A stretch of DNA of 64,000 nt, from assembly GCF_005233835.1 (NCBI RefSeq), contig NZ_SZQA01000015.1, forward strand, positions 1 to 64,000, written 5' to 3'. The DNA comes from Herbidospora galbida (GTDB lineage Bacteria; Actinomycetota; Actinomycetes; Streptosporangiales; Streptosporangiaceae). The position numbers and the translations under genes were made by a program. Within the stretch, counting starts at the first letter, position 1. Each line of letters opens with the position of its first letter. Positions 1 to 64,000 of the stretch are shown here, piece by piece. A model generated the notes under the pieces. It was not told the origin of the DNA and did not search any database. It was given only the letters and a program-made list of their open reading frames with translations.

Positions 1-782
1 GTGTGGATTCCACGATCGTGCGGGCGCATCAGGAATCATCCGGGCTGGCGGTGGCCGGGGAGACCCTGGACGCGCTGGAACAGGCCCTGACCGAGGAAAA
101 GGGGGCTCCGCTGGAGGAACAGCCGCCGGTGCTGCGGGTCATGGGCCGCGGGTCACACCCGGCGGAGAAGGAGATCAGGCGGGTGGCGGGGCTGCGCCGG
201 GCGATGCGGACTCAGGCCAGGATCGTGCGATCACACGGCGGCGCCGCAAAGCCCGCGCGGCCAGGGCCCGGCTCGGGCGATCCCGGGGCGGGCTGAGCAG
301 CAAGATCCACGCCGTGGTCGATGCCGCCGGGCTGCCCCTGGCGTTCGTGCTGACCCCGGGGCAGGCGGGCGACTGCCCGCGCTTCCCGGCCGTCCTGGAC
401 AAGATTCGTTTCCCCGGTCCGGCCGGTCGGCCGCGGACCCGTCCTGGTGCGGTGGCCGCGGACAAGGCCTACTCCTCCAAGGCCAACCGTGCTTACCTGC
501 GCCGACGCCGGATCATCGCGGTCATTCCGGAGAAGAGCGACCAGCAGGCCAACCGGAAGCGGAAGGGCTCGGCCGGCGGGCGGCCGGTCGGTTTCGACCC
601 GAAGCTCTACCGGCGGCGCAACACCGTGGAGCGCTGCTTCCAGAAGATCAAGACCTGGCGCGGGTTAGCCACCCGCTACGACAAAACCCCGGAAAGCTAC
701 GAGGCCGGACTCCACCTGCGAGGCTCGATCATGTGGCTGAAACTCCTCACCTCAACCACATGATCCGAACCTCGAACAGCTC
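1..782 (+). mobile_element. IS5-family insertion sequence, right part (left end outside window)
   Basis: The window starts inside an IS5-like element. It carries a DDE transposase in two frames and ends with a candidate right terminal inverted repeat at 771-782 (read from outside: GAGCTGTTCGAG). This abuts CTAG at 783-786, which fits the YTAR 4-bp target preference known for IS5-family elements. The left end and left inverted repeat cannot be seen, so the exact borders and the target duplication are inferred. Confidence 0.7.
3..763 (+). pseudogene. IS5-family DDE transposase, 5' truncated by window and split over two frames
   Basis: Two frames make up the protein. The first (3-296) begins with DSTIVRAHQ, which holds the first catalytic Asp of IS5-type transposases. 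The second runs from about 260 to 763 and carries the GRSRGGLSSKIHAVVD stretch, DKAY (second Asp) and YRRRNTVERCFQKIK (catalytic Glu). The second frame is -1 relative to the first, and the switch must lie around 230-300. Some IS5 groups make transposase by programmed -1 frameshifting, so this is either that or an inactivating indel; no obvious slippery heptamer was found at the likely switch point. The 5' end lies outside the window. The stop at 761-763 is nine codons or fewer from the element's right end, as expected for an intact 3' part. Confidence 0.7.
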
Positions 783-786
783 CTAG
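771..786. repeat. Candidate IS5 right terminal repeat plus CTAG target site
   Basis: CTCGAACAGCTC (771-782) followed by CTAG (783-786). The last three bases of the neighbouring minus-strand gene's stop codon (TAG, complement of 783-785) fall inside the CTAG. The left copy is outside the window, so this is an inference from position and from the known IS5 target preference. Confidence 0.35.
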
Positions 787-1418
787 GAGGCAGCCCCTCC
801 ACTCGCGACCTTGGCGATGTGCTCGGCGATGGCGGACTTGAACGCCGCCGCCACGGTGACCCCGATCGGGTCCCGTGCCGCGATCTCCGCCGCCCGCTTG
901 CGGTCGGTGCCGGGGAACGCCCTCTGGATCACCTTGCCCGCGTGCCCCAGTGAGATCAGCGCCACCGTACGCGCGTCAGGCTCCGCACCGCCCAGCACGT
1001 CACGCACCCGTTCGCGGACCGACGTGCGCAGGGCGGGATCGACCTCGGGGAACACGTCGTACCTGATCAGTTTGAGCAGGCTGCGTCTCTCGTGGGTGAT
1101 CGCGCCCCGGTCGGCGAGTCTCCGCAGCAGCCGCGCCCGCCTGTCGGGCGTGTACATCGCGGTCCAGAAGTCGCCGAACGCCGGCGCCCGCTCGAAGGCC
1201 GCCAGCCGTCCGAGCGTCCGGTCGAGCTCATCCTCCCCCACCGGCGTGGGGTCGGTCACCTCCAGGCGGCCGTCCCGGAACGCGAGCCGTCCCCGGACGG
1301 CCAGCTCGGCGAGCACGGCCGCGCTGAGCAGGTAGTCCAGGCTTTCCAGCTCGACGAGAGGCGAGCCGTTGGACTTGTAGGCGAGCAGGAGGAGCTCTTC
1401 CGCTAACAGCAGGTCCAT
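783..1418 (-). CDS. GPP34/GOLPH3-family phosphoprotein
   Basis: A 211-residue protein starting MDLLLAEELLLLAYKSNG, the typical start of bacterial GPP34 (Golgi phosphoprotein 3-like) domains, which are common in actinomycetes. The length fits one complete domain. In eukaryotes the family binds phosphoinositides; the bacterial role is unknown. The ATG at 1416-1418 was chosen because the family begins at this sequence; an upstream in-frame extension to 1550 is basic, proline-rich and unlikely to be coding. Its stop codon overlaps the presumed CTAG target of the flanking IS element, so the insertion seems to have landed exactly at the gene end without truncating it. Confidence 0.8.
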   Translation of the reverse strand: MDLLLAEELLLLAYKSNGSPLVELESLDYLLSAAVLAELAVRGRLAFRDGRLEVTDPTPVGEDELDRTLGRLAAFERAPAFGDFWTAMYTPDRRARLLRRLADRGAITHERRSLLKLIRYDVFPEVDPALRTSVRERVRDVLGGAEPDARTVALISLGHAGKVIQRAFPGTDRKRAAEIAARDPIGVTVAAAFKSAIAEHIAKVASGGAAS

Positions 1419-1513
1419 GGCCCAAGTCTGACGGCCGGCCGTTCGCGCGTGGCGCTTCGCGATCTTCTTCGAGCTCACCATGTTCACCTGGGCCGTGTTC
1501 GGGGGCAGCCTTC

Positions 1514-1539
1514 GGCGTCGCCCAGCACCGGGCGACGCC
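1514..1539 (-). terminator. Strong hairpin downstream of glgC, no T-tract
   Basis: Perfect 10-bp stem GGCGTCGCCC (1514-1523) / GGGCGACGCC (1530-1539) with a 6-nt loop, starting 27 bp after the glgC stop. There is no U-tract on either side, which is common for actinomycete I-shaped terminators. Confidence 0.5.
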
Positions 1540-1565
1540 GCCGCCTTCACCCTCGTCTCACTGCG

Positions 1566-2792
1566 TCAACGGTCGATGATCTCGTTCTTGCCGATCACCA
1601 CGACCCCGTCCTTGGTCACCGCGAACCGCTCGCGGTCCTCTTCGAGGTCGAAGCCGATGCGGGCGCCGTCGGGGATGACGACGTTCTTGTCGACGATGGC
1701 CCGGCGTACGATCGCGCCCCGGCCGACCTTGACGTTGCCCATCAGCACCGAGTCCTCGACCTGGGCGTGGCTGTGCAGGATCACGCCGGGGGAGAGCACG
1801 GAGCGCAGTGCGAGGCCGCCCGAGATGATCACACCGGCCGAGACCAGCGAGTCGACCGCACGGCCGACCCGGTCGCCGTCGTTGTGCACGAACTTGGCCG
1901 GGGGCAGGGGGTCGTGGCCGGTGTAGATCGGCCACCGGTCGTTGTAGAGGTTGAAGACCGGGTGGGCCGAGATCAGGTCCATGTGGGCGTCGTAGTAGGC
2001 GTCGAGCGTCCCGACGTCGCGCCAGTAGCCCCGGTCGCGCTCGGTGGAGCCGGGCACGACGTTGTCCTTGAAGTCGTACACCTCGGCGCTGCCGGCCTTG
2101 ACCATCATCGGGATGATGTTGCCGCCCAGGTCGTGCTTGCTGCCCGGGTCGAGGGCGTCCTCGCGGAGGGCCTCGATCATGGCCTGGGTGCGGAAGACGT
2201 AGTTGCCCATCGAGGCGTAGATCTCGCCGGGCGAGTCGGGCAGGCCGACGGCGTCCTTCGGCTTCTCGCGGAAGGCGGTGATGCGGCGGCCGGTCGGGTC
2301 GGTCTCGATCACGCCGAACTGGTCGGACAGCCCCAGCGGCTGCCGGATCGCCGCGACGGTCACGTCGGCGCCCGAGTCGATGTGCTGCTCGACCATCTGG
2401 CGCGGGTCCATCCGGTAGATGTGGTCGGCGCCGAAGACGATCACGTGGTCAGGGAGCTCGTCGTAGACCAGGTTCAGGTTCTGGAAGAGGGCGTCGGCCG
2501 ACCCCGCGAACCAGCGCGGCCCGAGCCGCTGCTGGGCGGGCACCGGCGTCACGTAGTTGCCGAGCATCGCCGACAGCCGCCAGGTGCGCGAGATGTGCCG
2601 GTCCAGACTGTGGTTCTTGTACTGGGTCAAGACCACGATCTGGAGATAGTGCCCGTTGGCCAGGTTCGACAGGACGAAGTCGATCAGCCGGTAGATGCCG
2701 CCGAACGGCACCGCCGGTTTGGCCCGGTCCGCGGTCAGCGGCATCAGCCGCTTCCCCTCACCACCGGCGAGCACAATTGCCATGACCCTCAT
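1566..2792 (-). CDS. glgC: Glucose-1-phosphate adenylyltransferase
   Basis: A 408-residue enzyme that makes ADP-glucose from glucose-1-phosphate and ATP, the committed step of bacterial glycogen synthesis. The N-terminal nucleotidyltransferase signature is clear ([13 protein letters not shown] at about residues 8-20, then [10 protein letters not shown]), and the C-terminal third has the left-handed beta-helix hexapeptide pattern ([20 protein letters not shown]). The length matches actinobacterial GlgC. It is divergent from the glycogen synthase gene with 49 bp between the starts. ATG at 2792 is used; the in-frame ATG three codons later is also possible. A TAAGGT -10-like box sits 7 nt before the ATG, so the message may be leaderless. 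Confidence 0.95.
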
Positions 2793-2841
2793 GACGCAGA
2801 CCTTAACCCGTCAAAACGGTCGCAAACACTAGGCTGCGCAT
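2793..2841. promoter_or_regulatory. Back-to-back glgC/glgA promoter region, probably leaderless both ways
   Basis: Only 49 bp separate the two starts. TAGGCT (2830-2835, plus) lies 6 nt before the glgA ATG, and TAAGGT on the minus strand lies 7 nt before the glgC ATG. Neither gene has a Shine-Dalgarno sequence, so transcription probably starts at or next to each start codon. Confidence 0.4.
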
Positions 2842-4023
2842 ATGCGTGTCGATCTTTTGAGCCGTGAGTTCCCGCCCGACGTTTACGGCGGCGCGGGTGT
2901 GCACATCGAATACCTCTCGCGGGAGCTGCGACGGCTCCTCGACGCGCGGGTCCGCTGCTTCGGCGCGCCCCGCGAGGGCGCCGACGCCTACTCGACCCCA
3001 CCCGGCCTGACCTCGGCGAACGCCGCGCTCCAGGTGCTCGGGACCGACCTGGAGATGGCGGCGGGCTGCGCCGGGGCCGACCTCGTGCACTCCCACACCT
3101 GGTACGCCAACTTTGCGGGCCACGTGGCCAAGATGCTCTACGGCATCCCGCACGTCGCCACCACCCACAGCCTCGAACCGCACCGCCCCTGGAAGGCCGA
3201 GCAGCTCGGCGGCGGCTACGTGCTGTCGTCGTGGGCCGAGCGCACCGCCCTGGCCGCCGCCGACGCGATCATCGCGGTGTCCGGCGGCATGCGCCGCGAC
3301 GTCCTGGCCGTCTATCCGGAGATCGACCCGGACAAGGTCACGGTGATCCACAACGGCATCGACACCGACGAGTACGCGCCCGCCACGGGCAACGCCGCCC
3401 TGCTGAGGCACGGCATCGACCCGACCAGGCCCTATGTGGTCTTCGTCGGCCGGATCACCCGCCAGAAGGGCCTGACCCACCTGCTGCGGGCCGCCCGTGA
3501 CTTCGACCCGGCCGCCCAGCTCGTGCTCTGCGCCGGCGCGCCCGACACGCCCGAGATCGCCGCCGAGGTCACCGCCCTGGTCGAGGAGCTCCAGGCCACC
3601 CGCGAGGGCGTCATCTGGATCACCGAGATGCGCCCGCGCCCGGAGATCATCGAGATCCTCACCCACGCGACCGTCTTCGTCTGCCCGTCGGTCTACGAGC
3701 CCATGGGCATCGTGAACCTGGAGGCGATGGCCTGCCAGACGGCCGTCGTGGCCACCGCGACCGGCGGCATCCCCGAGGTGGTCGCCCACGACGAGACCGG
3801 CCTGCTGGTGCCCATCGAGGCGGGCGAGCACGGCGAGCCGCGCGACCCGGAGGTCTTCGCGCACGCCATCGCCGCCGACGTCAACCGGCTGCTCGCCGAC
3901 CCCGGGCTCGCCGCCCGGATGGGCCACGCGGGCCGCGCCCGCGCGGTGGCGGAGTTCTCCTGGCCGGCCATCGCCGAACGCACCCGCGACCTCTACGAGA
4001 GCCTCACCCGCCGCAGCAGCTGA
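2842..4023 (+). CDS. glgA: Glycogen synthase, GT4 family (GlgA/GlgM type)
   Basis: A 393-residue GT-B glycosyltransferase of the short actinobacterial glycogen synthase type. The N-terminal part has PPDVYGGAGVHIEYLSREL for acceptor binding; the C-terminal part has FVGRITRQKG and the nucleotide-sugar loop VYEPMGIVNLEAMA, with the paired Glu residues typical of GT4. It uses ADP-glucose from the neighbouring GlgC. In mycobacteria the orthologue can instead make maltose-1-phosphate for the GlgE pathway, so glgA versus glgM cannot be settled from sequence. The 3' end overlaps the convergent copper ATPase gene by 31 bp. Confidence 0.92.
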   Translation: MRVDLLSREFPPDVYGGAGVHIEYLSRELRRLLDARVRCFGAPREGADAYSTPPGLTSANAALQVLGTDLEMAAGCAGADLVHSHTWYANFAGHVAKMLYGIPHVATTHSLEPHRPWKAEQLGGGYVLSSWAERTALAAADAIIAVSGGMRRDVLAVYPEIDPDKVTVIHNGIDTDEYAPATGNAALLRHGIDPTRPYVVFVGRITRQKGLTHLLRAARDFDPAAQLVLCAGAPDTPEIAAEVTALVEELQATREGVIWITEMRPRPEIIEILTHATVFVCPSVYEPMGIVNLEAMACQTAVVATATGGIPEVVAHDETGLLVPIEAGEHGEPRDPEVFAHAIAADVNRLLADPGLAARMGHAGRARAVAEFSWPAIAERTRDLYESLTRRSS

Positions 4024-5894
4024 GCGTTGGCGGCGACCACGACCGTGGAGGCCGACATCAGGATCGCGCCGACCGACATCGGCAGCACGAACCCCCACGG
4101 CGCCAGCGCACCGGCCGCCAGGGGGACCGAAATGAGGTTGTAACCGGCCGCCCACCAGAGGTTCTGCTTCATCTTCCGGTAGGTGGCCCGCGACAGGTCC
4201 ATGACCGAGGGCACGGCCCTGGGGTCGTCTCCGGCGAGGATGACCCCGGCCGAGGCGATGGCGACGTCGGTGCCCGCCCCGATGGCGATCCCGACGTCCG
4301 CCCGCGCCAGCGCGGGCGCGTCGTTCACCCCGTCGCCGACCATCGCGACGCGCCGTCCTTCGTCTTGCAGTTCCTTTACGGCTCCCGCCTTGTCCTCGGG
4401 CCGAACCCCGGCGTAGTAGCGCGCTATCCCGACCTCGTGCGCGACCGAGGCGGCCACCGCCTCGGCGTCGCCGGTGATCATCACCACCTCGACGCCCCGG
4501 GCCTCCAGGGCGCGGACGGCCTCCCGCGACTCCGGCCGGATCTCGTCGGCCAGCGTCAGCGCCCCGAGGACCGCGCCGTCGACCAGGACGTGGAGGACGG
4601 TCGCCCCCGCCGCCTCCCGCACAGGCTCGGCGCCCACTTCGTCGAGGAGCCGGGGCCCGCCGACCCGTACCAGCCGTGACCCGACCCGGGCCGACACCCC
4701 GAGGGCGGGGGAGGAGACGAACTCCGACGCGGGCTCGACGTCGAGCCCGCGCTCCTTGGCCGCCGCCACGATCGCCTTCGCGAGCGGATGCTCGGAGTCG
4801 GCCTCGGCCGCCGCCGCCAGGCCCAGCACCTCGTCGGAGGTGACCCAGGTGACAGCCGGTTCGCCCTTGGTCAGGGTGCCGGTCTTGTCGAACAGCACGG
4901 TGTCGACGGTCCGCATGCTCTCGAGCGCCAGCCGGTCTTTGACCAGCACCCCGGCGCGGGCGGCCCGCTCGGTCGCGATCGACACCACGAGGGGGATGGC
5001 CAGCCCGAGGGCGTGCGGGCAGGCGATCACCAGGACCGTGATGGTCCTGGTGATCGCCTCGTCAGGCTGCCCGAGCAGCGTCCAGACGACCGCCGTGACC
5101 AGCCCCGCGCCGAGCGCGAACCAGAACAGCAGCGCCGCCGCCCGGTCGGCGATCCGCTGGGCCCGGGAGGTGGAGTTCTGGGCGGCCTCGACCAGCCGCC
5201 GGATGCCCGCCAGCGCGGTGTCGTCGCCGACGGCCCGCACCTCGACCCGCAGGGCGGAGTCGGTCGCGACGGTCCCGGCGACCACCCGGTCGCCCTCCGA
5301 CCGGCGGACGGTGGCCGACTCGCCGGTGATCATGGATTCGTCCATGCCGGCCGACCCCGAGACGACCACGCCGTCGGCCGGGATCCGGCCGCCCGGCCGG
5401 ACCAGCACCAGGTCGCCCACCCGCAGCTCCGACGGCGGCACCCGGGTGCCGTCGGCGCGTTCGGCCTCGTCGGGCAGCAGGGCGGCCAGCGAGTCGAGGG
5501 CCGAGGTGGTGCGGGCCAGTGAGCGCATCTCGATCCAGTGGCCCAGCAGCATGATCACGATCAGCAGGGCCAGTTCCCACCAGAAGTCGAGCCCGTGGTC
5601 GAGCAGCCCCAGGCTCGCGCCCATCGACGCCACGAAGGCGACCGTGATGGCCAGGCCGATCAGCAGCATCATCCCGGGCGCGCGGGACCGCAGTTCGCTG
5701 ACGGCGCCGGTCAGGAACGGGCGGCCGCCCCAGACGTACATGACCGTGCCGAGCACCGGCGACAGCCAGGGCGGGCCGGGCGCGTCGTAGCCGACGACCA
5801 TGGCGAACATGCCGGAGCTGAGAACCGTCGGGACGGCGAGCGCCAGCATCCACCAGAACAGGCGCCGGTACTGCGCAACATGGTGATCGTGCAT
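3993..5894 (-). CDS. Copper-type P1B ATPase with CPH motif (CopB-like)
   Basis: A 633-residue heavy-metal P-type ATPase that should export copper or silver across the plasma membrane. Seen: TGES actuator loop (190-193), the ion-binding CPH motif in the sixth membrane helix (292-294), phosphorylation motif DKTGT (336-340) and a GDGVND hinge. CPH rather than CPC puts it in the P1B-3 (CopB) group, associated in characterised members with Cu2+/Ag+. There is no N-terminal metal-binding domain, only MHDHH. It is divergent from csoR; two CsoR-like palindromes lie upstream. The 3' end overlaps glgA by 31 bp. Confidence 0.92.
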   Translation of the reverse strand: MHDHHVAQYRRLFWWMLALAVPTVLSSGMFAMVVGYDAPGPPWLSPVLGTVMYVWGGRPFLTGAVSELRSRAPGMMLLIGLAITVAFVASMGASLGLLDHGLDFWWELALLIVIMLLGHWIEMRSLARTTSALDSLAALLPDEAERADGTRVPPSELRVGDLVLVRPGGRIPADGVVVSGSAGMDESMITGESATVRRSEGDRVVAGTVATDSALRVEVRAVGDDTALAGIRRLVEAAQNSTSRAQRIADRAAALLFWFALGAGLVTAVVWTLLGQPDEAITRTITVLVIACPHALGLAIPLVVSIATERAARAGVLVKDRLALESMRTVDTVLFDKTGTLTKGEPAVTWVTSDEVLGLAAAAEADSEHPLAKAIVAAAKERGLDVEPASEFVSSPALGVSARVGSRLVRVGGPRLLDEVGAEPVREAAGATVLHVLVDGAVLGALTLADEIRPESREAVRALEARGVEVVMITGDAEAVAASVAHEVGIARYYAGVRPEDKAGAVKELQDEGRRVAMVGDGVNDAPALARADVGIAIGAGTDVAIASAGVILAGDDPRAVPSVMDLSRATYRKMKQNLWWAAGYNLISVPLAAGALAPWGFVLPMSVGAILMSASTVVVAANAQLLRRVRLS

Positions 5895-5913
5895 TCGGGT
5901 ACCTCCTCGACGA

Positions 5914-5929
5914 AACCCCCGGGGGGTAT
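5914..5929. promoter_or_regulatory. CsoR-like operator, CopB-side copy
   Basis: A palindrome of C5/G5-6 flanked by A and T (core ACCCCCGGGGGGT at 5915-5927), matching the TACCCC...GGGGTA style of CsoR boxes. It lies 20 bp upstream of the CPH-ATPase start codon. Confidence 0.6.
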
Positions 5930-5946
5930 GTTAGATTCTATACCAC

Positions 5947-5961
5947 TACCCCCTAGGGGTA
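5947..5961. promoter_or_regulatory. CsoR-like operator, csoR-side copy
   Basis: TACCCCCTAGGGGTA, a near-perfect palindrome of the known CsoR box type, 35 bp upstream of the csoR start. With the second copy at 5914-5929 it places both divergent copper transcription units under one repressor. Confidence 0.8.
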
Positions 5962-5996
5962 CTATTGAGCAAGGACGAAGGCCCGGGGAGGTCGCG

Positions 5997-6278
5997 ATGC
6001 ACGGATACTCCGATCACAAGCAAGACCATCTGAAGCGGCTCCGCCGGATCGAGGGGCAGGTCAGGGGCCTGCAGCGGATGGTCGAAGAAGACAAGTACTG
6101 CATCGACGTGCTGACCCAGGTGTCGGCCGCCAACCGCGCGCTGCAGTCGTTCGCCCTCGCCCTCCTCGAAGAGCACCTGGCCCACTGCGTCGCCGAGGCC
6201 ACCGCCAAGGGCGGCCCCGAGGCCGACGCGAAGATCAAGGAAGCCTCCGACGCCATCGCCCGGCTCGTCCGTTCCTAA
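5997..6278 (+). CDS. csoR: Copper-sensing repressor CsoR
   Basis: A 93-residue all-helical metal-sensing repressor of the CsoR/RcnR family (MHGYSDHKQDHLKRLRRIEG...). The Cu(I) ligands of CsoR are present with correct spacing: Cys35, His60 and Cys64. It binds GC-rich TACCCC/GGGGTA palindromes and releases DNA when loaded with Cu(I); two such palindromes lie directly upstream. The start at 5997 follows GGGGAGG (5985-5991) and gives the family length. It heads the csoR-copZ-6511 gene-copA operon. Confidence 0.95.
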   Translation: MHGYSDHKQDHLKRLRRIEGQVRGLQRMVEEDKYCIDVLTQVSAANRALQSFALALLEEHLAHCVAEATAKGGPEADAKIKEASDAIARLVRS

Positions 6279-6301
6279 GCACACCTGAAAGAGGATTCGT
6301 C

Positions 6302-6514
6302 ATGACCGTCACCGCCTACTCCGTCACCGGCATGACCTGCGGCCACTGCGCGAGCTCCGTCTCCGAGGAGGTCGGCGCCATCGCGGGGGTGAGCGACGTC
6401 AAGGTCGACGTGCCGACCGGCCGGGTGACCGTGACCAGTGAGAACCCGGTCGACGAGGCCGCCGTCAAGGCCGCCGTCGAGGAGGCCGGTTACACCTTGG
6501 TGGGCCCGGCGTGA
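6302..6514 (+). CDS. copZ: Copper chaperone CopZ-like, HMA domain
   Basis: A 70-residue single heavy-metal-associated domain with GMTCGHC (residues 10-16), the Cu(I)-binding loop. It should hand copper to the CopA ATPase encoded two genes downstream. It has a good Shine-Dalgarno (AGAGGA) 7 nt before the ATG and overlaps the next gene by 4 bp (GTGA). Confidence 0.93.
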   Translation: MTVTAYSVTGMTCGHCASSVSEEVGAIAGVSDVKVDVPTGRVTVTSENPVDEAAVKAAVEEAGYTLVGPA

Positions 6515-7383
6515 ACGCCATGACCAGGCTGGGCGTCTTCGCCGCCGGCCTCGCCGTCGTGTTCGGCGGGGCCTACGCGGTAGGCGTCACCCAGAACGAC
6601 GACCCGCCGCGCCGCTACGCCGACTACACGTCCGAGGCCGACCAGGAGGCCCCCGCCCACGGTGGTCACGCCCACGAGGAGGAGGAGACCGGGGAGCCCG
6701 CCGCGAGCGTGCCGGGCGGCCTGCAGATCTCCCAGGACGGCTACCGCCTGCGCCCGGCGACCACCACCCTGAAGCCCGGCGAGCGGGAGGATTTCTCCTT
6801 CCACGTCGTCGGCCCCGACGGGAAGCCGGTCACCGCCTACCAGGTCGCCCACGAGAAGAAGCTGCACCTGATCGTGGCCCCCCGCGACCTGGGCGGGTTC
6901 CAGCACCTCCACCCCGAGCTGGCCCCCGACGGCACCTGGACGATCCCGCTCACCCTCCCGGAACCCGGTGCCTACCGCATGTACGCCGACTTCGCCCCCG
7001 AAGGCGGCCCGGCCCTCACCCTCGGCGCCGACCTGACCGCCCCGGGCGACTTCGAGCCCGACCCGTTCCCCAAGACGAACCGGACGTCCACGGTCGACGG
7101 CTACACCGTCACCCTCCAGGGCGAGATGAACCCCGGCCAGCCCTCGCCGCTCTCCCTCGCCGTCACCAAAGACGGACAGAAGGTCGACCCGGAGCCCTAC
7201 CTGGGCGCCCAGGGCCACCTGGTGATGCTGCGCGCGGGCGACCTGGCCTACCTGCACGTCCACCCGATGACCGGGCTGGTCTTCATGGCCCAGGCGCCCC
7301 GCGAGGGCGGCTCCTACCGGGTCTTCTTCGACTTCAAGCACGACGGCGTCGTCCGCACCGCGTCGTTCACGCTGGAGGGATGA
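6511..7383 (+). CDS. Membrane-anchored His-rich protein of the copper operon, function unknown
   Basis: A 290-residue protein with one N-terminal membrane segment (about 7-26), a charged His/Glu-rich linker ([10 protein letters not shown], 50-59), then a mostly beta extracytoplasmic domain containing [17 protein letters not shown] and YLHVHPMTG. These repeated His-x-His sequences could bind copper. I do not recognise a named family with certainty; similar proteins sit in actinobacterial copper operons. It starts with GTG overlapping the copZ stop and ends one base before the copA start, so it is translated with both. Confidence 0.8.
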
Positions 7384-7384
7384 C

Positions 7385-9490
7385 ATGTCCAACCTGATCC
7401 AGCTCTCCATCGGCGGCATGACCTGCGCGTCGTGCGCCAACCGGATCGAACGCAAGCTCAACAGGATCGACGGCGTGACCGCCACGGTCAACTACGCCAC
7501 CGAGAAGGCCAGCGTCGTCTTCGCGCCCGGTGTGTCGGTGCGCACGCTGGTCGAAGAGGTGGAGAAGGCCGGCTACAGCGCGACGCTGCCCGAGGAGACC
7601 GAAGAGGCCGCCCAGAGCGACCCGCTGAAGAACCGGCTGATCACCGCCGTCGTGCTCGCGGTCCCCGTGATCGCGATGGCGATGATCCCGGCCCTCCAGT
7701 TCACCTACTGGCAGTGGCTCTCGCTCACCCTGGCCGCCCCGGTGGTCGTCTACGCCGGATGGCCCTTCCACAAGGCCGCCTGGACCAACCTCCGCCACGG
7801 CGCGGCGACCATGGACACCCTGGTGTCGCTGGGCACGCTGGCCGCCTTCGGCTGGTCGCTGTGGGCGCTGTTCCTCGGCACCGCCGGGGAGCCCGGCATG
7901 ATCCACCCGTTCTCGTTCGCCATCGAGCGCAGCGACGGCTCCGGCAACATCTACCTGGAGACCGCCGCTGGCGTGACGGCGTTCCTGCTGGCCGGGCGCT
8001 ACTTCGAGGCCCGCGCCAAGCGCCGCGCCGGAGACGCCCTGCGCAGCCTGATGGAGCTCGGCGCCAAAGACGTCGCGGTGCTGCGCGACGGCGGGGAGAC
8101 CCGGGTCCCGGCCGAACTGCTCAAGGCGGGCGACCTGTTCGTGGTCCGGCCCGGCGAGAAGATCGCCACCGACGGCGTCGTCCACGAGGGCGCCTCGGCG
8201 GTCGACGCCTCGATGCTGACCGGCGAGTCGATGCCGGTCGAGGTGCGGGCCGGTGACGCGGTCACGGGCGCGACCGTCAACGCCGGCGGGCGCCTGGTCG
8301 TGCGGGCCACCCGCGTCGGCGCCGACACCACGCTGGCCCAGATGGCCCGCATGGTCGAGGAGGCCCAGACCGGCAAGGCCCGGGTGCAGCGCCTCGCCGA
8401 CCGGATCTCCGGCGTCTTCGTGCCGGTCGTGATCGCCCTCGCGGTGGCGACGCTCGGCTTCTGGCTCCCGGTCGCGGGACCGGTGGCGGCCTTCACCGCC
8501 GCCGTGGCGGTGCTGATCATCGCCTGCCCGTGCGCCCTGGGCCTGGCCACCCCGACCGCGCTGCTGGTCGGCACCGGCCGGGGCGCGCAGCTCGGCATCC
8601 TCATCAAGGGCCCCGAGGCCCTCGAATCGACCCGGCGCGTCGACACGGTCGTGCTCGACAAGACGGGCACCGTCACCGAGGGCCGGATGACCCTGGTCGA
8701 GGTCCGCACCGAAGAGGGCTTCGACGAGCAGGAGGTCCGCCGCCTGGCCGCCGCCGTCGAGCACGCCTCCGAACACCCCGTCGCCAGGGCCCTGGTCAAG
8801 GGCCACACCGACCTCCCGCCGGTCACCGACTTCGTCGCGACGGCCGGAGAGGGCGTACGGGGGGTCGTCGAAGGACGCGAGGTCGCCGTCGGCCGGGCCG
8901 AGCAGGGGATCGCGGTCACCGTCGACGGCGTGCGCGCCGCCGTCATGACGGTCAGCGACGTGCTGAAGCCGTCGTCGGCCGCGGCCATCACCCAGCTGCG
9001 CGCCCTCGGGCTGCGGCCGGTCCTGCTGACCGGCGACCACGAGGCCGTCGCCCGCGAGATCGCCGGCCAGGTCGGCATCGACGAGGTCATAGCCGGGGTC
9101 CTTCCGGCCGGCAAGGTCGAGGCCGTCAAGCGGCTCCAGGCCGAGGGCCGCGTGGTCGCCATGGTGGGCGACGGCGTCAACGACGCCGCCGCGCTGGCCC
9201 AGGCCGACCTCGGGCTGGCCATGGGCACCGGCACCGACGCCGCCATCCAGGCCGCCGACCTGACCCTCGTCCGAGGCGACCTGCGGGTGGCCGCCGCCGC
9301 GATCCGGCTGTCGCGCCGGACGCTGCGGATCATCAAGGGCAACCTGTTCTGGGCCTTCGCCTACAACGTGGCCGCCCTGCCGCTGGCCGCGCTCGGCCTG
9401 CTCAGCCCGATGATCGCCGGAGCCGCGATGGCGCTGTCGTCGGTGTTCGTGGTCACCAACAGCCTGCGGTTGCGCGGCTTCAAGGGCTGA
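7385..9490 (+). CDS. copA: Cu(I)-exporting P1B-type ATPase
   Basis: A 701-residue copper exporter. One N-terminal HMA domain with GMTCASC (Cys14, Cys17), membrane helices, TGES, the CPC motif (381-383) that defines P1B-1 Cu(I)/Ag(I) pumps, DKTGT (Asp425) and [10 protein letters not shown]. It is the last gene of the csoR operon and would receive Cu(I) from CopZ. The 3' end overlaps the convergent dehydrogenase gene by 11 bp, leaving no room for a separate terminator. Confidence 0.95.
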
Positions 9491-10487
9491 TCAGCGTCAC
9501 CCCGGGCCGGCCGCCCCGGACGAGCGCCTCGGGAGCCTCATCCAGGGAGACGGTCCGGGTGATCAGCAGTTCGGGCGCCAGCGAGCCGCTCTCGATGAGG
9601 GCGAGCATCTCGGGATAGGCGTGCGCGGGCATGCCGTGGCTGCCCAGGAGCTCCAGCTCCCAGGCGATGACCCGGCCCATCGGGAGCTCGGTGTCGCCGG
9701 GCAGCAGCCCGATCTGCACGTGCCGTCCGCGCCTGCGCAGGCTCGCGATCGAGTTCCGGCAGCTCTCGGCGCTGCCGAAGGCGTCCATCGACAGGTGGAC
9801 GCCGCCGGTGAGGTCGACCAGCCGGTCGACGCGGCCCGGCGGCAGGGTCTCGCTCGCGCCCGCCGCCGCGGCCAGCGCGAGGGCGTCGGGGTGGACGTCG
9901 ACCGCGACCACCCGGGCCCCGGCCGCCGCCGCGATCATCACCGCGGACAGCCCCACCCCGCCGCAGCCGTGCACGGCCACCCATTCGCCGGGCCGGACCC
10001 GCCCCTGGTGGACGACGGCGCGGAACGCGGTCGCGAACCGGCAGCCGAGCGCGGCGGCGGCCCCGAACGACAGGTCGTCCGGCAGCGCGATCAGGTTCAC
10101 CGCCGCGTTCCGGACGACGACGTACTCGGCGTAGGACCCCCAGTGGGAGAAGCCCGGCTGGGTCTGCGCCGGGCAGACCTGGTGGTCGCCCGCCCGGCAC
10201 TCGGCGCACACGCCGCAGGCCAGGATGAAGGGCGCGGTCACCCGGTCGCCCGCCGACCAGCCGGACACCCCCGGTCCGACCTGGGCGATCACGCCCGCGA
10301 ACTCGTGGCCCGGCACGTGGGGGAAGGTCTGGATGTCGGCGTCGTGGCCCTGCCAGCCGTGCCAGTCGCTCCGGCACAGGCCGGTGGCCTCGACCTTCAC
10401 GACCACCTCGCCCGGCCCGGCGACCGGGTCGGGCACCTCGCGGACCGACGGCCGCTGCTTGAAGGCGTCGTACACGACCGCCCTCAT
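9480..10487 (-). CDS. Zinc-dependent alcohol dehydrogenase
   Basis: A 335-residue medium-chain dehydrogenase. Catalytic-zinc ligands are visible ([10 protein letters not shown], then GHEFAGVI), structural-zinc cysteines occur as [15 protein letters not shown], and a Rossmann motif [11 protein letters not shown] binds NAD(P). Substrate unknown. It overlaps the upstream acetyltransferase by 4 bp (ATGA), so the two are co-translated. Confidence 0.88.
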
Positions 10488-10963
10488 GACAGCGTCCTCT
10501 GGTAGAGGGCGGTGTCGACCCAGCGCCCGAGTTTGAAACCCACGTCCCGCAGCCGCCCGGCCTCCGTGAACCCCTCGGCGACGTGCAGGCCCACCGACGC
10601 GGGCTGCGCGTCGGCGATCACCGCGATCATCTGTCTGGCCCCCGCTTCCCTCGACCGGATCATCAGCTCGCGCAGCAACGCCCGCCCGAGCCCCCGTCCG
10701 GTGTGCTCGGGGGAAATATAGAGGGAATCCTCCACCGTGTGGCGATAAGCCGGTTTCGGCCGGTACGGCCCCGCGTACCCGAATCCCGCCACGACCCCGC
10801 CGACCTCGGCCACCAGGAACGGCAGCCCGGTGCCGGCCTTGGCCGTCCAGGCCTCCGCGTCGAGCCCGGTCTCGTCGAAGGTGATGACGGTGGTGAGCGC
10901 GTAGTGCTCGTAGATGGCGGCGACGGAGGGGAGGTCGTCCGGACGGACGGGACGGATCGTCAT
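10484..10963 (-). CDS. GNAT N-acetyltransferase, phosphinothricin-acetyltransferase-like
   Basis: A 159-residue acetyl-CoA-dependent acetyltransferase. Typical of the PAT/MnaT group: the start [19 protein letters not shown], the acetyl-CoA loop [10 protein letters not shown], and a C-terminal [17 protein letters not shown]. Substrates in the family include phosphinothricin and methionine derivatives; the real one here is unknown. First gene of a two-gene operon with the dehydrogenase. Confidence 0.85.
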
Positions 10964-10972
10964 GCGGTCAGC

Positions 10973-11263
10973 CTAGGGAAGACGGGCCGCGGTCTCCTTG
11001 GTCAGGTCGGCGACCAGCGGCATGAGGTCGGGCCGGTCGCCCAGCAGTTCGTCGAGGCGGGCCCGCCAGGTGCCGGTCTCGGCGACGGTGAACTCGTCGT
11101 TCTCGACGAGGCGCAGGCGCGTCTCGGCCAGCTTCAGTTGGTACATCACGCCTAAGTGGCGGCCGACCATGTCACTGACCCACCAGTAGGTCTCGGCCGT
11201 CGACGCCTCGACGAGGACACGGGCGGCTTCCCAGGCGACACGCCGGGCGTTCAGGGCCTTCAT
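10973..11263 (-). CDS. Small hypothetical protein
   Basis: A 96-residue, mostly helical protein starting MKALNARRVAWEAARVLVEA. No signal peptide and no recognised family. It ends 9 bp before the acetyltransferase start on the same strand and may be the first gene of that operon. An ATG eight codons upstream (11287) is also possible. Confidence 0.55.
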   Translation of the reverse strand: MKALNARRVAWEAARVLVEASTAETYWWVSDMVGRHLGVMYQLKLAETRLRLVENDEFTVAETGTWRARLDELLGDRPDLMPLVADLTKETAARLP

Positions 11264-11344
11264 AACCGGATCGTAAGCGTCGTGCAAGGCGATTCCGAGA
11301 TGGTGTCACCACAACAGCGGAACACCCCCCGAAGGGAACCAGCC

Positions 11345-11833
11345 GTGCGCCTCCTTGGTGGCCTCGTCGCAGCTCTCGCCGTCGTCCTCGTCCCCTCCGC
11401 CCCCGCCTTCGCCGACAACCCCCCGGTCGCCTCCAAGACCGACCTCGCCCAGCAGGCCCCGGCCAAGAAGTTCGAGCGCTACAGCTCGGGCAAGCGGGCC
11501 TACACCAAGGGCTCCCTCACCGGCGTCGTCACCAACCCCGGCGCCGTCATCGAGAACGCCGACGTCAAGGTCAGCGGCAAGATCAGCGACCTGACCAAGG
11601 GCTCCGGCTGCGGCTACGCGGTCTTCCGGATCACCTACCAGAAGGGCGGCAACCAGCCCTTCACCCACAAGACCTTCCGCGACTGCACCTACAAGACGCC
11701 GGCGTCCTACAGCTTCACGTACAAGAAGGCGACCCTCGTCGAGCTGAAGGTCTGCTCGGAGGCCAAGACCACGAAGGTCTCCGACCAGTGCCTCTACGGC
11801 GGCGTGTGGAAGGTCGTTTACGCCACGATATGA
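11345..11833 (+). CDS. Small secreted protein, unknown function
   Basis: A 162-residue protein with a clear Sec signal peptide (MRLLGGLVAALAVVLVPSAPAFA), then a Lys-rich beta-type domain with five cysteines (CGYAVF, DCTYKT, VCSEAK, DQCLYG). GTG at 11345 was chosen because AAGGGA lies a good distance upstream and the signal peptide then begins normally; ATG at 11300 is in frame but has a poor ribosome site. Family not recognised. Confidence 0.75.
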   Translation: MRLLGGLVAALAVVLVPSAPAFADNPPVASKTDLAQQAPAKKFERYSSGKRAYTKGSLTGVVTNPGAVIENADVKVSGKISDLTKGSGCGYAVFRITYQKGGNQPFTHKTFRDCTYKTPASYSFTYKKATLVELKVCSEAKTTKVSDQCLYGGVWKVVYATI

Positions 11834-11856
11834 CCCGTTAATCCTGAGATGCGAAG

Positions 11857-11877
11857 ATCTACCCTGAATCTGTAGAT
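11857..11877. promoter_or_regulatory. Inverted repeat upstream of the ABC exporter
   Basis: ATCTAC (11857-11862) and GTAGAT (11872-11877), a 6-bp inverted repeat with 9-bp spacer in an AT-richer stretch, 20 bp before the ATG at 11898. Possible operator; the regulator is unknown. Confidence 0.35.
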
Positions 11878-11897
11878 ATTTTGCGCTGGGGACATCG

Positions 11898-13625
11898 ATG
11901 GGTGAACTGGACCACCGCTACCGGGGCGAACATCCGATCAGGACGCTCGCCTACCTCTACCGCGACCACCGCGCATCGCTCCTGATCGCGGTGGTCGCCT
12001 TCGTGTTCAAGCACAGCCCCACGTGGATGCTGCCGCTGGTCACCGCCAACATCATCGACGTCCTGGTCGCCGGGGGACCGGTCGGCGGCATCTGGCTCAA
12101 CGCCGGGGTGCTCTGCCTGCTGCTCACCCTGAACTACCCCTTCCACCTGCTCTACGTACGCCACCTCAGCGGCACCATCCGCAAGGTGAGCACCGGGCTG
12201 CGCTCCTCGCTGTGCGCCCGGATGCAGCAGCTCTCGATCGGCTACCACGCCCGGGTCAGCGCCGGAGTGCTGCAGACCAAGGTCATCCGCGACGTCGAGA
12301 GCGTCGAGACGATGTCGCAGCAGGCCGGCGACATCGGCCTGTCGGCGATCGTGATGCTGGCGGGCGGGGTGACCGTCATCGCGGTCAAGGCGCCGCAGGC
12401 CCTGCCCGTCTTCCTGGTCGTCGTCCCGGCCGCCGCGATCCTGGTCATGAAGATGCGCGACCGCATGCGGACCGACAACGAGAGCTTCCGCCTCGAAGTC
12501 GAGCGCCTGTCCTCCCGGGTGACCGAGATGACGCACCTCATCCCGATCACCCGCGCCCACGGGCTGGAGAAGGACGCCCTGCACCGCGTCGACGGCACCC
12601 TGCGCAACGTCCTGCGCACCGGGCTGCGGCTCGACCTCGTCAACGGCAGGTTCGGCTCGCTCGCCTGGATCCTGCTCAACACGCTCGGCGTGGTCTGCCT
12701 GGCGGGGGCGGCGCTGGTGTCGTACTACCGCGTGTTCGCCCTGACTCCCGGCGACGTCGTCATGCTCAGCACCTTCTTCACCACCCTGACCACCGCGGTC
12801 ACCTCGCTGATGAGCCTGACCCCGATCATCAGCAAGGGCCTGGAGTCGGTCCGCTCGATCGGCGAGGTCCTGCAGGCCCCCGACCTGGAGCACAACGACG
12901 GCAAGGCCGAGGTCACCGGCGTGACCGGCCGCCTGGACTTCCAGGACGTCGCCTTCACCTACGGCGTCAAGGACCTCTCTCTGTCGGTACGCCCCGGCGA
13001 GACCGTGGCCCTCGTCGGCGCCTCCGGCGCGGGCAAGTCCACCGTCCTCAACCTCGTCATCGGCTTCCTGCGCCCGACGAAGGGCCGCATCCTGCTCGAC
13101 GGCGTCGACATGGAGACCCTCGACCTGCGCACCTACCGGAGGTTCGTGTCGGTCGTCCCGCAGGAGTCGATCCTGTTCGAGGGCAGCGTCAGGGAGAACG
13201 TCACCTACGGCCTGCCCGACGTCCCCGACGAGGTGGTCCGGCGCGCCCTGGAGGACGCCAACGCCGCCGAGTTCGTCGACCGGCTCCCCGACGGCTGGGA
13301 CACCGTGGTCGGCGAGCGCGGCGCCCGCCTGTCGGGCGGCCAGAAGCAGCGCCTGGCCATCGCCCGCGCCTTGATCAGGGACCCCCGCATCCTGATCCTC
13401 GACGAGGCCACCTCGGCCCTCGACACCCGCTCGGAGAAGCTGATCCAGCAGGCCATGGCCCGCCTGGTGACCGGCCGGACGGTCCTGGTGGTGGCCCACC
13501 GGCTGTCCACGATCCGGACCGCGGACCGCATCGTGGTCATGGAGCACGGCCGCGTCACCGAGACCGGTTCCCACGACGAGCTGGTCCGGGCCGGCGGGGC
13601 CTATGCCCTGCTCCAGTCGGCCTGA
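11898..13625 (+). CDS. ABC exporter, fused permease and ATPase
   Basis: A 575-residue half-transporter of the type-IV exporter fold. The N-terminal membrane domain covers about residues 1-320; the ATPase domain has Walker A GASGAGKST, signature LSGGQKQR, Walker B ILILDEAT and the switch His in VVAHRLST. It must act as a homodimer because no partner is next to it. Cargo unknown. GGGGA 7 nt before the ATG is the likely ribosome site, and a short inverted repeat lies in the leader. Confidence 0.92.
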   Translation: MGELDHRYRGEHPIRTLAYLYRDHRASLLIAVVAFVFKHSPTWMLPLVTANIIDVLVAGGPVGGIWLNAGVLCLLLTLNYPFHLLYVRHLSGTIRKVSTGLRSSLCARMQQLSIGYHARVSAGVLQTKVIRDVESVETMSQQAGDIGLSAIVMLAGGVTVIAVKAPQALPVFLVVVPAAAILVMKMRDRMRTDNESFRLEVERLSSRVTEMTHLIPITRAHGLEKDALHRVDGTLRNVLRTGLRLDLVNGRFGSLAWILLNTLGVVCLAGAALVSYYRVFALTPGDVVMLSTFFTTLTTAVTSLMSLTPIISKGLESVRSIGEVLQAPDLEHNDGKAEVTGVTGRLDFQDVAFTYGVKDLSLSVRPGETVALVGASGAGKSTVLNLVIGFLRPTKGRILLDGVDMETLDLRTYRRFVSVVPQESILFEGSVRENVTYGLPDVPDEVVRRALEDANAAEFVDRLPDGWDTVVGERGARLSGGQKQRLAIARALIRDPRILILDEATSALDTRSEKLIQQAMARLVTGRTVLVVAHRLSTIRTADRIVVMEHGRVTETGSHDELVRAGGAYALLQSA

Positions 13626-13718
13626 CACGGGTCCGTCCCGTATCTCGCTTGCAAGGATTCTGCAGGCGCCCCGGTGCATAAGGGAGGGCAACACCCGCGC
13701 CCTCCTGGAGCACCACCG

Positions 13719-14318
13719 ATGATCCTGCGTACCCTCACGGCCGCTGCCCTCGTGCTCGGCGCCACGGCCGCACCCGCCTCCGCCGCCCCGCAGCTCTGCC
13801 GTGAGGGCTTCGTCTTCCGGGCCGCCCGCCCCGCCGACAAGGTCTGCGTGACCCCGGCGACGCGGGCCCGCACCCTGGCCGACAACGCCCTCAAGGCCAC
13901 CCGCTGGGCCGACGAGACGCACGCCTGCGTCGAGGGCTACGTCTGGCGCGAGGCCTTCCACGAGGACGACGTCTGCGTCATCCCCTCGGTCCGCGCCCAG
14001 GCCAGGTCCGACAACGCGGCGGCCGACTCCCGCCGCATGCTCGCGAAGCTGTGGATCACCACCGAGGGCCACGTGGTCAAGCTGAACGGCTCCCACTACA
14101 ACGTCGGCCAGGTCAAGCTCTACGTCCGCCGCTCCGAGGGCGACCTGGTCTGGAGCGGCGTGATCGCCGCCGCCGAGTTCCCCGGCTACCCGGGCGGGAG
14201 CTGGGGCAAGAAGACCGGCCTGCCCCACTGCTCCGGCGCCCCCAACGCCTACGCCCGCGCCCAGGACGTCGCCTCGGGCCGCTGGTCGGCGAAGGCCCCG
14301 CTGCGCGTCGGCTGCTGA
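13719..14318 (+). CDS. Secreted protein with duplicated Cys-containing repeat
   Basis: A 199-residue protein with a Sec signal peptide (MILRTLTAAALVLGATAAPASA). The mature N-terminus has two tandem copies of a ~40-residue unit of the form C-x2-G-(F/Y)-V-(F/W)-R-x-A...D-x-VCV-x-P-x2-RA...DNA, first CREGFVFRAARPADKVCVTP, then CVEGYVWREAFHEDDVCVIP. This unit occurs in many secreted actinomycete proteins. The C-terminal ~80 residues (KLYVRRSEGDLVWSG...) form a separate beta-rich domain. CTGGAG lies 8 nt before the ATG. Function unknown. Confidence 0.8.
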   Translation: MILRTLTAAALVLGATAAPASAAPQLCREGFVFRAARPADKVCVTPATRARTLADNALKATRWADETHACVEGYVWREAFHEDDVCVIPSVRAQARSDNAAADSRRMLAKLWITTEGHVVKLNGSHYNVGQVKLYVRRSEGDLVWSGVIAAAEFPGYPGGSWGKKTGLPHCSGAPNAYARAQDVASGRWSAKAPLRVGC

Positions 14319-14381
14319 GAGCCGCAGGGGGCCGACTCCACCGACGTTCGATCGGCCTTCGCCGGGGTAGCACGGCGGCCC

Positions 14382-15140
14382 ATGACGGAGATGCGCCGAT
14401 GGCTGCTGGGACCCGACGGCGCCCTGGGCGCCCGGCTGACCGCCGCGACCCTGGCGGCCGCGATCCTGATGGTCCCGTTCATGTTGCTGCTGGTCCTCGT
14501 GAAGAGCGCCTTCACGCCCCTGAACCGGTTCGACCAGGGGGTGGCCGCCGATCTGCACTCCTACGCGCTGAGCAACCCCGGCTTCGCGCGGGCGATGGAG
14601 TTCATCACGAACGCGCTCGCGCCCGAGACCTGGCGGGTGCTGGTCGGCGCCGCGGCCGTCTACACGCTGCTGCGCGGCGCGCCCCGGCTGGCCATCTGGG
14701 CGATCACGACCGTGGCCGCCGGCGGCCTGATCGGGCTGGCCGTGAAGATCGCCGTGGAGCGGGCCCGGCCGATGCTGCCCGACCCGGTCTCGTGGGCGCC
14801 CGGCTGGTCGTTCCCCTCGGGTCACGCCCTCAACGCCGCCCTGGGGGCGGTCACGCTGGTCCTGCTGCTGCTCCCCGTGCTGCACGGGGTCTGGCGGGCG
14901 GTCGCCTGGACGCTGGCCGCGCTGGCGTCGGTGACGGTCGCCTTCACCCGGGTCGCCCTCGGGGTGCACTGGGTCAGCGACGTCGTGGCCGGGCTGATCC
15001 TGGCGCTGGCGGTGGTCGCCGCGACGGCCGCCGGATTCGAGGCCTGGCGGCGGCGGATGGGCCGGCGGCCGGTCGAACCCTACATCGAGGGGGTCGAGCC
15101 GGAGATGGCCGCCCCGAAGGCCACGGGAGAGCCCCGATGA
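14382..15140 (+). CDS. PAP2-family membrane phosphatase, first of a pair
   Basis: A 252-residue six-helix membrane phosphatase of the type-2 phosphatidic acid phosphatase family. All three motifs are present: KIAVERARP (122-130), PSGH (145-148) and R190...H196 within FTRVALGVHWVSDVVAG. Likely substrate: a lipid phosphate or undecaprenyl pyrophosphate. It overlaps the next PAP2 gene by 4 bp. Confidence 0.9.
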   Translation: MTEMRRWLLGPDGALGARLTAATLAAAILMVPFMLLLVLVKSAFTPLNRFDQGVAADLHSYALSNPGFARAMEFITNALAPETWRVLVGAAAVYTLLRGAPRLAIWAITTVAAGGLIGLAVKIAVERARPMLPDPVSWAPGWSFPSGHALNAALGAVTLVLLLLPVLHGVWRAVAWTLAALASVTVAFTRVALGVHWVSDVVAGLILALAVVAATAAGFEAWRRRMGRRPVEPYIEGVEPEMAAPKATGEPR

Positions 15141-15892
15141 ACCAGATTGGAGCCCCAATGGTGACGACCAGCCCTCCGAAGAGCCCGGAACGCGCGCACG
15201 AGCGCCCGTGGCGGCGGGTCGACCTCAAAGAGGTCGGGCGGCGGGTGCTGCTGCCGCTGTTCGCCCTGCTGATCGCCACACTCGGCACGGGCCTGCTGCT
15301 CGTGCGGGTGCTGGGCGACAGCTGGCTGATCGCCCGCGACGAGGAGGTCAGCCGGGAGGTCGCGGGGGAGCGGTCGCCGTTCTGGAACGGGGTCACCGAC
15401 GTCGTGTCGTCGTTCTCGGACACGCCGGTGATCGTCGTCGCCACCGCGATCTTCGCGATCGGCTTCCGGATCGCCTACAAGCGCTGGCGCGAGTCGGTGT
15501 TCCTGATCTTCGCCGTGTGGTCGCAGTCGCTGATCTTCCTGGCGTCCACGGTCGTGTCGCAGCGGCCCCGGCCCGAGGTCGCCCACCTCGACCCGGCGCC
15601 GCCCACGTCGAGCTGGCCCTCCGGGCACACCAGCGCCGGGGTCGCGTTCTACTTCGGGGTCGCCGCCGTGCTCACCCTGCACATGCACCGGCACGCGATT
15701 CTGCGGTGGCTGCTGCTCGCCATCGGCCTGGCCATCCCGCTCGCCATCGCCGGATCACGGCTCTACCGGGGCATGCACCACCTGACCGACGTCAGCTGGG
15801 GCTTCATGCTCGGCGCGGCCTGCGTGGCGATCCTCGCCGGGGGCGCCCTCTATCGCCCCGCCCTGAAGGCCAGTGGCCGGGTCTCCACCTGA
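15137..15892 (+). CDS. PAP2-family membrane phosphatase, second of a pair
   Basis: A 251-residue relative of the preceding protein, with QRPRPEV, SWPSGHTSAG and GSRLYRGMHHLTDV carrying the phosphatase residues. Translationally coupled to the first copy (ATGA overlap). The two differ clearly in sequence, so this is an old duplication or a pair with different substrates. An in-frame ATG at 15158 is an alternative start. The 3' end overlaps the convergent gene by 43 bp. Confidence 0.88.
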   Translation: MNQIGAPMVTTSPPKSPERAHERPWRRVDLKEVGRRVLLPLFALLIATLGTGLLLVRVLGDSWLIARDEEVSREVAGERSPFWNGVTDVVSSFSDTPVIVVATAIFAIGFRIAYKRWRESVFLIFAVWSQSLIFLASTVVSQRPRPEVAHLDPAPPTSSWPSGHTSAGVAFYFGVAAVLTLHMHRHAILRWLLLAIGLAIPLAIAGSRLYRGMHHLTDVSWGFMLGAACVAILAGGALYRPALKASGRVST

Positions 15893-16437
15893 TCGTCGCC
15901 GACCATGGCCCTGACCTCGCCGATGGCGGTGGTCAACAGGTCGCGCAGGATCAGGTCGGGATCGTCGACGCAGGCCTGTGAGACGCCGCGTACGGCCAGC
16001 TGGACCGTGTTCGGCGCCGCGTAGCGGCGGAAGCCGCGGCGGGACACCTTGACCCCGCTGCGGAAGCCGTAGGCCCATCGGGCGGCGTCGGGCACGAGGT
16101 CGAGCGCCTCCTGGCTGGCCGGTTCGAGGCCGGGTTCCCGGCCTTCGAGGTCGGCCAGGACGTGCTCGGCCGCCAGCACCGAGACCGCGAGGGCCAGTTG
16201 CCGTTCGGCCGCGACCACCGGCAGCGCCGTCGTGGCCGCGGTCAGCGCGATCCGGACGTCGGCCCGTGGATCGTTCGTGGTGAGTCCGATCACCGACGGG
16301 ATCAGCGGCGCGAGCCGCTGCCGGTTGGTGTCGGTCGTGTAGTCGTTGACAAGCCGCGCCATCGCCGCCAGCAGCGGGTGGGTGCAGGCCGGGTGATCGC
16401 TCCAGCGCTCACCGGCCAGGTAGGACGCGAACTCCAT
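15850..16437 (-). CDS. Hypothetical protein
   Basis: A 195-residue soluble, largely helical protein (MEFASYLAGERWSDHPACTHPLLAAMARLVND...). The repeated His/Pro-containing start and helix pattern resemble uncharacterised actinobacterial proteins, but no domain is recognised. Start at 16437 is supported by AGGGTG upstream. The end overlaps the PAP2 gene on the other strand. Confidence 0.7.
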   Translation of the reverse strand: MEFASYLAGERWSDHPACTHPLLAAMARLVNDYTTDTNRQRLAPLIPSVIGLTTNDPRADVRIALTAATTALPVVAAERQLALAVSVLAAEHVLADLEGREPGLEPASQEALDLVPDAARWAYGFRSGVKVSRRGFRRYAAPNTVQLAVRGVSQACVDDPDLILRDLLTTAIGEVRAMVGDDQVETRPLAFRAGR

Positions 16438-16617
16438 GAAACACGCACCCTTGCGCGGGTTGCGGTGCTTGCCTCGGGACAGCAGCGGGACCGCCGCCGG
16501 AAGGTGACCTTGCACAGCCGCTCCATGCGATTTCGCCCAGGATGTCACTTTCCATAGTGCGCCTGGATCACGCGGATCGGAAGGCCCCCCTCCGATGGCG
16601 GCCCCTTTCAGCGGATG

Positions 16618-16860
16618 TCAGCCCCCGCTCTTGCGGCGAAACGAACGTTTGCCGCCGGCGGCCTCGTGTGTGCCGTGGATCTTCGACGACCCCCGGGCAC
16701 CCTTCCCGTTGCGGTCGGACTGCGCCTGGCGCTTACGGTCGAGAGCCTCGCGGAACTTCCGCTTGAGCTCGTCTTCCGCGCTCGCCTCGTCGGCGACCCC
16801 GTCGATCGACTCGTCGGTCGGCTCCGCCTCGACGGCGGAATCGGGTGTGCTGTCAGACAT
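16618..16860 (-). CDS. DUF5302-family small protein
   Basis: An 80-residue charged protein: acidic N-terminal half, then LKRKFREALDRKRQAQSD and a basic tail ending KRSFRRKSGG. This matches the small actinobacterial DUF5302 family of unknown function. A strong ribosome site AGGAGG precedes the ATG. Confidence 0.8.
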   Translation of the reverse strand: MSDSTPDSAVEAEPTDESIDGVADEASAEDELKRKFREALDRKRQAQSDRNGKGARGSSKIHGTHEAAGGKRSFRRKSGG

Positions 16861-16930
16861 CGGACCTCCTGGGCTGTCACTTTACCGCCCCCGTTCACGC
16901 GGTAAGGTCCAGCCGGAAAGGGGGCGTTTC

Positions 16931-17563
16931 ATGCTGGGATCGGTGCTTCCTCCGGGCGTCGTGTGGCACGAGAGCTTCGGCGACCCGCCCGGCGTGCGGC
17001 CCCTCCCCGAGGAGGAGTCTCTGGTCGCCCGGGCCGTGCCGCGCCGCCGGGCCGAGTTCGCCACCGCCCGCTGGTGCGCCCGCCAGGCCCTGTCGTCCTT
17101 CGGGCACGCCGACACGCCGATCCTCTCCGGCCCCAAGCGCGAACCCCTGTGGCCCAAGGGGATCGTGGGCAGCATGACCCACTGCGACGGCTACCGGGCC
17201 GCCGCCGTGGCCTCCGACGACGTCGTGGTCTCGATCGGCATCGACGCCGAGCCCGACCAGCCCGTGCCCGACGGCGTGCTGGGCGCGGTCGCCTCGCCCG
17301 AGGAGCAGATGGCGGTCGGGCGGCTGCTGGCCGACCGCCCGGTGGTGGCGTGGGACCGGCTGCTGTTCTCCGCCAAGGAGTCGGTGTACAAGGCGTGGTT
17401 CCCGATCACCGGGCGCTGGCTGGGGTTCGAAGACGCCCACGTGGCTTTCGGGGACGGTGTGTTCAGCGCCCGGATCCTCGTCGACTCGCCGTTACCGGTG
17501 TTCCGGGGCCGCTGGGCGGCCGAGGGCGGGCTCGTCGTCACCTCCGTGGTCGTGCAGGCGTAA
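16931..17563 (+). CDS. 4'-phosphopantetheinyl transferase (Sfp-type)
   Basis: A 210-residue enzyme that transfers phosphopantetheine from CoA to carrier proteins of polyketide, peptide or siderophore assembly lines. Signature residues are present: SIGIDAEPDQP (Mg-binding Asp/Glu) and LFSAKESVYKAW (W/F-x3-KES-x3-K). The N-terminal half contains the CoA-binding MTHCDGY sequence. The ATG follows a GGGGCG leader. No biosynthetic cluster lies next to it, so it probably serves carrier proteins encoded elsewhere. Confidence 0.92.
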   Translation: MLGSVLPPGVVWHESFGDPPGVRPLPEEESLVARAVPRRRAEFATARWCARQALSSFGHADTPILSGPKREPLWPKGIVGSMTHCDGYRAAAVASDDVVVSIGIDAEPDQPVPDGVLGAVASPEEQMAVGRLLADRPVVAWDRLLFSAKESVYKAWFPITGRWLGFEDAHVAFGDGVFSARILVDSPLPVFRGRWAAEGGLVVTSVVVQA

Positions 17564-17573
17564 TGTCGGTTAT

Positions 17574-18221
17574 GTGCGCGTGATCGTGTTCGGGGCCACC
17601 GGAATGGTGGGCCAGGGGGTCCTGCGGGAATGCCTGCGGGCCCCTGACGTGTCCGAGGTGCTCGTCGTCGGGCGCACGCCCAGCGGCGTCACCGACCCCA
17701 AACTCACCGAAGTGATCGCCGACGTGTCGCGACCGGCCGGATACGCGGCGTTCCTGCAGGGCTTCGACGCCTGCTTCTTCTGCGTCGGGGTCAGTTCGTC
17801 CGGCCTGAAGGAGGCCGACTACCGGCAGGTGACGTACACGATGACCATGGACGTGGCCCGGACGCTGCGGCGCGACGTGACGTTCGTGTACGTCTCCAGC
17901 CAGGGCGCCGACGCCGAGGGGCGCCGGATGTGGGCGCGGGTGAAGGGCGAGACCGAGAACGCGCTGTTCGAGCGGTTCGACCGGGCCTTCGCGCTGCGCC
18001 CCGGCGTCATCAGGGCCCTGCACGGCGCGGCCAGCAAGACCCGGGCCTACCGGGTGCTGTACATGATCGGCACGCCGATCTGGCCGGTCCTGTCCCGGCT
18101 GTTCCCGCGGATGGTGACCACCACCGAGGCGATCGGCCAGGCCATGCTCACTCTGGCGCGCGGAGAAAAAGCCCCGAAAATCCTGTATGCGACCGGTATC
18201 AACCGGCTCGCCCGGATGTGA
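17574..18221 (+). CDS. NAD(P)-binding epimerase-like protein (atypical short SDR)
   Basis: A 215-residue Rossmann protein with VFGATGMVGQGVLREC at the N-terminus, the dinucleotide-binding loop of NmrA/oxidoreductase-HTATIP2-like proteins. No YxxxK catalytic pair is evident, so it may bind but not reduce. GTG at 17574 is used; a TAATGT -10-like box overlapping the previous stop codon sits 7 nt upstream, suggesting a leaderless transcript. Confidence 0.8.
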   Translation: MRVIVFGATGMVGQGVLRECLRAPDVSEVLVVGRTPSGVTDPKLTEVIADVSRPAGYAAFLQGFDACFFCVGVSSSGLKEADYRQVTYTMTMDVARTLRRDVTFVYVSSQGADAEGRRMWARVKGETENALFERFDRAFALRPGVIRALHGAASKTRAYRVLYMIGTPIWPVLSRLFPRMVTTTEAIGQAMLTLARGEKAPKILYATGINRLARM

Positions 18222-18235
18222 AAGGCTTCCGTGCC

Positions 18236-19054
18236 ATGGAACGCATCTGTGTCACCGGCGCAGCCGGGAAGGCCGGCCGGGCGGTCGTCGCCGACCTGCG
18301 CGAACACGGCTACGACGTGGTCGCCACCGACCTCGCCGGCCCCGGGGTGCTGGCCGCCGACCTGACCGACCACGGGCAGGCCGTCGAGGTCCTCGAAGGC
18401 TGCTCGGCGGTCGTCCACCTGGCCAACATCCCCGCACCCGGCATGGCCACCCCCGCCGTCACCTTCCAGCGCAACGTGACCATGAACGCCAACGTGTTCC
18501 TGGCCGCGGCGACCCTGAAGCTGCGCCGCGTCGTCTGGGCCTCCAGCGAGACCACCCTGGGCCTGCCCTTCGACGACGCCCCCCGCTACGCCCCCGTCGA
18601 CGAGGCGCACTACCCGGTGCCGACCTCGACCTACGCCCTGTCGAAGGTCGTCACCGAGACCACCGCCGAGCACGTCGCGGCCTGGTCGGGCATCCCGTTC
18701 GTGGCCCTGCGGCTGTCCAACATCCACCTGCCCGAGGACTACGCGAACGTCCCGTCGTACTGGGCCGACGCCGCCTCGCGGCGCTGGAACCTGTGGGGCT
18801 ACGTCGACGTGCGCGACGTCGCCCAGAGCTGCCGCCTGGGCCTGACCGCCGAGGTCACCGGAGCGGAGAGCTTCGTGATCGCGGCGGCCGACACCATCAT
18901 GAACCGGCCGTCGGCCGACCTCCTGCGCGAGGAGTTCCCCGGCGTCGAGCTCACCCACGACGTGGGGGAGTTCGGCACCCTGCTCTCGATCGACAAGGCC
19001 AGGAAGGTGCTGGGGTACGACCCCCAGCACTCCTGGCGCGATCACGTGGGCTGA
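18236..19054 (+). CDS. NAD-dependent epimerase/dehydratase
   Basis: A 272-residue extended SDR. The N-terminus has VTGAAGKAGRAVVADL (NAD-binding), and the active-site pair appears as STYALSKVVTE (Y-x3-K). The substrate is probably a nucleotide sugar or related compound; not determined. It follows the previous epimerase-like gene by 14 bp on the same strand and overlaps the convergent ACT protein by 13 bp. Confidence 0.87.
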   Translation: MERICVTGAAGKAGRAVVADLREHGYDVVATDLAGPGVLAADLTDHGQAVEVLEGCSAVVHLANIPAPGMATPAVTFQRNVTMNANVFLAAATLKLRRVVWASSETTLGLPFDDAPRYAPVDEAHYPVPTSTYALSKVVTETTAEHVAAWSGIPFVALRLSNIHLPEDYANVPSYWADAASRRWNLWGYVDVRDVAQSCRLGLTAEVTGAESFVIAAADTIMNRPSADLLREEFPGVELTHDVGEFGTLLSIDKARKVLGYDPQHSWRDHVG

Positions 19055-19698
19055 GAGGCCGACCGGAAGGCTTTCTCCGCGCTCTGCTCGATCGCCGGCA
19101 GGAGCAGGAAGATGTCGAGGATCCGGGCCAGCCGCGCCACCTCGATCCGGTGGAAGGCCGGCCCCTCGACCCGGGCCAGCACCAGCGTCAGCGCCAGCGG
19201 CGGCAACGGCGCGTTGACGACGTGGACGCCCGACTCGAGCGTCGCGGCCACCGGCCGGGCCGGGACCAGGTCGGGGAACCTGATCGACTCGGGCGCCCGC
19301 CAGCTGGCGCAGACCACATCGTGGCTGCCGTCGGCCGCGCAGGCCGCCCAGTCGGCGCTGAAGATCACCGGCATCGCGTCGACCAGGGTGGCCAGCGCGC
19401 GGTCTCCGGCGGTGGTCAGGAACTTGAGGACCTCCAGCTCGGGGAAGGTACCGGGCGCCTCGCGGGTGGCCCAGACGCCCTCGACCTTGATGTCGGGGAT
19501 CTCGTCGAGGGCCCGCAGGAGGTGCTCGCGCGGCGCGGCGTCGGGCCACGAGACGGTGAAGTCGTCGACCGCGCGTTCCTCGCCGCGGTCGAGGACGACG
19601 ACCTGGATGATGTCGGCCCCCGCGACACCGAGGGCCTGGGTGACGGCGCCCAGTGCGCCGGGACGGTCGGGCAGCGCGATCCGCAGCCGCAGCAGCAT
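19042..19698 (-). CDS. ACT-domain amino-acid-binding protein
   Basis: A 218-residue protein with an N-terminal ACT domain (LRIALPDRPGALGAVTQALGVAG), the small-molecule-binding fold often tuned to amino acids. A C-terminal ~120-residue region follows that is typical of the conserved actinobacterial ACT proteins of unknown role. A TAGCCT -10-like box lies 6 nt before the ATG on this strand, again suggesting a leaderless message. Confidence 0.82.
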   Translation of the reverse strand: MLLRLRIALPDRPGALGAVTQALGVAGADIIQVVVLDRGEERAVDDFTVSWPDAAPREHLLRALDEIPDIKVEGVWATREAPGTFPELEVLKFLTTAGDRALATLVDAMPVIFSADWAACAADGSHDVVCASWRAPESIRFPDLVPARPVAATLESGVHVVNAPLPPLALTLVLARVEGPAFHRIEVARLARILDIFLLLPAIEQSAEKAFRSASQPT

Positions 19699-19749
19699 GC
19701 GACCAGGCTAGTGCACCGGTCACTCCCGGCCGTGGACGACAATGAGTGG

Positions 19750-20862
19750 ATGAAAATCGGGTCGCTCGACGTCTGGCCCCCCGTGGTGCTCGCCCCGATG
19801 GCCGGCATCACCAACCGCGCCTACCGTACGCTCTGCCGCGAACAGGGCGGCGGGCTGTTCGTGTGCGAGATGATCACCTCGCGGGCGCTGGTCGAACGCA
19901 ACCCGCTGACCTACGAGATGATCCGCTTCGGGCCGACCGAGTCGCCGCGCAGCATCCAGCTCTACGGGGTCGACCCGGTGGTGATGGGCCGCGCGGCCAA
20001 GATCATCGTCGATGAGGACCTGGCCGACCACATCGACCTCAACTTCGGCTGCCCGGTGCCCAAGGTGACCCGGCGGGGCGGGGGCGCGGCGGTGCCCTAC
20101 AAGCGGCGGCTGCTGCGGTCGATCATCCGCGAGGTCGTGGCCGGCGCGGGCCCCCTGCCGGTGACCGTGAAGATGCGCAAGGGCATCGACGACGACCACC
20201 TGACCTACCTCGACGCCGGCCTGATCGCCGCCGAGGAGGGCGTCCAGGCCGTGGCCCTGCACGCCCGCACCGCCATCCAGCACTACGGCGGCTTCGCCGA
20301 CTGGGACGCCATCGCCCGCCTGCGCGACGCGGTGCCCGGCGACGTGCCGGTTTTGGGCAACGGCGACATCTGGACGGCCGACGACGCCCTGCGCATGGTC
20401 GCGCAGACGGGGTGCGACGGCGTGGTGATCGGGCGCGGCTGCCTCGGGCGGCCGTGGCTGTTCCGCGACCTGGAGAACGCGTTCAACGGGTCTTCCGAGC
20501 GCGCCGAGCCCCGCCTCGGCGAGGTGGTGACCATGCTGCTGCGCCACGCCGAGCTCCTGGTCGAGGTGATGGGCGACGAGAAGCACGGCGTCTCCGACTT
20601 CCGCAAGCACGTCGGGTGGTATCTGAAGGCGTTCTCGGTCGGCGCGGAGACCCGGCGGCTGACCGCCCAGGCCGCCTCGCTCGACGAACTGCGCGAGCGC
20701 CTGTCGGGCCTCGACCTCGACCAGCCGTGGCCCGGCGAGGCGGCCGACGGCCCGCGCGGCAAGAGCGGCGAACGGCAGAAGGTGCTGCTGCCGCACGGCT
20801 GGCTCGACGACCCCGACGACTTCGCCGTCCCTGAGGTCGAAGACGCACTTTCCGGCGGTTGA
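19750..20862 (+). CDS. dusB: tRNA-dihydrouridine synthase, DusB type
   Basis: A 370-residue FMN enzyme that reduces uridines to dihydrouridine in tRNA. Seen: LAPMAGITNRAYR (FMN site), LNFGCPVPKVTRRGGG with the catalytic Cys, KMRKGIDDDH, and NGDI...GCDGVVIGRGCLGRPW in the barrel. Length and motif order fit actinobacterial DusB. Housekeeping gene; it marks core genome just left of the defence island. Confidence 0.95.
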   Translation: MKIGSLDVWPPVVLAPMAGITNRAYRTLCREQGGGLFVCEMITSRALVERNPLTYEMIRFGPTESPRSIQLYGVDPVVMGRAAKIIVDEDLADHIDLNFGCPVPKVTRRGGGAAVPYKRRLLRSIIREVVAGAGPLPVTVKMRKGIDDDHLTYLDAGLIAAEEGVQAVALHARTAIQHYGGFADWDAIARLRDAVPGDVPVLGNGDIWTADDALRMVAQTGCDGVVIGRGCLGRPWLFRDLENAFNGSSERAEPRLGEVVTMLLRHAELLVEVMGDEKHGVSDFRKHVGWYLKAFSVGAETRRLTAQAASLDELRERLSGLDLDQPWPGEAADGPRGKSGERQKVLLPHGWLDDPDDFAVPEVEDALSGG

Positions 20863-20898
20863 TAGGCACTTTATAGATTCGTGACTTATCGTGCTTGC

Positions 20899-21243
20899 AT
20901 GCGTCGCAGATCGGCTGTCGCCGCCGTCTTCACGGTGGCCCTGTTGGCGGCGCCCGCGAGCGCGGCGGCGGGCGGCCCGGTGACGACCCTGACCCCGGGC
21001 GGCGGCCAGGCGACCTTCGACCGGTCCGGTGATCAGGGCGTGCTCGACGTGTGGGACACCGAGGCCGACGGCCAGGCGGTCCGCACCTACATTGGCGTCG
21101 GCGGCGTCGGCCAGGGCTACGACGAGAACACGGGCGGCGCGGGGACCGTCGTCAGGCACTACCTGAAAGCCGCCGACGTGGCCCTCCAGACCTGCCGCCA
21201 GACGGGCTCCTTCGTGTCCGACTGCGGCGCGGTGGGGGGCTGA
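20899..21243 (+). CDS. Small secreted protein
   Basis: A 114-residue protein with signal peptide MRRRSAVAAVFTVALLAAPASA and a small Gly-rich mature part with two Cys (TCRQTG, DCGAVGG). TATCGT 6 nt before the ATG suggests a leaderless promoter. It ends three bases before the next gene. Family not recognised. Confidence 0.7.
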   Translation: MRRRSAVAAVFTVALLAAPASAAAGGPVTTLTPGGGQATFDRSGDQGVLDVWDTEADGQAVRTYIGVGGVGQGYDENTGGAGTVVRHYLKAADVALQTCRQTGSFVSDCGAVGG

Positions 21244-21246
21244 TCT

Positions 21247-22245
21247 TTGCGCGTCCTGCTCGCCGCCCTCGCGCTCACCGGCACCCTGAACGGCACCCTG
21301 AACGGCACAGTGCTCGTCGAACGCCCGCCGCCCGTGCAGAACCTCTGGCCCCAGGCCGTCCACGTCATCCCGGCCGTGCTGGCCGACGGCCGGACGCTCA
21401 CCCCTCGCCTCTTCCTCGACGACGACACCCTGCTCGCGACCGCGGCCAAGGGCTTCGAACGGTCGGAGGCGCTGGTGTCGTACAAGCTGACGAACGGGCA
21501 GACCACCGACCTGGCCGAACTCCCCCTGCCGCCCCGGACGGTGGTCCACCCCTCGGGCGTCGCCGCCGGGTCGGGCCACATCGCGTGGTGGACCGCCCGC
21601 CGCGACGGCGCCGGCCGCGTCGGCGAGATCTGGGCGGTGCCGCTCGAAGGCGGCGACCCGGTCGCGATCGCGGCCTTCGCGCTGACGGGAACCGTCACCG
21701 GCCTGGAACTGACGCCTCAGGGGGTCGTGTGGTCGACCGACGCCGGGGGCGTGTGGCGGGTGCCCTACGCGGGCGGCCGGCCTGCCGAGGTGCCCGGCAC
21801 GCAGGGGCAGCACGTGCTGAAGTGGCCGTGGGTGGGGTCGCCCGCCCGCGCGTTCACCACGGCCGTCAACGTCGAGACGGGCGAGCGGCGGGAGACCCGC
21901 CCCGGATCGCTGTGCGGGGTGAACCTGTGCGTGTCCGCCGACCGGCTGGCGTCGGCGCGGTCGGGGGCCGGGATGCGCGCGACCAAGCTGACCGACCCGC
22001 CGGTGTCCCGGCCCGCCCGCGACCGGTTCGTCACGTCGAGCACGATGGCGGGGCCGGGGGAGATCTGGGCGGGGCTCTACGACCTCGTGTCGGGGCAGGT
22101 GGCCGACCTGGGGGTCAAGCCGCTGGCGGCGCGGGGGGTGCAGGCGGGCGGGATCGCGATCCCGGTGCCGGCGGGGGACGACCGGCTGCTGAGCTACCAG
22201 CAGGACGGGCGTCACGTGATCGTCGACCTGTCCAAGATCACCTGA
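21247..22245 (+). CDS. Secreted or membrane-tethered beta-propeller-like protein
   Basis: A 332-residue protein with a short hydrophobic N-terminus (MRVLLAALALTGTLNGT...) and repeated WxxR/GGxxW-type strands (IAWWTARRDG, VVWSTDAGGVWRVPYAGG) that look like beta-propeller blades. The TTG start at 21247 is likely, 3 bp after the previous stop. Two perfect 12-bp units (CGGCACCCTGAA, 21279-21302) plus a partial third encode GTLNGTLNGT in the signal region. Function unknown. Its stop overlaps the convergent helicase gene by 8 bp. Confidence 0.72.
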   Translation: MRVLLAALALTGTLNGTLNGTVLVERPPPVQNLWPQAVHVIPAVLADGRTLTPRLFLDDDTLLATAAKGFERSEALVSYKLTNGQTTDLAELPLPPRTVVHPSGVAAGSGHIAWWTARRDGAGRVGEIWAVPLEGGDPVAIAAFALTGTVTGLELTPQGVVWSTDAGGVWRVPYAGGRPAEVPGTQGQHVLKWPWVGSPARAFTTAVNVETGERRETRPGSLCGVNLCVSADRLASARSGAGMRATKLTDPPVSRPARDRFVTSSTMAGPGEIWAGLYDLVSGQVADLGVKPLAARGVQAGGIAIPVPAGDDRLLSYQQDGRHVIVDLSKIT

Positions 22246-24316
22246 CCACGAGCCGCACCGGTTTCGACAGCACGAAAACGGCAGCCACCGGGTCGGCCAG
22301 ACGGGTGGCGAGCGTGTCGGCGGCGAGTTCCCGCGGCAGCAGTGCAGTGAACTTGAGCCCGTTCAGCGCCCGGTCATCGATCGCCGGTGGCCGAAGCCGG
22401 TCTGCGAGGCCGCGTCGCCAGCCGGTGCCCGTGAGGTCGTTCCTGAGCCGGATGGACAGGTCGTCCACGGGATGGGTCGGGTCGGCCAGCGCGCCGAGGG
22501 TCGCCTTGATCGTGGCGTTGGCCCGGTAACCCGCCCAGGTCCACCAGTGGAGATCTCCGTTCTCTCGCGCGATCACGGTGCCGTCGGGGTGGACGAGGTC
22601 GCGATGCTCGCCGCGGGCCAGCGAAAGCTCACCGGTCGCCCGCCGGGTCAGCCCGACCGGCGGATCGGTGCCGAGGACGACGTCCCGCACGGCTCTGGAC
22701 AGGGCGAAAGAGGTGCCTACCGACTGGGCTCCCGACCAGCGGGCCTTTCCGCCGCCGCCGTCGACGGGGCTGACGAAACAGCGTCGTCGCTTCCAGTCGA
22801 TCCACTCCACCGACCAGGTTCGACCGGCCAGCAGCAGGAGTCGCGAGCCCGGGACGGCGGCGGTCAACAGGGCCGGATCGGTGCGGCCGATCTCGGTGTC
22901 GCCGTTCATGACGGTGAACTCGGGCGGGGCGGTGAACACCGCGGTGAGGTCCATGAAGTTTCGGCGCCCGAACCGTTGCTCCGCTTGGGCGCCGACGTGG
23001 AGGCCTTCGCCGTCCCGTTCGAGATAGCCGTCGCGGATCAGGTGATCGAGGATGGGCTGGGCCGATTCGAACGGAGCGAGCCCTCGCCACCAGTCGATCC
23101 ACAGGGCGTCGCCGATCCGTCCCTCCTGCAGCGTGAGCGCGAGTAGTTGCTGGGCGACGATGTGCCGTGGTTGGGGCGGGGCGTGCAACGGCTCGACGTA
23201 CCCCCTGCTCCACAGGAGCAGCAGCCCCGCCGAGGCGAGCAGGTCGTGCCGGGTCAGCGCCAGCACGAGACAGTTGCGCCGCAGGCCGGCCCGCCGCCCC
23301 GTCCGGCCGAGCCGCTGCAAGAAGGACGCGACCGACCACGGGGCGTTGATCTGGATGACCCGATCGAGGTCCCCGACGTCGATGCCGAGTTCGAGGGTTG
23401 ACGTCGAGACGATGACGCAGTCGCGCGCCTGGGCGAAAGCCTCTTCGGCCCGGCGGCGTTCGTCGGCCGACAGCGACGAGTGGGACAGGAAGGTCGTCAC
23501 GCCCTGGCCCCGGAGCAGCTCACCGAGCTCCTCCACCATCCTGCGCGAGTCGCAGAAGACGAGCCGCTTCTCACCGCCGTGCAGCGCCGCGATGACGCGG
23601 GCCGCGTTGGGAAGGGAACCGACGTAGTCGAGCTCCACGTCGGCGGCGGCAGCGGCCTCCTCGTCCGGGGCGACCACATCCGCGGGGCGGTCGGCCGAGC
23701 CCGAACCCTGAAGCCAGGACATCAGGTCGTGCGGGTTGCCGACGGTCGCCGACAGGCCGACCCTCTGGAGCGGCCGGCCGGCCAGCCGGGTGAGGCGCTC
23801 GAGGACGGCCAGCAGGTGCCATCCTCTGTCGTCTCGGGCGAACGCGTGGACCTCGTCGACTATGACCGTCCGCAGTCCCCCGAACAGGCGGCGGTGGTCG
23901 ACGCCTCGGCTGACGAGCATGGCTTCCAGCGACTCGGGCGTGGTCAGCAGAATGTCGGGCGGATCCCGCAGGATCGCCTGCCGGCGGGACGCCGACACGT
24001 CGCCGTGCCAGAGCCCCACCCTCCTGCCCAGCCAGGCGGCGTATCTCTCCAGCCGGGGTAGCAGGTTGTTGAGCAGGGCCTTCAGCGGGCAGACGTACAG
24101 GACGGTCAGGCCGGTCCAGCCGCGCTCTTCCATCAGGCCGAACAGCGGGAACACCGCCGCCTCGGTCTTGCCGCCCGCCGTGGGCGCGATGAGCAGGGTG
24201 TCGCGGCCCTCGGCGATCGGAGGGGAGGCCTTCTCCTGAAAGGGCCTAAGGCTCGGCCAGCCCATGGTGTTGGTCAGGTGGTAGGCGAGCGTGGGGTGGA
24301 GGGCGGCGGTTCTCAT
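22238..24316 (-). CDS. brxHI: BrxHI-type Lhr-like DEAD/DEAH helicase
   Basis: A 692-residue superfamily 2 helicase of the Lhr-like kind found in BREX type 2 loci as BrxHI. Motifs: APTAGGKT (44-51), DEVH box (154-157), SATVGN, and QRLGRTGRR for motif VI. The C-terminal ~250 residues are the helicase-associated region. It is the last gene of a five-gene operon and overlaps the BrxD-type gene by 4 bp. In known BREX type 2, BrxD and BrxHI accompany pglW/X/Y/Z, none of which is present here. The 5' to 3' order (ATPase then helicase) matches known brxD-brxHI pairs. Confidence 0.87.
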   Translation of the reverse strand: MRTAALHPTLAYHLTNTMGWPSLRPFQEKASPPIAEGRDTLLIAPTAGGKTEAAVFPLFGLMEERGWTGLTVLYVCPLKALLNNLLPRLERYAAWLGRRVGLWHGDVSASRRQAILRDPPDILLTTPESLEAMLVSRGVDHRRLFGGLRTVIVDEVHAFARDDRGWHLLAVLERLTRLAGRPLQRVGLSATVGNPHDLMSWLQGSGSADRPADVVAPDEEAAAAADVELDYVGSLPNAARVIAALHGGEKRLVFCDSRRMVEELGELLRGQGVTTFLSHSSLSADERRRAEEAFAQARDCVIVSTSTLELGIDVGDLDRVIQINAPWSVASFLQRLGRTGRRAGLRRNCLVLALTRHDLLASAGLLLLWSRGYVEPLHAPPQPRHIVAQQLLALTLQEGRIGDALWIDWWRGLAPFESAQPILDHLIRDGYLERDGEGLHVGAQAEQRFGRRNFMDLTAVFTAPPEFTVMNGDTEIGRTDPALLTAAVPGSRLLLLAGRTWSVEWIDWKRRRCFVSPVDGGGGKARWSGAQSVGTSFALSRAVRDVVLGTDPPVGLTRRATGELSLARGEHRDLVHPDGTVIARENGDLHWWTWAGYRANATIKATLGALADPTHPVDDLSIRLRNDLTGTGWRRGLADRLRPPAIDDRALNGLKFTALLPRELAADTLATRLADPVAAVFVLSKPVRLVVR

Positions 24317-25632
24317 GGCAGGTCGAGATCGACGTCGTCGGCCGACACGGCGCGACGACGCTTCTCATAGGCGTTGCGCTCGTCGTCGGTGAGTTCGCTC
24401 GCCACGACGCTGACCTGGCGGTAGTCACGACGCGGGTCGAAGTGCTCGTGTTCGGAGACCCGGTGGAGCACGTCCTGGACGAGCTTGCGGAGGAAGATCC
24501 GGGGCGCGACGCCCGCGCCGAGATGGCCCTCGACCGCACCGGCCAGGTCCTTGATGTAGACGTCGTCGACCCGGTCTCTGATCCGGCGTTCGGCGGGGTC
24601 GCCCCCGGCGTACAAGTCGCGGACGACGCAGCCGAGGGTGACGAGCCTCTCACGGTCGAAACCGGTGAGCCGGATCTGCACCGCGCGAGCGGTGTCGAAG
24701 CGCGGGTCCGTGGTGAAGTCGGTGTGCAGCCGCTGGGCCAGCGGAGTCAGCCGCTGGACGCCGAGCTGGCCGTCGTAGAAGGCGGGCGTGCCCGTGACGA
24801 CCAGGTAGAGCCCCGGGAAGCGGCCCTTGTCGATCTCGTCGATGAGCTGGCGCAGGGCGTTGAGGCCCCGGTCGCGATAGTCGCTGCGGACCTTTTGGAG
24901 GGTCTCGACCTCATCGAGTACGACCAGCAGCCCGGGATGGCCGCAGTCGCGCAGCACCGTCAGCAGTCCTTGAAGGAAGTGGAGGGCTGTGGCTCCGTCG
25001 ACGTCGCCCTTGAGACCCGCGTAACGGCGGACGGTGGCGGAGACGTTCGGTTCGCCGCTCACCCAGGCGAGCAGGCCATCGGCGGTCGCCTGGTCGCCCG
25101 TCATCAGGGCTCGCCGGTAAAAGCGCAGTGCTGCCGAGAACGCCGGGGCGTTTCTGGCGGTCGCGGCCAGGCGGGTCTCGATCAGCTCCTCTACCGCCGC
25201 CGACAGCTTCCTCCTGTCACCCCTGGCGACCCCGGTGTCGTCTTCGAGCGTGAGCAGCCAGGTGTCGACGATGTCCCGCAGTGCGCTGGGCCGGATGGAT
25301 GCCGTGCTCAGGCTGCCGACCATGGATCGGTAGACCGTGTCGAGCCGGTGCAGCGGAGTGCGCTCCGATATCTGGATCTCGCTGGCCGCCATCTTCTTCC
25401 GCTTGGCCTTCTCGGCCAGCCAGCGCGCGAAGAACGTCTTCCCCGAGCCGTATTCCCCGCGGATCGCCTTGAAACCCGCGCCTCCGGCGGTGACCGCGGT
25501 CAGGTCGTCGTCGAGTGCCCGCTCGAAGCGGTCCATGCCGACCGCGAACAGGTCGAGCCCCACGCTGGGCACGGTCCCCCGGCCTAGCGCGTCGATGATC
25601 TGCCGCCGCCTGGCACGGCTGACCTTGGTCAC
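24313..25632 (-). CDS. brxD: BREX-type ATP-binding protein BrxD
   Basis: A 439-residue AAA-type ATPase of the BrxD (DUF2791) family. Walker A is GEYGSGKT (59-66), Walker B LLVVLDEVETL, and the C-terminal half keeps the family's GFDRERLVTLG and APRIFLRKLVQDVL sequences. BrxD is known from BREX type 2 systems, where it pairs with the BrxHI helicase; here that helicase is the next gene (4-bp overlap). It is coupled upstream to the pseudokinase gene (4-bp overlap), so it is likely to work in a complex with it. Confidence 0.9.
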   Translation of the reverse strand: MTKVSRARRRQIIDALGRGTVPSVGLDLFAVGMDRFERALDDDLTAVTAGGAGFKAIRGEYGSGKTFFARWLAEKAKRKKMAASEIQISERTPLHRLDTVYRSMVGSLSTASIRPSALRDIVDTWLLTLEDDTGVARGDRRKLSAAVEELIETRLAATARNAPAFSAALRFYRRALMTGDQATADGLLAWVSGEPNVSATVRRYAGLKGDVDGATALHFLQGLLTVLRDCGHPGLLVVLDEVETLQKVRSDYRDRGLNALRQLIDEIDKGRFPGLYLVVTGTPAFYDGQLGVQRLTPLAQRLHTDFTTDPRFDTARAVQIRLTGFDRERLVTLGCVVRDLYAGGDPAERRIRDRVDDVYIKDLAGAVEGHLGAGVAPRIFLRKLVQDVLHRVSEHEHFDPRRDYRQVSVVASELTDDERNAYEKRRRAVSADDVDLDLP

Positions 25633-26930
25633 GGTTCGTCCTCCTCGAGAAACTGTTCTTCCAGCAGCGGCACGTTCAGTACGACCGTGCGGTCGTTGTC
25701 CTTCAGCGTGATCACTTCGGTCTGTTCGACGTTGAGCAGGCCCCTGACCGAACGGAGCAGCATGACCATCCGGCTGGGCTCCTCACCGAGCAGCCGGGCG
25801 AGATCCGCGACCGAGGCCCGGCCATTGCCGTCCGCCACATGGGTGACGAGAAAGGCGACGGTTACGTCATCGACGGGGGTGCGGGGCGCCAGCTCTCGCT
25901 GCTCGGCGTAGACAGGGGAGTCGATCACCCGTCGGCCCAATGATTCGGCGGGTACCGACAGGTCGGGGGATTCCTCGGCAACCGGTTCCACGACTACCGC
26001 GTACTCGTCTTCCTCGACATCGAGAATTTCGAACTCGAAGATTTCTGGCTCCGAGTCCTCAGGGTCCCGAGTCACGAAGACGAGATTCTCGGATTCCGGA
26101 TCTTCCGGTACGGAATCCGAAAGCACCCCGGCCCGCACGCCGCCGAGTAGAGGACGGGAAACCGCGATGCGTTTGCGGCCGGACAAAGACTGCAGCCATT
26201 CGGACGCCGCAGGGCGGCCGCCACGCGGGCCACCGGCACGGGCGAACATCTCGCTGACCGCAGAAGACACCCGATCGGGGAATCCGGGATCGAGGAAGAG
26301 CGGCTCACCTGGTCGTACGGCGGGGTCTCCGGACAGTGTCCGGCCGATGAGGAGTGCGAGGCGATAGCGGTCGGTGTCGAAGTCCGGGCCGGTCGGCGGT
26401 TGCCACGGATCGTCCACGCTGGAAATCCCGGTTGGCCGCACCACGGGTTCCGCGCCGTGCCTGCGCAGCCCGTCGCAGCCCACCAGGAAGATCTCGCCGT
26501 GCCTCCAGAGGATCTTGTGAATCGACAGGTTCCCGACGATCCAGCCCTTGCCGTGCAGGTGGAGAACGAGCTCGGCGGCCTGGACGGCGAAATCATGCCG
26601 GGTGGCGAGGTCAAGTTCCGCGCCGACCGTGCGATGGAATCCTCCGGCTGCTTCACGCATCAGGAAACCGGTCACCTGGTCTCCGTCGACCACTCTCGCC
26701 ATCGGCCAGGAGCAGCGGGACCGCAGCTCCGGGTCACGGTGCCCCGACTCGACGAGATCGGCCAAAGCGGTGCCGTTCACCCGGCCGGCCCGTGGCGCGT
26801 ACTCCTTGTAGAGGAGCTTCTCCCCGCCCTCCAGACGTGTGATGACACCGCTGGTGCCATGACCGAGCGGCGTGGACCCGAGGGCCAGCGTGGCGCGCTC
26901 GCGGTCGAGAGCATGTGGACGGAAGGCCAT
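25629..26930 (-). CDS. Pseudokinase with acidic linker and PglZ-like C-terminal tail
   Basis: A 433-residue protein in three parts. Residues 15-260 follow a protein-kinase fold: glycine-rich loop GHGTSG (23-28) and the ATP-anchoring Lys (K42 in LLYKEY). The catalytic loop, however, reads VGNLSIHKIL (132-141) and the DFG equivalent reads GCDG (151-154), so catalytic Asp, Asn and probably the Mg-binding Asp are missing. Residues ~270-335 are an Asp/Glu-rich linker. The last ~90 residues resemble a winged helix with LLNVEQ...VVLNVPLLEEQF, the same style of ending as BREX-2 PglZ proteins (my recollection of that family). Start follows the previous stop directly (TGAATG). Probably a regulator or scaffold linking the membrane pair to BrxD. 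Confidence 0.7.
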   Translation of the reverse strand: MAFRPHALDRERATLALGSTPLGHGTSGVITRLEGGEKLLYKEYAPRAGRVNGTALADLVESGHRDPELRSRCSWPMARVVDGDQVTGFLMREAAGGFHRTVGAELDLATRHDFAVQAAELVLHLHGKGWIVGNLSIHKILWRHGEIFLVGCDGLRRHGAEPVVRPTGISSVDDPWQPPTGPDFDTDRYRLALLIGRTLSGDPAVRPGEPLFLDPGFPDRVSSAVSEMFARAGGPRGGRPAASEWLQSLSGRKRIAVSRPLLGGVRAGVLSDSVPEDPESENLVFVTRDPEDSEPEIFEFEILDVEEDEYAVVVEPVAEESPDLSVPAESLGRRVIDSPVYAEQRELAPRTPVDDVTVAFLVTHVADGNGRASVADLARLLGEEPSRMVMLLRSVRGLLNVEQTEVITLKDNDRTVVLNVPLLEEQFLEEDEP

Positions 26931-27461
26931 TCACGCACTCTTCTTGGCGGGCGCGCAGCCGCCGGAGACGAAGTAGACCTCCATGGAGACCGATCCGCTT
27001 GGCGCGGAGAGGTCGTGGAAATTGCGGGTCGCCGCTCTTTCAAAGACGCGCGGAAGCGCCTTACGGGCGGCGGCGTTGACCCGGGTGGCCAGGTGCACAC
27101 CGTCGCCCGCCCCTCCGTCGGCGCCGAAGGTGAGGACCATGCCCGCGTTACGCCCGGCGAGGCGCTTGCGGTGCTTGCGCAGCTCCCGTTTCACCTGCCC
27201 GAGAAGCTGTGGCTCCGAGGATCCGGGGTTCACCCGGAACGAGAGTTTCGTGGGCTTGGCCGCCACACCCGCTGCCCGGCTCGAGCAGGGGGACGGGCTC
27301 GGCGAGGGGCTGCTCTTCCCGGCGGCCGGTTTGGCCGGTACGGGTGGGGGAGCCTGCGCCCCCAGCATGATGATCGTCAGCCCCAGCAGCAGGTCGGCGA
27401 ACAGCCAGCCGGCCAGGAGCACCAGCGGGGCGGGCTTGGCGCTGCGGCGTGCGGGCGTCAT
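26931..27461 (-). CDS. MotB/ZorB-like single-TM protein
   Basis: A 176-residue protein: short basic N-terminus, one membrane helix (about 13-35) of the form GWLFADLLLGLTIIML with Asp23 inside it, a Pro/Ser-rich linker (40-60), and a ~100-residue alpha/beta domain outside the membrane. The F-A-D-(L/F) pattern at the start of the helix is the proton-carrying signature of MotB, ExbD and ZorB; the outer domain is only weakly OmpA-like, so its peptidoglycan binding is uncertain. The ATG overlaps the stop of the upstream two-TM gene by 4 bp, as MotA/MotB or ZorA/ZorB pairs often are. The Asp and topology are seen; the motor role is inferred. Confidence 0.65.
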   Translation of the reverse strand: MTPARRSAKPAPLVLLAGWLFADLLLGLTIIMLGAQAPPPVPAKPAAGKSSPSPSPSPCSSRAAGVAAKPTKLSFRVNPGSSEPQLLGQVKRELRKHRKRLAGRNAGMVLTFGADGGAGDGVHLATRVNAAARKALPRVFERAATRNFHDLSAPSGSVSMEVYFVSGGCAPAKKSA

Positions 27462-28885
27462 CCTGCAGCCCGCTCTCCACCCGTCCCGGCCGCCACTGCG
27501 GTGGCCGCTTGGAGCACCGCGTTCTCCAGACGTCCGATGGCGTCGCGCAGTTCGGCGACGTCGAGGCCGGTGACGTCCCGGACGGCCATGGGGATCTCTC
27601 TGAGCGCGGTGGTGAGGTCGTTCGGGAGCCGGTCCATCGCGTCCCGGGCGTCTTCGAGCAGCTGCGCGGTGCGGCCCGCCGTGTCGGCGACCAGTTCGAT
27701 CCGGGAGGCGTGTGCGCTGGCGGTGGAGGCCCAGTCGTCCAAGGCCTCCCGCACCTCGGTGCCGGCGGCGCCGAGGGTCCCGTTGGTCTCCGCCAGGACA
27801 TGGCTGATGCGGTCTCCGCTCTCGGCCGCGGCCGTCTCGACCCGGCCGACGGCGGTTCCGATCGCGAGGGTGGCGCCCACCAGTTCGCCGACCCGGGTGT
27901 TCAGGCCCGTGGTGCTCTCGCGCACCGATTTCTCGGTCGCGCTCGTCAGGTTGTCGATCGACCTCTGAACGCCGTTGGTGCTCTCGGCGAGCACACTGCC
28001 TAGGCGTTCGCCGACGCGGCCGACGGCCTCGTCGGTCTTCTCGCCGATGGCGTCGATGGCGTAAGCGGTCCGGTCGACGGACGCCTTGAGCGATTCGGCC
28101 GCGGCCGTCACCGCGGTGAGGTGCTTCTCGACGGTCGCCATCGAGTCGCGGGTCTGCGCGACTCCGGCCGTGAGAGCATCCGTGGCCTGGTCCGTCGCCC
28201 CCAGGGCGGTGCTGAGGGCCTCCACCACCTGCGTGTGGAGCTTGCCGATGGTCTTGCCGACCTTGTTCAGGTCGGCCGCGCCTTTGGAAAGTTCTGCCTG
28301 GAACCGGGCCGGGGAGCTCAGCCGCACCTGGTTGAGGATCAGGGACGCCTCGGTCAGAGCGGCCCGCAGACGCGATCGCAGCGCGGCCGCCTCGTCGATG
28401 GCGCGGTCTTCGGCCTGCCGGCGCTTGACCCGTTCGGTGATGGTGATGGCGACGACGGCCGCGATCGCGATGAGAGTCCCGATCGCGATGTTGTCGAAAC
28501 GCCACCAGACGCTCAGACGGCCGTCGAAGCCTTGCTGCCACATCTCAAGGAATGGCCTGCGCGCTGCCTCGACCCCGCCCGCGGCCAGCGTTTCCCCGTA
28601 TGCGGTGGTCGCCACCTTGAGTCCCAACCAGGTGACGACGATGGGGAGGAAGATGATGACCGACTGGATCCAGTCCAGCTTCTTGAGGAACCGGGAGTCG
28701 GCCGGAAAGTCCTGCACCGAGTCGGCGGGGTCGAATGCCGCGAAAAGGTCCAGGTCGCACCACCGTTCGCCCTGCGCGGGCTCGACGACCGCCTCCGCCA
28801 GGTCGCGCAACTGCCGGGCCCGGGAATCGAGGCCGGGTAGATCGGCGAGCGCGCGGAGTTCGGCGGCAAGCTCCTGGTCCGTCAC
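27458..28885 (-). CDS. Two-TM protein with long coiled-coil tail (ZorA-like)
   Basis: A 475-residue protein that starts with GTG at 28885. Residues 1-70 are soluble; membrane segments are at about 72-92 and 131-150; residues 155-460 form a long alanine-, threonine- and glutamate-rich coiled coil similar in look to methyl-accepting chemotaxis proteins. A two- or three-TM protein with a long cytoplasmic rod beside a MotB-like partner is the architecture of ZorA in Zorya defence. Sequence identity to ZorA or MotA is not apparent by eye, so this rests on architecture and neighbours. First gene of the five-gene minus-strand operon. Confidence 0.62.
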   Translation of the reverse strand: MTDQELAAELRALADLPGLDSRARQLRDLAEAVVEPAQGERWCDLDLFAAFDPADSVQDFPADSRFLKKLDWIQSVIIFLPIVVTWLGLKVATTAYGETLAAGGVEAARRPFLEMWQQGFDGRLSVWWRFDNIAIGTLIAIAAVVAITITERVKRRQAEDRAIDEAAALRSRLRAALTEASLILNQVRLSSPARFQAELSKGAADLNKVGKTIGKLHTQVVEALSTALGATDQATDALTAGVAQTRDSMATVEKHLTAVTAAAESLKASVDRTAYAIDAIGEKTDEAVGRVGERLGSVLAESTNGVQRSIDNLTSATEKSVRESTTGLNTRVGELVGATLAIGTAVGRVETAAAESGDRISHVLAETNGTLGAAGTEVREALDDWASTASAHASRIELVADTAGRTAQLLEDARDAMDRLPNDLTTALREIPMAVRDVTGLDVAELRDAIGRLENAVLQAATAVAAGTGGERAAG

Positions 28886-29020
28886 GGGAGACCGAACCTC
28901 TCTTCAGATTTGGGGCGTACGTCCACTGGAATTCCGGATGGACCGATCCATCCGGGGGAATTCGGCGAGATCATTCCGGGTGGTTGGTACGCATGTCAAC
29001 CAGTGCGACGGCATGCGACG

Positions 29021-29659
29021 TCATTTGGTCAGAGAGACTTCTACTCCGTCAGAGAAGATCGAGTCGTGTAGCTCGACCGACTTCAGGGTGATGTTCCTCG
29101 GGACGTCGAACAGCAGGATGCCCTTGACGGAGTTGCCGGGGTTGATGCTGTTCAGGAAGCTGTTGGAGTTTTTCAGGCCAAGCGCGGCGGCCCCTGAGTC
29201 GGCGTCGAACTGGCGGCCCTTCTTGTCGACGAGCTTCTGGGACGAGTCGCTGAACATCTGTGACTCGGTGCCGATGTTCTTCACCGTCACGTGGATCAGC
29301 ACGTACTGCCCCTGCGCCTCCGAGACGAGGAAGCCCTCGCCCACCTGGGCAAGGCCCTTCTCGACCTTCGTCACCTTGAAGGCGAAGTCGCCGTCTCTGA
29401 CGGTGTCGCCGATGCCCGCGGTTTTCGGCTCCTCCGGTTCCGCGTCTGCCTCGGTCTCCTCCGCAGGTCCCTCTGCGGCGGGATCGGCCATTGTCGCGGT
29501 GCCGGCGCCCTCGGGTTCGGCGCCGCCGTTGACGATCGCGCCCACGACGGTCAAGCCCATGAGGACGGCGGCTCCGACAAGGACCGCCTTCAGGCAGCCG
29601 CCTCCCTTCTTCTGGACGATCACGGTCTGCGGGTAGGGCTGCGGGTGATTGTTGTACAC
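29021..29659 (-). CDS. DUF4352-type membrane-anchored protein
   Basis: A 212-residue protein with a Pro/Gln-rich cytoplasmic N-terminus, one membrane helix (CLKAVLVGAAVLMGLTVVGAIV), an acidic linker, and an extracytoplasmic beta-sandwich domain of the DUF4352 type (GDTVRDGDFAFKVTKVE..., VLIHVTVKNIGTESQMF). The family is frequent on actinomycete surfaces and of unknown function. GTG at 29659 has GGAG upstream. It lies between the two divergent defence operons, 135 bp upstream of the ZorA-like gene and on the same strand, so it could be co-transcribed with it. Confidence 0.78.
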   Translation of the reverse strand: MYNNHPQPYPQTVIVQKKGGGCLKAVLVGAAVLMGLTVVGAIVNGGAEPEGAGTATMADPAAEGPAEETEADAEPEEPKTAGIGDTVRDGDFAFKVTKVEKGLAQVGEGFLVSEAQGQYVLIHVTVKNIGTESQMFSDSSQKLVDKKGRQFDADSGAAALGLKNSNSFLNSINPGNSVKGILLFDVPRNITLKSVELHDSIFSDGVEVSLTK

Positions 29660-29742
29660 GGGGGGCTCCGAGCGACTCGCGGTGTGTAGGTGGCGCAAAT
29701 TAGAGCAGACTGTGAACCGAGTGCACAACTCTTTCTCTGCTC

Positions 29743-29772
29743 TGGACAACCTACAAAAAGGTGGCGTAGATT
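29743..29772 (+). promoter_or_regulatory. Candidate sigma-70-type promoter for the DISARM operon
   Basis: TGGACA (29743-29748) and TAGATT (29767-29772) with an 18-bp spacer, in a less GC-rich leader, 113 bp before the drmD GTG. No operator palindrome was recognised in the 225-bp divergent region. Confidence 0.35.
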
Positions 29773-29884
29773 CCACCGCACGCCGTTCCGGGCGAAAACG
29801 ATCTGGATCGTTCCGCCGGGCTGCCAAACTGTCGCGAAGCAGCGGACCCCCAGCCCCCACCGATGCCGTTGGCGAGGAGAGAAC

Positions 29885-32800
29885 GTGACGAGTGCGACGT
29901 CGGACAAACCCGCCATCGGAGCCCTGGTCGCGGTTCGCGGGCAGCGCTGGGTGGTGAGCGATGTCGAGGCGGGCGCGTCCAGCACGCTGGTGAGCCTGCA
30001 GAGCGTCGAAGAGGGGCGATACGGCCACACGCTCGACGTGATCTGGGAAGTCGAACCCGGGAGCAGGGTCCTGCCCGGCGGCTCACTACCTGAGGTGACC
30101 GCGTTCGACCCGCCCGCGCGGCTGGCGGCGTTCCTCGACGCGATCCGATGGTCGGCCGTCACCTCCGCCGACGTGAAGATGTTGCAGGCGCCGTTCCGGT
30201 CAGGCGTCGCTCTCGAGGACTACCAGCTTGAGCCGGTCGCCCGCGCGGTCGAGGCGCCCAGGGTCAACCTCCTGCTCGCCGACGACGTCGGTCTCGGCAA
30301 GACCATCGAGGCGGGCCTGGTCGCGCAGGAACTCCTGCTGACGCAGCGCGCCCGGCGGATCATGGTGGTCTGCCCGGCGGGGCTGACGCTGAAATGGAAA
30401 GACGAGATGGCCGAGAAGTTCGGCCTCGACTTCACCATCATCGACACGGAGCGCTGCGCGATTGTTCGCCGCACCCACGGAAGCGCGGCCAACCCCTTCG
30501 AGATCCACCCGCTGACCATCGTCAGCCTCCCCTGGCTGCGAGGGCGGAAAGCGCAGCGGCTGCTCGACGAAATGCTCGACCCCACCGGCGAGAAGCGCGC
30601 CTTCGACCTGCTCATCCTCGACGAGGCACACCACGTCGCCCCGGCCGCTCCCAAACAGGTGTACGCCGTCGACTCCCAGCAGACGAAGCTCATCCGCAGG
30701 CTGTCTCCCCACTTCACCCACCGGCTGTTCCTGTCCGCCACTCCCCACAACGGCTACCAGGCGTCGTTCACCGCGCTGCTGGAGACTCTCGACGACCAGC
30801 GGTTCGCCCGCGGGATCGAGCCCGACTCCGCCGCGCTCACCGATGTCGTCGTGCGACGACTGAAGCGGGACATCAAGAACGCCGACGGTTCCGAGAGGTT
30901 CCGCCGCCGTGAAGCTCACGCGATGCCCGTTCTCTATCCGGCCGACGAGCGGGAGATCCACGAGCTCCTCAAAGAGTTCGCCGAGGTGCGGCGCAGGCGC
31001 CTGACCAAGCAGCGCGGCCGCAAAGCGGCCGACCTCGTGACCCTGCTGCTCAAGAAGCGGCTCTTCTCCAGCCCGGCTGCGTTCCTTCACACGGTCGGCG
31101 TCTACCTCGAAACCGTGAAGGGCAGGGCTGCCGACACCTTCGACGAGTCCGACGACGTCCCCGAATGGCTGGAGGAGTTCGCCGACTACACGGCTTCGCT
31201 CGACGACGAGTCACTCGCCGAGGCCGAAGACGACGCGGTCAACCGCGCCCACCCCCTGCAGGAAGGCGCGACCCGGCAGGAGGTCGAGCTCTTGGAGCGC
31301 ATGCAGCAATGGGCGAAGAAGCACGCCGTCCGGCCTGACGCCAAGGCGCGGGAGCTCATCACCTATCTCAAGGCCGTCTGCCGCCCCGACACGCACTGGG
31401 AGAACGAGCGCGTCGTGGTGTTCACCGAATACCGCGACACCCAGACCTGGCTGGCCGGCCTGCTGACGCAGGAAGGTCTCGGCGGCGACCGGCTGAACCT
31501 GCTCCACGGCGGCATGTCCACCGAAGAGCGCGAACAGGTGCGGCAGGCCTTTCAGAAGGACCCCGCCGAATACGACGTGCGGATTCTCATCGCCACCGAC
31601 GCGGCGGGGGAAGGCATCGACCTGCAGAACCACTGCCACCGGCTGGTCAACTACGACATCCCGTTCAACCCCAACAAGCTCGAACAGCGCATCGGCCGCG
31701 TCGACCGCTACGGCCAGCGGCACACTCCGGACATCCGCCACTTCATCGGCACCGGCTGGACCACCGCCGTCGACTCCTATGAGGCCGACCTGGAGTTCCT
31801 CGCCCGCATCGCCGAGAAGGTGGCCCGGCAGCAGAAGGACCTCGGTCCGGTCAATGCGGTCATCTCCGAGCGGGTCCAGCGCCGCATGCTCGGCGAAGAC
31901 GTCGGCCTCGACGACGTCGATCGCGTCGCCCCCACCGAGGACGTACCCGTCGAGACCGACATCGGCGCACAGGTCAAAAAGCTCCGCGCGCGGCTCGACG
32001 AGACCGTCGGCGAGCTGCGGATCACCCCCGGGAACATCAAACGGGTGGTCGACACAGCCCTCGACCTGGCCAGACAGCAGCCGCTCAAGCCCCACCTCGA
32101 CGAGAAGCACCTCACCGAAGGGCTCTTCGAGGTGCCGACGCTGACCGCGTCGTGGGAACGGGCCTCGGCCGGACTGCTCGAGAAGATCACCAAAGACGGC
32201 GCCCCGCCGAAACAGCGCCCGGTGACCTTCGACCCGGCCGCTCTCACCGAGTTGCGCGACGACGTCGTGCTCGCCCACCTCAACCACCCGCTGGTCGCCA
32301 TGTCGACCCGGCTCCTGCGCGCCGCGGTCTCCAACCCCGACATCGGTCTCAACCGGGTGACCGCTGTGATCAGCGACGATCCCGCCCTGGAGACCACACT
32401 GATCGGCGCCTATGCCAGATTCGTCCTGGTCGGCGGCGACGGGATGCGGCTGCACGAAGAGGTCATCTACGCCGGCGGCTGGGCCCAGCAGAGCGGCCGG
32501 TTCCGCCGCCTCGACGCCCAGGGCACCCTCAGCGGCATCCTCGACCGGGGCCTGAACCAGGGACTGCCCGCATCTCCCCACCTGCACCGGCGGCTGGCCG
32601 AGGTCTGGGGCCGGATGCGGCCCGGCCTGGTCGACGCGATCGAGGCGCGCATGCGCACCCGTCGCGACTCGCTCGACAACGCGCTGGCTAAACGCCAGGA
32701 AGCCGAGCTGAACCGCATCGCGGCCAACTTCGACCGGTTCGCGGCCACCCTGCGCGCCACCCTGGCCGCCGGTGAAGAGGACGACGGCCTGTTCTCGGTC

Positions 32801-32998
32801 ATCGAGGCGACCAAAGACGAGCAGGAGATCCGCCAGTATCTGAAGGACCGCGACTCGTGGCAGGCCCGCCTCGACCGGCTCGACGAGGAGAGGCGGCGCG
32901 AGCAGGAAGCCGTCGCGGCCCGCTACCGCGACTTCAAGGAACACCTTTTCCCCGTAGCCGTGATCTTCGTCGTTCCCAGGCAGGAGGCCTCCCGATGA
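29885..32998 (+). CDS. drmD: DISARM SNF2-like helicase DrmD
   Basis: A 1037-residue SNF2-family helicase, first gene of a class 1 DISARM locus. Motifs: DDVGLGKT (133-140), LILDEAHHV near residue 246, LSATPHNGY, and the C-terminal helicase part VVFTEYRDTQTWL with QRIGRVDRYGQ. Size and N-terminal extension match DrmD. DISARM restricts incoming phage DNA; DrmD is the class 1-specific component. GTG at 29885 follows GAGGAG. It overlaps drmMI by 4 bp. Confidence 0.93.
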   Translation: MTSATSDKPAIGALVAVRGQRWVVSDVEAGASSTLVSLQSVEEGRYGHTLDVIWEVEPGSRVLPGGSLPEVTAFDPPARLAAFLDAIRWSAVTSADVKMLQAPFRSGVALEDYQLEPVARAVEAPRVNLLLADDVGLGKTIEAGLVAQELLLTQRARRIMVVCPAGLTLKWKDEMAEKFGLDFTIIDTERCAIVRRTHGSAANPFEIHPLTIVSLPWLRGRKAQRLLDEMLDPTGEKRAFDLLILDEAHHVAPAAPKQVYAVDSQQTKLIRRLSPHFTHRLFLSATPHNGYQASFTALLETLDDQRFARGIEPDSAALTDVVVRRLKRDIKNADGSERFRRREAHAMPVLYPADEREIHELLKEFAEVRRRRLTKQRGRKAADLVTLLLKKRLFSSPAAFLHTVGVYLETVKGRAADTFDESDDVPEWLEEFADYTASLDDESLAEAEDDAVNRAHPLQEGATRQEVELLERMQQWAKKHAVRPDAKARELITYLKAVCRPDTHWENERVVVFTEYRDTQTWLAGLLTQEGLGGDRLNLLHGGMSTEEREQVRQAFQKDPAEYDVRILIATDAAGEGIDLQNHCHRLVNYDIPFNPNKLEQRIGRVDRYGQRHTPDIRHFIGTGWTTAVDSYEADLEFLARIAEKVARQQKDLGPVNAVISERVQRRMLGEDVGLDDVDRVAPTEDVPVETDIGAQVKKLRARLDETVGELRITPGNIKRVVDTALDLARQQPLKPHLDEKHLTEGLFEVPTLTASWERASAGLLEKITKDGAPPKQRPVTFDPAALTELRDDVVLAHLNHPLVAMSTRLLRAAVSNPDIGLNRVTAVISDDPALETTLIGAYARFVLVGGDGMRLHEEVIYAGGWAQQSGRFRRLDAQGTLSGILDRGLNQGLPASPHLHRRLAEVWGRMRPGLVDAIEARMRTRRDSLDNALAKRQEAELNRIAANFDRFAATLRATLAAGEEDDGLFSVIEATKDEQEIRQYLKDRDSWQARLDRLDEERRREQEAVAARYRDFKEHLFPVAVIFVVPRQEASR

Positions 32999-35900
32999 GC
33001 CAGGCCGGTTGGCGCAAGCAGCCCGACGCGTCCCGCGTGCACCAAGACTGGCTGAGCCTCGTCGAGGTCTCCGGCCCGTTCCTCTCCCTGCCCGTGCTCC
33101 GGCGCACCTGGCCGTCGCTCGACCCCCTGGACAAGGCCGCCCGCGAGCGGCTGCGCCTCGAACACGGCACCTGGCAGGCGGGTGGGCTTTCCGGCGACTG
33201 GATCCTGTACGTACTGCGCCACCTCCTCGGCTGGGAGGAGGCCCTGCACACGACCGGGCTCGACACCTTCAGCCTGGAGGTCCCTCAACACGACACCTGG
33301 CTGACGTCCGACTTCGCCCTGGTCACACCGGGTGAGGAAGCCAAGCCGGGCACGGTCCGGCTGCTCGGCCTGATCAGCGACGACCGCCCGACCGCCCGCG
33401 TCAAGGGAGACGCCTGGGCCGCGACCACCGTCGACCGCCTCGCCCAGCTCTGCCGCCACCACGACGTCGAACTCGGCCTGGCCACGGACGGCCGCTGGTG
33501 GACTCTCGTGTGGGCCCCGCGCGGTGGTGTCACAACGAGCGCCACCTTCGACGCCATCTCCTGGCCCGAGGCCGCGGAGCGCGATGTCGTGCGCGCGTTC
33601 GTCTCCCTGCTGGGCCGGGCCCGCTTCTTCTCCTATCCCGACGACGAGACCCTGGTCGCCCTCCTCAAGTCGAGCAAGGACAACCAGGAGGACATCACCG
33701 AGGCGCTGGGTGTCCAGGTCCGCCAGGCGGTCGAACTGCTGGTGGCGGCCATCGGCCGGGCCGGCATCCGCGACCGCGAGGCGGGCGGCCCGGGCATCGA
33801 CGACGTCGAGGCCCACGACGTCTACCGGGGCGCGGTGACCGTCATGATGCGCATCGTCTTCGTCCTCTTCGCCGAAGAACGCGGGTTGCTGCCGTCGGAC
33901 AACGAGCTCTACGCCACCGCCTACTCGGCCGGGGGCCTGTGCGCGGAACTGGAGCAGCGCGCACTGGAAGGCAGCGAGAACGACCTGGAGCAGACCCAGG
34001 CGGCCTGGCACCGGCTGCTTGCTCTCTTCAATGCCGTGTACGCCGGCATCGACCATCCCCGCCTGAAGATGCATGCCCACGACGGCTCCATGTTCGACCC
34101 CGACGTGTATGCGTGGCTACCGCTGTCGATCGACGACCGGACCGTGCTGCACATGCTCAAAGCGGTCCAGTACGTGCAGATCGGGACCCGAAAGACGGGG
34201 GAGCGGCGCAAGCTCAGCTTCCGGGAACTCGACGTCGAGCAGATCGGCTACGTCTACGAGGGCCTGCTGTCCTATGAGGGGCGCCGCGCCACCGACACCG
34301 TTCTCGGGCTGGTCGGAAAGTCCGGCCTGGAGGAAGAGGTCAGTCTTTCCGACCTGCAGAGACTCGCGGCCCAGTCGGGTGGGGAACTGGCCGCGAGGCT
34401 GGCGGAGAAGTACAAGTCCTCCGGCATCGGCACGGCCTCGGCCGTCGCCAAGCGCCTGGCGCCCCTGTCGAGCGCCGAGCGCGTCGAGGCGCTGCGCAAG
34501 CTGCTGGCCGTGACGGTGGGTGATCGTGATCTGGCCGAGCAGGTGCTGCCCTTCTACGGCATTCTCCGCCACGACCTGCGCGAACTGCCCGTGGTCATCC
34601 TCAACGGGGCGCTCTATGTGACCGAGTCGGCGCTGCGGAAGAACACCGGAACCCACTACACGCCGCGCGACCTTGCCGAGCAGGTGGTCGAAGGGGCGCT
34701 GGAGCCGCTGGTCTACCGGGTCGGGCCGCTCCAGACGGCTGACCGGTCGAAGTGGGAGCCGAAATCGAGCGAGGAGATCCTGGCGCTCAAAGTCGCCGAC
34801 ATCGCCATGGGCTCGGCGGCGTTCCTGGTCGCCGCCGCGCGCTACCTGAGCCGGCATCTCGTGGAGGCGTGGTCACGGGAAGAAGACCCCCGTGCGGTTG
34901 CCTATCGGGCGGCCGGTTCAGCTTCTGGTACGGGAGATGCGGACCAGGACCCAGTAGTCGTCGAGGCCATCCGCCAGATCATCGAACACTGCCTTTACGG
35001 AGTGGACATCAATCCGATGGCGGTGGAGATGGCCAAACTGTCGCTCTGGCTCGTGTCGATGGACCGCGAACGTCCCTTCACCTTCCTCGACGACCGGTTG
35101 GTCGCGGGGGATTCGCTGCTGGGGATCACCTCGCTCGACCAACTCGAGGTCATGCACATGAACCCGAAGCGAGGGCGAGAGATCCACGAGGAGCGGGGGC
35201 TGCTTAACTTTGCCGTCGGAGCGCGGGCTGTGGTCCGCGAAGTCGCGCAGCAACGCCGGAAATTGGCGGCCATTCAACTAGGGAATAACCCTCTGGCGGC
35301 ATTAGACAAGAAGCGGAGCATCTTGGCGGATGCAGAACTGAAGACATCGCAGGCGCGGTTGTTCGCCGATCTGACGGTGGGTGCGGTTCTCGCGCACGTG
35401 AGCAGAGGAGACGTTGGGCTTCGTGATGGCTCAATCAATGCAGCAGATTACGTTCGTCGCATCACCAACGGTTCGGTTGGCGCAGAAGTGGAGGCTCGTC
35501 AACAGCGGAATGAATGGCTCAACAAGGACCATGTGCCAGGCACTTTCTTTCGCCGACCGGTTCAGTGGCCGCTAGTGTTTCCGGAAGTTTTTACAGATAG
35601 TGCTGGTGAATACTCAAATGCGGCCGGATTTGACGCCATTGTCGGCAACCCGCCATTTTTGGGTGGGCAAAAACTCACTGGTGCTATGGGTGTGGCCTAT
35701 CGAGAATACCTTGTTGAAATAATTGGGCAAGGTGCTCGCGGGAGTGCAGATCTGGTGGCATACTTCACGCTCTGTGCTCACGAATTGCTTAATTCTGACG
35801 GGCAGGTGGGAATCATTGCGACGAATACTCTTGCGCAGGGTGACACCCGGCAGGTCGGTCTCGATCAGCTTGTATCGAAAGGGATCACTATCCGACGGTC

Positions 35901-37056
35901 CATCAAGAGTTCGCCTTGGCCCTCGAAAAGTGCCGTCCTCGAGTACTGTGCTGTATGGACGAGCCGTCGGGCTCTGGCAGAGGAGGCGGAACGCCTTGCT
36001 GGCGGTATTGCAGTGGCAGGTATCACTCCGTCGCTAGACCCCGAATCCAGGGTAATCGGAAACCCGAAGCGACTCATAGCCAATGAGGGCATATGTTTTC
36101 AAGGCTCTGTGGTTCTTGGCTTGGGATTTGTAATGGAGCCTGAGGCGGCCGGTATGCTAGTTGAGGAAGACTCAAGGAATGTCCAGGTTTTGTCTCCATA
36201 TCTAAGTGGACAGGATCTAAATGCGCGTCCTGATAGCTCCAATAGTCGATGGGTAGTCAATTTTCGAGATTGGCCCTTGAGTCGCGCTCAAACCTATCCG
36301 GGTCCCTACTTTAGAGTTCTAGAGCTCGTAAAGCCCGAGCGTGACAAGAATAATCGAAAAGTTTACCGCGACTTCTGGTGGCAATTTGGCGAGAAGCGGC
36401 CAGCAATGTTGAGGAAGATTTCAGGGCTTGAGCGGGTTATCGTGATAGTGCTCCACACGAAAATCGTCATGCCTGCAATGGTTCCAACTGGTAGCGTTTT
36501 TTCGCACGGCCTCGGCATTTTTGCCACTGACGATACGGCAGTTCTCGCGTTGCTGTCCGCTGCTCCCCACTACTGGTGGACTCTCACGCGAGCGTCGACC
36601 TTGGAGACCAGGGTTCGCTACACGCCCTCGGATGTCTTTGAAACCTTGCCGCTCCCCGAGCTTACGGAGGAGATGCGGAATCTCGGTGATCAGCTCGACG
36701 CTTTTCGCCGGAACCTAATGCTCTCTCGGCAGGTAGGTCTGACCTCCACATACAACATGGTGAACTCCTCCGCGAATACCGATGAGGACATCATCGGGCT
36801 GCGCCGAATCCATCGTGCCATCGACGAGGCCGTCTGTCGGGCTTACGGCTGGGATGACCTGATCGACAATCTCGACCATGGCCATCACCCTGTTGGCCGA
36901 GAGATCCGCTACACGGTCGGCCCTGCCGTGCAACGGGAGTTCGTCGACCGGCTTCTTGAACTCAACCATCAGCGCTATGCCGACGAAGTCGCCCGCGGCC
37001 TGCATGACAAGGCCAAGAAGAGGGCCAAGCGCGCCGACGACGAAACCCTGTTCTGA
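32995..37056 (+). CDS. drmMI: DISARM adenine methyltransferase DrmMI
   Basis: A 1353-residue Eco57I/BREX-PglX-like N6-adenine methyltransferase that marks host DNA in class 1 DISARM. SAM-binding motif DIAMGSAAFLV near residue 602, GVDINPMAVEMAKLSLW near 669, catalytic NPPF at 885-888. The first ~735 residues and the last ~105 are in normal high-GC sequence. The part between (about 35200-36740, residues ~740-1245), holding the NPPF motif and the likely target-recognition region, is strikingly lower in GC with ordinary-looking A/T-ending codons and a rare TTA Leu codon at 35302. This suggests a recombined specificity segment. Frame is intact throughout. Confidence 0.92.
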   Translation: MSQAGWRKQPDASRVHQDWLSLVEVSGPFLSLPVLRRTWPSLDPLDKAARERLRLEHGTWQAGGLSGDWILYVLRHLLGWEEALHTTGLDTFSLEVPQHDTWLTSDFALVTPGEEAKPGTVRLLGLISDDRPTARVKGDAWAATTVDRLAQLCRHHDVELGLATDGRWWTLVWAPRGGVTTSATFDAISWPEAAERDVVRAFVSLLGRARFFSYPDDETLVALLKSSKDNQEDITEALGVQVRQAVELLVAAIGRAGIRDREAGGPGIDDVEAHDVYRGAVTVMMRIVFVLFAEERGLLPSDNELYATAYSAGGLCAELEQRALEGSENDLEQTQAAWHRLLALFNAVYAGIDHPRLKMHAHDGSMFDPDVYAWLPLSIDDRTVLHMLKAVQYVQIGTRKTGERRKLSFRELDVEQIGYVYEGLLSYEGRRATDTVLGLVGKSGLEEEVSLSDLQRLAAQSGGELAARLAEKYKSSGIGTASAVAKRLAPLSSAERVEALRKLLAVTVGDRDLAEQVLPFYGILRHDLRELPVVILNGALYVTESALRKNTGTHYTPRDLAEQVVEGALEPLVYRVGPLQTADRSKWEPKSSEEILALKVADIAMGSAAFLVAAARYLSRHLVEAWSREEDPRAVAYRAAGSASGTGDADQDPVVVEAIRQIIEHCLYGVDINPMAVEMAKLSLWLVSMDRERPFTFLDDRLVAGDSLLGITSLDQLEVMHMNPKRGREIHEERGLLNFAVGARAVVREVAQQRRKLAAIQLGNNPLAALDKKRSILADAELKTSQARLFADLTVGAVLAHVSRGDVGLRDGSINAADYVRRITNGSVGAEVEARQQRNEWLNKDHVPGTFFRRPVQWPLVFPEVFTDSAGEYSNAAGFDAIVGNPPFLGGQKLTGAMGVAYREYLVEIIGQGARGSADLVAYFTLCAHELLNSDGQVGIIATNTLAQGDTRQVGLDQLVSKGITIRRSIKSSPWPSKSAVLEYCAVWTSRRALAEEAERLAGGIAVAGITPSLDPESRVIGNPKRLIANEGICFQGSVVLGLGFVMEPEAAGMLVEEDSRNVQVLSPYLSGQDLNARPDSSNSRWVVNFRDWPLSRAQTYPGPYFRVLELVKPERDKNNRKVYRDFWWQFGEKRPAMLRKISGLERVIVIVLHTKIVMPAMVPTGSVFSHGLGIFATDDTAVLALLSAAPHYWWTLTRASTLETRVRYTPSDVFETLPLPELTEEMRNLGDQLDAFRRNLMLSRQVGLTSTYNMVNSSANTDEDIIGLRRIHRAIDEAVCRAYGWDDLIDNLDHGHHPVGREIRYTVGPAVQREFVDRLLELNHQRYADEVARGLHDKAKKRAKRADDETLF
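35200..36740 (+). other. Low-GC mosaic segment inside drmMI
   Basis: By direct count one line (36121-36180) is 30/60 G+C, while a flanking line in the same gene (33421-33480) is 44/60. The transition is abrupt at both ends and stays in frame. It covers the catalytic NPPF and the C-terminal region expected to read the target sequence. Confidence 0.75.
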
Positions 37057-37113
37057 TGTCCGCGATCCCACCCCCCGTCCTTGCCGGATCACCACCGAGG
37101 AACCGCCGACCTC

Positions 37114-40100
37114 ATGATCAATGACCAGGAGGACCTGTTCCCCGACCTGGGCAACAGGCAGCAGACGCTCGACCTGACCTCGAAGCCGGCCCCGGAGGCC
37201 CAAGTCGTACAGGAAAAGGCGGACATCCCTTCGCTGGACCAGCCACAGGAATTCGCCGAAGGAACGTCGTACACGATCAGGGACGAGTTCCAGGAACTGG
37301 TCTGCCGTGATCTTCTCGGCCCATGGAACGGCGACTACGAGGAGTTCTCGCCCCGCGCCATGGGCCCCCGTGAGCGCTACCTGGTCGGCATGCTCGGTCC
37401 GAAGCACTCGCCGACCTCCTCGAGGGATGAGGCCGACGAGGTTCCTGACACCGAGATCGCCGTCCAGGGCGATGCGTCGGAGGCCGATCTGCCCGAGATC
37501 ACCACCGCGCAGAACCTCGGTCGTCTCTGGGCCTCTTCCATGGGGCTGTCGTTCGCGGTGCCCGCCGACGTCGACGTGGTCGCGGTCTCCACGTCGTGGG
37601 GTCACTACACGAAGTCCGAGGTCGAGCAGGAGGGCGGCAAGAAGGTCCGGACCTGGGCGCGTCGACCTGTCAGTCACGATAAGGAGATCCGGCTCGATCG
37701 TGGCTCGTCGGCGCGTGTCCCGCTCACCAGCGGACGAGGCGACGATCCCGGGGTCCTGCTGGCGATCACCGTGCAGAACCGGGACGACCGCCGGGTGGTC
37801 GAGCTGGCGCTGATCAACACCCAGGTCGAGCCGTCGAGCAACAAGGACACGGCCTGGCTGTTCCAGACCGAGCTGAAGGTACGCGCGCTCGACGGCGCCA
37901 GGGCGATCTTCCTGCCCATCGACGACCCGCTCGACGGCGGCCAGGCCGGATACGACGACGAGGACGCCCACCTACGCCTGCTCTACCGCAACGAACGCCG
38001 CTACGCATCAGGTCGCAACGTCGCCGTCCACGCCGAGATCGGCCCGGACGAGCGATGCGCGCACGAGCTGCGCACGACCTGGCTGCCCGAGTACAACGTG
38101 CCGGCGACCGTCGCGCCGACCGACGGTCTCGACGGTGTCGAGCTGTCGATGGACGCGCTGGCCGCCGCCGGCCGGGAGGAGCTTTGCGCCGGTCTCGCGC
38201 CCCTCGCCGACGGATACGTGCACTGGCTGAACCTGCGCGACGCCGACATTCCGGGCCTGCCCGAGGCGCTGCGGCCGGTGGCCGAGAATGCGGTGTTCAA
38301 GGCACGGATGGCGGCCGGGCGGATCAAGGCGGGCATCGACCTGCTGATGCGCGACGACGACGCCTTCAAGGCGTTCCGGTTCGCCAACGAGGCGATGGCC
38401 GCGCAGCGGCGGCACAGCGCGATCGCCAAGCTGCGGCAGGAACGCGGGCTGACCTTCGAGCAGGCCACCGAGGTCGTCAAGGAGCAGGGCGCGAAGGCGG
38501 CGTCGTGGCGGGCGTTCCAGCTCGCGTTCGTCCTGCTCAACCTGCCCGCGCTGGCCGACCCGGCCCACCCGGAACGGGCTGCCGACCATACCGGCACCGC
38601 CGACCTGCTGTTCTTCCCCACGGGTGGCGGCAAGACCGAGGCCTATCTGGGGCTGACCGCGTACACCTTCGCCATCAGGCGCCTGCAGAAGGTGGTGGGC
38701 ACGGCCGAGCAGGCCCGCAGCGGGCTCGACGGGGTGGCCGTGCTGATGCGGTACACGCTCCGGCTGCTCACGGCGCAGCAGTTCCAGCGGGCCGCCGCGC
38801 TCGTCTGCGCCGCGGAGATGATCCGCCGCGATGACCCGGTGACCTGGGGTGACACACCCTTCCGGATCGGGCTCTGGGTCGGTGGCACCGTCTCGCCGAA
38901 CTGGTTCGACGGGGCCCAGAAGGAGGTCGACGCCGCGCGGGCGGCTCCGGAGGGCAAACGGCCCAATGTGCTGCAGACCCTCGCCTGTCCCTGGTGCGGT
39001 CAGACCCTTCGCGGTCACCAGGATCTGCACGTCGACGAAGACCGTCGCCGGGTGGTGCTCTACTGCGCCAACGGTGAAGGGGTGACCGCGTGCCCGTTCT
39101 CCCGGCGCATGTCGCCGGGCGAGGGGCTGCCGATCCTGACGGTCGACGAGGAGATCTACCGGCTCACGCCGAGCCTGGTCATCGCCACGGTCGACAAGCT
39201 CGCCCAGCTCCCGTGGAAGGGGTTCGCCGGGAACCTGTTCGGGCGGGTCCGGGAGTGGTGTCCCCGCCACGGCTATCGCCACGACGACCTGAACGACAAG
39301 ACCGGCTGCACGCCCCGGCACAACGCGAAGGGCGCGCTTCCGGCCACTCAGATCCAGCAGGTCGTCCGGCTGCGTCCGCCGGACCTGATCATCCAGGACG
39401 AGCTGCACCTGATCTCGGGCGCTCTCGGCACCACGGTCGGCCTCTTCGAGGCCGCGGTCGATGAGCTATGTACGTGGGGCGACAACCACGGACCCAAGAT
39501 CGTCGCCTCCACGGCCACCACCAAGCGGGCGGACGCCCAGGTCCTCGGCGTCTTCGCGAGAGAACTGGCGATCTTCCCGCCGCAGGTCATCGACGTGGCC
39601 GACACCTTCTTCTCGCGCCAGGTCGCGATCACGCCCGCCGACCCCGGCCGGCGCTACCTCGGCGTGTGCGCGCACGGGGTGCGCCTCAAGTCCGCCGAGA
39701 TCCGGCTCGCGGAGATCCTGCTCATCGCCGGCCAGACCACCTTCGACAAGTACGGGGCGCCCGCCGATCCGTACATGACCCTGGTCGGCTACTTCAACGC
39801 CACTCGCGAACTGGCCGGCATGCGGCGCTACGTCGACGACGACGTGACCACCCGCATCCGGTCGCACGGCAGGCGCAAGGGTCTGTCGAACCGGTTGTCG
39901 ACCCGGCTGGAGATGCTCACCGTCCAGGAGCTGACGTCGCGGATCTCCTCCACCGACATCAGCGAGGTGCTCAGGAACCTGGAGGTCGGCTTCGACCCGG
40001 AGTTCGACACCTCCCGCCGCAAGTTCGACATCGCGCAGGAGCGGGCGTTCGCCTATCGCGACAAGCGGCCGGAACACCAGCTCGTCGGCCGGCGTTCCGC

Positions 40101-40905
40101 GCGCAAACGGTTGCCCGTGGACGTCGTGCTGGCCACTTCGATGCTGCAGGTCGGCGTGGACGTGTCGCGGTTCGGGCTGATGGTGGTGACGGGCCAGCCC
40201 AAGAACACGGCCGAGTACATCCAGGCGTCCTCCCGTGTCGGCCGTGACGCCGAGCGGCCCGGACTGGTGGTGACGCTCTACAACTGGTCACGCCCACGTG
40301 ACCTGGCCCATTTCGAGGACTTCGAGCACTACCACGCCACCTTCTACCGGCAGGTAGAGGCACTGTCGGTCACCCCGTACACGCGAAGGGCCCTTGACCG
40401 AGGCGTCACGGCCGCCTTCGTCGCTGCGCTGCGCAATGCGGATGACACCTACTCCCGCAACGCCGACGCCCAGGACGTCGATCTGGGCGGACCACTGGCC
40501 GCCCGGGTCCGGGACAGGTTCCTGGCCAGGGCGGAGGCGGTGGCGGGCGAACGCGGACGCGACTACCTGCGCGAACGCCTCAACGTGGTGACCGACGTCT
40601 GGAACAGGGAGCAGGGTGGAGAGTTCCGGCTCGGCTACCAGGCGAACTCGTCCAGCAAGCAGCAGCTCAAGGGGCTGCTGCACCAGGCGGGAGACGGCCG
40701 GTGGGACACGATGACCATCGGCCAGTCGATGCGCGAGACCGAGAACGAGATCAACCTCCTGGTTCCCCGAGTCGAGGAGATGTTCGCCCCCGCCTATGGG
40801 GTGCCCGAATGGGTCTTCGCCTCGACGGGGGCGGACGACAGCGATGATGACACTCCCGAGGGCGACGAACTCGGCGAGACCACTCTGAATGGAAAGGGGC
40901 GGTGA
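37114..40905 (+). CDS. drmA: DISARM helicase DrmA
   Basis: A 1263-residue superfamily 2 helicase, part of the DISARM core (DrmA-DrmB). Walker A FPTGGGKTEAY near residue 502, box II DELH near 762, STATTKRA, and the family-typical C-terminal EYIQASSRVGRDAERPG, followed by NWSRPRDLAHFEDFEHYHATFY. A zinc-type cysteine cluster (CPWCGQTL...CPF) sits between motifs I and II. In described DISARM the DrmAB complex binds DNA and blocks invading DNA. Start ATG 37114; 57 bp after drmMI. It overlaps drmB by 4 bp (GTGA). Confidence 0.93.
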   Translation: MINDQEDLFPDLGNRQQTLDLTSKPAPEAQVVQEKADIPSLDQPQEFAEGTSYTIRDEFQELVCRDLLGPWNGDYEEFSPRAMGPRERYLVGMLGPKHSPTSSRDEADEVPDTEIAVQGDASEADLPEITTAQNLGRLWASSMGLSFAVPADVDVVAVSTSWGHYTKSEVEQEGGKKVRTWARRPVSHDKEIRLDRGSSARVPLTSGRGDDPGVLLAITVQNRDDRRVVELALINTQVEPSSNKDTAWLFQTELKVRALDGARAIFLPIDDPLDGGQAGYDDEDAHLRLLYRNERRYASGRNVAVHAEIGPDERCAHELRTTWLPEYNVPATVAPTDGLDGVELSMDALAAAGREELCAGLAPLADGYVHWLNLRDADIPGLPEALRPVAENAVFKARMAAGRIKAGIDLLMRDDDAFKAFRFANEAMAAQRRHSAIAKLRQERGLTFEQATEVVKEQGAKAASWRAFQLAFVLLNLPALADPAHPERAADHTGTADLLFFPTGGGKTEAYLGLTAYTFAIRRLQKVVGTAEQARSGLDGVAVLMRYTLRLLTAQQFQRAAALVCAAEMIRRDDPVTWGDTPFRIGLWVGGTVSPNWFDGAQKEVDAARAAPEGKRPNVLQTLACPWCGQTLRGHQDLHVDEDRRRVVLYCANGEGVTACPFSRRMSPGEGLPILTVDEEIYRLTPSLVIATVDKLAQLPWKGFAGNLFGRVREWCPRHGYRHDDLNDKTGCTPRHNAKGALPATQIQQVVRLRPPDLIIQDELHLISGALGTTVGLFEAAVDELCTWGDNHGPKIVASTATTKRADAQVLGVFARELAIFPPQVIDVADTFFSRQVAITPADPGRRYLGVCAHGVRLKSAEIRLAEILLIAGQTTFDKYGAPADPYMTLVGYFNATRELAGMRRYVDDDVTTRIRSHGRRKGLSNRLSTRLEMLTVQELTSRISSTDISEVLRNLEVGFDPEFDTSRRKFDIAQERAFAYRDKRPEHQLVGRRSARKRLPVDVVLATSMLQVGVDVSRFGLMVVTGQPKNTAEYIQASSRVGRDAERPGLVVTLYNWSRPRDLAHFEDFEHYHATFYRQVEALSVTPYTRRALDRGVTAAFVAALRNADDTYSRNADAQDVDLGGPLAARVRDRFLARAEAVAGERGRDYLRERLNVVTDVWNREQGGEFRLGYQANSSSKQQLKGLLHQAGDGRWDTMTIGQSMRETENEINLLVPRVEEMFAPAYGVPEWVFASTGADDSDDDTPEGDELGETTLNGKGR

Positions 40906-42794
40906 TGGCCGGAAGGCCCGAGGGGCACCGGCGGAGGGTCGGCGCGGTACGGCCGAGCCATCTGATGTTCACCGGAGGAGTCGGGGCGCTGGTCGACCTG
41001 CCCAATTTCTCGGTCCTGGTCAGGGGTGTGGACGACTGGCGCTACGAGTCGGCCGCCGGTCCGGCGGAACTGGCCGAGCCCCGGCTTCTTGCGGCCGTGC
41101 AGACCCTGCTGGGCAAGACGGTCACGAAGTTGAAGCCGGCCCCCTGGAGACCGGACGGGGATGGCGACGACGCCGCCCGGGTCGGGGTGCCGACGGTTCC
41201 GTTCCCCGCGTGGATGCGGTGCACGGCCTGCAACACGCTGGCCCCCATCGAGTCACAGGTCGTCTTCGACTTCGAGAACAGCAGGAAGCACGCGCCGCAC
41301 GAGGCCCGGTTCTTCCACAAGAGCTGCCCCCGGAAGAAGTCGGGCCCCAAGCCGCTGGCCGTGGCCGCCCGCTTCGTGCTCGCGTGTACGGCCGGTCATC
41401 TCGACGACTTTCCCTACGCCCGGTTCGTGCATCGAGGCGGTAAGTGCGAGGTCGACTTCCCGCCGCTGAGCATGGACGACCGGGGCGGCAATCTCGGCGC
41501 CAACGTGGAGATCAAGTGTGACCGCTGCGAGCAGCGGCGCAACATCACCGAGGCCATGGGCCGCCGGGGTGAGCAGAACCTGCCGGCCTGCCGAGGCCGC
41601 CACCCCCACCTGTCGACGTTCGAGACGTGCACCCGGCCGGTACGGGTTCTCGTCGTCGGCGCGTCCAACCAGTGGTTCGCCCAGACGCTGTCGTCGTTGT
41701 GGGTGCCGGAGACGGGGGCAAGCGTTCTGGCCGCCAAAGTGGCCCAGCACTGGCCGGCCCTCTACGGCATTCAGAACGTCAGCATGCTGCCGTACCTGCG
41801 TGACAACGTGCCGGCGCTGCGTGAGTTCGACAAGTGGGACGACCAGACCCTGTGGGAGGCGCTCGAACGGCATCGCACCCGCATCGACGCGCCCGAACCC
41901 CCGGAACAGGGCTACCCCGACCTGCGGACCGCTGAATGGGAGGTGCTCTCGGCCGTTGAGCTGCCCGAACCCGATGCCGACTTCACCCTGCGCCGCGACC
42001 CCGACGGCGTCCCTGAACCGCTTCTCGGTGTCTTCGCCGATGTCATCCAGGCTGAACGGCTCCGTGAGGTCCGGGCCCTCATCGGCTTCACCCGCCTGGA
42101 CGCTCCCGACCCCGAAGACCCCGACCTGGTCACCCGGGCCCCTCTCGCCAGAGACAAGCCCACGTGGGTTCCGGCGAGCGAAGTCCGAGGAGAGGGGATC
42201 TTCCTCAAGCTTCCTGAAGACCTCCTGTCGGACTGGGAGAAGCGCGTCGAGAACACACTCGCCCTCCGGGAGCACAAGGAGGCCTATGGACGCTTCCGGA
42301 CGCACCGCTACAGCGACCGCATCAAGAACACCTTCGACGAGATGCAGCACTGGCCCGGGGCCCGGTTCTACGCCCTGCACACGCTGTCCCACCTGCTGAT
42401 CAGGACGATCGCGCTGGAATGCGGCTACAGCTCGGCGAGCCTGTCGGAGCGCATCTACGCGGGCTCGGCTGATGACCCACGCACCGGCATCCTGATCTAC
42501 ACGGCGGTGCCCGACGCGGAGGGAACCCTCGGCGGCCTGGTCTCCCTGGCCGAGCCGGCGAACCTCGTCCGGTTGACCCGCCGGGCGCTGCATGACGCGA
42601 TGCACTGCTCGTCCGACCCGTTGTGCTCTGGACGCCTGCCGCAGGCCCCGGCCGACTTCCTGCACGGAGCCGCCTGCCACGTGTGCCTGTTCGTCTCCGA
42701 GACCACCTGTGAGCGCGGCAACCGCTTCCTCGACCGGCGGTTCGTGGTGCCCATCGACGACCCCGACCTGGCCCTCTATCCCGAGCTGCCGTGA
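40902..42794 (+). CDS. drmB: DISARM DUF1998 protein DrmB
   Basis: A 630-residue protein of the DrmB/DUF1998 family. Several zinc-type cysteine groups: CTACNTLAP...HKSCPRKK, CDRCEQRRN, CRGRHPH...CTR, and near the end CSSDPLCSGR...CHVCLF. The C-terminal DUF1998 core LIRTIALECGYSSASLSERIY is clear. It partners the DrmA helicase. GTG at 40902 overlaps the drmA stop; an ATG immediately follows as second codon. It overlaps drmC by 4 bp. Confidence 0.92.
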   Translation: MMAGRPEGHRRRVGAVRPSHLMFTGGVGALVDLPNFSVLVRGVDDWRYESAAGPAELAEPRLLAAVQTLLGKTVTKLKPAPWRPDGDGDDAARVGVPTVPFPAWMRCTACNTLAPIESQVVFDFENSRKHAPHEARFFHKSCPRKKSGPKPLAVAARFVLACTAGHLDDFPYARFVHRGGKCEVDFPPLSMDDRGGNLGANVEIKCDRCEQRRNITEAMGRRGEQNLPACRGRHPHLSTFETCTRPVRVLVVGASNQWFAQTLSSLWVPETGASVLAAKVAQHWPALYGIQNVSMLPYLRDNVPALREFDKWDDQTLWEALERHRTRIDAPEPPEQGYPDLRTAEWEVLSAVELPEPDADFTLRRDPDGVPEPLLGVFADVIQAERLREVRALIGFTRLDAPDPEDPDLVTRAPLARDKPTWVPASEVRGEGIFLKLPEDLLSDWEKRVENTLALREHKEAYGRFRTHRYSDRIKNTFDEMQHWPGARFYALHTLSHLLIRTIALECGYSSASLSERIYAGSADDPRTGILIYTAVPDAEGTLGGLVSLAEPANLVRLTRRALHDAMHCSSDPLCSGRLPQAPADFLHGAACHVCLFVSETTCERGNRFLDRRFVVPIDDPDLALYPELP

Positions 42795-43573
42795 CGCGGC
42801 GTTCGCGCTTCACCGAGGCCGTGGCTGCGGCAGCCGCCACGATGGGGCCGTCCCGGTTGCGTGTCCTGGCCGACCGGATCGCCGACGGACGGCCTAGGAG
42901 CGCGATCCCCGGGGCGCTGCCGGTGCCGGGCTTCGCCGACGCGGCGCGGGACGTGCTGGCCGCGATCGAGGCGGAGTCCATACCCGATGTCGAGGCGGTC
43001 GCCTATCTGAGGGGAGTGGCCGACGGGCATGCCCAGCACGCCGGGGCCATCAGGGTCGAGCCGGTCTGGAGCGGACCGGGTAGCCATTCAGTCCCGGTGC
43101 GGGCGACCGCGCAGGTGCTGGTGGATCTGGTCGCCGAGGCGGTCCAAGAGCTGGTGCTGATGACCTATTCGGCCAAACCGTACGCTCCTTTGCTGGAGGC
43201 CCTGCGCACGGCGGTCCGGCGGGGCGTCTCGGTGATCGCGGTGGTCGAAACCCTCCAAGGGGCCGGTTCCGCCTTGGGCGGTGCCGAGCCGGCGGCGGCG
43301 TTCCTGACCGTGCCCGGAGTCGAGCTGTGGCACTGGCCTGCCGCCCACCGGGCCGGACCCGGTGAGGCGGATGGGAAAGGTGCGAAGATGCACGCCAAAC
43401 TGGCCGTGGCGGACCGGCGGGTGCTGCTGGTGTCCAGCGCCAACCTGACTCAGTCGGGAGTGGCCAGGAACATCGAGGCAGGACTGCTGGTGCACGGCGG
43501 GGCCGCGCCGCAGCGCGCGGCCGAGCACGTCGCCGAGCTACGGGCCAGAGGCGTGCTCGAACGGCTCCGCTAG
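42791..43573 (+). CDS. drmC: DISARM phospholipase-D-type protein DrmC
   Basis: A 260-residue PLD-superfamily protein. One HKD-like motif is visible near residue 200: HAKLAVADRRVLLVSSANLT. PLD nucleases of this kind work as dimers of one motif each. In described DISARM loci DrmC is present but not strictly required for protection. GTG start overlaps the drmB stop. It ends 16 bp before the next gene. Confidence 0.9.
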   Translation: MTRRSRFTEAVAAAAATMGPSRLRVLADRIADGRPRSAIPGALPVPGFADAARDVLAAIEAESIPDVEAVAYLRGVADGHAQHAGAIRVEPVWSGPGSHSVPVRATAQVLVDLVAEAVQELVLMTYSAKPYAPLLEALRTAVRRGVSVIAVVETLQGAGSALGGAEPAAAFLTVPGVELWHWPAAHRAGPGEADGKGAKMHAKLAVADRRVLLVSSANLTQSGVARNIEAGLLVHGGAAPQRAAEHVAELRARGVLERLR

Positions 43574-43589
43574 GGGAGAGAGGTATGTG

Positions 43590-45410
43590 ATGCACGACGA
43601 CGCCACGGCCAACGCCACGGTGGCGGCGGGCGACATCGCCCGGCTGGCCGGAGTGGGCCGGGCCGCCGTCAGCAACTGGCGCCGCAGGTTTCAGGACTTT
43701 CCCGAACCGGTCGGCGGGACCTCGTCCAATCCACTCTTCTCGCTCGCCGAAGTCGAGACCTGGCTGCGCGAGCAGGGAAAACTCGACGAGCTCCCCGAGG
43801 ACGAACGAGCCTGGCAGCTGATCCGCAACTCCGCAGACGATCTTGAGCTCGCGTGGCTGGTGAGCAGGGTGGCCGCGACCCTGGTGCGGAATCGGCTGCT
43901 CCTGGGAGCATGGGACCCGCCTCCCGAGCCGCTCGTCGAGGCTGCGGCCGGACTCGCCGCCCGGCACGGCACCGCAGACGCGGTGGAGTTCCTGTTCAAA
44001 CGCTACGTCGAGACTCACTCCCGCCGGGTGTCGACCGTCCCCGCCCCCGTCGCGGCACTGATGGCGCGGTTGCTCGGGCCCTGTGTCACCGTGCTCGATC
44101 CGATCTGCGGCCCCGGCACGCTGCTCATGGAGGCGCTGTTCGAACGGGGCAAGGTGCGCGGGCAGGAGCGCGACCCCGCGATGGCGCTGTTCGCCGCCGC
44201 CCGCATCGCGGCGAAAGGGCCGGAGACACAGGTCCGAGAAGGGGACGCGCTGCTCAACGACGCCTGGCCCGACATTCACGTCGACGGGGCCATGTGCGTG
44301 CCGCCCTTCAACGAGCGTGGCTGGGGCTACGAACAGCTCACCAACGACCCCCGATGGCAGTACGGCCTGCCGCCGCGTGGCGAATCGGAGCTCGCGTGGG
44401 TGCAACACTGCCTCGCCCGTGTTTCGCCGGGTGGCCGAGTGGTGGTCCTGATGCCCCCGGCCGCGGCCAACCGGCGGTCCGGACGCCGGATCCGGGCGCA
44501 ACTCCTGCGGACTGGCACCCTCCAGGCGGTCATCGGACTGCCGGCCGGTTCGGCCCCGCAGTCGGCGCTGCCACCCCACATATGGGTGCTGCGCCGCCCC
44601 GATGACACAGCCGGCGTCCCCGCCACCGTTCTCATGGCCGATGGCCCGATAGAGGCGTTCGCCGACGGCATCGAAGCGGTGGGTCACCCTGTCCCGATCA
44701 TCGATCTGCTCGACGACGACGTCGACCTGACCCCGTCGCGTCATCTGCCGAAGGTGGCGGCTGTCCGGATGGACGATCTCGATCGGACCCGTGACACCCT
44801 CGGGCGGTTCACGGCCGGACTGACCGGGCTGTTGCCGGGTGTCGGCCCGGAGACCCGCGATCTGGCCATGACCACTCTCGCGGAGCTGGCCAGGGCCGGA
44901 ACCGTCCAGATCGAGCAGACACCGATGCGGATGGAGACGGAATCGGGGCCGGTGCCGCTGCTCACGGCGAAGGACGTCACTCTCGGCCGGGGCCCGACGG
45001 GTCAGGGAGAAGATGGCCGTGACGTCGTGACGGCCAGGCCCGGCGACATCGTCATTCCCGTCGTGACCCGCCTGGTGACCGCGCGGGTGATGACGGAGGA
45101 GGTCGCGCTCGGCCCCCACCTGATCCTGATCCGGGTGGATTCGGCCGTCCTCGACCCCCGCTTCGTGGCCGGTTTCCTCCGGGTCTCCGCCGAGCGGGCC
45201 GCGACGACGGGGTCCGGCGCCTATCGCGTGGACGTGCGGCGGGCGCGCCTGCCGCGGCTGCCCGTCGACGAACAGCGGCGCTACGGCGAGGTGTTCCGGC
45301 AGGTGGAGATCTTCGAGAGCGCCGTACGTCAGGTCGCGGAGACCGGCGGTTCCCTGGTGGAGCAGATCCTCCAGGGGCTGATCAACGGACAGCTCCGGCC
45401 GTCCGGCTAA
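43590..45410 (+). CDS. N-6 DNA methylase-like protein with N-terminal HTH and altered catalytic motif
   Basis: A 606-residue protein. Residues ~10-60 are a helix-turn-helix (GDIARLAGVGRAAVSNWRRR), then a type I (HsdM-like) methylase fold with DPICGPGTLLME near 170, and a C-terminal ~150 residues resembling a specificity-type region. The catalytic NPPF is replaced by VPPF (237-240, within AMCVPPFNERG), so base methylation is doubtful. Such proteins are common in Streptomyces defence and kinase loci. It follows drmC by 16 bp with GGGGAGAGAGG as ribosome site, so it may be a sixth gene of the DISARM operon. ATG 43590 is preferred to GTG 43587 by spacing. Confidence 0.75.
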   Translation: MHDDATANATVAAGDIARLAGVGRAAVSNWRRRFQDFPEPVGGTSSNPLFSLAEVETWLREQGKLDELPEDERAWQLIRNSADDLELAWLVSRVAATLVRNRLLLGAWDPPPEPLVEAAAGLAARHGTADAVEFLFKRYVETHSRRVSTVPAPVAALMARLLGPCVTVLDPICGPGTLLMEALFERGKVRGQERDPAMALFAAARIAAKGPETQVREGDALLNDAWPDIHVDGAMCVPPFNERGWGYEQLTNDPRWQYGLPPRGESELAWVQHCLARVSPGGRVVVLMPPAAANRRSGRRIRAQLLRTGTLQAVIGLPAGSAPQSALPPHIWVLRRPDDTAGVPATVLMADGPIEAFADGIEAVGHPVPIIDLLDDDVDLTPSRHLPKVAAVRMDDLDRTRDTLGRFTAGLTGLLPGVGPETRDLAMTTLAELARAGTVQIEQTPMRMETESGPVPLLTAKDVTLGRGPTGQGEDGRDVVTARPGDIVIPVVTRLVTARVMTEEVALGPHLILIRVDSAVLDPRFVAGFLRVSAERAATTGSGAYRVDVRRARLPRLPVDEQRRYGEVFRQVEIFESAVRQVAETGGSLVEQILQGLINGQLRPSG

Positions 45411-46612
45411 CGGGCCATCGACAGCATGAGTTCGGCCGGGGTCGGCCGGTTGCGCGGCTCCTTGTCCAGGCAGGCCGCTAGCGGGCCGCGCAACGGTGAC
45501 GGCAGTTCGCGCAGGTCGGGCTGGTGGTGCAAGACGGCCTCGAAGACCTGGAAGACCGTCCGGCCGTCGAACGCCTGACGGCCGGTCGCCCCGTAGTACA
45601 TCGTCGAGGCCCAGCTGAAGACATCGGTCTGGGGGCTGATCGGCAGCCCCGAGACCTGTTCCGGTGACATGTACGCGGGCGTGCCCTTGACGACGCCCGA
45701 CGTCATGGTGGCCTGGTCGAGGGCCTTGGCGATCCCGAAGTCGATGACGCGCGGGCCGTCGGGCCCGATGAGGACGTTGGCGGGTTTCAGGTCTCGGTGG
45801 ACGATCTCAACGGAATGGATGGCGTTCAGCGCGGCGGAGGTGGCGATGGCGAGCCGGACGAGGCTGTCGCCGTTCAGGGGGCCGTTCGCCCGGACGAGCC
45901 GGTCCAGCGAGGGCCCGCGGACGTACTCGCTCACGATGTAGGGAGCCTCGTCCTCGAAGCCGACGTCGAGGATCCGGGCGGTGGAGAACGGGGGTACCCG
46001 CTTGGCGGCGGTGACCTCGCGAGTGAAACGCAGGTGCCCCTTCGTGCCCTGGAGCCGCTCGTGCAGGACCTTGATCGCGACCTGCCGTCCGTCGGGCCCC
46101 GCACCGAGGTAGACGACGCCCTGGCCGCCCTCACCCAGCGTGCTCAAAACGGTGTACGTCCCATACATGCGCACCCGCGGAGGTGCAGGGGAGACCGGCG
46201 GCGCGGGCGGCGCGGGCGTGCCCCAGGGATTCCAGGGGCCGGAGCCCGGGGGTACAGGAGTGGCTGGGACGGAGATCGGCGGGTTGGAGATCGGCGGGGC
46301 AGCCATGGGCGGCCGGGCCAGGCGGGCCCTGAGCACAAAGGCGTGGACGCTGCCTCCCCACCACGGCCCCAGCGCCCACATGAAGGCTGCGACCGAGTTC
46401 TGCCAGGACTCGGGGCCGTAGATCCCAGTGAGCGCGAAGGCCGCGAGGAGGAGAACGAAATGGGCCCCGGCCACCAACCCGTGCTCGCGACTGCGGAGCC
46501 GATAGGCGGCGGGTCCGGTGACGCACACCGTGAGAAGCCCAAATGACCATAGAGGCGCTAAAGTCCAACCGAAACTCATGGTGACTGGACTTGTGAGAAT
46601 CCGTCTGTTCAT
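45407..46612 (-). CDS. Membrane Ser/Thr protein kinase with N-terminal TM domain
   Basis: About 401 residues. Three N-terminal membrane segments (LWSFGLLTVCVTGPAA, LVAGAHFVLLLAAFAL, AAFMWALGPWWGGSV) are followed by a Pro-rich linker and a complete Hanks-type kinase domain. Seen: GEGGQGVV loop, VAIKVL Lys, VHRDLKPANVLI catalytic loop, DFG and GTPAYMSPEQ activation segment. The order (membrane part first) is the reverse of PknB-like kinases. It overlaps the methylase-like gene by 4 bp, convergently. Start uncertain: 46651, 46612 or 46579. Confidence 0.85.
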   Translation of the reverse strand: MNRRILTSPVTMSFGWTLAPLWSFGLLTVCVTGPAAYRLRSREHGLVAGAHFVLLLAAFALTGIYGPESWQNSVAAFMWALGPWWGGSVHAFVLRARLARPPMAAPPISNPPISVPATPVPPGSGPWNPWGTPAPPAPPVSPAPPRVRMYGTYTVLSTLGEGGQGVVYLGAGPDGRQVAIKVLHERLQGTKGHLRFTREVTAAKRVPPFSTARILDVGFEDEAPYIVSEYVRGPSLDRLVRANGPLNGDSLVRLAIATSAALNAIHSVEIVHRDLKPANVLIGPDGPRVIDFGIAKALDQATMTSGVVKGTPAYMSPEQVSGLPISPQTDVFSWASTMYYGATGRQAFDGRTVFQVFEAVLHHQPDLRELPSPLRGPLAACLDKEPRNRPTPAELMLSMAR

Positions 46613-46734
46613 GCCGTCATTCCGGGTTGCCGCCCAATATTCGCGAGGCATGAGGGAATTCTAGGGAGATTTCCGTTTCGTGGCTGGTGTAACTTCTCGG
46701 AGGAACGCGGATTCGGGCATGGAGGGCGGTCGGT

Positions 46735-48279
46735 TTGCGGGTCATCGACAGTCGTTACGAGCTGGATCCGCTCTCCCGGCGCGGCGGCGGTATGGGCGAG
46801 GTGTGGTTCGGTTACGACAAGCGACTGGATCGCCCGGTCGCGGTGAAGTTCATCCGCATCGACCGTCTGCCCGACGGCAGACCGGACAACGAACTCACCC
46901 AGCGGTTCGTGCGGGAATCCCGCATCACCGCCCGGCTCGAACACCCGGGTGTACCCGCCGTCTACGACTGTGGGACGTACGACGACGACCTCTATCTGGT
47001 CATGCAGCTCATCGACGGCTGCTCAGTCTCAGCCCTTCTCGACGAGACGGAAATTCCCGTCCCCTGGGCGGCGGCGATCGCCGCCCAGGTCTGCTCGGTG
47101 CTGGCGAGGGCCCACGAGAACTCGCTGATCCACCGCGACCTGAAGCCCGGAAACCTCATGCTCAGCCCCGACGGCACCGTCAAGGTCCTCGACTTCGGGG
47201 TGGCCATCGCCCTGTCGCCGGGCTCGACGCGGCTGACCGCGACGGGCGTCGCGGTGGGCACCCCTGAATACATGGCGCCCGAGCAGGTCATGGCGGGTTC
47301 GACCAGCCCTCAGAGCGATCTCTACGCCCTGGGTGTGGTCCTCGACGAGATGCTGTCAGGGGAGAACCAGTTCGCGGGCGCCACTCCGCTGGCGTCGATG
47401 CACAATCACATCGGCCGCGCCCCCCGACCTCTTCGCCAGCGGCGGCGTGACGTACCGGAGGGGCTTGAACGCCTGGTTCTCTGGCTGTTGCAGAAGGCAC
47501 CCGACAACCGTCCGGAATCGGCCGCCGTCGTCTACGACCGCCTGCTCGGCTTCTGCCGTGAGCTGCCCGCCTTCCCCGGCTATGTCGATGCGTCCGGCTC
47601 GCACTCTGCCCGGATGTACGCGGGCGTCGTCAGCCGAGTCGGAGCGCGTCCGCAGGAGCGACCGGAGCCGGCGCCGGTCCGTCCCGCATCGACCACATCC
47701 GTTCCTGACGCGGCGCCGTTCCGGCCGAGCGATCTCGGGCTGGCCAGGAAGGACGCCCACCTGCTCAAGGCTGAATCCCGGTTCACCCAGGCGGCCGAGG
47801 TGCTCGCCGGCGCTCTGGAGCCCGCGACACGGGCGCTAGGCGTCACCGACCCCGATGTGATCTCGGTGCGGATCGAGCTGGCGGACGTGCTCTTCCTGGC
47901 CGGTGACTACCGGCGGGCGGCGACGGAGTTCGCCGACCTGGCCGCCGTCCTTGCCGAACGAGATGGGCCGGGCGCCGATCTCGTGCTGCGTTTCCGGCTG
48001 ATGGAGGCCAACTGCCACGCGGCTGTCGGAGAGACGACCCTCGCCCTCGACCAGCTCGGTCGGCTGCTGGAAGACGAGCGCCGGCTCGGCATCGACGACG
48101 ATCGCACGCTGGAGCTCCGGCGCCAGATCGCACTTCTCGAAGTTGGGTCGGGAGATCCGGTCCGGGCGGGGAAAACGCTGACGGATCTGCTCCCTGACAT
48201 TGAGAATCGATACGGACCGAAACATCCGAGCGTCTTACAAGTTCGCGAATTACTCGCCAGCCTTCCCCGGAGCGAATGA
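46735..48279 (+). CDS. Ser/Thr protein kinase with C-terminal TPR-like region
   Basis: A 514-residue soluble kinase. The kinase domain (about 8-270) has RRGGGMGEVW, VAVKFI, LIHRDLKPGNLML, DFGVAI and GTPEYMAPEQV, all intact. After a Pro-rich linker (~305-325) come helical repeats (AESRFTQAAEVLAGAL..., AGDYRRAATEFADL..., ALDQLGRLLEDE) that look like TPRs. TTG at 46735 has GGAGGG eight bases upstream. Its stop is one base before the nuclease TTG start. It probably phosphorylates or senses something for that nuclease. Confidence 0.86.
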   Translation: MRVIDSRYELDPLSRRGGGMGEVWFGYDKRLDRPVAVKFIRIDRLPDGRPDNELTQRFVRESRITARLEHPGVPAVYDCGTYDDDLYLVMQLIDGCSVSALLDETEIPVPWAAAIAAQVCSVLARAHENSLIHRDLKPGNLMLSPDGTVKVLDFGVAIALSPGSTRLTATGVAVGTPEYMAPEQVMAGSTSPQSDLYALGVVLDEMLSGENQFAGATPLASMHNHIGRAPRPLRQRRRDVPEGLERLVLWLLQKAPDNRPESAAVVYDRLLGFCRELPAFPGYVDASGSHSARMYAGVVSRVGARPQERPEPAPVRPASTTSVPDAAPFRPSDLGLARKDAHLLKAESRFTQAAEVLAGALEPATRALGVTDPDVISVRIELADVLFLAGDYRRAATEFADLAAVLAERDGPGADLVLRFRLMEANCHAAVGETTLALDQLGRLLEDERRLGIDDDRTLELRRQIALLEVGSGDPVRAGKTLTDLLPDIENRYGPKHPSVLQVRELLASLPRSE

Positions 48280-48280
48280 A

Positions 48281-50539
48281 TTGGCCACCCTCTCGGTACT
48301 CCTCCATCAGATCGACAACGGCACCGTCCTGCTGCCCGAGTTCCAGCGCGGCTACGTGTGGACCCGCGACCAGGTCCGGGGCCTGATGCGCTCGCTCTAC
48401 AAGGGCTATCCCGTCGGCGGGCTGCTGCTGTGGGAGACCGAGCCGGAAATGGCTTCCATTCGCGGCGCTTCGGCCGAAGCCGGGGTGCGGCTGCTGCTAC
48501 TCGACGGGCAGCAGCGCATCACCACGCTTTACGGGATCATGCGCGGCAAGCCTCCGGCGTTCTTCGAAGGAGACGCCTCGGCGTTCACCGGGCTCCGGTT
48601 CAACGTCGAAGACGAGACGTTCGAGTTCTACGGCCCGGCGAAGATGCGCGACGACGCCAGGTGGGTCGACGTGACCCGGCTCTTCACTCACGGGCTGGAA
48701 CCCTTCTTCCAGGCCTTCGCCCAGTATCCCGACAAGCTGTCGACCTACCTCTCCAGGCTGAACCAGCTGAAAAATCTGGAGAACCGGCAGTTCCACGAGG
48801 AGAAGATCACCGGGCCCGACAAGAACGTGGATGTGGTCGTCGACATCTTCAACCGGGTCAACTCGGGAGGCACGGCTCTGTCCAAGGGCGATCTCGCCCT
48901 GGCCAAGATCTGCGCCCAGTGGTCGCCCGCGCGTAAGGTCATGAGGCAGCATCTGGACGGCTGGGCCGACAAGGGCTTCACCTTCTCCCTCGACTGGCTG
49001 CTGCGCAACGTCACCGCCGTGGCCACCGGACGGTCGGTCTTCACGGCGCTCGACATGGTCAGCGACGGGGAGTTCGAGACGGCCCTCGCGAAGTCGGTGC
49101 TCTATGTGGACACCCTTCTCGGCGCGGCGTCCGGACGCCTGGGCCTCGACCACGACCAGGTGCTGATGGGGCGCTACGCCCTTCCGGTCATCTCCCGGCT
49201 GCTGCACCTGACTCCCGGCGGCGGCTTCCCCGACGGCGCTTACCGCGACCGGGTGCTGTTCTGGTACGTCCATGCGGCGCTGTGGGGTCGGCACGCCGGT
49301 TCCACCGAGACCATCCTCGCCCAGGACTATGACACCGCCGGGCGTGCCGGAATCGACGGGCTGATCGCGTCGCTGGAGCGCTGGCGTGGTGGCAACCTGG
49401 AGATCCGGCCACACGACTTCGACGGCTCCACCCGAGGGTCCCGCTTCTACCCGCTTCTCTACATGCTGACCCGTGTACACGGTGCACGGGATTTCGGCAC
49501 CGGCCTGCCGCTGCACGCCGAGATGCTCGGCAAACTGACCAACCTGCAGGTCCACCACATCTTCCCGAAGGCACTGCTCTACCCCGCCGGCTACGACCGT
49601 GCCGATGTGAACGCCATCGCCAACTTCTGCTTCCTCACCCAGAACACGAACCTGGTGATCGGCAAGCGGGCCCCCGAGGACTACTTCGCCGAAGCCGAGG
49701 AGAAGCACCCGGGCGTACTCGCGTCGCAGTGGATCCCCACCGATCCGGACCTCTGGCGCGTCGACCGCTATCTCGACTTCCTGGAGGCGCGGCGGGAGCT
49801 GCTGGCGGCGTCCGCGCAGTCCTTCCTCGCCGGCCTGCGGGACGGCGGTGCGGTCGCGGCAGCCGGGGAGCTGCCACCGGTCGCGGTCGTCGCGGACGAC
49901 GCCGATGACGTGCGATCCGCTCAGGTGAAGGCCATGGCCGAAGAGCTGACCCGGCTCGGCTACGCCGACCCGGCTCTGGACAGCGAGATCGCCGACCCTG
50001 TCACCGGCCGCTCCCTGGCCGTGGCCGAGGCGTTCTGGCCCGAGGGACTGCAGGCAGGGCAGGGCAAGCCCGTGGTCCTGGAACTCGACCCCGAGGCGGC
50101 CGACCTGCCCAGGCTGGAGGAGCTCGGCTACGAGGTGTTCACGTCAGTGGACGCGCTTCTCGGCTATGCCTCCAGGCGCAGCGAGGCGGCGTCCGGGGAG
50201 GAGCAGGACATGCCCATTCCGAGCGGCTCATCTGATCCCGATCACACGGCCTTCGAGGCGGCCATGCGCTCCATCTACGATCGCGCCCGTAGCGAGGCCA
50301 ACTACCACGCGTCCTACTTCCTGAGCATGCTCGCCGAGCACGGCGGCCTGGCCACAGCCCGGCGGCTGCTGAACTCACCGGCGGTGTCGGACGGCTTCGC
50401 GGCTCTGTGGGAACGCGGACGGCTGGACCTCACCGTCGAAGCGCTCGTGCTTCGCCCCGAATTCGCCGAACTGTTCACCGAAGCGGAGACGGAGATCGCC
50501 CGGCATCGGCTTGAACAGTTCGGCTGGTCCGGTCGTTAG
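48281..50539 (+). CDS. GmrSD-like DUF262/DUF1524 nuclease with extra C-terminal domain
   Basis: A 752-residue protein. N-terminal DUF262: LPEFQRGYVW and DGQQRITTLY (near residue 75), RVNSGGTALSKGDL. Middle DUF1524 HNH nuclease: VHHIFPKALL near 425 and NLVIGKRAPEDYF. GmrSD enzymes restrict modified (often glucosylated) phage DNA using an NTP. The last ~95 residues (AMRSIYDRARSEANYHASYF...LDLTVEALVL) form an added helical domain. TTG at 48281 is preferred: GGAG eight bases upstream, one base after the kinase stop; an in-frame ATG at 48200 lies inside the kinase gene. It overlaps the convergent helicase gene by 4 bp. Confidence 0.85.
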   Translation: MATLSVLLHQIDNGTVLLPEFQRGYVWTRDQVRGLMRSLYKGYPVGGLLLWETEPEMASIRGASAEAGVRLLLLDGQQRITTLYGIMRGKPPAFFEGDASAFTGLRFNVEDETFEFYGPAKMRDDARWVDVTRLFTHGLEPFFQAFAQYPDKLSTYLSRLNQLKNLENRQFHEEKITGPDKNVDVVVDIFNRVNSGGTALSKGDLALAKICAQWSPARKVMRQHLDGWADKGFTFSLDWLLRNVTAVATGRSVFTALDMVSDGEFETALAKSVLYVDTLLGAASGRLGLDHDQVLMGRYALPVISRLLHLTPGGGFPDGAYRDRVLFWYVHAALWGRHAGSTETILAQDYDTAGRAGIDGLIASLERWRGGNLEIRPHDFDGSTRGSRFYPLLYMLTRVHGARDFGTGLPLHAEMLGKLTNLQVHHIFPKALLYPAGYDRADVNAIANFCFLTQNTNLVIGKRAPEDYFAEAEEKHPGVLASQWIPTDPDLWRVDRYLDFLEARRELLAASAQSFLAGLRDGGAVAAAGELPPVAVVADDADDVRSAQVKAMAEELTRLGYADPALDSEIADPVTGRSLAVAEAFWPEGLQAGQGKPVVLELDPEAADLPRLEELGYEVFTSVDALLGYASRRSEAASGEEQDMPIPSGSSDPDHTAFEAAMRSIYDRARSEANYHASYFLSMLAEHGGLATARRLLNSPAVSDGFAALWERGRLDLTVEALVLRPEFAELFTEAETEIARHRLEQFGWSGR

Positions 50540-53025
50540 AGGCGGTTGATCCCCGTCACGTGGAGCACGGCGGTGCCCTCCTCGTCGGACGCCGCCAGAT
50601 CCACGTCTGCGCTCACCCCCCAGTCGCCGTCGCCAGCCGGGTCTTCGATGACCTGCCGCACCCGCCAGACCCCCGGCTCCTCCTCGATCCGCAGGAACGC
50701 CGGCCCACGGGCCGAGGGCCCGGTGCCGATCGTGTCGTGCTCCTCGTAGTAGGCGTCGAGCCCCGCGGCCCAGTCGACGTCGGGGTACATCTCCTCCAGT
50801 TCCTCCTGCTGGTCGAGCGCGGCCAGCTCGACCATCCGGAACATCGCGTTGCGCACCAGCACGCGGAACGCGCGGGCGTTCGCGGTGACGGGCCGGATCT
50901 TCGACTCCAGTTCGTCGCGGTGTTCCAGGGCCTCCGACGGGTTGGCGAGCTTCTCCCACTCGTCGATGAGGCTGGAGTCGACCTGGCGGATCAGTTCGCC
51001 GAGCCACTCGATGAGGTCGATCAGGTCGTCGGTCTTCATGTGCTCGGGGACCGTCCGCGACAGGGCGCGGTAGGCGTCGGCCAGGTAGCGCAGGACGGTG
51101 CCCTCCGACCGGGCCAGTTCGTAGAACTGGATGTAGTCGGTGAAGGTCATCGCGCGTTCGTACATGTCGCGGATGATGGACTTCGGGCTGACCGTGTGGT
51201 CGCCGACCCAGGGGTGGCCCTGGCGGTAGGTCTCGTAGGCGCCGAAGAGCAGCGCCTCCAGCGGCATCGGGTAGGTGACCTCCTGGAGGAGCTCCATCCG
51301 CTCCTCGTATTCGATGCCGTCGGCCTTCATCTGGGCGACCGCCTCGCCGCGCGCCTTGTTGAGCTGGGCGTGCAGGATCTGGCGGGGGTCGTCGAGGGTC
51401 GACTCGACGACGCTGACCACGTCGAGGGCGTAGGTGGGGCTGTCGGGGGCCAGGAGTTCGAAGGTGGCCAGGGCGAAGGTCGACAGGGCCTGGTTGAGGG
51501 CGAAGTCCTGCTGGAGGTCGACCGTCAGGCGGGCGTAGCGGCCCTGGTCGTCGGGCTCCTTCATCGTCTCGACGATGCCGCCGGCCAGCAGCGAGCGGTA
51601 GATCGCGATGGCGTGGCTGATGTGGCGGCGCTGGTTCTTGCGCTCCTCGTGGTTGTCGGTCAGCAGGCTCTTCATCGCCTCGAAGCAGTTGCCGGGGCGG
51701 TTGATGACCGCCAGCAGCATCGCGTTGGAGACCTTGAACCGGCTGTTCAGCGGCTCGGGTTCGGCCGTCTGGAGCTTCTCGAAGGTCTCCTCGTTCCAGT
51801 TGACGAAGCCCTCCGGCGGCTTCTTGCGGGCGTAGCCCCTTCGGCGCTTGGGGTCGTCGCCGATCTTCGCCAGGGCGCGTTCGTTCTCGATGACGTGGTC
51901 GGGGGCCTGGCAGGAGACGTAGCCGATGGTGTCGAAGCCGGCCCGGCCGGCCCGGCCGGCGATCTGGTGGAACTCGCGGGCGCGCAGGCGGCGGACGCGG
52001 TTGCCGTCGTACTTCGTCAGCGCGGTGAACAGGACCGTGCGGATCGGGACGTTCACGCCGACGCCGAGGGTGTCGGTGCCGCAGATGACCTTCAGGAGGC
52101 CGGCCTGGGCGAGCTTCTCGACGAGCCGGCGGTATTTGGGCAGCATGCCCGCGTGGTGGACGCCGATCCCGTGGCGTACCAGCCGGGAGAGGGCGCGGCC
52201 GAACTTGGTCGTGAAGCGGAAGTTGCCGATCAGGGCCGCGATGGCCTCCTTCTCGGCCTTGCTGCACATGTTGATGCTCATCAGCGCCTGCGCGCGCTCC
52301 ATGGCGGCGGCCTGGGTGAAGTGGACCACGTAGACGGGGGCCTGCCCGGTCGACAGGAACTCCTCCAGCGTCTCGTGCAGCGGGGTCATCCGGTAGGAGT
52401 AGACCAGCGGCACCGGGCGCTCGGAGTGCTTGACCACGGCCGTCGGACGGCCGGTGCGCCGCGTGAGGTCCTTCTCGAAGCGGGTGACGTCGCCCAGGGT
52501 CGCCGACATCAGCACGAACTGGGCCTGCGGGAGCTCCAGCAGCGGGACCTGCCAGGCCCAGCCCCGGTCGGGTTCGGCGTAGAAGTGGAACTCGTCCATG
52601 ATCACCATGCCGACGTCGGCCTGGCGGCCCTCGGCCAGCGCGACCTGGGCGAGGATCTCGGCGGTGCAGCAGATGATCGGGGCGTCGGCGTTGACCGAGG
52701 CGTCGCCGGTCATCATGCCGACGTTCTCGGTGCCGAAGATCGCGCACAGGTCGAAGAACTTCTCCGAGACCAGCGCCTTGATGGGGGCCGTGTAGAACGA
52801 GACCTGGTCGTTGGCGAGCGCCGCGAAGTGGGCCCCGGCCGCGACGAGCGACTTGCCCGAGCCCGTGGGGGTCGACAGGATCAGGTTGCTGCCCGTCACC
52901 ACCTCCATCAGCGCCTCTTCCTGCGCCGGATAGAGCGTCAGCCCGCGCTCCTCGTTCCAGGCGGCGAACGCCTCGAAGAGGGAATCAGGGTCGGGGGTCC
53001 GCGGCAGGCGCTCGATCAGGCTCAC
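50536..53025 (-). CDS. DEAD/DEAH helicase, DUF3516 family
   Basis: An 829-residue Ski2-like helicase: TPTGSGKS (52-59), IMDEFHFY box II, LMSATLGD, and HQIAGRAGRAGFDTIGY. The C-terminal 350 residues are DUF3516. The family is conserved in actinobacteria, usually as a chromosomal housekeeping gene; RNA processing is presumed. It marks the right border of the defence island. In-frame and complete. Confidence 0.9.
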   Translation of the reverse strand: MSLIERLPRTPDPDSLFEAFAAWNEERGLTLYPAQEEALMEVVTGSNLILSTPTGSGKSLVAAGAHFAALANDQVSFYTAPIKALVSEKFFDLCAIFGTENVGMMTGDASVNADAPIICCTAEILAQVALAEGRQADVGMVIMDEFHFYAEPDRGWAWQVPLLELPQAQFVLMSATLGDVTRFEKDLTRRTGRPTAVVKHSERPVPLVYSYRMTPLHETLEEFLSTGQAPVYVVHFTQAAAMERAQALMSINMCSKAEKEAIAALIGNFRFTTKFGRALSRLVRHGIGVHHAGMLPKYRRLVEKLAQAGLLKVICGTDTLGVGVNVPIRTVLFTALTKYDGNRVRRLRAREFHQIAGRAGRAGFDTIGYVSCQAPDHVIENERALAKIGDDPKRRRGYARKKPPEGFVNWNEETFEKLQTAEPEPLNSRFKVSNAMLLAVINRPGNCFEAMKSLLTDNHEERKNQRRHISHAIAIYRSLLAGGIVETMKEPDDQGRYARLTVDLQQDFALNQALSTFALATFELLAPDSPTYALDVVSVVESTLDDPRQILHAQLNKARGEAVAQMKADGIEYEERMELLQEVTYPMPLEALLFGAYETYRQGHPWVGDHTVSPKSIIRDMYERAMTFTDYIQFYELARSEGTVLRYLADAYRALSRTVPEHMKTDDLIDLIEWLGELIRQVDSSLIDEWEKLANPSEALEHRDELESKIRPVTANARAFRVLVRNAMFRMVELAALDQQEELEEMYPDVDWAAGLDAYYEEHDTIGTGPSARGPAFLRIEEEPGVWRVRQVIEDPAGDGDWGVSADVDLAASDEEGTAVLHVTGINRL

Positions 53026-53153
53026 CGCTCTATCCTGCCCCGAAGCTCGGGGAGAGCGAAACGAGCCGCGGACACACGGCGGGTTCGTACAAGATCGGGA
53101 AAGTCCGCGTGTCAGAGGGCTCGCGGGTCCCGCGGAGAGCCGACATTGGCGGG

Positions 53154-54302
53154 ATGCGGGAGACGATCCACCGGTGGCGGGAGCGCTGGGATTCCCTCGA
53201 CCCCGAGCCGAGGGCCCGGATCGTCGACCTCGCCCTCGTCGTCACGCTCCTCGCCTACACGCTGCCGCAGGCGCTGGTCGACCCCTACGACTCCTCGATC
53301 GTGGTCCCGATCTGGCTGGCCACCGCGAGCGCGGTCATCGCCTCGCTGACCATGCTCATCAGACGCCGGTGGGCCGGGCCGTCGCTGGTGTTCTCGCTGG
53401 TCTGCTACCTGTTCACCGGGCAGTCGGTCCCGGTGTCGATCGCCGCCTACTCGATGACGGCGCACCGGACCGTGCGGTGGTGGCAGGCCGTGGCGGCCGT
53501 GCTGACCGTCGGGTTCGCGGTCGGCTACCACTACCAGCCCAACATGAGCCCCAACATCGTCATCGACGCCGTGCGGGCGATCACGACCGTGTACGTGGCC
53601 GCCGTGGTCGGCACCTGGGTGCGCGGCTACCGCGACATGATCCAGACGCTGACGGACGACGTCCACATCAGGGAGGAGAACGCCGCCGCGCGCGAGCGCA
53701 GGCGGATCGCGGCCGAGCTGCACGACACCGTCACCCACGCGGTGACCGTGATGGTGCTCAAGGCCGGGATGATCCAGGAGGACACCGACCTGGAGGACAA
53801 CCCCGCCCTGGCCAGGGACATCGAAGACCAGGGTGTACGCGCCCTCACGGAACTCCGCGAGCTGCTCACCGTGTTGCGGGCGGGTGACCTGCCCGACTCG
53901 GCCCAGGGGATCGACGCCATCCCGCGGCTCGTGGCCGACAGCAACACGACCGGGCAGCGGGTCGACCTGGACTTCGCGCTCGACGGGGTACGCCTGTCGC
54001 GCAGCGTCGAGCACGCCGCCTACCGCGTGGTCCAGGAGGGGCTGAACAACGCCCGCAAGCACGCGCCCCGGGCCACGGTCACGGTGACCGGCCGGGTCTC
54101 CGACGACGAGCTCGTCATCGTCATCCACAACGCCGCCGGGCCGCCGCGCGGGCGGGTCTTCGGCGAGTCGGGCTACGGGCTGGCGGGCCTGCGGGAGCGG
54201 ATCATGCTGGTCGGCGGCACCCTCCAGGCGGGCGCGGCGGCCGACGGATTCACCCTGACCGCGCGTATCCCCGTCTCTCCAACAGTTCCCGAACCCTCCT
54301 GA
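53154..54302 (+). CDS. Sensor histidine kinase (NarL-system type), orphan
   Basis: About 382 residues. Five or so membrane segments (residues ~20-150), then a HisKA_3 dimerisation helix RRRIAAELHDTVTHAV with phospho-acceptor His190, and an HATPase region (EGLNNARKHA, GYGLAGLRERI). Such kinases pair with NarL/LuxR-type response regulators, but none lies next to it; the downstream gene is convergent. ATG 53154 follows GGCGGG; GTG 53109 would add 15 residues. Confidence 0.85.
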   Translation: MRETIHRWRERWDSLDPEPRARIVDLALVVTLLAYTLPQALVDPYDSSIVVPIWLATASAVIASLTMLIRRRWAGPSLVFSLVCYLFTGQSVPVSIAAYSMTAHRTVRWWQAVAAVLTVGFAVGYHYQPNMSPNIVIDAVRAITTVYVAAVVGTWVRGYRDMIQTLTDDVHIREENAAARERRRIAAELHDTVTHAVTVMVLKAGMIQEDTDLEDNPALARDIEDQGVRALTELRELLTVLRAGDLPDSAQGIDAIPRLVADSNTTGQRVDLDFALDGVRLSRSVEHAAYRVVQEGLNNARKHAPRATVTVTGRVSDDELVIVIHNAAGPPRGRVFGESGYGLAGLRERIMLVGGTLQAGAAADGFTLTARIPVSPTVPEPS

Positions 54303-55068
54303 GGGCCTCCTGCGCGCCGGTGCCGGGGATCGGGACGTACATGATCAGGCGCTGGCCCGAGTCGGGGATGGCCAGGATCTGTCTCCGTACGTCGATCTCG
54401 CCGACGACCTCGTGCAGCAGCTGTTTGCGCAGCTCACGACGGATCTCCACGTCATGGGCGGCCCACAGGCCGGTGAACAGGGGGCTGCGCGCGGCCAGTT
54501 CGGCGACCAGGTCCATCAGCTCCGGCCGGGTCGCAGAGGCCGCCCTGAGCTCGCGGACCGCCGCCGCGGCGAACGAGTCGGCGTGGCGGCAGACCTCGCG
54601 GTGCACCGGACCGGCGAAGATGCCGCGCATCTCGTTCCCGCCGACCTGCAGGTAGGGGATCAGGTGCAGGGCCATCGGGTTGGCGGCCAGCACGTCGAAC
54701 CCGTCGTCCAGGACGTAGGCCGGGATGTCGGTCAGCGTCGCCAGGAGCTCCAGCACGCCCTGGGGCGGCGTCGGGGCGACGCCGGGCCGGGCGGGGGCCT
54801 CGCCGGCCAGGTTGCAGAGGTGGGCGCGCTCGTCGGCGTTGAGCATGAGTGCCCTGGCCAGCGCGTTGAGGATCTGCCGTGACGGATGGGGGCCGCGCCC
54901 CTGTTCCAGCCGGATGTAGTAGTCGACCGACATGCCGGCCAGTTCGGCGACCTCCTGCCGGCGCAGCCCGGCGGTCCGCCGCCGCGCGCCGTCGGGCAGC
55001 CCGACGTCGCGGGGCTTCAGCCGGGCGCGGCGGGTGCGGAGGAAGTCGGCCAGCCCGTTCCTGTCCAT
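54250..55068 (-). CDS. MmyB-type XRE regulator
   Basis: A 272-residue repressor-like regulator. N-terminal HTH (LRRQEVAELAGMSVDYYIRLEQGR) and C-terminal MmyB ligand-binding domain (PAYVLDDGFDVLAANPMALHL), a very common actinomycete pair. These regulators usually control a divergent oxidoreductase gene, here the SDR at 55172, and bind a hydrophobic ligand. The C-terminus overlaps the histidine-kinase gene by 53 bp. The start at 55068 is set by the family's N-terminus. Confidence 0.88.
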   Translation of the reverse strand: MDRNGLADFLRTRRARLKPRDVGLPDGARRRTAGLRRQEVAELAGMSVDYYIRLEQGRGPHPSRQILNALARALMLNADERAHLCNLAGEAPARPGVAPTPPQGVLELLATLTDIPAYVLDDGFDVLAANPMALHLIPYLQVGGNEMRGIFAGPVHREVCRHADSFAAAAVRELRAASATRPELMDLVAELAARSPLFTGLWAAHDVEIRRELRKQLLHEVVGEIDVRRQILAIPDSGQRLIMYVPIPGTGAQEALRRVRELLERRGYARSG

Positions 55069-55143
55069 GAGCCGATTTTTCCTCTTTTGAGGGGCGCGTG
55101 GGTGGTACCGCTGATCCCAGCTTCGGCGGGTCTCTCGTCTGGC

Positions 55144-55171
55144 GGTACGGCCCCCGCCCAGGCTGGGGGCC
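55144..55171 (+). promoter_or_regulatory. Hairpin covering the ribosome site of the SDR gene
   Basis: GGCCCCC (55149-55155) pairs with GGGGGCC (55165-55171), extended inside by GCC/GGC. The only Shine-Dalgarno candidate (GGGGG) lies in the 3' arm and the stem ends at the base before the ATG, so folding would hide it. The first 20 nt (55144-55163) recur exactly at 58589-58608. Confidence 0.5.
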
Positions 55172-55870
55172 ATGACAACAGCACTCATCACCGGCGCGAA
55201 CAAGGGAATCGGCTTCGAGACGGCCCGCCTGCTGGCGGAGCGGGGCGTGGACGTGGTCATCGGCGCCCGGGATCCCGGCCGGGGAGAGGAGGCGGCCGCG
55301 CGCCTCGGCGTCGGCTGCGTGCGGCTCGACGTGACCTCTCCCGAGACGATCACGGCCGCGGCGGCGTTCCTGGCAGAACGCTTCGGCTCCCTGGACATCC
55401 TGGTCAACAACGCCGGGATCGCCCAGGGCGGCCCGCCCACCGAGACCCCGCTCGACCTGATGCGGGGCCTCTACGAAGTCAACGTCTTCGGCGTGGTCGC
55501 GGTCACCAACGCGATGGTGCCGCTCCTGCTCAAGTCGCCCGCCGGCCGGATCGTCATGGTCTCCAGCGAGGTCGGCAGCCTCACGGTCACGACCGACCCG
55601 GCCAACCCGTGGGGGGATCTGAACAGCCTGGCCTACCAGTCGTCCAAGACGGCCCTCAACATGGTCACCGCCCTGTACGCCAAGGAGCTGGCCGGCACCG
55701 CGATCAAGGTGAACGCGATCTCGCCCGGCTACTGCGCCACCGACCTCAACGGTTTCCAGGGAGACCGGACGGCCGCCCAGGGCGCGGCCGTGTCGGTGTC
55801 GATGGCCCTGCTCGGCGACGACGGCCCGACGGGCACGTTCGTCAACGAGGCGGGCGTGGTGGCCTGGTAG
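55172..55870 (+). CDS. Short-chain dehydrogenase/reductase
   Basis: A 232-residue classical SDR: TGANKGIGFETA (NADP-type loop), NNAG, catalytic Ser in VSSEVGS and Y-x3-K in YQSSKTALN. Substrate unknown. Divergent from the MmyB-type regulator, the usual arrangement for its target. The stop is directly followed by the convergent stop of the next gene. See the leader hairpin at 55144-55171. Confidence 0.9.
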   Translation: MTTALITGANKGIGFETARLLAERGVDVVIGARDPGRGEEAAARLGVGCVRLDVTSPETITAAAAFLAERFGSLDILVNNAGIAQGGPPTETPLDLMRGLYEVNVFGVVAVTNAMVPLLLKSPAGRIVMVSSEVGSLTVTTDPANPWGDLNSLAYQSSKTALNMVTALYAKELAGTAIKVNAISPGYCATDLNGFQGDRTAAQGAAVSVSMALLGDDGPTGTFVNEAGVVAW

Positions 55871-56272
55871 CTAGGCGCGTTCGACGACGACGACCGGGAT
55901 CTCACGGTCGGTCTTCTTCGTGTACTCGTCGTAGTCGGGCCAGGCGGCGGTCATCACCCGCCACATGTCGGGCTTCTCCTCCGGGGTGGCGGTCCGGGCG
56001 CGGGCGCGGAACTTGTCGCCCAGGACCTGGAACTCCACCTCGGGGTTGGACTGCAGGTTCAGATACCACTCGGGCGGGGCGTCCGCGCCGCCCTTGGAGG
56101 CGACCAGCAGATAGTCGTCGCCGTACTTCTGGTAGATCAGCGGTGTCGTGTGCTTCGTGCCGGTGCGGCGGCCGGTCGTGGTCAGCAGGGCCGCCGTCGT
56201 GCCCTGCCAGTCGTGACCCTCGGCGCCGTCGGTGGCCTGGTAACGCTCGACGTGTTCCTTGCCAAACAGCAT
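55871..56272 (-). CDS. Deazaflavin-dependent (F420) nitroreductase-family protein
   Basis: A 133-residue protein of the DDN/PF04075-like group, which uses F420H2 in mycobacteria and streptomycetes. Typical sequence: LLTTTGRRTGTKHTTPLIY, then YLLVASKGGADAPPEWYLNL and a C-terminal DREIPVVVVER. Substrate unknown. It ends against the SDR stop with no gap. Confidence 0.87.
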   Translation of the reverse strand: MLFGKEHVERYQATDGAEGHDWQGTTAALLTTTGRRTGTKHTTPLIYQKYGDDYLLVASKGGADAPPEWYLNLQSNPEVEFQVLGDKFRARARTATPEEKPDMWRVMTAAWPDYDEYTKKTDREIPVVVVERA

Positions 56273-56299
56273 GTGGACTCACCTACCCTTTCGGGCGGA

Positions 56300-56878
56300 T
56301 CAACTCCCGGTCGCCTCGATCAATTCCAGGGCAACCTTCAGTGAAGCCTCATACTTCTCGTTCTCGTCGATCTTCGGATCGGGCAGCATGAACCCGACCG
56401 CGTGGATGGCGAACAGGGCCAGGCCGTGCTTGAGCCGCAGCGTCAGCGGCTGGTCGTGGTCGATCAGGAGCTCGCTGAGCTCGACGACCTTCTCGCGCAT
56501 CCGCAGCATCACCGGGTGGTGCTTCATCGCGGTCGGGTTGCGCTCCATGAAGCGGGTGATCGCGCGGCCCTCGTAGGCGCCCTCGGCGTAGCGGATGATG
56601 GCCGCGCGGCGGACCTCGGGCGTGACCGTCACGTGCGAGCGCAGGTGCTCGATGATCAGGTCGAGCGACGCGATGCGATCGATGATCATGCCGGCGACGA
56701 TGTCTTCCTTGGTCTTGAAGTGGTAGTAGAGGGCCGCCTTGGTCACCCCCAGCGCCTCGGCGATCTCGCGGAGCGAGGTCGCCTCATAGCCCTGCTCGGT
56801 GAACAGATCGAGCGCGATCTCCTGGATGCGCGCGCGGGTGTCTCGGGTCTCCCGAGGGGCGAACGCACGTTCGCTCAT
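56300..56878 (-). CDS. TetR-family repressor
   Basis: A 192-residue regulator with an N-terminal HTH (TSLREIAEALGVTKAALYYHFKTKEDI) and a helical ligand domain. Start at 56878 (MSERAFAPRET) is preferred to longer in-frame starts because AAAAGGA precedes it and the HTH is then at its normal position. It is divergent from a DHA2 exporter, with a near-perfect palindrome in between, so it very probably represses that exporter. Confidence 0.9.
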   Translation of the reverse strand: MSERAFAPRETRDTRARIQEIALDLFTEQGYEATSLREIAEALGVTKAALYYHFKTKEDIVAGMIIDRIASLDLIIEHLRSHVTVTPEVRRAAIIRYAEGAYEGRAITRFMERNPTAMKHHPVMLRMREKVVELSELLIDHDQPLTLRLKHGLALFAIHAVGFMLPDPKIDENEKYEASLKVALELIEATGS

Positions 56879-56905
56879 GGCGTTTGGTCGTCCTTTTAAT
56901 TCAAC

Positions 56906-56935
56906 TTGACGGGCGGCTAGTACGGACCTTACCTT
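56906..56935 (+). promoter_or_regulatory. Candidate promoter for the DHA2 exporter
   Basis: TTGACG (56906-56911) and TACCTT (56930-56935) with an 18-bp spacer; the TetR-type palindrome follows directly, covering the expected start site. Confidence 0.4.
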
Positions 56936-56944
56936 AACTCCGGC

Positions 56945-56964
56945 TACTTGCCGGTCGGCAAGTA
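56945..56964. promoter_or_regulatory. TetR-type operator
   Basis: TACTTGCCGGTCGGCAAGTA, a 20-bp inverted repeat with a single mismatched pair, between the divergent tetR-type and exporter genes and 30 bp upstream of the exporter ATG. Confidence 0.8.
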
Positions 56965-56993
56965 AGTTCAAGGGTTAACAAGGGGGCCCCGCA

Positions 56994-58574
56994 ATGTCGG
57001 AAACCGCCGCCAGTCCACCTCCGGCGCGGTCCAGAGAAGTCATGATCATCTTGCCGGGACTGCTCCTGGCGATGATGCTCGCCTTCCTCGACAACATGAT
57101 CGTCGGCACCGCGATGCCCCGCATCGTCGGCGAACTGAACGGTCTCGAATACTTCACCTGGGTCACCACCGCCTACATCCTGGGCACCACGGTGTCCACC
57201 CCCATCTGGGGCAAGCTGGGCGACCTCTACGGCCGCAAGACCGTCTTCCTCACCTCGATCGTCATCTTCCTGGTCGGCTCGGCGCTGTGCGGCATGGCCG
57301 GCTCGGAGCTCTTCGGCGGCGTCGACAACGGCATGACCGAGCTGATCGCCTTCCGCGCCATCCAGGGCCTCGGCGCCGGCGGCCTCATCGTCGGCGTGAT
57401 GGCCATCATCGGCGACCTGGTCCCGCCGCGTGAACGCGGTCAGTACCAGGGCATCATGGCCGCGATCATGTCGCTCGCCATGATCGCCGGCCCCCTCGCC
57501 GGCGGCTTCATCACCGACCACCTCGACTGGCGCTGGGCCTTCTACGTGAACCTCCCGCTCGGCGGCGTCTCGCTGGTGTGGCTCTGGCTCAAGCTCGATC
57601 TGCCGAAGAAGCGCACCGAGCACCGCATCGACTGGTTCGGCGCGATCATCCTCACGGTCGGGATCACCGCTTTGGTCCTGATCACCTCGTGGGGGGGCCA
57701 GAGTCATGGCTACCCATGGGGATCGTGGCAGATCATCGGGCTGGGCGTGCTGGCCGCCGTGTCGTTCGCGGCGTTCATCCCGGTCGAGCGGCGCGCACCC
57801 GAGCCGATCATGCCCCTGCACGTCTTCAAGGACCGCAACTTCAACCTGATCTCGTGGATCGGCTTCCTGCTCGGCTTCGCCATGTTCGGCGCGATCTCCT
57901 TCCTGCCGCTGTTCCAGCAGCTCGTGCAGGGGGCGTCCGCGACCAACTCCGGCCTGCTGCTGCTGCCGATGATGGCGGCCTCGATGGTCGTCTCGCTCTA
58001 CGTCGGCAAGCGCATCACCGCGACCGGCAAGTACAAGGCGTTCCCGGTCATCGGCGGCGTCATCATGGCCATCGGGATGGGCCTGCTCACGCTGATGGAC
58101 GTCAGCACCCCGCTGTGGCAGACCGGCGTGTTCATCGCCGTCCTCGGCCTCGGCATGGGCTTCCTGATGCAGACCACCATGCTGATCGCGCAGAACAGCG
58201 TGGAGCAGAAGGACCTGGGCGTCGCCTCCAGCGCCTCGACCTTCTTCCGCTCGATCGGCGGCTCGTTCGGCGTGGCCCTGTTCGGCGCGGTGTTCAACAA
58301 CCACCTGGCCGACGGCCTGCGCGAGAGGTTCGGCGCGCAGTCGGCCGACATGGTGGCCTCGGGCGGCCAGATGAGCCCGGCGGCCCTCGCCCAGCTTCCC
58401 CCGCAGATCAAGACCGGCTTCCTCGAGTCGCTGGCCGGCGCGATCAGCGGCGTGTTCGTCTGGGCGATCGTCTTCGCGGTCGCGGTGCCGATCCTGGCGG
58501 CCTTCATCAAGGAGATCCCGCTGCGGGGCGGCCCCGAGGAGCTCAGCAAGGAGGAGCCGGTGGCGGCTCTGTAG
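56994..58574 (+). CDS. DHA2-family (14-TM) drug/H+ antiporter
   Basis: A 526-residue major-facilitator exporter of the EmrB/QacA type. Seen: FLDNMIVGTAMPRIVGEL in TM1 (motif D1), GKLGDLYGRKTVFL (motif A) and about 14 hydrophobic segments. It expels hydrophobic drugs with proton exchange. Controlled by the divergent TetR-type repressor and operator. AAGGGGG before the ATG is the ribosome site. A perfect 15-bp-stem hairpin follows the stop by 14 bp. Confidence 0.92.
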   Translation: MSETAASPPPARSREVMIILPGLLLAMMLAFLDNMIVGTAMPRIVGELNGLEYFTWVTTAYILGTTVSTPIWGKLGDLYGRKTVFLTSIVIFLVGSALCGMAGSELFGGVDNGMTELIAFRAIQGLGAGGLIVGVMAIIGDLVPPRERGQYQGIMAAIMSLAMIAGPLAGGFITDHLDWRWAFYVNLPLGGVSLVWLWLKLDLPKKRTEHRIDWFGAIILTVGITALVLITSWGGQSHGYPWGSWQIIGLGVLAAVSFAAFIPVERRAPEPIMPLHVFKDRNFNLISWIGFLLGFAMFGAISFLPLFQQLVQGASATNSGLLLLPMMAASMVVSLYVGKRITATGKYKAFPVIGGVIMAIGMGLLTLMDVSTPLWQTGVFIAVLGLGMGFLMQTTMLIAQNSVEQKDLGVASSASTFFRSIGGSFGVALFGAVFNNHLADGLRERFGAQSADMVASGGQMSPAALAQLPPQIKTGFLESLAGAISGVFVWAIVFAVAVPILAAFIKEIPLRGGPEELSKEEPVAAL

Positions 58575-58588
58575 AACCCCTTCTCTCC

Positions 58589-58620
58589 GGTACGGCCCCC
58601 GCCCAGGCGGGGGCCGTACC
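58589..58620 (+). terminator. Perfect 15-bp hairpin after the DHA2 exporter gene
   Basis: GGTACGGCCCCCGCC (58589-58603) and its exact complement GGCGGGGGCCGTACC (58606-58620) with a minimal loop, followed by CTTGTG. Very stable, no long U-tract. The first 20 nt also occur at 55144-55163. Confidence 0.7.
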
Positions 58621-58663
58621 CTTGTGCGTTGAACCTCCGGCCGGCGCCGGGCGTCATGTGATC

Positions 58664-59506
58664 ATGAAGCGTTCGATGCCATGGGCGATCCTCCTCCTGA
58701 TCGCGGCCTGTACGTCCGCTCCTCTCACCGCCCCCGCGCCCTGCCCAGAGACGTGGACCGGGAAGGCGCCCGAGGAGACGACCGTCGACGGGGCGGCCGA
58801 CATGCTGGTTCCGGGCACCCCCGCCGGGGCGCTGATGTGCGCCTATCCCGGGGACAACATGACCGACGGCGAGGCGCTGGGCGGGCAGCGGAGACTGACC
58901 GCAGACCAGACGACTCGGATGGCGAGTGACCTGAACCGCCTCCCCGCCGGAACGGGCTCCGGCGCCTGCACCCTGGCGGGCGGGCCCGAGACCAACTATC
59001 TGGTGCGGGTCGACTACGCGGGCGGGGAACGCGTCTGGCTCACCACGGGAGACGAGGTCAACAGCTGCACGGACACCGCGAACGGGTCGTTCACGACCGA
59101 CGCCTACCTGGGTGAGGAGATGACCGTCGCGTACCGGACCGGGAAGTGGACCACTCCCCAGCGTGAGGACCCCTGCCATCGGTCGCTCGGGCGTCGCGGC
59201 CAGGAGTTCGACATGGTGCCCGGCCGGCCCGTCGGGGTGCTGGTCTGCGGGGAGGACTCGCAGCGCGATCACGGCCGTGACGTGGCCCTCGCGCTCGCCG
59301 ACGACCTGAACGCGATCCCGGCCCGGCCGGGCCGGGGGTCGTGCACCGGCACGTCGACGGAGACCTACCACCTCCAGTTCCGCTACTCGGAGGGTCCTGG
59401 AGTGGGAGTGACGGTACGGGTGGGCTGCCGCCCGCCCGTCCACAACGGCAGCCTCGACGGAACCGGCGAGTTCCCCCGGCTGAAGGCGCTGTCCCAGGGC
59501 GGATGA
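58664..59506 (+). CDS. Secreted lipoprotein, unknown function
   Basis: A 280-residue protein with a lipobox signal (WAILLLIAACTS; lipidated Cys about residue 16). The mature part seems to contain two related halves with Cys residues: ADMLVPGTPAGALMCAYPGD...LNRLPAGTGSGACTL and FDMVPGRPVGVLVCGED...LNAIPARPGRGSCTG, so probably an internal duplication. Family not recognised. ATG at 58664 has no strong ribosome site. Confidence 0.75.
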   Translation: MKRSMPWAILLLIAACTSAPLTAPAPCPETWTGKAPEETTVDGAADMLVPGTPAGALMCAYPGDNMTDGEALGGQRRLTADQTTRMASDLNRLPAGTGSGACTLAGGPETNYLVRVDYAGGERVWLTTGDEVNSCTDTANGSFTTDAYLGEEMTVAYRTGKWTTPQREDPCHRSLGRRGQEFDMVPGRPVGVLVCGEDSQRDHGRDVALALADDLNAIPARPGRGSCTGTSTETYHLQFRYSEGPGVGVTVRVGCRPPVHNGSLDGTGEFPRLKALSQGG

Positions 59507-59569
59507 CGGGCATCCCGGCCGACGGCGCCGCGTCGGCCGGGATCGTCTGCCAGGTCTGCCAGCCGCCCA

Positions 59570-59743
59570 CCGACCGGCCCGGCGCAGCGTCTGGAGCGCG
59601 CCGGCGGCCATCAGGCCGTTGGCGGCGAAGACGGCGACCACATCGGGCTCGGACGTCGCGGTGGCCGGTTACGACGACTTCGAGGCGGCCCGCTCGCCTC
59701 GATCGTGCCGCCGGCCGAACTCGTCATCCGGGAGTCGACATGA
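59570..59743. pseudogene. Rearranged remnant of a LacI-family regulator
   Basis: Two pieces of LacI C-terminal effector domain lie head to head. On the minus strand 59644-59570 reads DVVAVFAANGLMAAGALQTL... and RRAGR. On the plus strand 59649-59696 reads SDVAVAGYDDFEAARS, followed in another frame by ASIVPPAELVIREST and a stop at 59741-59743. In intact LacI proteins these blocks occur in this order on one strand, so an inversion at about 59645, a deletion and a frame change have broken the gene. Nothing else is seen in 59507-59805. Confidence 0.6.
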
Positions 59744-59805
59744 CGGCCCATCCGAACGGACGATGCGCACCTCCCGAAGGATGATGGCGGCGCGGCTCCC
59801 CGTGC

Positions 59806-60939
59806 GTGAGCGTTGAAGGCATGAATCGACTTCGGGGAAGTCTGGCCGCGCTCTTGGTCTTAGTGGTGACGGCGGCCTGTGGAACGCAGGAGACGGCGGC
59901 GCCGCCCGCCGCCACACCCAAGCACGGTCACGCGGCCTCCAAGGCCCCGGCGCTGCCGCTGCGCGACGGCGAGCGGTTCGTCACGCTGACGATGCCGGAG
60001 CCGTACACCCCCCAAGGACCCAACGGCGGGTCCGACGACTACCGGTGCTTCCTCATCGACCCCGGCACGCAGGGCACCGGCTTCCTGACCGGGGCGCAGT
60101 TCCAGCCGCTCAACCTGGCCATCGTGCACCACGCGATCTTCTTCCGGCTGGCCCCGGAACAGGTCGCCGAGGCCAAGAAGATGGACGCCGCCGCCCCCGG
60201 CCAGGGCTGGACCTGTTTCGCCGACGCGGGCGTCAGGCAGGCCGGGTGGGTGGCCCACTGGGCGCCCGGCGACCGTGAGACGCTGCTCGACCCGAAGTAC
60301 GGCCACCCGATCCCGCCGGGCAGCCAGCTCGTCATGCAGGTCCACTACAACACCCGGGCGGGCGCCGGGGCCGACCAGTCGGCCATCCGGCTGCGGGTCA
60401 GCGACAAGCAGCTCCAGCCCCTCGGCACCGCCCTGTTCGCCGGGCCCGTCGAACTGCCCTGCACCCCCGAGGAGTCGGGGCCGCTCTGCGACCGGAAGGC
60501 CGCCGTCGAGGACATCGGCCGCCGCTTCGGCGAAGAGTCGGCCCGGACGCCGGGCTTCCTGACCGAGATGTGCGGACCGGCGAAACCGGGACCCACCCAG
60601 CACTGCGACATCCCCGTACCGCAGGAAGGGCTCCTGCACGCCCTGGCCGGGCACATGCACCTGCTCGGACGGTCGATCAAGGTCGAGCTCAACCCCGGCA
60701 AGCCTGACGCGCGGACCCTGCTCGACGTCCCCGAGTACAACTTCGACGACCAGGCGCTCCGCCCGCTGCCCACGCCGGTGAAGGTGGGCAAGGGCGACGT
60801 GGTGCGGGTGACCTGCACCCACGACGCCAAGCTGCGGAGCATGCTGCCGCAACTGGAGAAGGAGCCGGCCCGCTACGTGGTGTGGGGCGAGGGGACCGCC
60901 GACGAGATGTGCCTGGGGGTCGCGATCATGTCGGCCTGA
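59806..60939 (+). CDS. PHM-like copper type II monooxygenase, secreted lipoprotein
   Basis: A 377-residue protein with a lipoprotein signal (LVLVVTAACGTQ). Peptidylglycine-hydroxylase-like copper ligands are all visible: His108-His109 in IVHHAIFF, His180 in MQVHYNT, His283/His285 in GHMHLLG and Met368 in DEMCLG. The opening DDYRCFLIDP also matches this fold. Ascorbate-dependent hydroxylation is the family reaction; the bacterial substrate is unknown. GTG 59806 or ATG 59821 could be the start. The YibE/F gene follows 16 bp later. Confidence 0.82.
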   Translation: MSVEGMNRLRGSLAALLVLVVTAACGTQETAAPPAATPKHGHAASKAPALPLRDGERFVTLTMPEPYTPQGPNGGSDDYRCFLIDPGTQGTGFLTGAQFQPLNLAIVHHAIFFRLAPEQVAEAKKMDAAAPGQGWTCFADAGVRQAGWVAHWAPGDRETLLDPKYGHPIPPGSQLVMQVHYNTRAGAGADQSAIRLRVSDKQLQPLGTALFAGPVELPCTPEESGPLCDRKAAVEDIGRRFGEESARTPGFLTEMCGPAKPGPTQHCDIPVPQEGLLHALAGHMHLLGRSIKVELNPGKPDARTLLDVPEYNFDDQALRPLPTPVKVGKGDVVRVTCTHDAKLRSMLPQLEKEPARYVVWGEGTADEMCLGVAIMSA

Positions 60940-60955
60940 GCTACTGTTCCTCGCC

Positions 60956-62083
60956 ATGGGGCACTCGCACGGGCCGGCCGCGCCCGCCGACCGCACTACC
61001 GTCCTGGCCGTGCTGGCCGTGATCCTGCCGCTGGCGGCCGCGACGCTCGTCGCGCTCGTGCTCTTGTGGCCGGGTGCGGTGAAGAAGACGCAGGAGCCGC
61101 AGCTGCCCGAGACGACCGGGGTGATCACCTCGGTGTCCGGCGAGAAGGCGATCGTCGAGTTCTCGGTGTTCCACCAGGTCACCGCCATGCTGCCGACCGC
61201 GCCCGGGTCGGCGACGTTCGCCGAGGGCGACAAGGTGGTCGTGCTCGACCTGCAGGACGGCACCTACGCCGTCTCCGACCACGACCGCTCGTCGCCGCTG
61301 TGGCTGTTCGGGGCGGCGTTCGCGCTGGCGGTGATCGCCTTCGGGCGGTGGAAGGGGATCACCGCCCTGATCGGGCTCGCGATCACGTTCGGGCTGCTGC
61401 TCACGTTCGTGCTCCCGGCCATCCTGGCCGGGCAGCCGCCGTTGCTGGTCGCCGTCGTCGGCGCGGCGGCGATCATGTTGATCGTCCTGTACGTCACCCA
61501 CGGCGTCAGCGTGCCCACCTCGGTCGCCGTGATCGGCACCCTGGTCAGCCTGGCCCTCACGGGCCTGCTGTCGCTGCTGGCCATCGACTGGACCCACCTG
61601 ACCGGGGTGAGCGACGACAGCAGCTGGCTCCTCGGGACGAGCCACCAGATCAACACCCAGGGCCTGCTGCTGGCCGGCATCATCATCGGCTCGCTCGGCG
61701 TCCTCGACGACGTCACGGTCACCCAGGCCGCCACGGTCGCCGAACTCGCCCACGCCAACCCGGGATACACGGCCCGGCAGCTCTACCGGGCCGCCACCCG
61801 GGTCGGGCGGGCGCACATCGCCTCGGTCATCAACACGATCGTGCTCGCGTACGCCGGAGCCTCGCTCCCGCTGCTGCTGCTCATCAGCGTCGGGAACGAG
61901 CCCCTGGGCGAGGTGCTGGCCGGGCCGGTGGTGGCCCAGGAGCTGGTCCGGAGCATGGTGGGCACGATCGGGCTGGTCGCGGCGGTGCCGATCACGACGG
62001 CGCTGGCCGCGCTGACCTGCAGGAGGCGGGCCCGTTCGGCCGGGGACGTACCCGAACGGGCCCACGATCTGGTGACCGGCTAG
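60956..62083 (+). CDS. YibE/F-family membrane protein
   Basis: A 375-residue multi-pass membrane protein with one N-terminal helix, a short extracytoplasmic domain (VITSVSGEKAIVEF...) and about seven more helices, including GSLGVLDDVTVTQAATV, the family's conserved DD(V)T segment. Function unknown; members often sit near metal or transport genes. It may be co-transcribed with the copper monooxygenase. It ends convergently with a 4-bp overlap. Confidence 0.88.
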   Translation: MGHSHGPAAPADRTTVLAVLAVILPLAAATLVALVLLWPGAVKKTQEPQLPETTGVITSVSGEKAIVEFSVFHQVTAMLPTAPGSATFAEGDKVVVLDLQDGTYAVSDHDRSSPLWLFGAAFALAVIAFGRWKGITALIGLAITFGLLLTFVLPAILAGQPPLLVAVVGAAAIMLIVLYVTHGVSVPTSVAVIGTLVSLALTGLLSLLAIDWTHLTGVSDDSSWLLGTSHQINTQGLLLAGIIIGSLGVLDDVTVTQAATVAELAHANPGYTARQLYRAATRVGRAHIASVINTIVLAYAGASLPLLLLISVGNEPLGEVLAGPVVAQELVRSMVGTIGLVAAVPITTALAALTCRRRARSAGDVPERAHDLVTG

Positions 62084-62652
62084 GCGCGGCGCAGGTAGTA
62101 GCCGTACGACCAGCCGGTCGTGCCGTTCTTCGTGGTCACCTTGACCCAGCCCTTCTCACGGACCGGGGAACCCTGGACGGTCGCCTTCCACTTCAGCTTG
62201 CCGACCACCCGATGGCCCAGGCCCGGTCCCGACCGGACGTTGAGGTGGCTGCCCTTGCGGACGTGCTGGACCCGGTACTTCACCGAGGTCCCGGCCGCCA
62301 CGACCGTCAGGTAGCCGAACGCGGTCGGATAGGTCTGGCCCTGGCAGGCGACGGAGACCGAGTAGGTGCCCGGCTTCGTGCCCGACCAGACGGTGGCCGT
62401 CCCGGTGGCCCGCACCCCGTTGGGCAGCAGCGTGACGCTGCGCCCCCAGGCCGGCGAGTAGGCGTAACCGGGCCGGTTGGGGCACGCCTTGGTGCGGAGC
62501 CGGACGGTCTGCCCGGCGTGGACGGTGGAGGGGGCGGCGGTCACGGCCACGGCGGAGGACGCGGCTGCGGGGAGCGCGGTGCTCGCGCCGGCCGGGAGGG
62601 CCAGGCAGAACACGGTCGCTGCGGCGAGGACGGCGGGCTTGACGAGATCCAT
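62080..62652 (-). CDS. Secreted SH3-domain protein
   Basis: A 190-residue protein with a signal peptide (MDLVKPAVLAAATVFCLALPAGAS). An Ig-like stretch (KPGTYSVSVACQGQTY) comes first, then a C-terminal bacterial SH3 domain (HLNVRSGPGLGHRVVGKL...GWVKVTTKNGTTGWSYGYYL), which binds peptidoglycan in many secreted proteins. Start at 62652 chosen to give the signal peptide. An inverted repeat lies 53 bp upstream. Confidence 0.85.
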   Translation of the reverse strand: MDLVKPAVLAAATVFCLALPAGASTALPAAASSAVAVTAAPSTVHAGQTVRLRTKACPNRPGYAYSPAWGRSVTLLPNGVRATGTATVWSGTKPGTYSVSVACQGQTYPTAFGYLTVVAAGTSVKYRVQHVRKGSHLNVRSGPGLGHRVVGKLKWKATVQGSPVREKGWVKVTTKNGTTGWSYGYYLRRA

Positions 62653-62704
62653 GATCTCACTCCTTACGTACCAGGCAGGCTTTTGACCTGCTGTTACTAC
62701 CAAG

Positions 62705-62722
62705 AGTAATCGCTTGATTACT
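62705..62722. promoter_or_regulatory. Inverted repeat between divergent SH3 and sulfotransferase genes
   Basis: AGTAATC-GCTT-GATTACT, a perfect 7-bp inverted repeat in the AT-rich part of the 196-bp divergent region. Operator candidate; regulator unknown. Confidence 0.5.
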
Positions 62723-62848
62723 TATTGTGAATACCTTGGCGCAGATCTGGTTGCCAACCGCCGGTGATCCCCACGTAGCGTGGGAAGGGCCGGGACGTTG
62801 AAGGAGGACCAATTCCATACTAAGTTTGTAGGAAAAGTGGAGGTTAGT

Positions 62849-63802
62849 GTGACTCTGCCCGGCTTCCTGGTCATCGGGGCCCCGAAGGCCGCCACGACCG
62901 CCCTGCACGCCGCGCTCAACGCCCACCCGGACCTGCATCTGGCCGCGGTGAAGGAGCCGAAGTTCTTCCTCTCGGACGGGCCGCCGCCCGAGAAGGGCGG
63001 CCCCGGCGACGCGGAGACCTACCGCGAGCACGTCTGGCGCCGCGACCGCTACGAGGCCCTGTTCCGGCCGGGATACCTGAACGGCGAGTCGACCCCGTTC
63101 TACCTGTACGACCGCGAGGCCCACCGGCGCATCAAGGCGCTCATCCCCGAGGCCCGGCTCATCGTGGTCGTCCGCGACCCGGTCGAGCGGGCCCACTCGA
63201 ACTGGACCCACCTGTGGTCGGCCGGGCTGGAGCCCGTCGGCGACGTCGTCGAGGCCTGCGCCCGGGAGCCCGAGCGGATCAGGGCCGGCTGGGCCCCCTT
63301 TTGGCACTACGTCGGCCTGGGCAAGTACGGCGAGCAGCTGCGCGACCTCTACGACCTGTTCACCGAGGAGCAGGTGCTCGTCTTCCGCTACCGGGACCTG
63401 CTCGACCGCCCGGCGGAGACCCTCGACCGCATCTGCGGGCACCTCGGCGTGCGTACCGGGCTGATCTCCGAGGTCCCCCGCGAGAACGTGACCGTGCACC
63501 CCCAGGAGACGGTCCTGCACCAGGTGCTGTCGCAGGTGGTGCGGGTGGGCGACCGGCTGGGCGGCCAGGTGCTGACCGCGCCGCTCGCACGGGTGCTCCA
63601 GCGCGACGGCAAGGCCCGGCGGCCCCTGACGTGGGAGCAGCGGCAGGAGCTCATCCCGTACTTCACCGAGGACATCAAGCTGCTCGAAGAGGTCACGGGG
63701 GAGGACTTCTCCGACTGGATCCGGCCCCGCGACCGCTCGGGCGGCCAGGTCGGCCACCGCCCCGACGGCCAGGGCCAGGCCCGTAACGGACGCCCGCGGT
63801 AG
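62849..63802 (+). CDS. PAPS-dependent sulfotransferase
   Basis: A 317-residue sulfotransferase of the heparan-sulfate/Stf0-like P-loop type. PAPS 5'-phosphosulfate loop GAPKAATTALHAALNAHP at the N-terminus and 3'-phosphate motif VVVRDPVERAHSNW. It moves sulfate from PAPS to a hydroxyl or amine; acceptor unknown. GTG 62849 is supported by GGAGG six bases upstream. The proline/glycine-rich tail is probably disordered. Confidence 0.88.
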   Translation: MTLPGFLVIGAPKAATTALHAALNAHPDLHLAAVKEPKFFLSDGPPPEKGGPGDAETYREHVWRRDRYEALFRPGYLNGESTPFYLYDREAHRRIKALIPEARLIVVVRDPVERAHSNWTHLWSAGLEPVGDVVEACAREPERIRAGWAPFWHYVGLGKYGEQLRDLYDLFTEEQVLVFRYRDLLDRPAETLDRICGHLGVRTGLISEVPRENVTVHPQETVLHQVLSQVVRVGDRLGGQVLTAPLARVLQRDGKARRPLTWEQRQELIPYFTEDIKLLEEVTGEDFSDWIRPRDRSGGQVGHRPDGQGQARNGRPR

Positions 63803-63873
63803 CGGTGGCCGGCGCCGGGTGCGGCGGCCGGCGGGGGCGGGCGTCGGTGCCGGGGTGGGCGGAGCCGTAACGG

Positions 63874-63914
63874 AAAAAAGACGACCCGCGCCCGACGAGG
63901 GCCGTGACGCGGGT
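63874..63914 (-). terminator. Rho-independent terminator for the minus-strand gene at the right edge
   Basis: Stem ACCCGCG (63884-63890) / CGCGGGT (63908-63914), followed on the minus strand by TTTTTT (complement of 63874-63879). The classical form is rare in this window. Confidence 0.75.
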
Positions 63915-63919
63915 TCTCG

Positions 63920-64000
63920 CTAGACCAGTTCGGTGCGGAGGTCGTGGGCGCCGTCGGGGCGGGTCCACTCGTAGAAGATGCGCTGACCGCCGCCCGGCAG
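63920..64000 (-). CDS. 3' end of an unrecognised gene (continues beyond window)
   Basis: Only the last 26 codons are visible, reading LPGGGQRIFYEWTRPDGAHD then LRTELV and a TAG at 63920-63922. Coding bias is normal and a rho-independent terminator follows. Too short to assign. Confidence 0.6.
   Translation of the reverse strand: MPGGGQRIFYEWTRPDGAHDLRTELV

Follow-up and report, generated by a model that had tools for sequence, protein, structure and literature searches.

A candidate defence operon in Herbidospora galbida that joins BrxD and BrxHI to a MotB-like membrane pair and a kinase-fold protein

BREX type 2 (Pgl) is composed of PglW, PglX, PglY, PglZ, BrxD and BrxHI, and Zorya of ZorA and ZorB with ZorC/D, ZorE or ZorF/G. 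To our knowledge, BrxD and BrxHI are known only from defence systems. Type-2 PglZ terminates in a three-stranded winged helix, according to PMC12839542, which elsewhere calls the role of BrxD uncharacterized and notes its pairing with BrxHI. For Zorya, sections of PMC11890865 place an Asp at position 24 or 21 of ZorB, and describe a ring of serines and threonines in ZorA together with a cytoplasmic extension that is required for defence. In actinobacteria, as passages of PMC7159879 report, other conflict systems have genes for a kinase, a PP2C phosphatase and a VWA protein linked to them, so that this triad can be regarded as a known portable part.

The operon described here lies in the window, meaning the whole stretch of 64,000 nucleotides from Herbidospora galbida that was analysed. 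Five ORFs follow one another on the minus strand between 22238 and 28885 (Table 1). Their junctions, taken from the ORF list and the start region of the fourth gene, are -4, 0, -4 and -4, in agreement with an earlier note on this DNA that had read five tightly packed genes with junctions of 4, 0, 4 and 4 bp. BrxD matches its PADLOC profile with 600 bits over residues 1–437, and Pfam PF10923 with 443 bits; BrxHI matches its PADLOC profile with 1003 bits over residues 4–689. These near full-length matches bear out the names the two proteins had been given. When the whole genome was searched with PF10923 (the BrxC/BrxD family), the operon BrxD was the one match above the cut-off. All four of PglW, PglX, PglY and PglZ had been thought absent. 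Among the five proteins there is indeed no match to PglW, PglX or PglY (Pfam, PADLOC) and no PglZ core, and a full BREX-2 system was rejected on these grounds, but the C-terminal domain of PglZ is present on the kinase-like protein. The stated absence of ZorC, ZorD and ZorE agrees with the searches, which returned none of these, nor ZorF or ZorG, for the five proteins (PADLOC; for BrxHI, among the best 25 of 84 families). For the five proteins, Pfam and PADLOC gave no match to a TerB domain, to SngA or to a nuclease domain, the matches to Cas3-type models covering only their helicase parts.

Table 1. Genes and domains of the operon and the gene just upstream, in window coordinates
Feature	Coordinates	Strand	Length	Remarks
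DUF4352 protein	29021..29668	-		Pfam 97 bits; just upstream of the ZorA-like gene; 29668 not tied to a start codon
ZorA-like membrane protein	27458..28885	-	475 aa	Predicted membrane helices ~66-84 and ~132-150; 316-residue tail
MotB-like protein	26931..27461	-	176 aa	ATG at 27461; one predicted membrane helix, Asp23
Kinase-like protein, putative adaptor (pseudokinase), with C-terminal winged helix	25629..26930	-	433 aa
Adaptor C-terminal domain	25641..25976	-		Residues ~319-430; homologous to the type-2 PglZ C-terminal winged helix
BrxD, AAA+ ATPase, BrxC/BrxD family	24313..25632	-	439 aa	Walker motifs intact
BrxHI, superfamily-2 helicase	22238..24316	-	692 aa	Helicase motifs intact

The MotB-like protein, as a three-row alignment, served to search one genome per species for relatives; 80 of 117 relatives were taken further, and their loci were sorted by tblastn. 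A kinase with the winged helix stands together with BrxD and BrxHI at 12 of the 80, and these, with the window, are referred to below as the 13 cassette loci. The genera are Microbispora, Sphaerisporangium, Spongiactinospora, Planotetraspora, Actinomadura and Herbidospora. Eleven of the 12 have a seven-gene form: the membrane pair is followed by genes for a VWA protein and a PP2C phosphatase, and these by a kinase whose catalytic residues are conserved. Only in the window and in Herbidospora daliensis (L036), both of them without VWA and PP2C, is the five-gene form seen. The order of the five genes recurs across genera, with or without two extra genes, which goes beyond chance, and the pair and kinase do occur with BrxD and BrxHI elsewhere, two points on which the earlier note had made its grouping depend; the idea of a unique five-gene set was rejected, since all 12 loci have the five- or the seven-gene form. 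The remainder of the 80 comprises 36 loci where the MotB-like gene adjoins VWA and kinase but BrxD/BrxHI is not attached, three with VWA only, at contig ends, and 29 where neither a VWA nor a kinase match lies in place (tblastn, E 1e-4, two kinase queries and one VWA query), three of which also lack a ZorA-like match. At one of the 36 (L060) a BrxD/BrxHI pair lies upstream, and its BrxD groups with the PglZ-adjacent BrxD. Over the phylum, the three-row alignment matched at least 2 of 396 genomes, the window's own included, a figure that is no gauge of frequency, as about nine candidates per genome were scored. No plasmid copies of the MotB-like or kinase-like protein were found.

The cassettes are compact, with junctions of -13 to 32 bp where every gene could be placed, and in 10 of the 12 the kinase gene and brxD overlap by 4 bp. 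PP2C was recognized from open frames between VWA and kinase at 10 of the 11 seven-gene loci and established separately at the eleventh; the protein of L046 has a Pfam PP2C match. All 11 VWA proteins carry the DxSxS metal motif, and 10 PP2C proteins (L037 left out) carry Asp-Gly pairs. A DEAH pattern was matched in BrxHI of 12 of the 13 cassette copies, L039 being the exception to the pattern used. Seven Streptosporangium loci (L040, L044, L049-L052, L109) have the membrane pair with no adjoining VWA, kinase or BrxD match; two of them (L040, L044) are placed among the cassette copies in the MotB tree, which suggests loss.

A further link to BREX type 2 is the C-terminal end of the kinase-like protein. 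Its residues 312–428 match positions 790–906 of the 910 in the PADLOC PglZ profile (E 2.8e-24), and only these, so that the phosphatase core is missing. The domain and the C-terminal domain of type-2 PglZ are homologous. A search of 60 relatives found the winged helix in 10 further genomes, where the bearer is PglZ in 10/10; brxD follows directly in nine and lies about 5 kb off in L031. In a profile search of the phylum, at least 9 of 396 genomes were matched, the window's own included, which is no measure of frequency because 11 candidates per genome were scored; all nine places outside the window lie on PglZ. Over the 19 other winged-helix loci that were compared (L008, L012, L024-L031 and L119-L127, where L119 repeats L028), brxD comes immediately after PglZ in 16; in L126 the distance is no more than about 800 bp, in L031 it is that already given, and at L123 brxD was not seen. 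Because the bearer of the winged helix mostly stands directly before brxD, we infer that winged helix, BrxD and BrxHI form one docking unit. A second setting with just these three parts suggests a single exchangeable unit, and makes the interaction of BrxD, BrxHI and winged helix directly testable apart from the remaining BREX genes.

The rest of the kinase-like protein gives no Pfam match, but its AlphaFold2 model is a protein-kinase fold (Foldseek, best E 2.6e-8; mean pLDDT 83.2), followed by a stretch of pLDDT below 50 (residues 263–318) and, set apart, a C-terminal domain built of helices and strands. In the window's protein the alignment shows the catalytic Asp replaced. This Asp, the Asn next to it and the DCD motif are kept in 47 of 49 aligned kinases; the two altered copies are those of the window and H. 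daliensis, which are also the two without VWA and PP2C. With these residues lost, phosphotransfer by the window's protein is unlikely and an adaptor role more likely, so that of the pseudokinase signalling proposed from the letters, the degenerate kinase stands and the signalling would be that of an adaptor. Toward five outlying copies the window's kinase domain is 45–50% identical and that of Microbispora rosea 52–59%, the gap being smaller for BrxD; the kinase domain has changed faster in the window's lineage.

Trees place the cassette in one line of descent. The 13 cassette BrxD, the window's included, are split with support 100 from 15 others (eight from the BREX-2 loci L024-L031, six adjoining PglZ, and one from L060), and on this sampling form a single clade. 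In the MotB tree, which took in 9 of the 13 cassette copies, these nine and two Streptosporangium copies are split from the other 41, again with support 100. When the 13 copies were joined in one alignment, the window and H. daliensis clustered with Microbispora and Planotetraspora against the others (support 100). Provided that the root lies outside this Microbispora/Planotetraspora/Herbidospora group, the five-gene set would be a derived reduction of the seven-gene set with VWA and PP2C rather than the basic form. The losses of VWA, PP2C and kinase residues represent a single event in two near-identical copies. The Herbidospora pair offers a natural test of the need for kinase activity. In H. 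daliensis, VWA and PP2C acting from elsewhere were rejected, the genome having no match to either query at E 0.001. Elsewhere in the window's genome, at about 92047-94686 of contig C39 (L116, L117), a VWA and a PP2C gene stand together, their products 32–36% identical to the proteins of the seven-gene operon, and in this genome a partner in trans may exist.

The membrane pair can be compared with Zorya mainly by its anatomy. Asp23 of the MotB-like protein lies inside the predicted membrane helix (12–34 in the model), as had been noted, and the membrane Asp is found in 51/51 MotB-like sequences that have a residue at that column (one has a gap), in a GWLFAD setting in 50 of the 51. The model (mean pLDDT 87.5) ends in a beta-alpha-beta-alpha-beta-beta domain, a topology compatible with an OmpA-like peptidoglycan-binding domain; its best Foldseek match has E 1.2e-3, with OmpA-like chains mixed among other folds. 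Two membrane helices are predicted in 31 of 33 ZorA-like relatives and three in the other two, and the alignment has Pro81 in 33/33 and Thr85 in 97%. The window's ZorA-like tail has 3 prolines in 316 residues, which fits the rod-like partner of the earlier note. A sequence link of the pair to MotAB, ZorAB or ExbBD was not obtained from PADLOC, Pfam or PDB profiles, all matches being confined to the tail or chance-like: the PADLOC ZorA matches all fall in the coiled-coil tail, none of them beginning before residue 205, and among the PDB profile matches listed for the ZorA-like protein all begin at model position 188 or later, also in the tail. With hhalign, the MotB-like protein against MotB, the MotB side being built from 18 of 30 MotB loci, gave E 0.0055–0.02 at a probability of 2.4–6.6%, and four control comparisons gave 0.046–0.37. 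The proposed likeness to Zorya accordingly holds for the Asp and the tail but finds no counterpart in ZorA profile matches to the membrane part; the pair resembles the Zorya motor in anatomy and is a candidate member only.

The surroundings are rich in defence genes. PADLOC matches to DrmD, DrmMI, DrmA, DrmB and DrmC extend over 29690-43573 on the opposite strand, divergent from the operon, and are taken here to be a class 1 DISARM set; beyond them, 43587-50539 holds an N6 DNA methylase, two Ser/Thr kinases and a protein with a GmrSD N-terminal domain. The operon might be an accessory to the adjoining DISARM-like or methylase system, supplying helicase loading much as BrxD and BrxHI accompany PglX in BREX-2. 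DISARM is divergently adjoining in the window and L036, DrmD/DrmMI are present in L048, and DrmD-like helicases lie close to the operon in L039 and L042, the latter also with a methylase protein. This amounts at best to 5 of the 13 cassette loci, however, and at the remaining loci a tblastn search of the sequence read, with the DISARM proteins of the window as queries, gave no neighbour of this kind, which makes the accessory role quite unlikely. Quite another reading is that the membrane pair, VWA, PP2C and kinase are a housekeeping module for envelope-stress signalling, to which BrxD and BrxHI were attached secondarily. It draws on the 36 of the 80 loci that have pair, VWA and kinase with no attached BrxD/BrxHI, some of which (L072, L089, L108 and others) lie near genes that look, by reading, like housekeeping genes. 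Such neighbours recur at 6–8 of the 36, in a count that wrongly took L041 as a locus without BrxHI, and suggest a fixed chromosomal role. In several relatives as well as in the window, on the other hand, the form with BrxD and BrxHI is found among defence genes, and these two proteins are not known from outside defence systems; for the operon as a whole the reading is improbable. In 7 of the 13 cassette loci (the window and six others; the sequence of L045 is too short) a DUF4352 gene precedes the operon in the same orientation, and its product may be an accessory part. An ADP-ribosylglycohydrolase-like gene, named by reading, stands between the DUF4352 and ZorA-like genes in L037, L038, L043, L046 and L054; it was not seen at the matching place in the window.

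The likeliest of the alternatives is a phosphorylation relay, in which kinase and PP2C reversibly control BrxD/BrxHI or the membrane tail with VWA as adaptor, the window's copy being a functionless, decaying remnant. The motifs kept in the VWA and PP2C proteins and the kept kinase residues would be expected of such a relay. Within the window's lineage, the faster-evolving kinase domain points the same way, as does a pN/pS of 0.90 (7 changes) for the kinase-like gene against H. daliensis, which fits decay as well. Against a remnant, all five reading frames are unbroken in both the window and H. daliensis, and the motifs of BrxD and BrxHI are intact. The same comparison gives a pN/pS of 0.07 for the ZorA-like gene (6 changes), 0.27 for BrxD (7) and 0.38 for BrxHI (20), on few changes each, and zero changes were counted in the MotB-like gene. 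The relay, together with a decaying window copy, is therefore considered unlikely.

The preferred explanation, with a probability of roughly 0.5, is that the operon is a composite phage-defence system that signals from a membrane sensor through a kinase-fold adaptor to BrxD and BrxHI. It is favoured by the recurring gene order, the 4 bp overlap of kinase and brxD, the BrxD clade and the homology with the PglZ domain; by the conservation of Asp23, Pro81 and Thr85, the intact helicase and ATPase motifs and the low pN/pS values; and by the loss of catalytic residues only together with VWA and PP2C, and the defence-island setting. It is weakened by the want of a sequence link for the membrane pair, of a nuclease domain and of more than one loss event, by the value of 0.90 for the kinase-like gene, and by the 36 loci without BrxD/BrxHI. 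Starting from the gene content, conservation, domain homology, single BrxD clade and joint loss that are observed, the steps of sensing, coupling, docking, loading and defence are proposed as follows. The membrane pair, which resembles the ion-driven ZorAB and MotAB motors, would sense a disturbance of the envelope or membrane potential at phage entry, and a conformational change would be relayed along the long cytoplasmic tail of the ZorA-like protein to the adaptor. The C-terminal winged helix, carried by PglZ in BREX type 2, would then dock BrxD, which would load the BrxHI helicase onto incoming DNA. VWA, PP2C and a catalytic kinase would add an optional phosphorylation switch in the seven-gene form, and in the Herbidospora window this switch would be gone and the adaptor retained. 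A further claim is advanced tentatively, at a little short of even odds: the operon would represent a defence system in its own right, with an ion-driven membrane motor in direct control of how the helicase is loaded on DNA. The connection would be a portable docking unit transferred to a kinase-fold adaptor and, in Herbidospora, would be purely conformational.

As a whole, the gene set matches no named system in PADLOC 2023, and it is undescribed in the literature searched, which was mostly open-access, with few subscription papers and with preprints only via PubMed Central; the main text of PMC12839542 has no occurrence of TerY, PP2C, Zorya or Shango. The earlier note, which knew of no described system with these genes, is upheld to that extent. 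Parts of several systems are nevertheless recognizable. Shango (SngA, SngB, SngC) is approached by BrxD and BrxHI, which match SngB and SngC at 118 and 372 bits, but the BrxD and BrxHI profiles score far above these. The TerY-P triad, as outlined in sections of PMC11090510, has VWA, PP2C and kinase in the same order as the seven-gene relatives, and its genes stand together in 11 of the 12 cassette relatives, being incomplete in the window and H. daliensis (VWA and PP2C absent); the kinase here, however, ends in a PglZ-type winged helix instead of the zinc ribbon or OB fold given in those sections. Zorya shares a B subunit whose membrane helix bears an Asp near residue 23, an A subunit with a long tail, and DNA-handling proteins after the pair, but the A subunit of the operon has two predicted membrane helices, and its membrane part gave no significant match by sequence. 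The operon further suggests that DNA-handling outputs of more than one kind may be driven by membrane sensing of the Zorya type. With BREX type 2 the operon has in common adjacent BrxD and BrxHI, preceded by a protein with the same C-terminal winged helix, and it differs in that the winged helix is on a kinase fold, a membrane pair heads the operon, and BrxD forms a clade of its own. All of the modules have described relatives or look-alikes, and the novelty lies in their combination and in the docking unit only.
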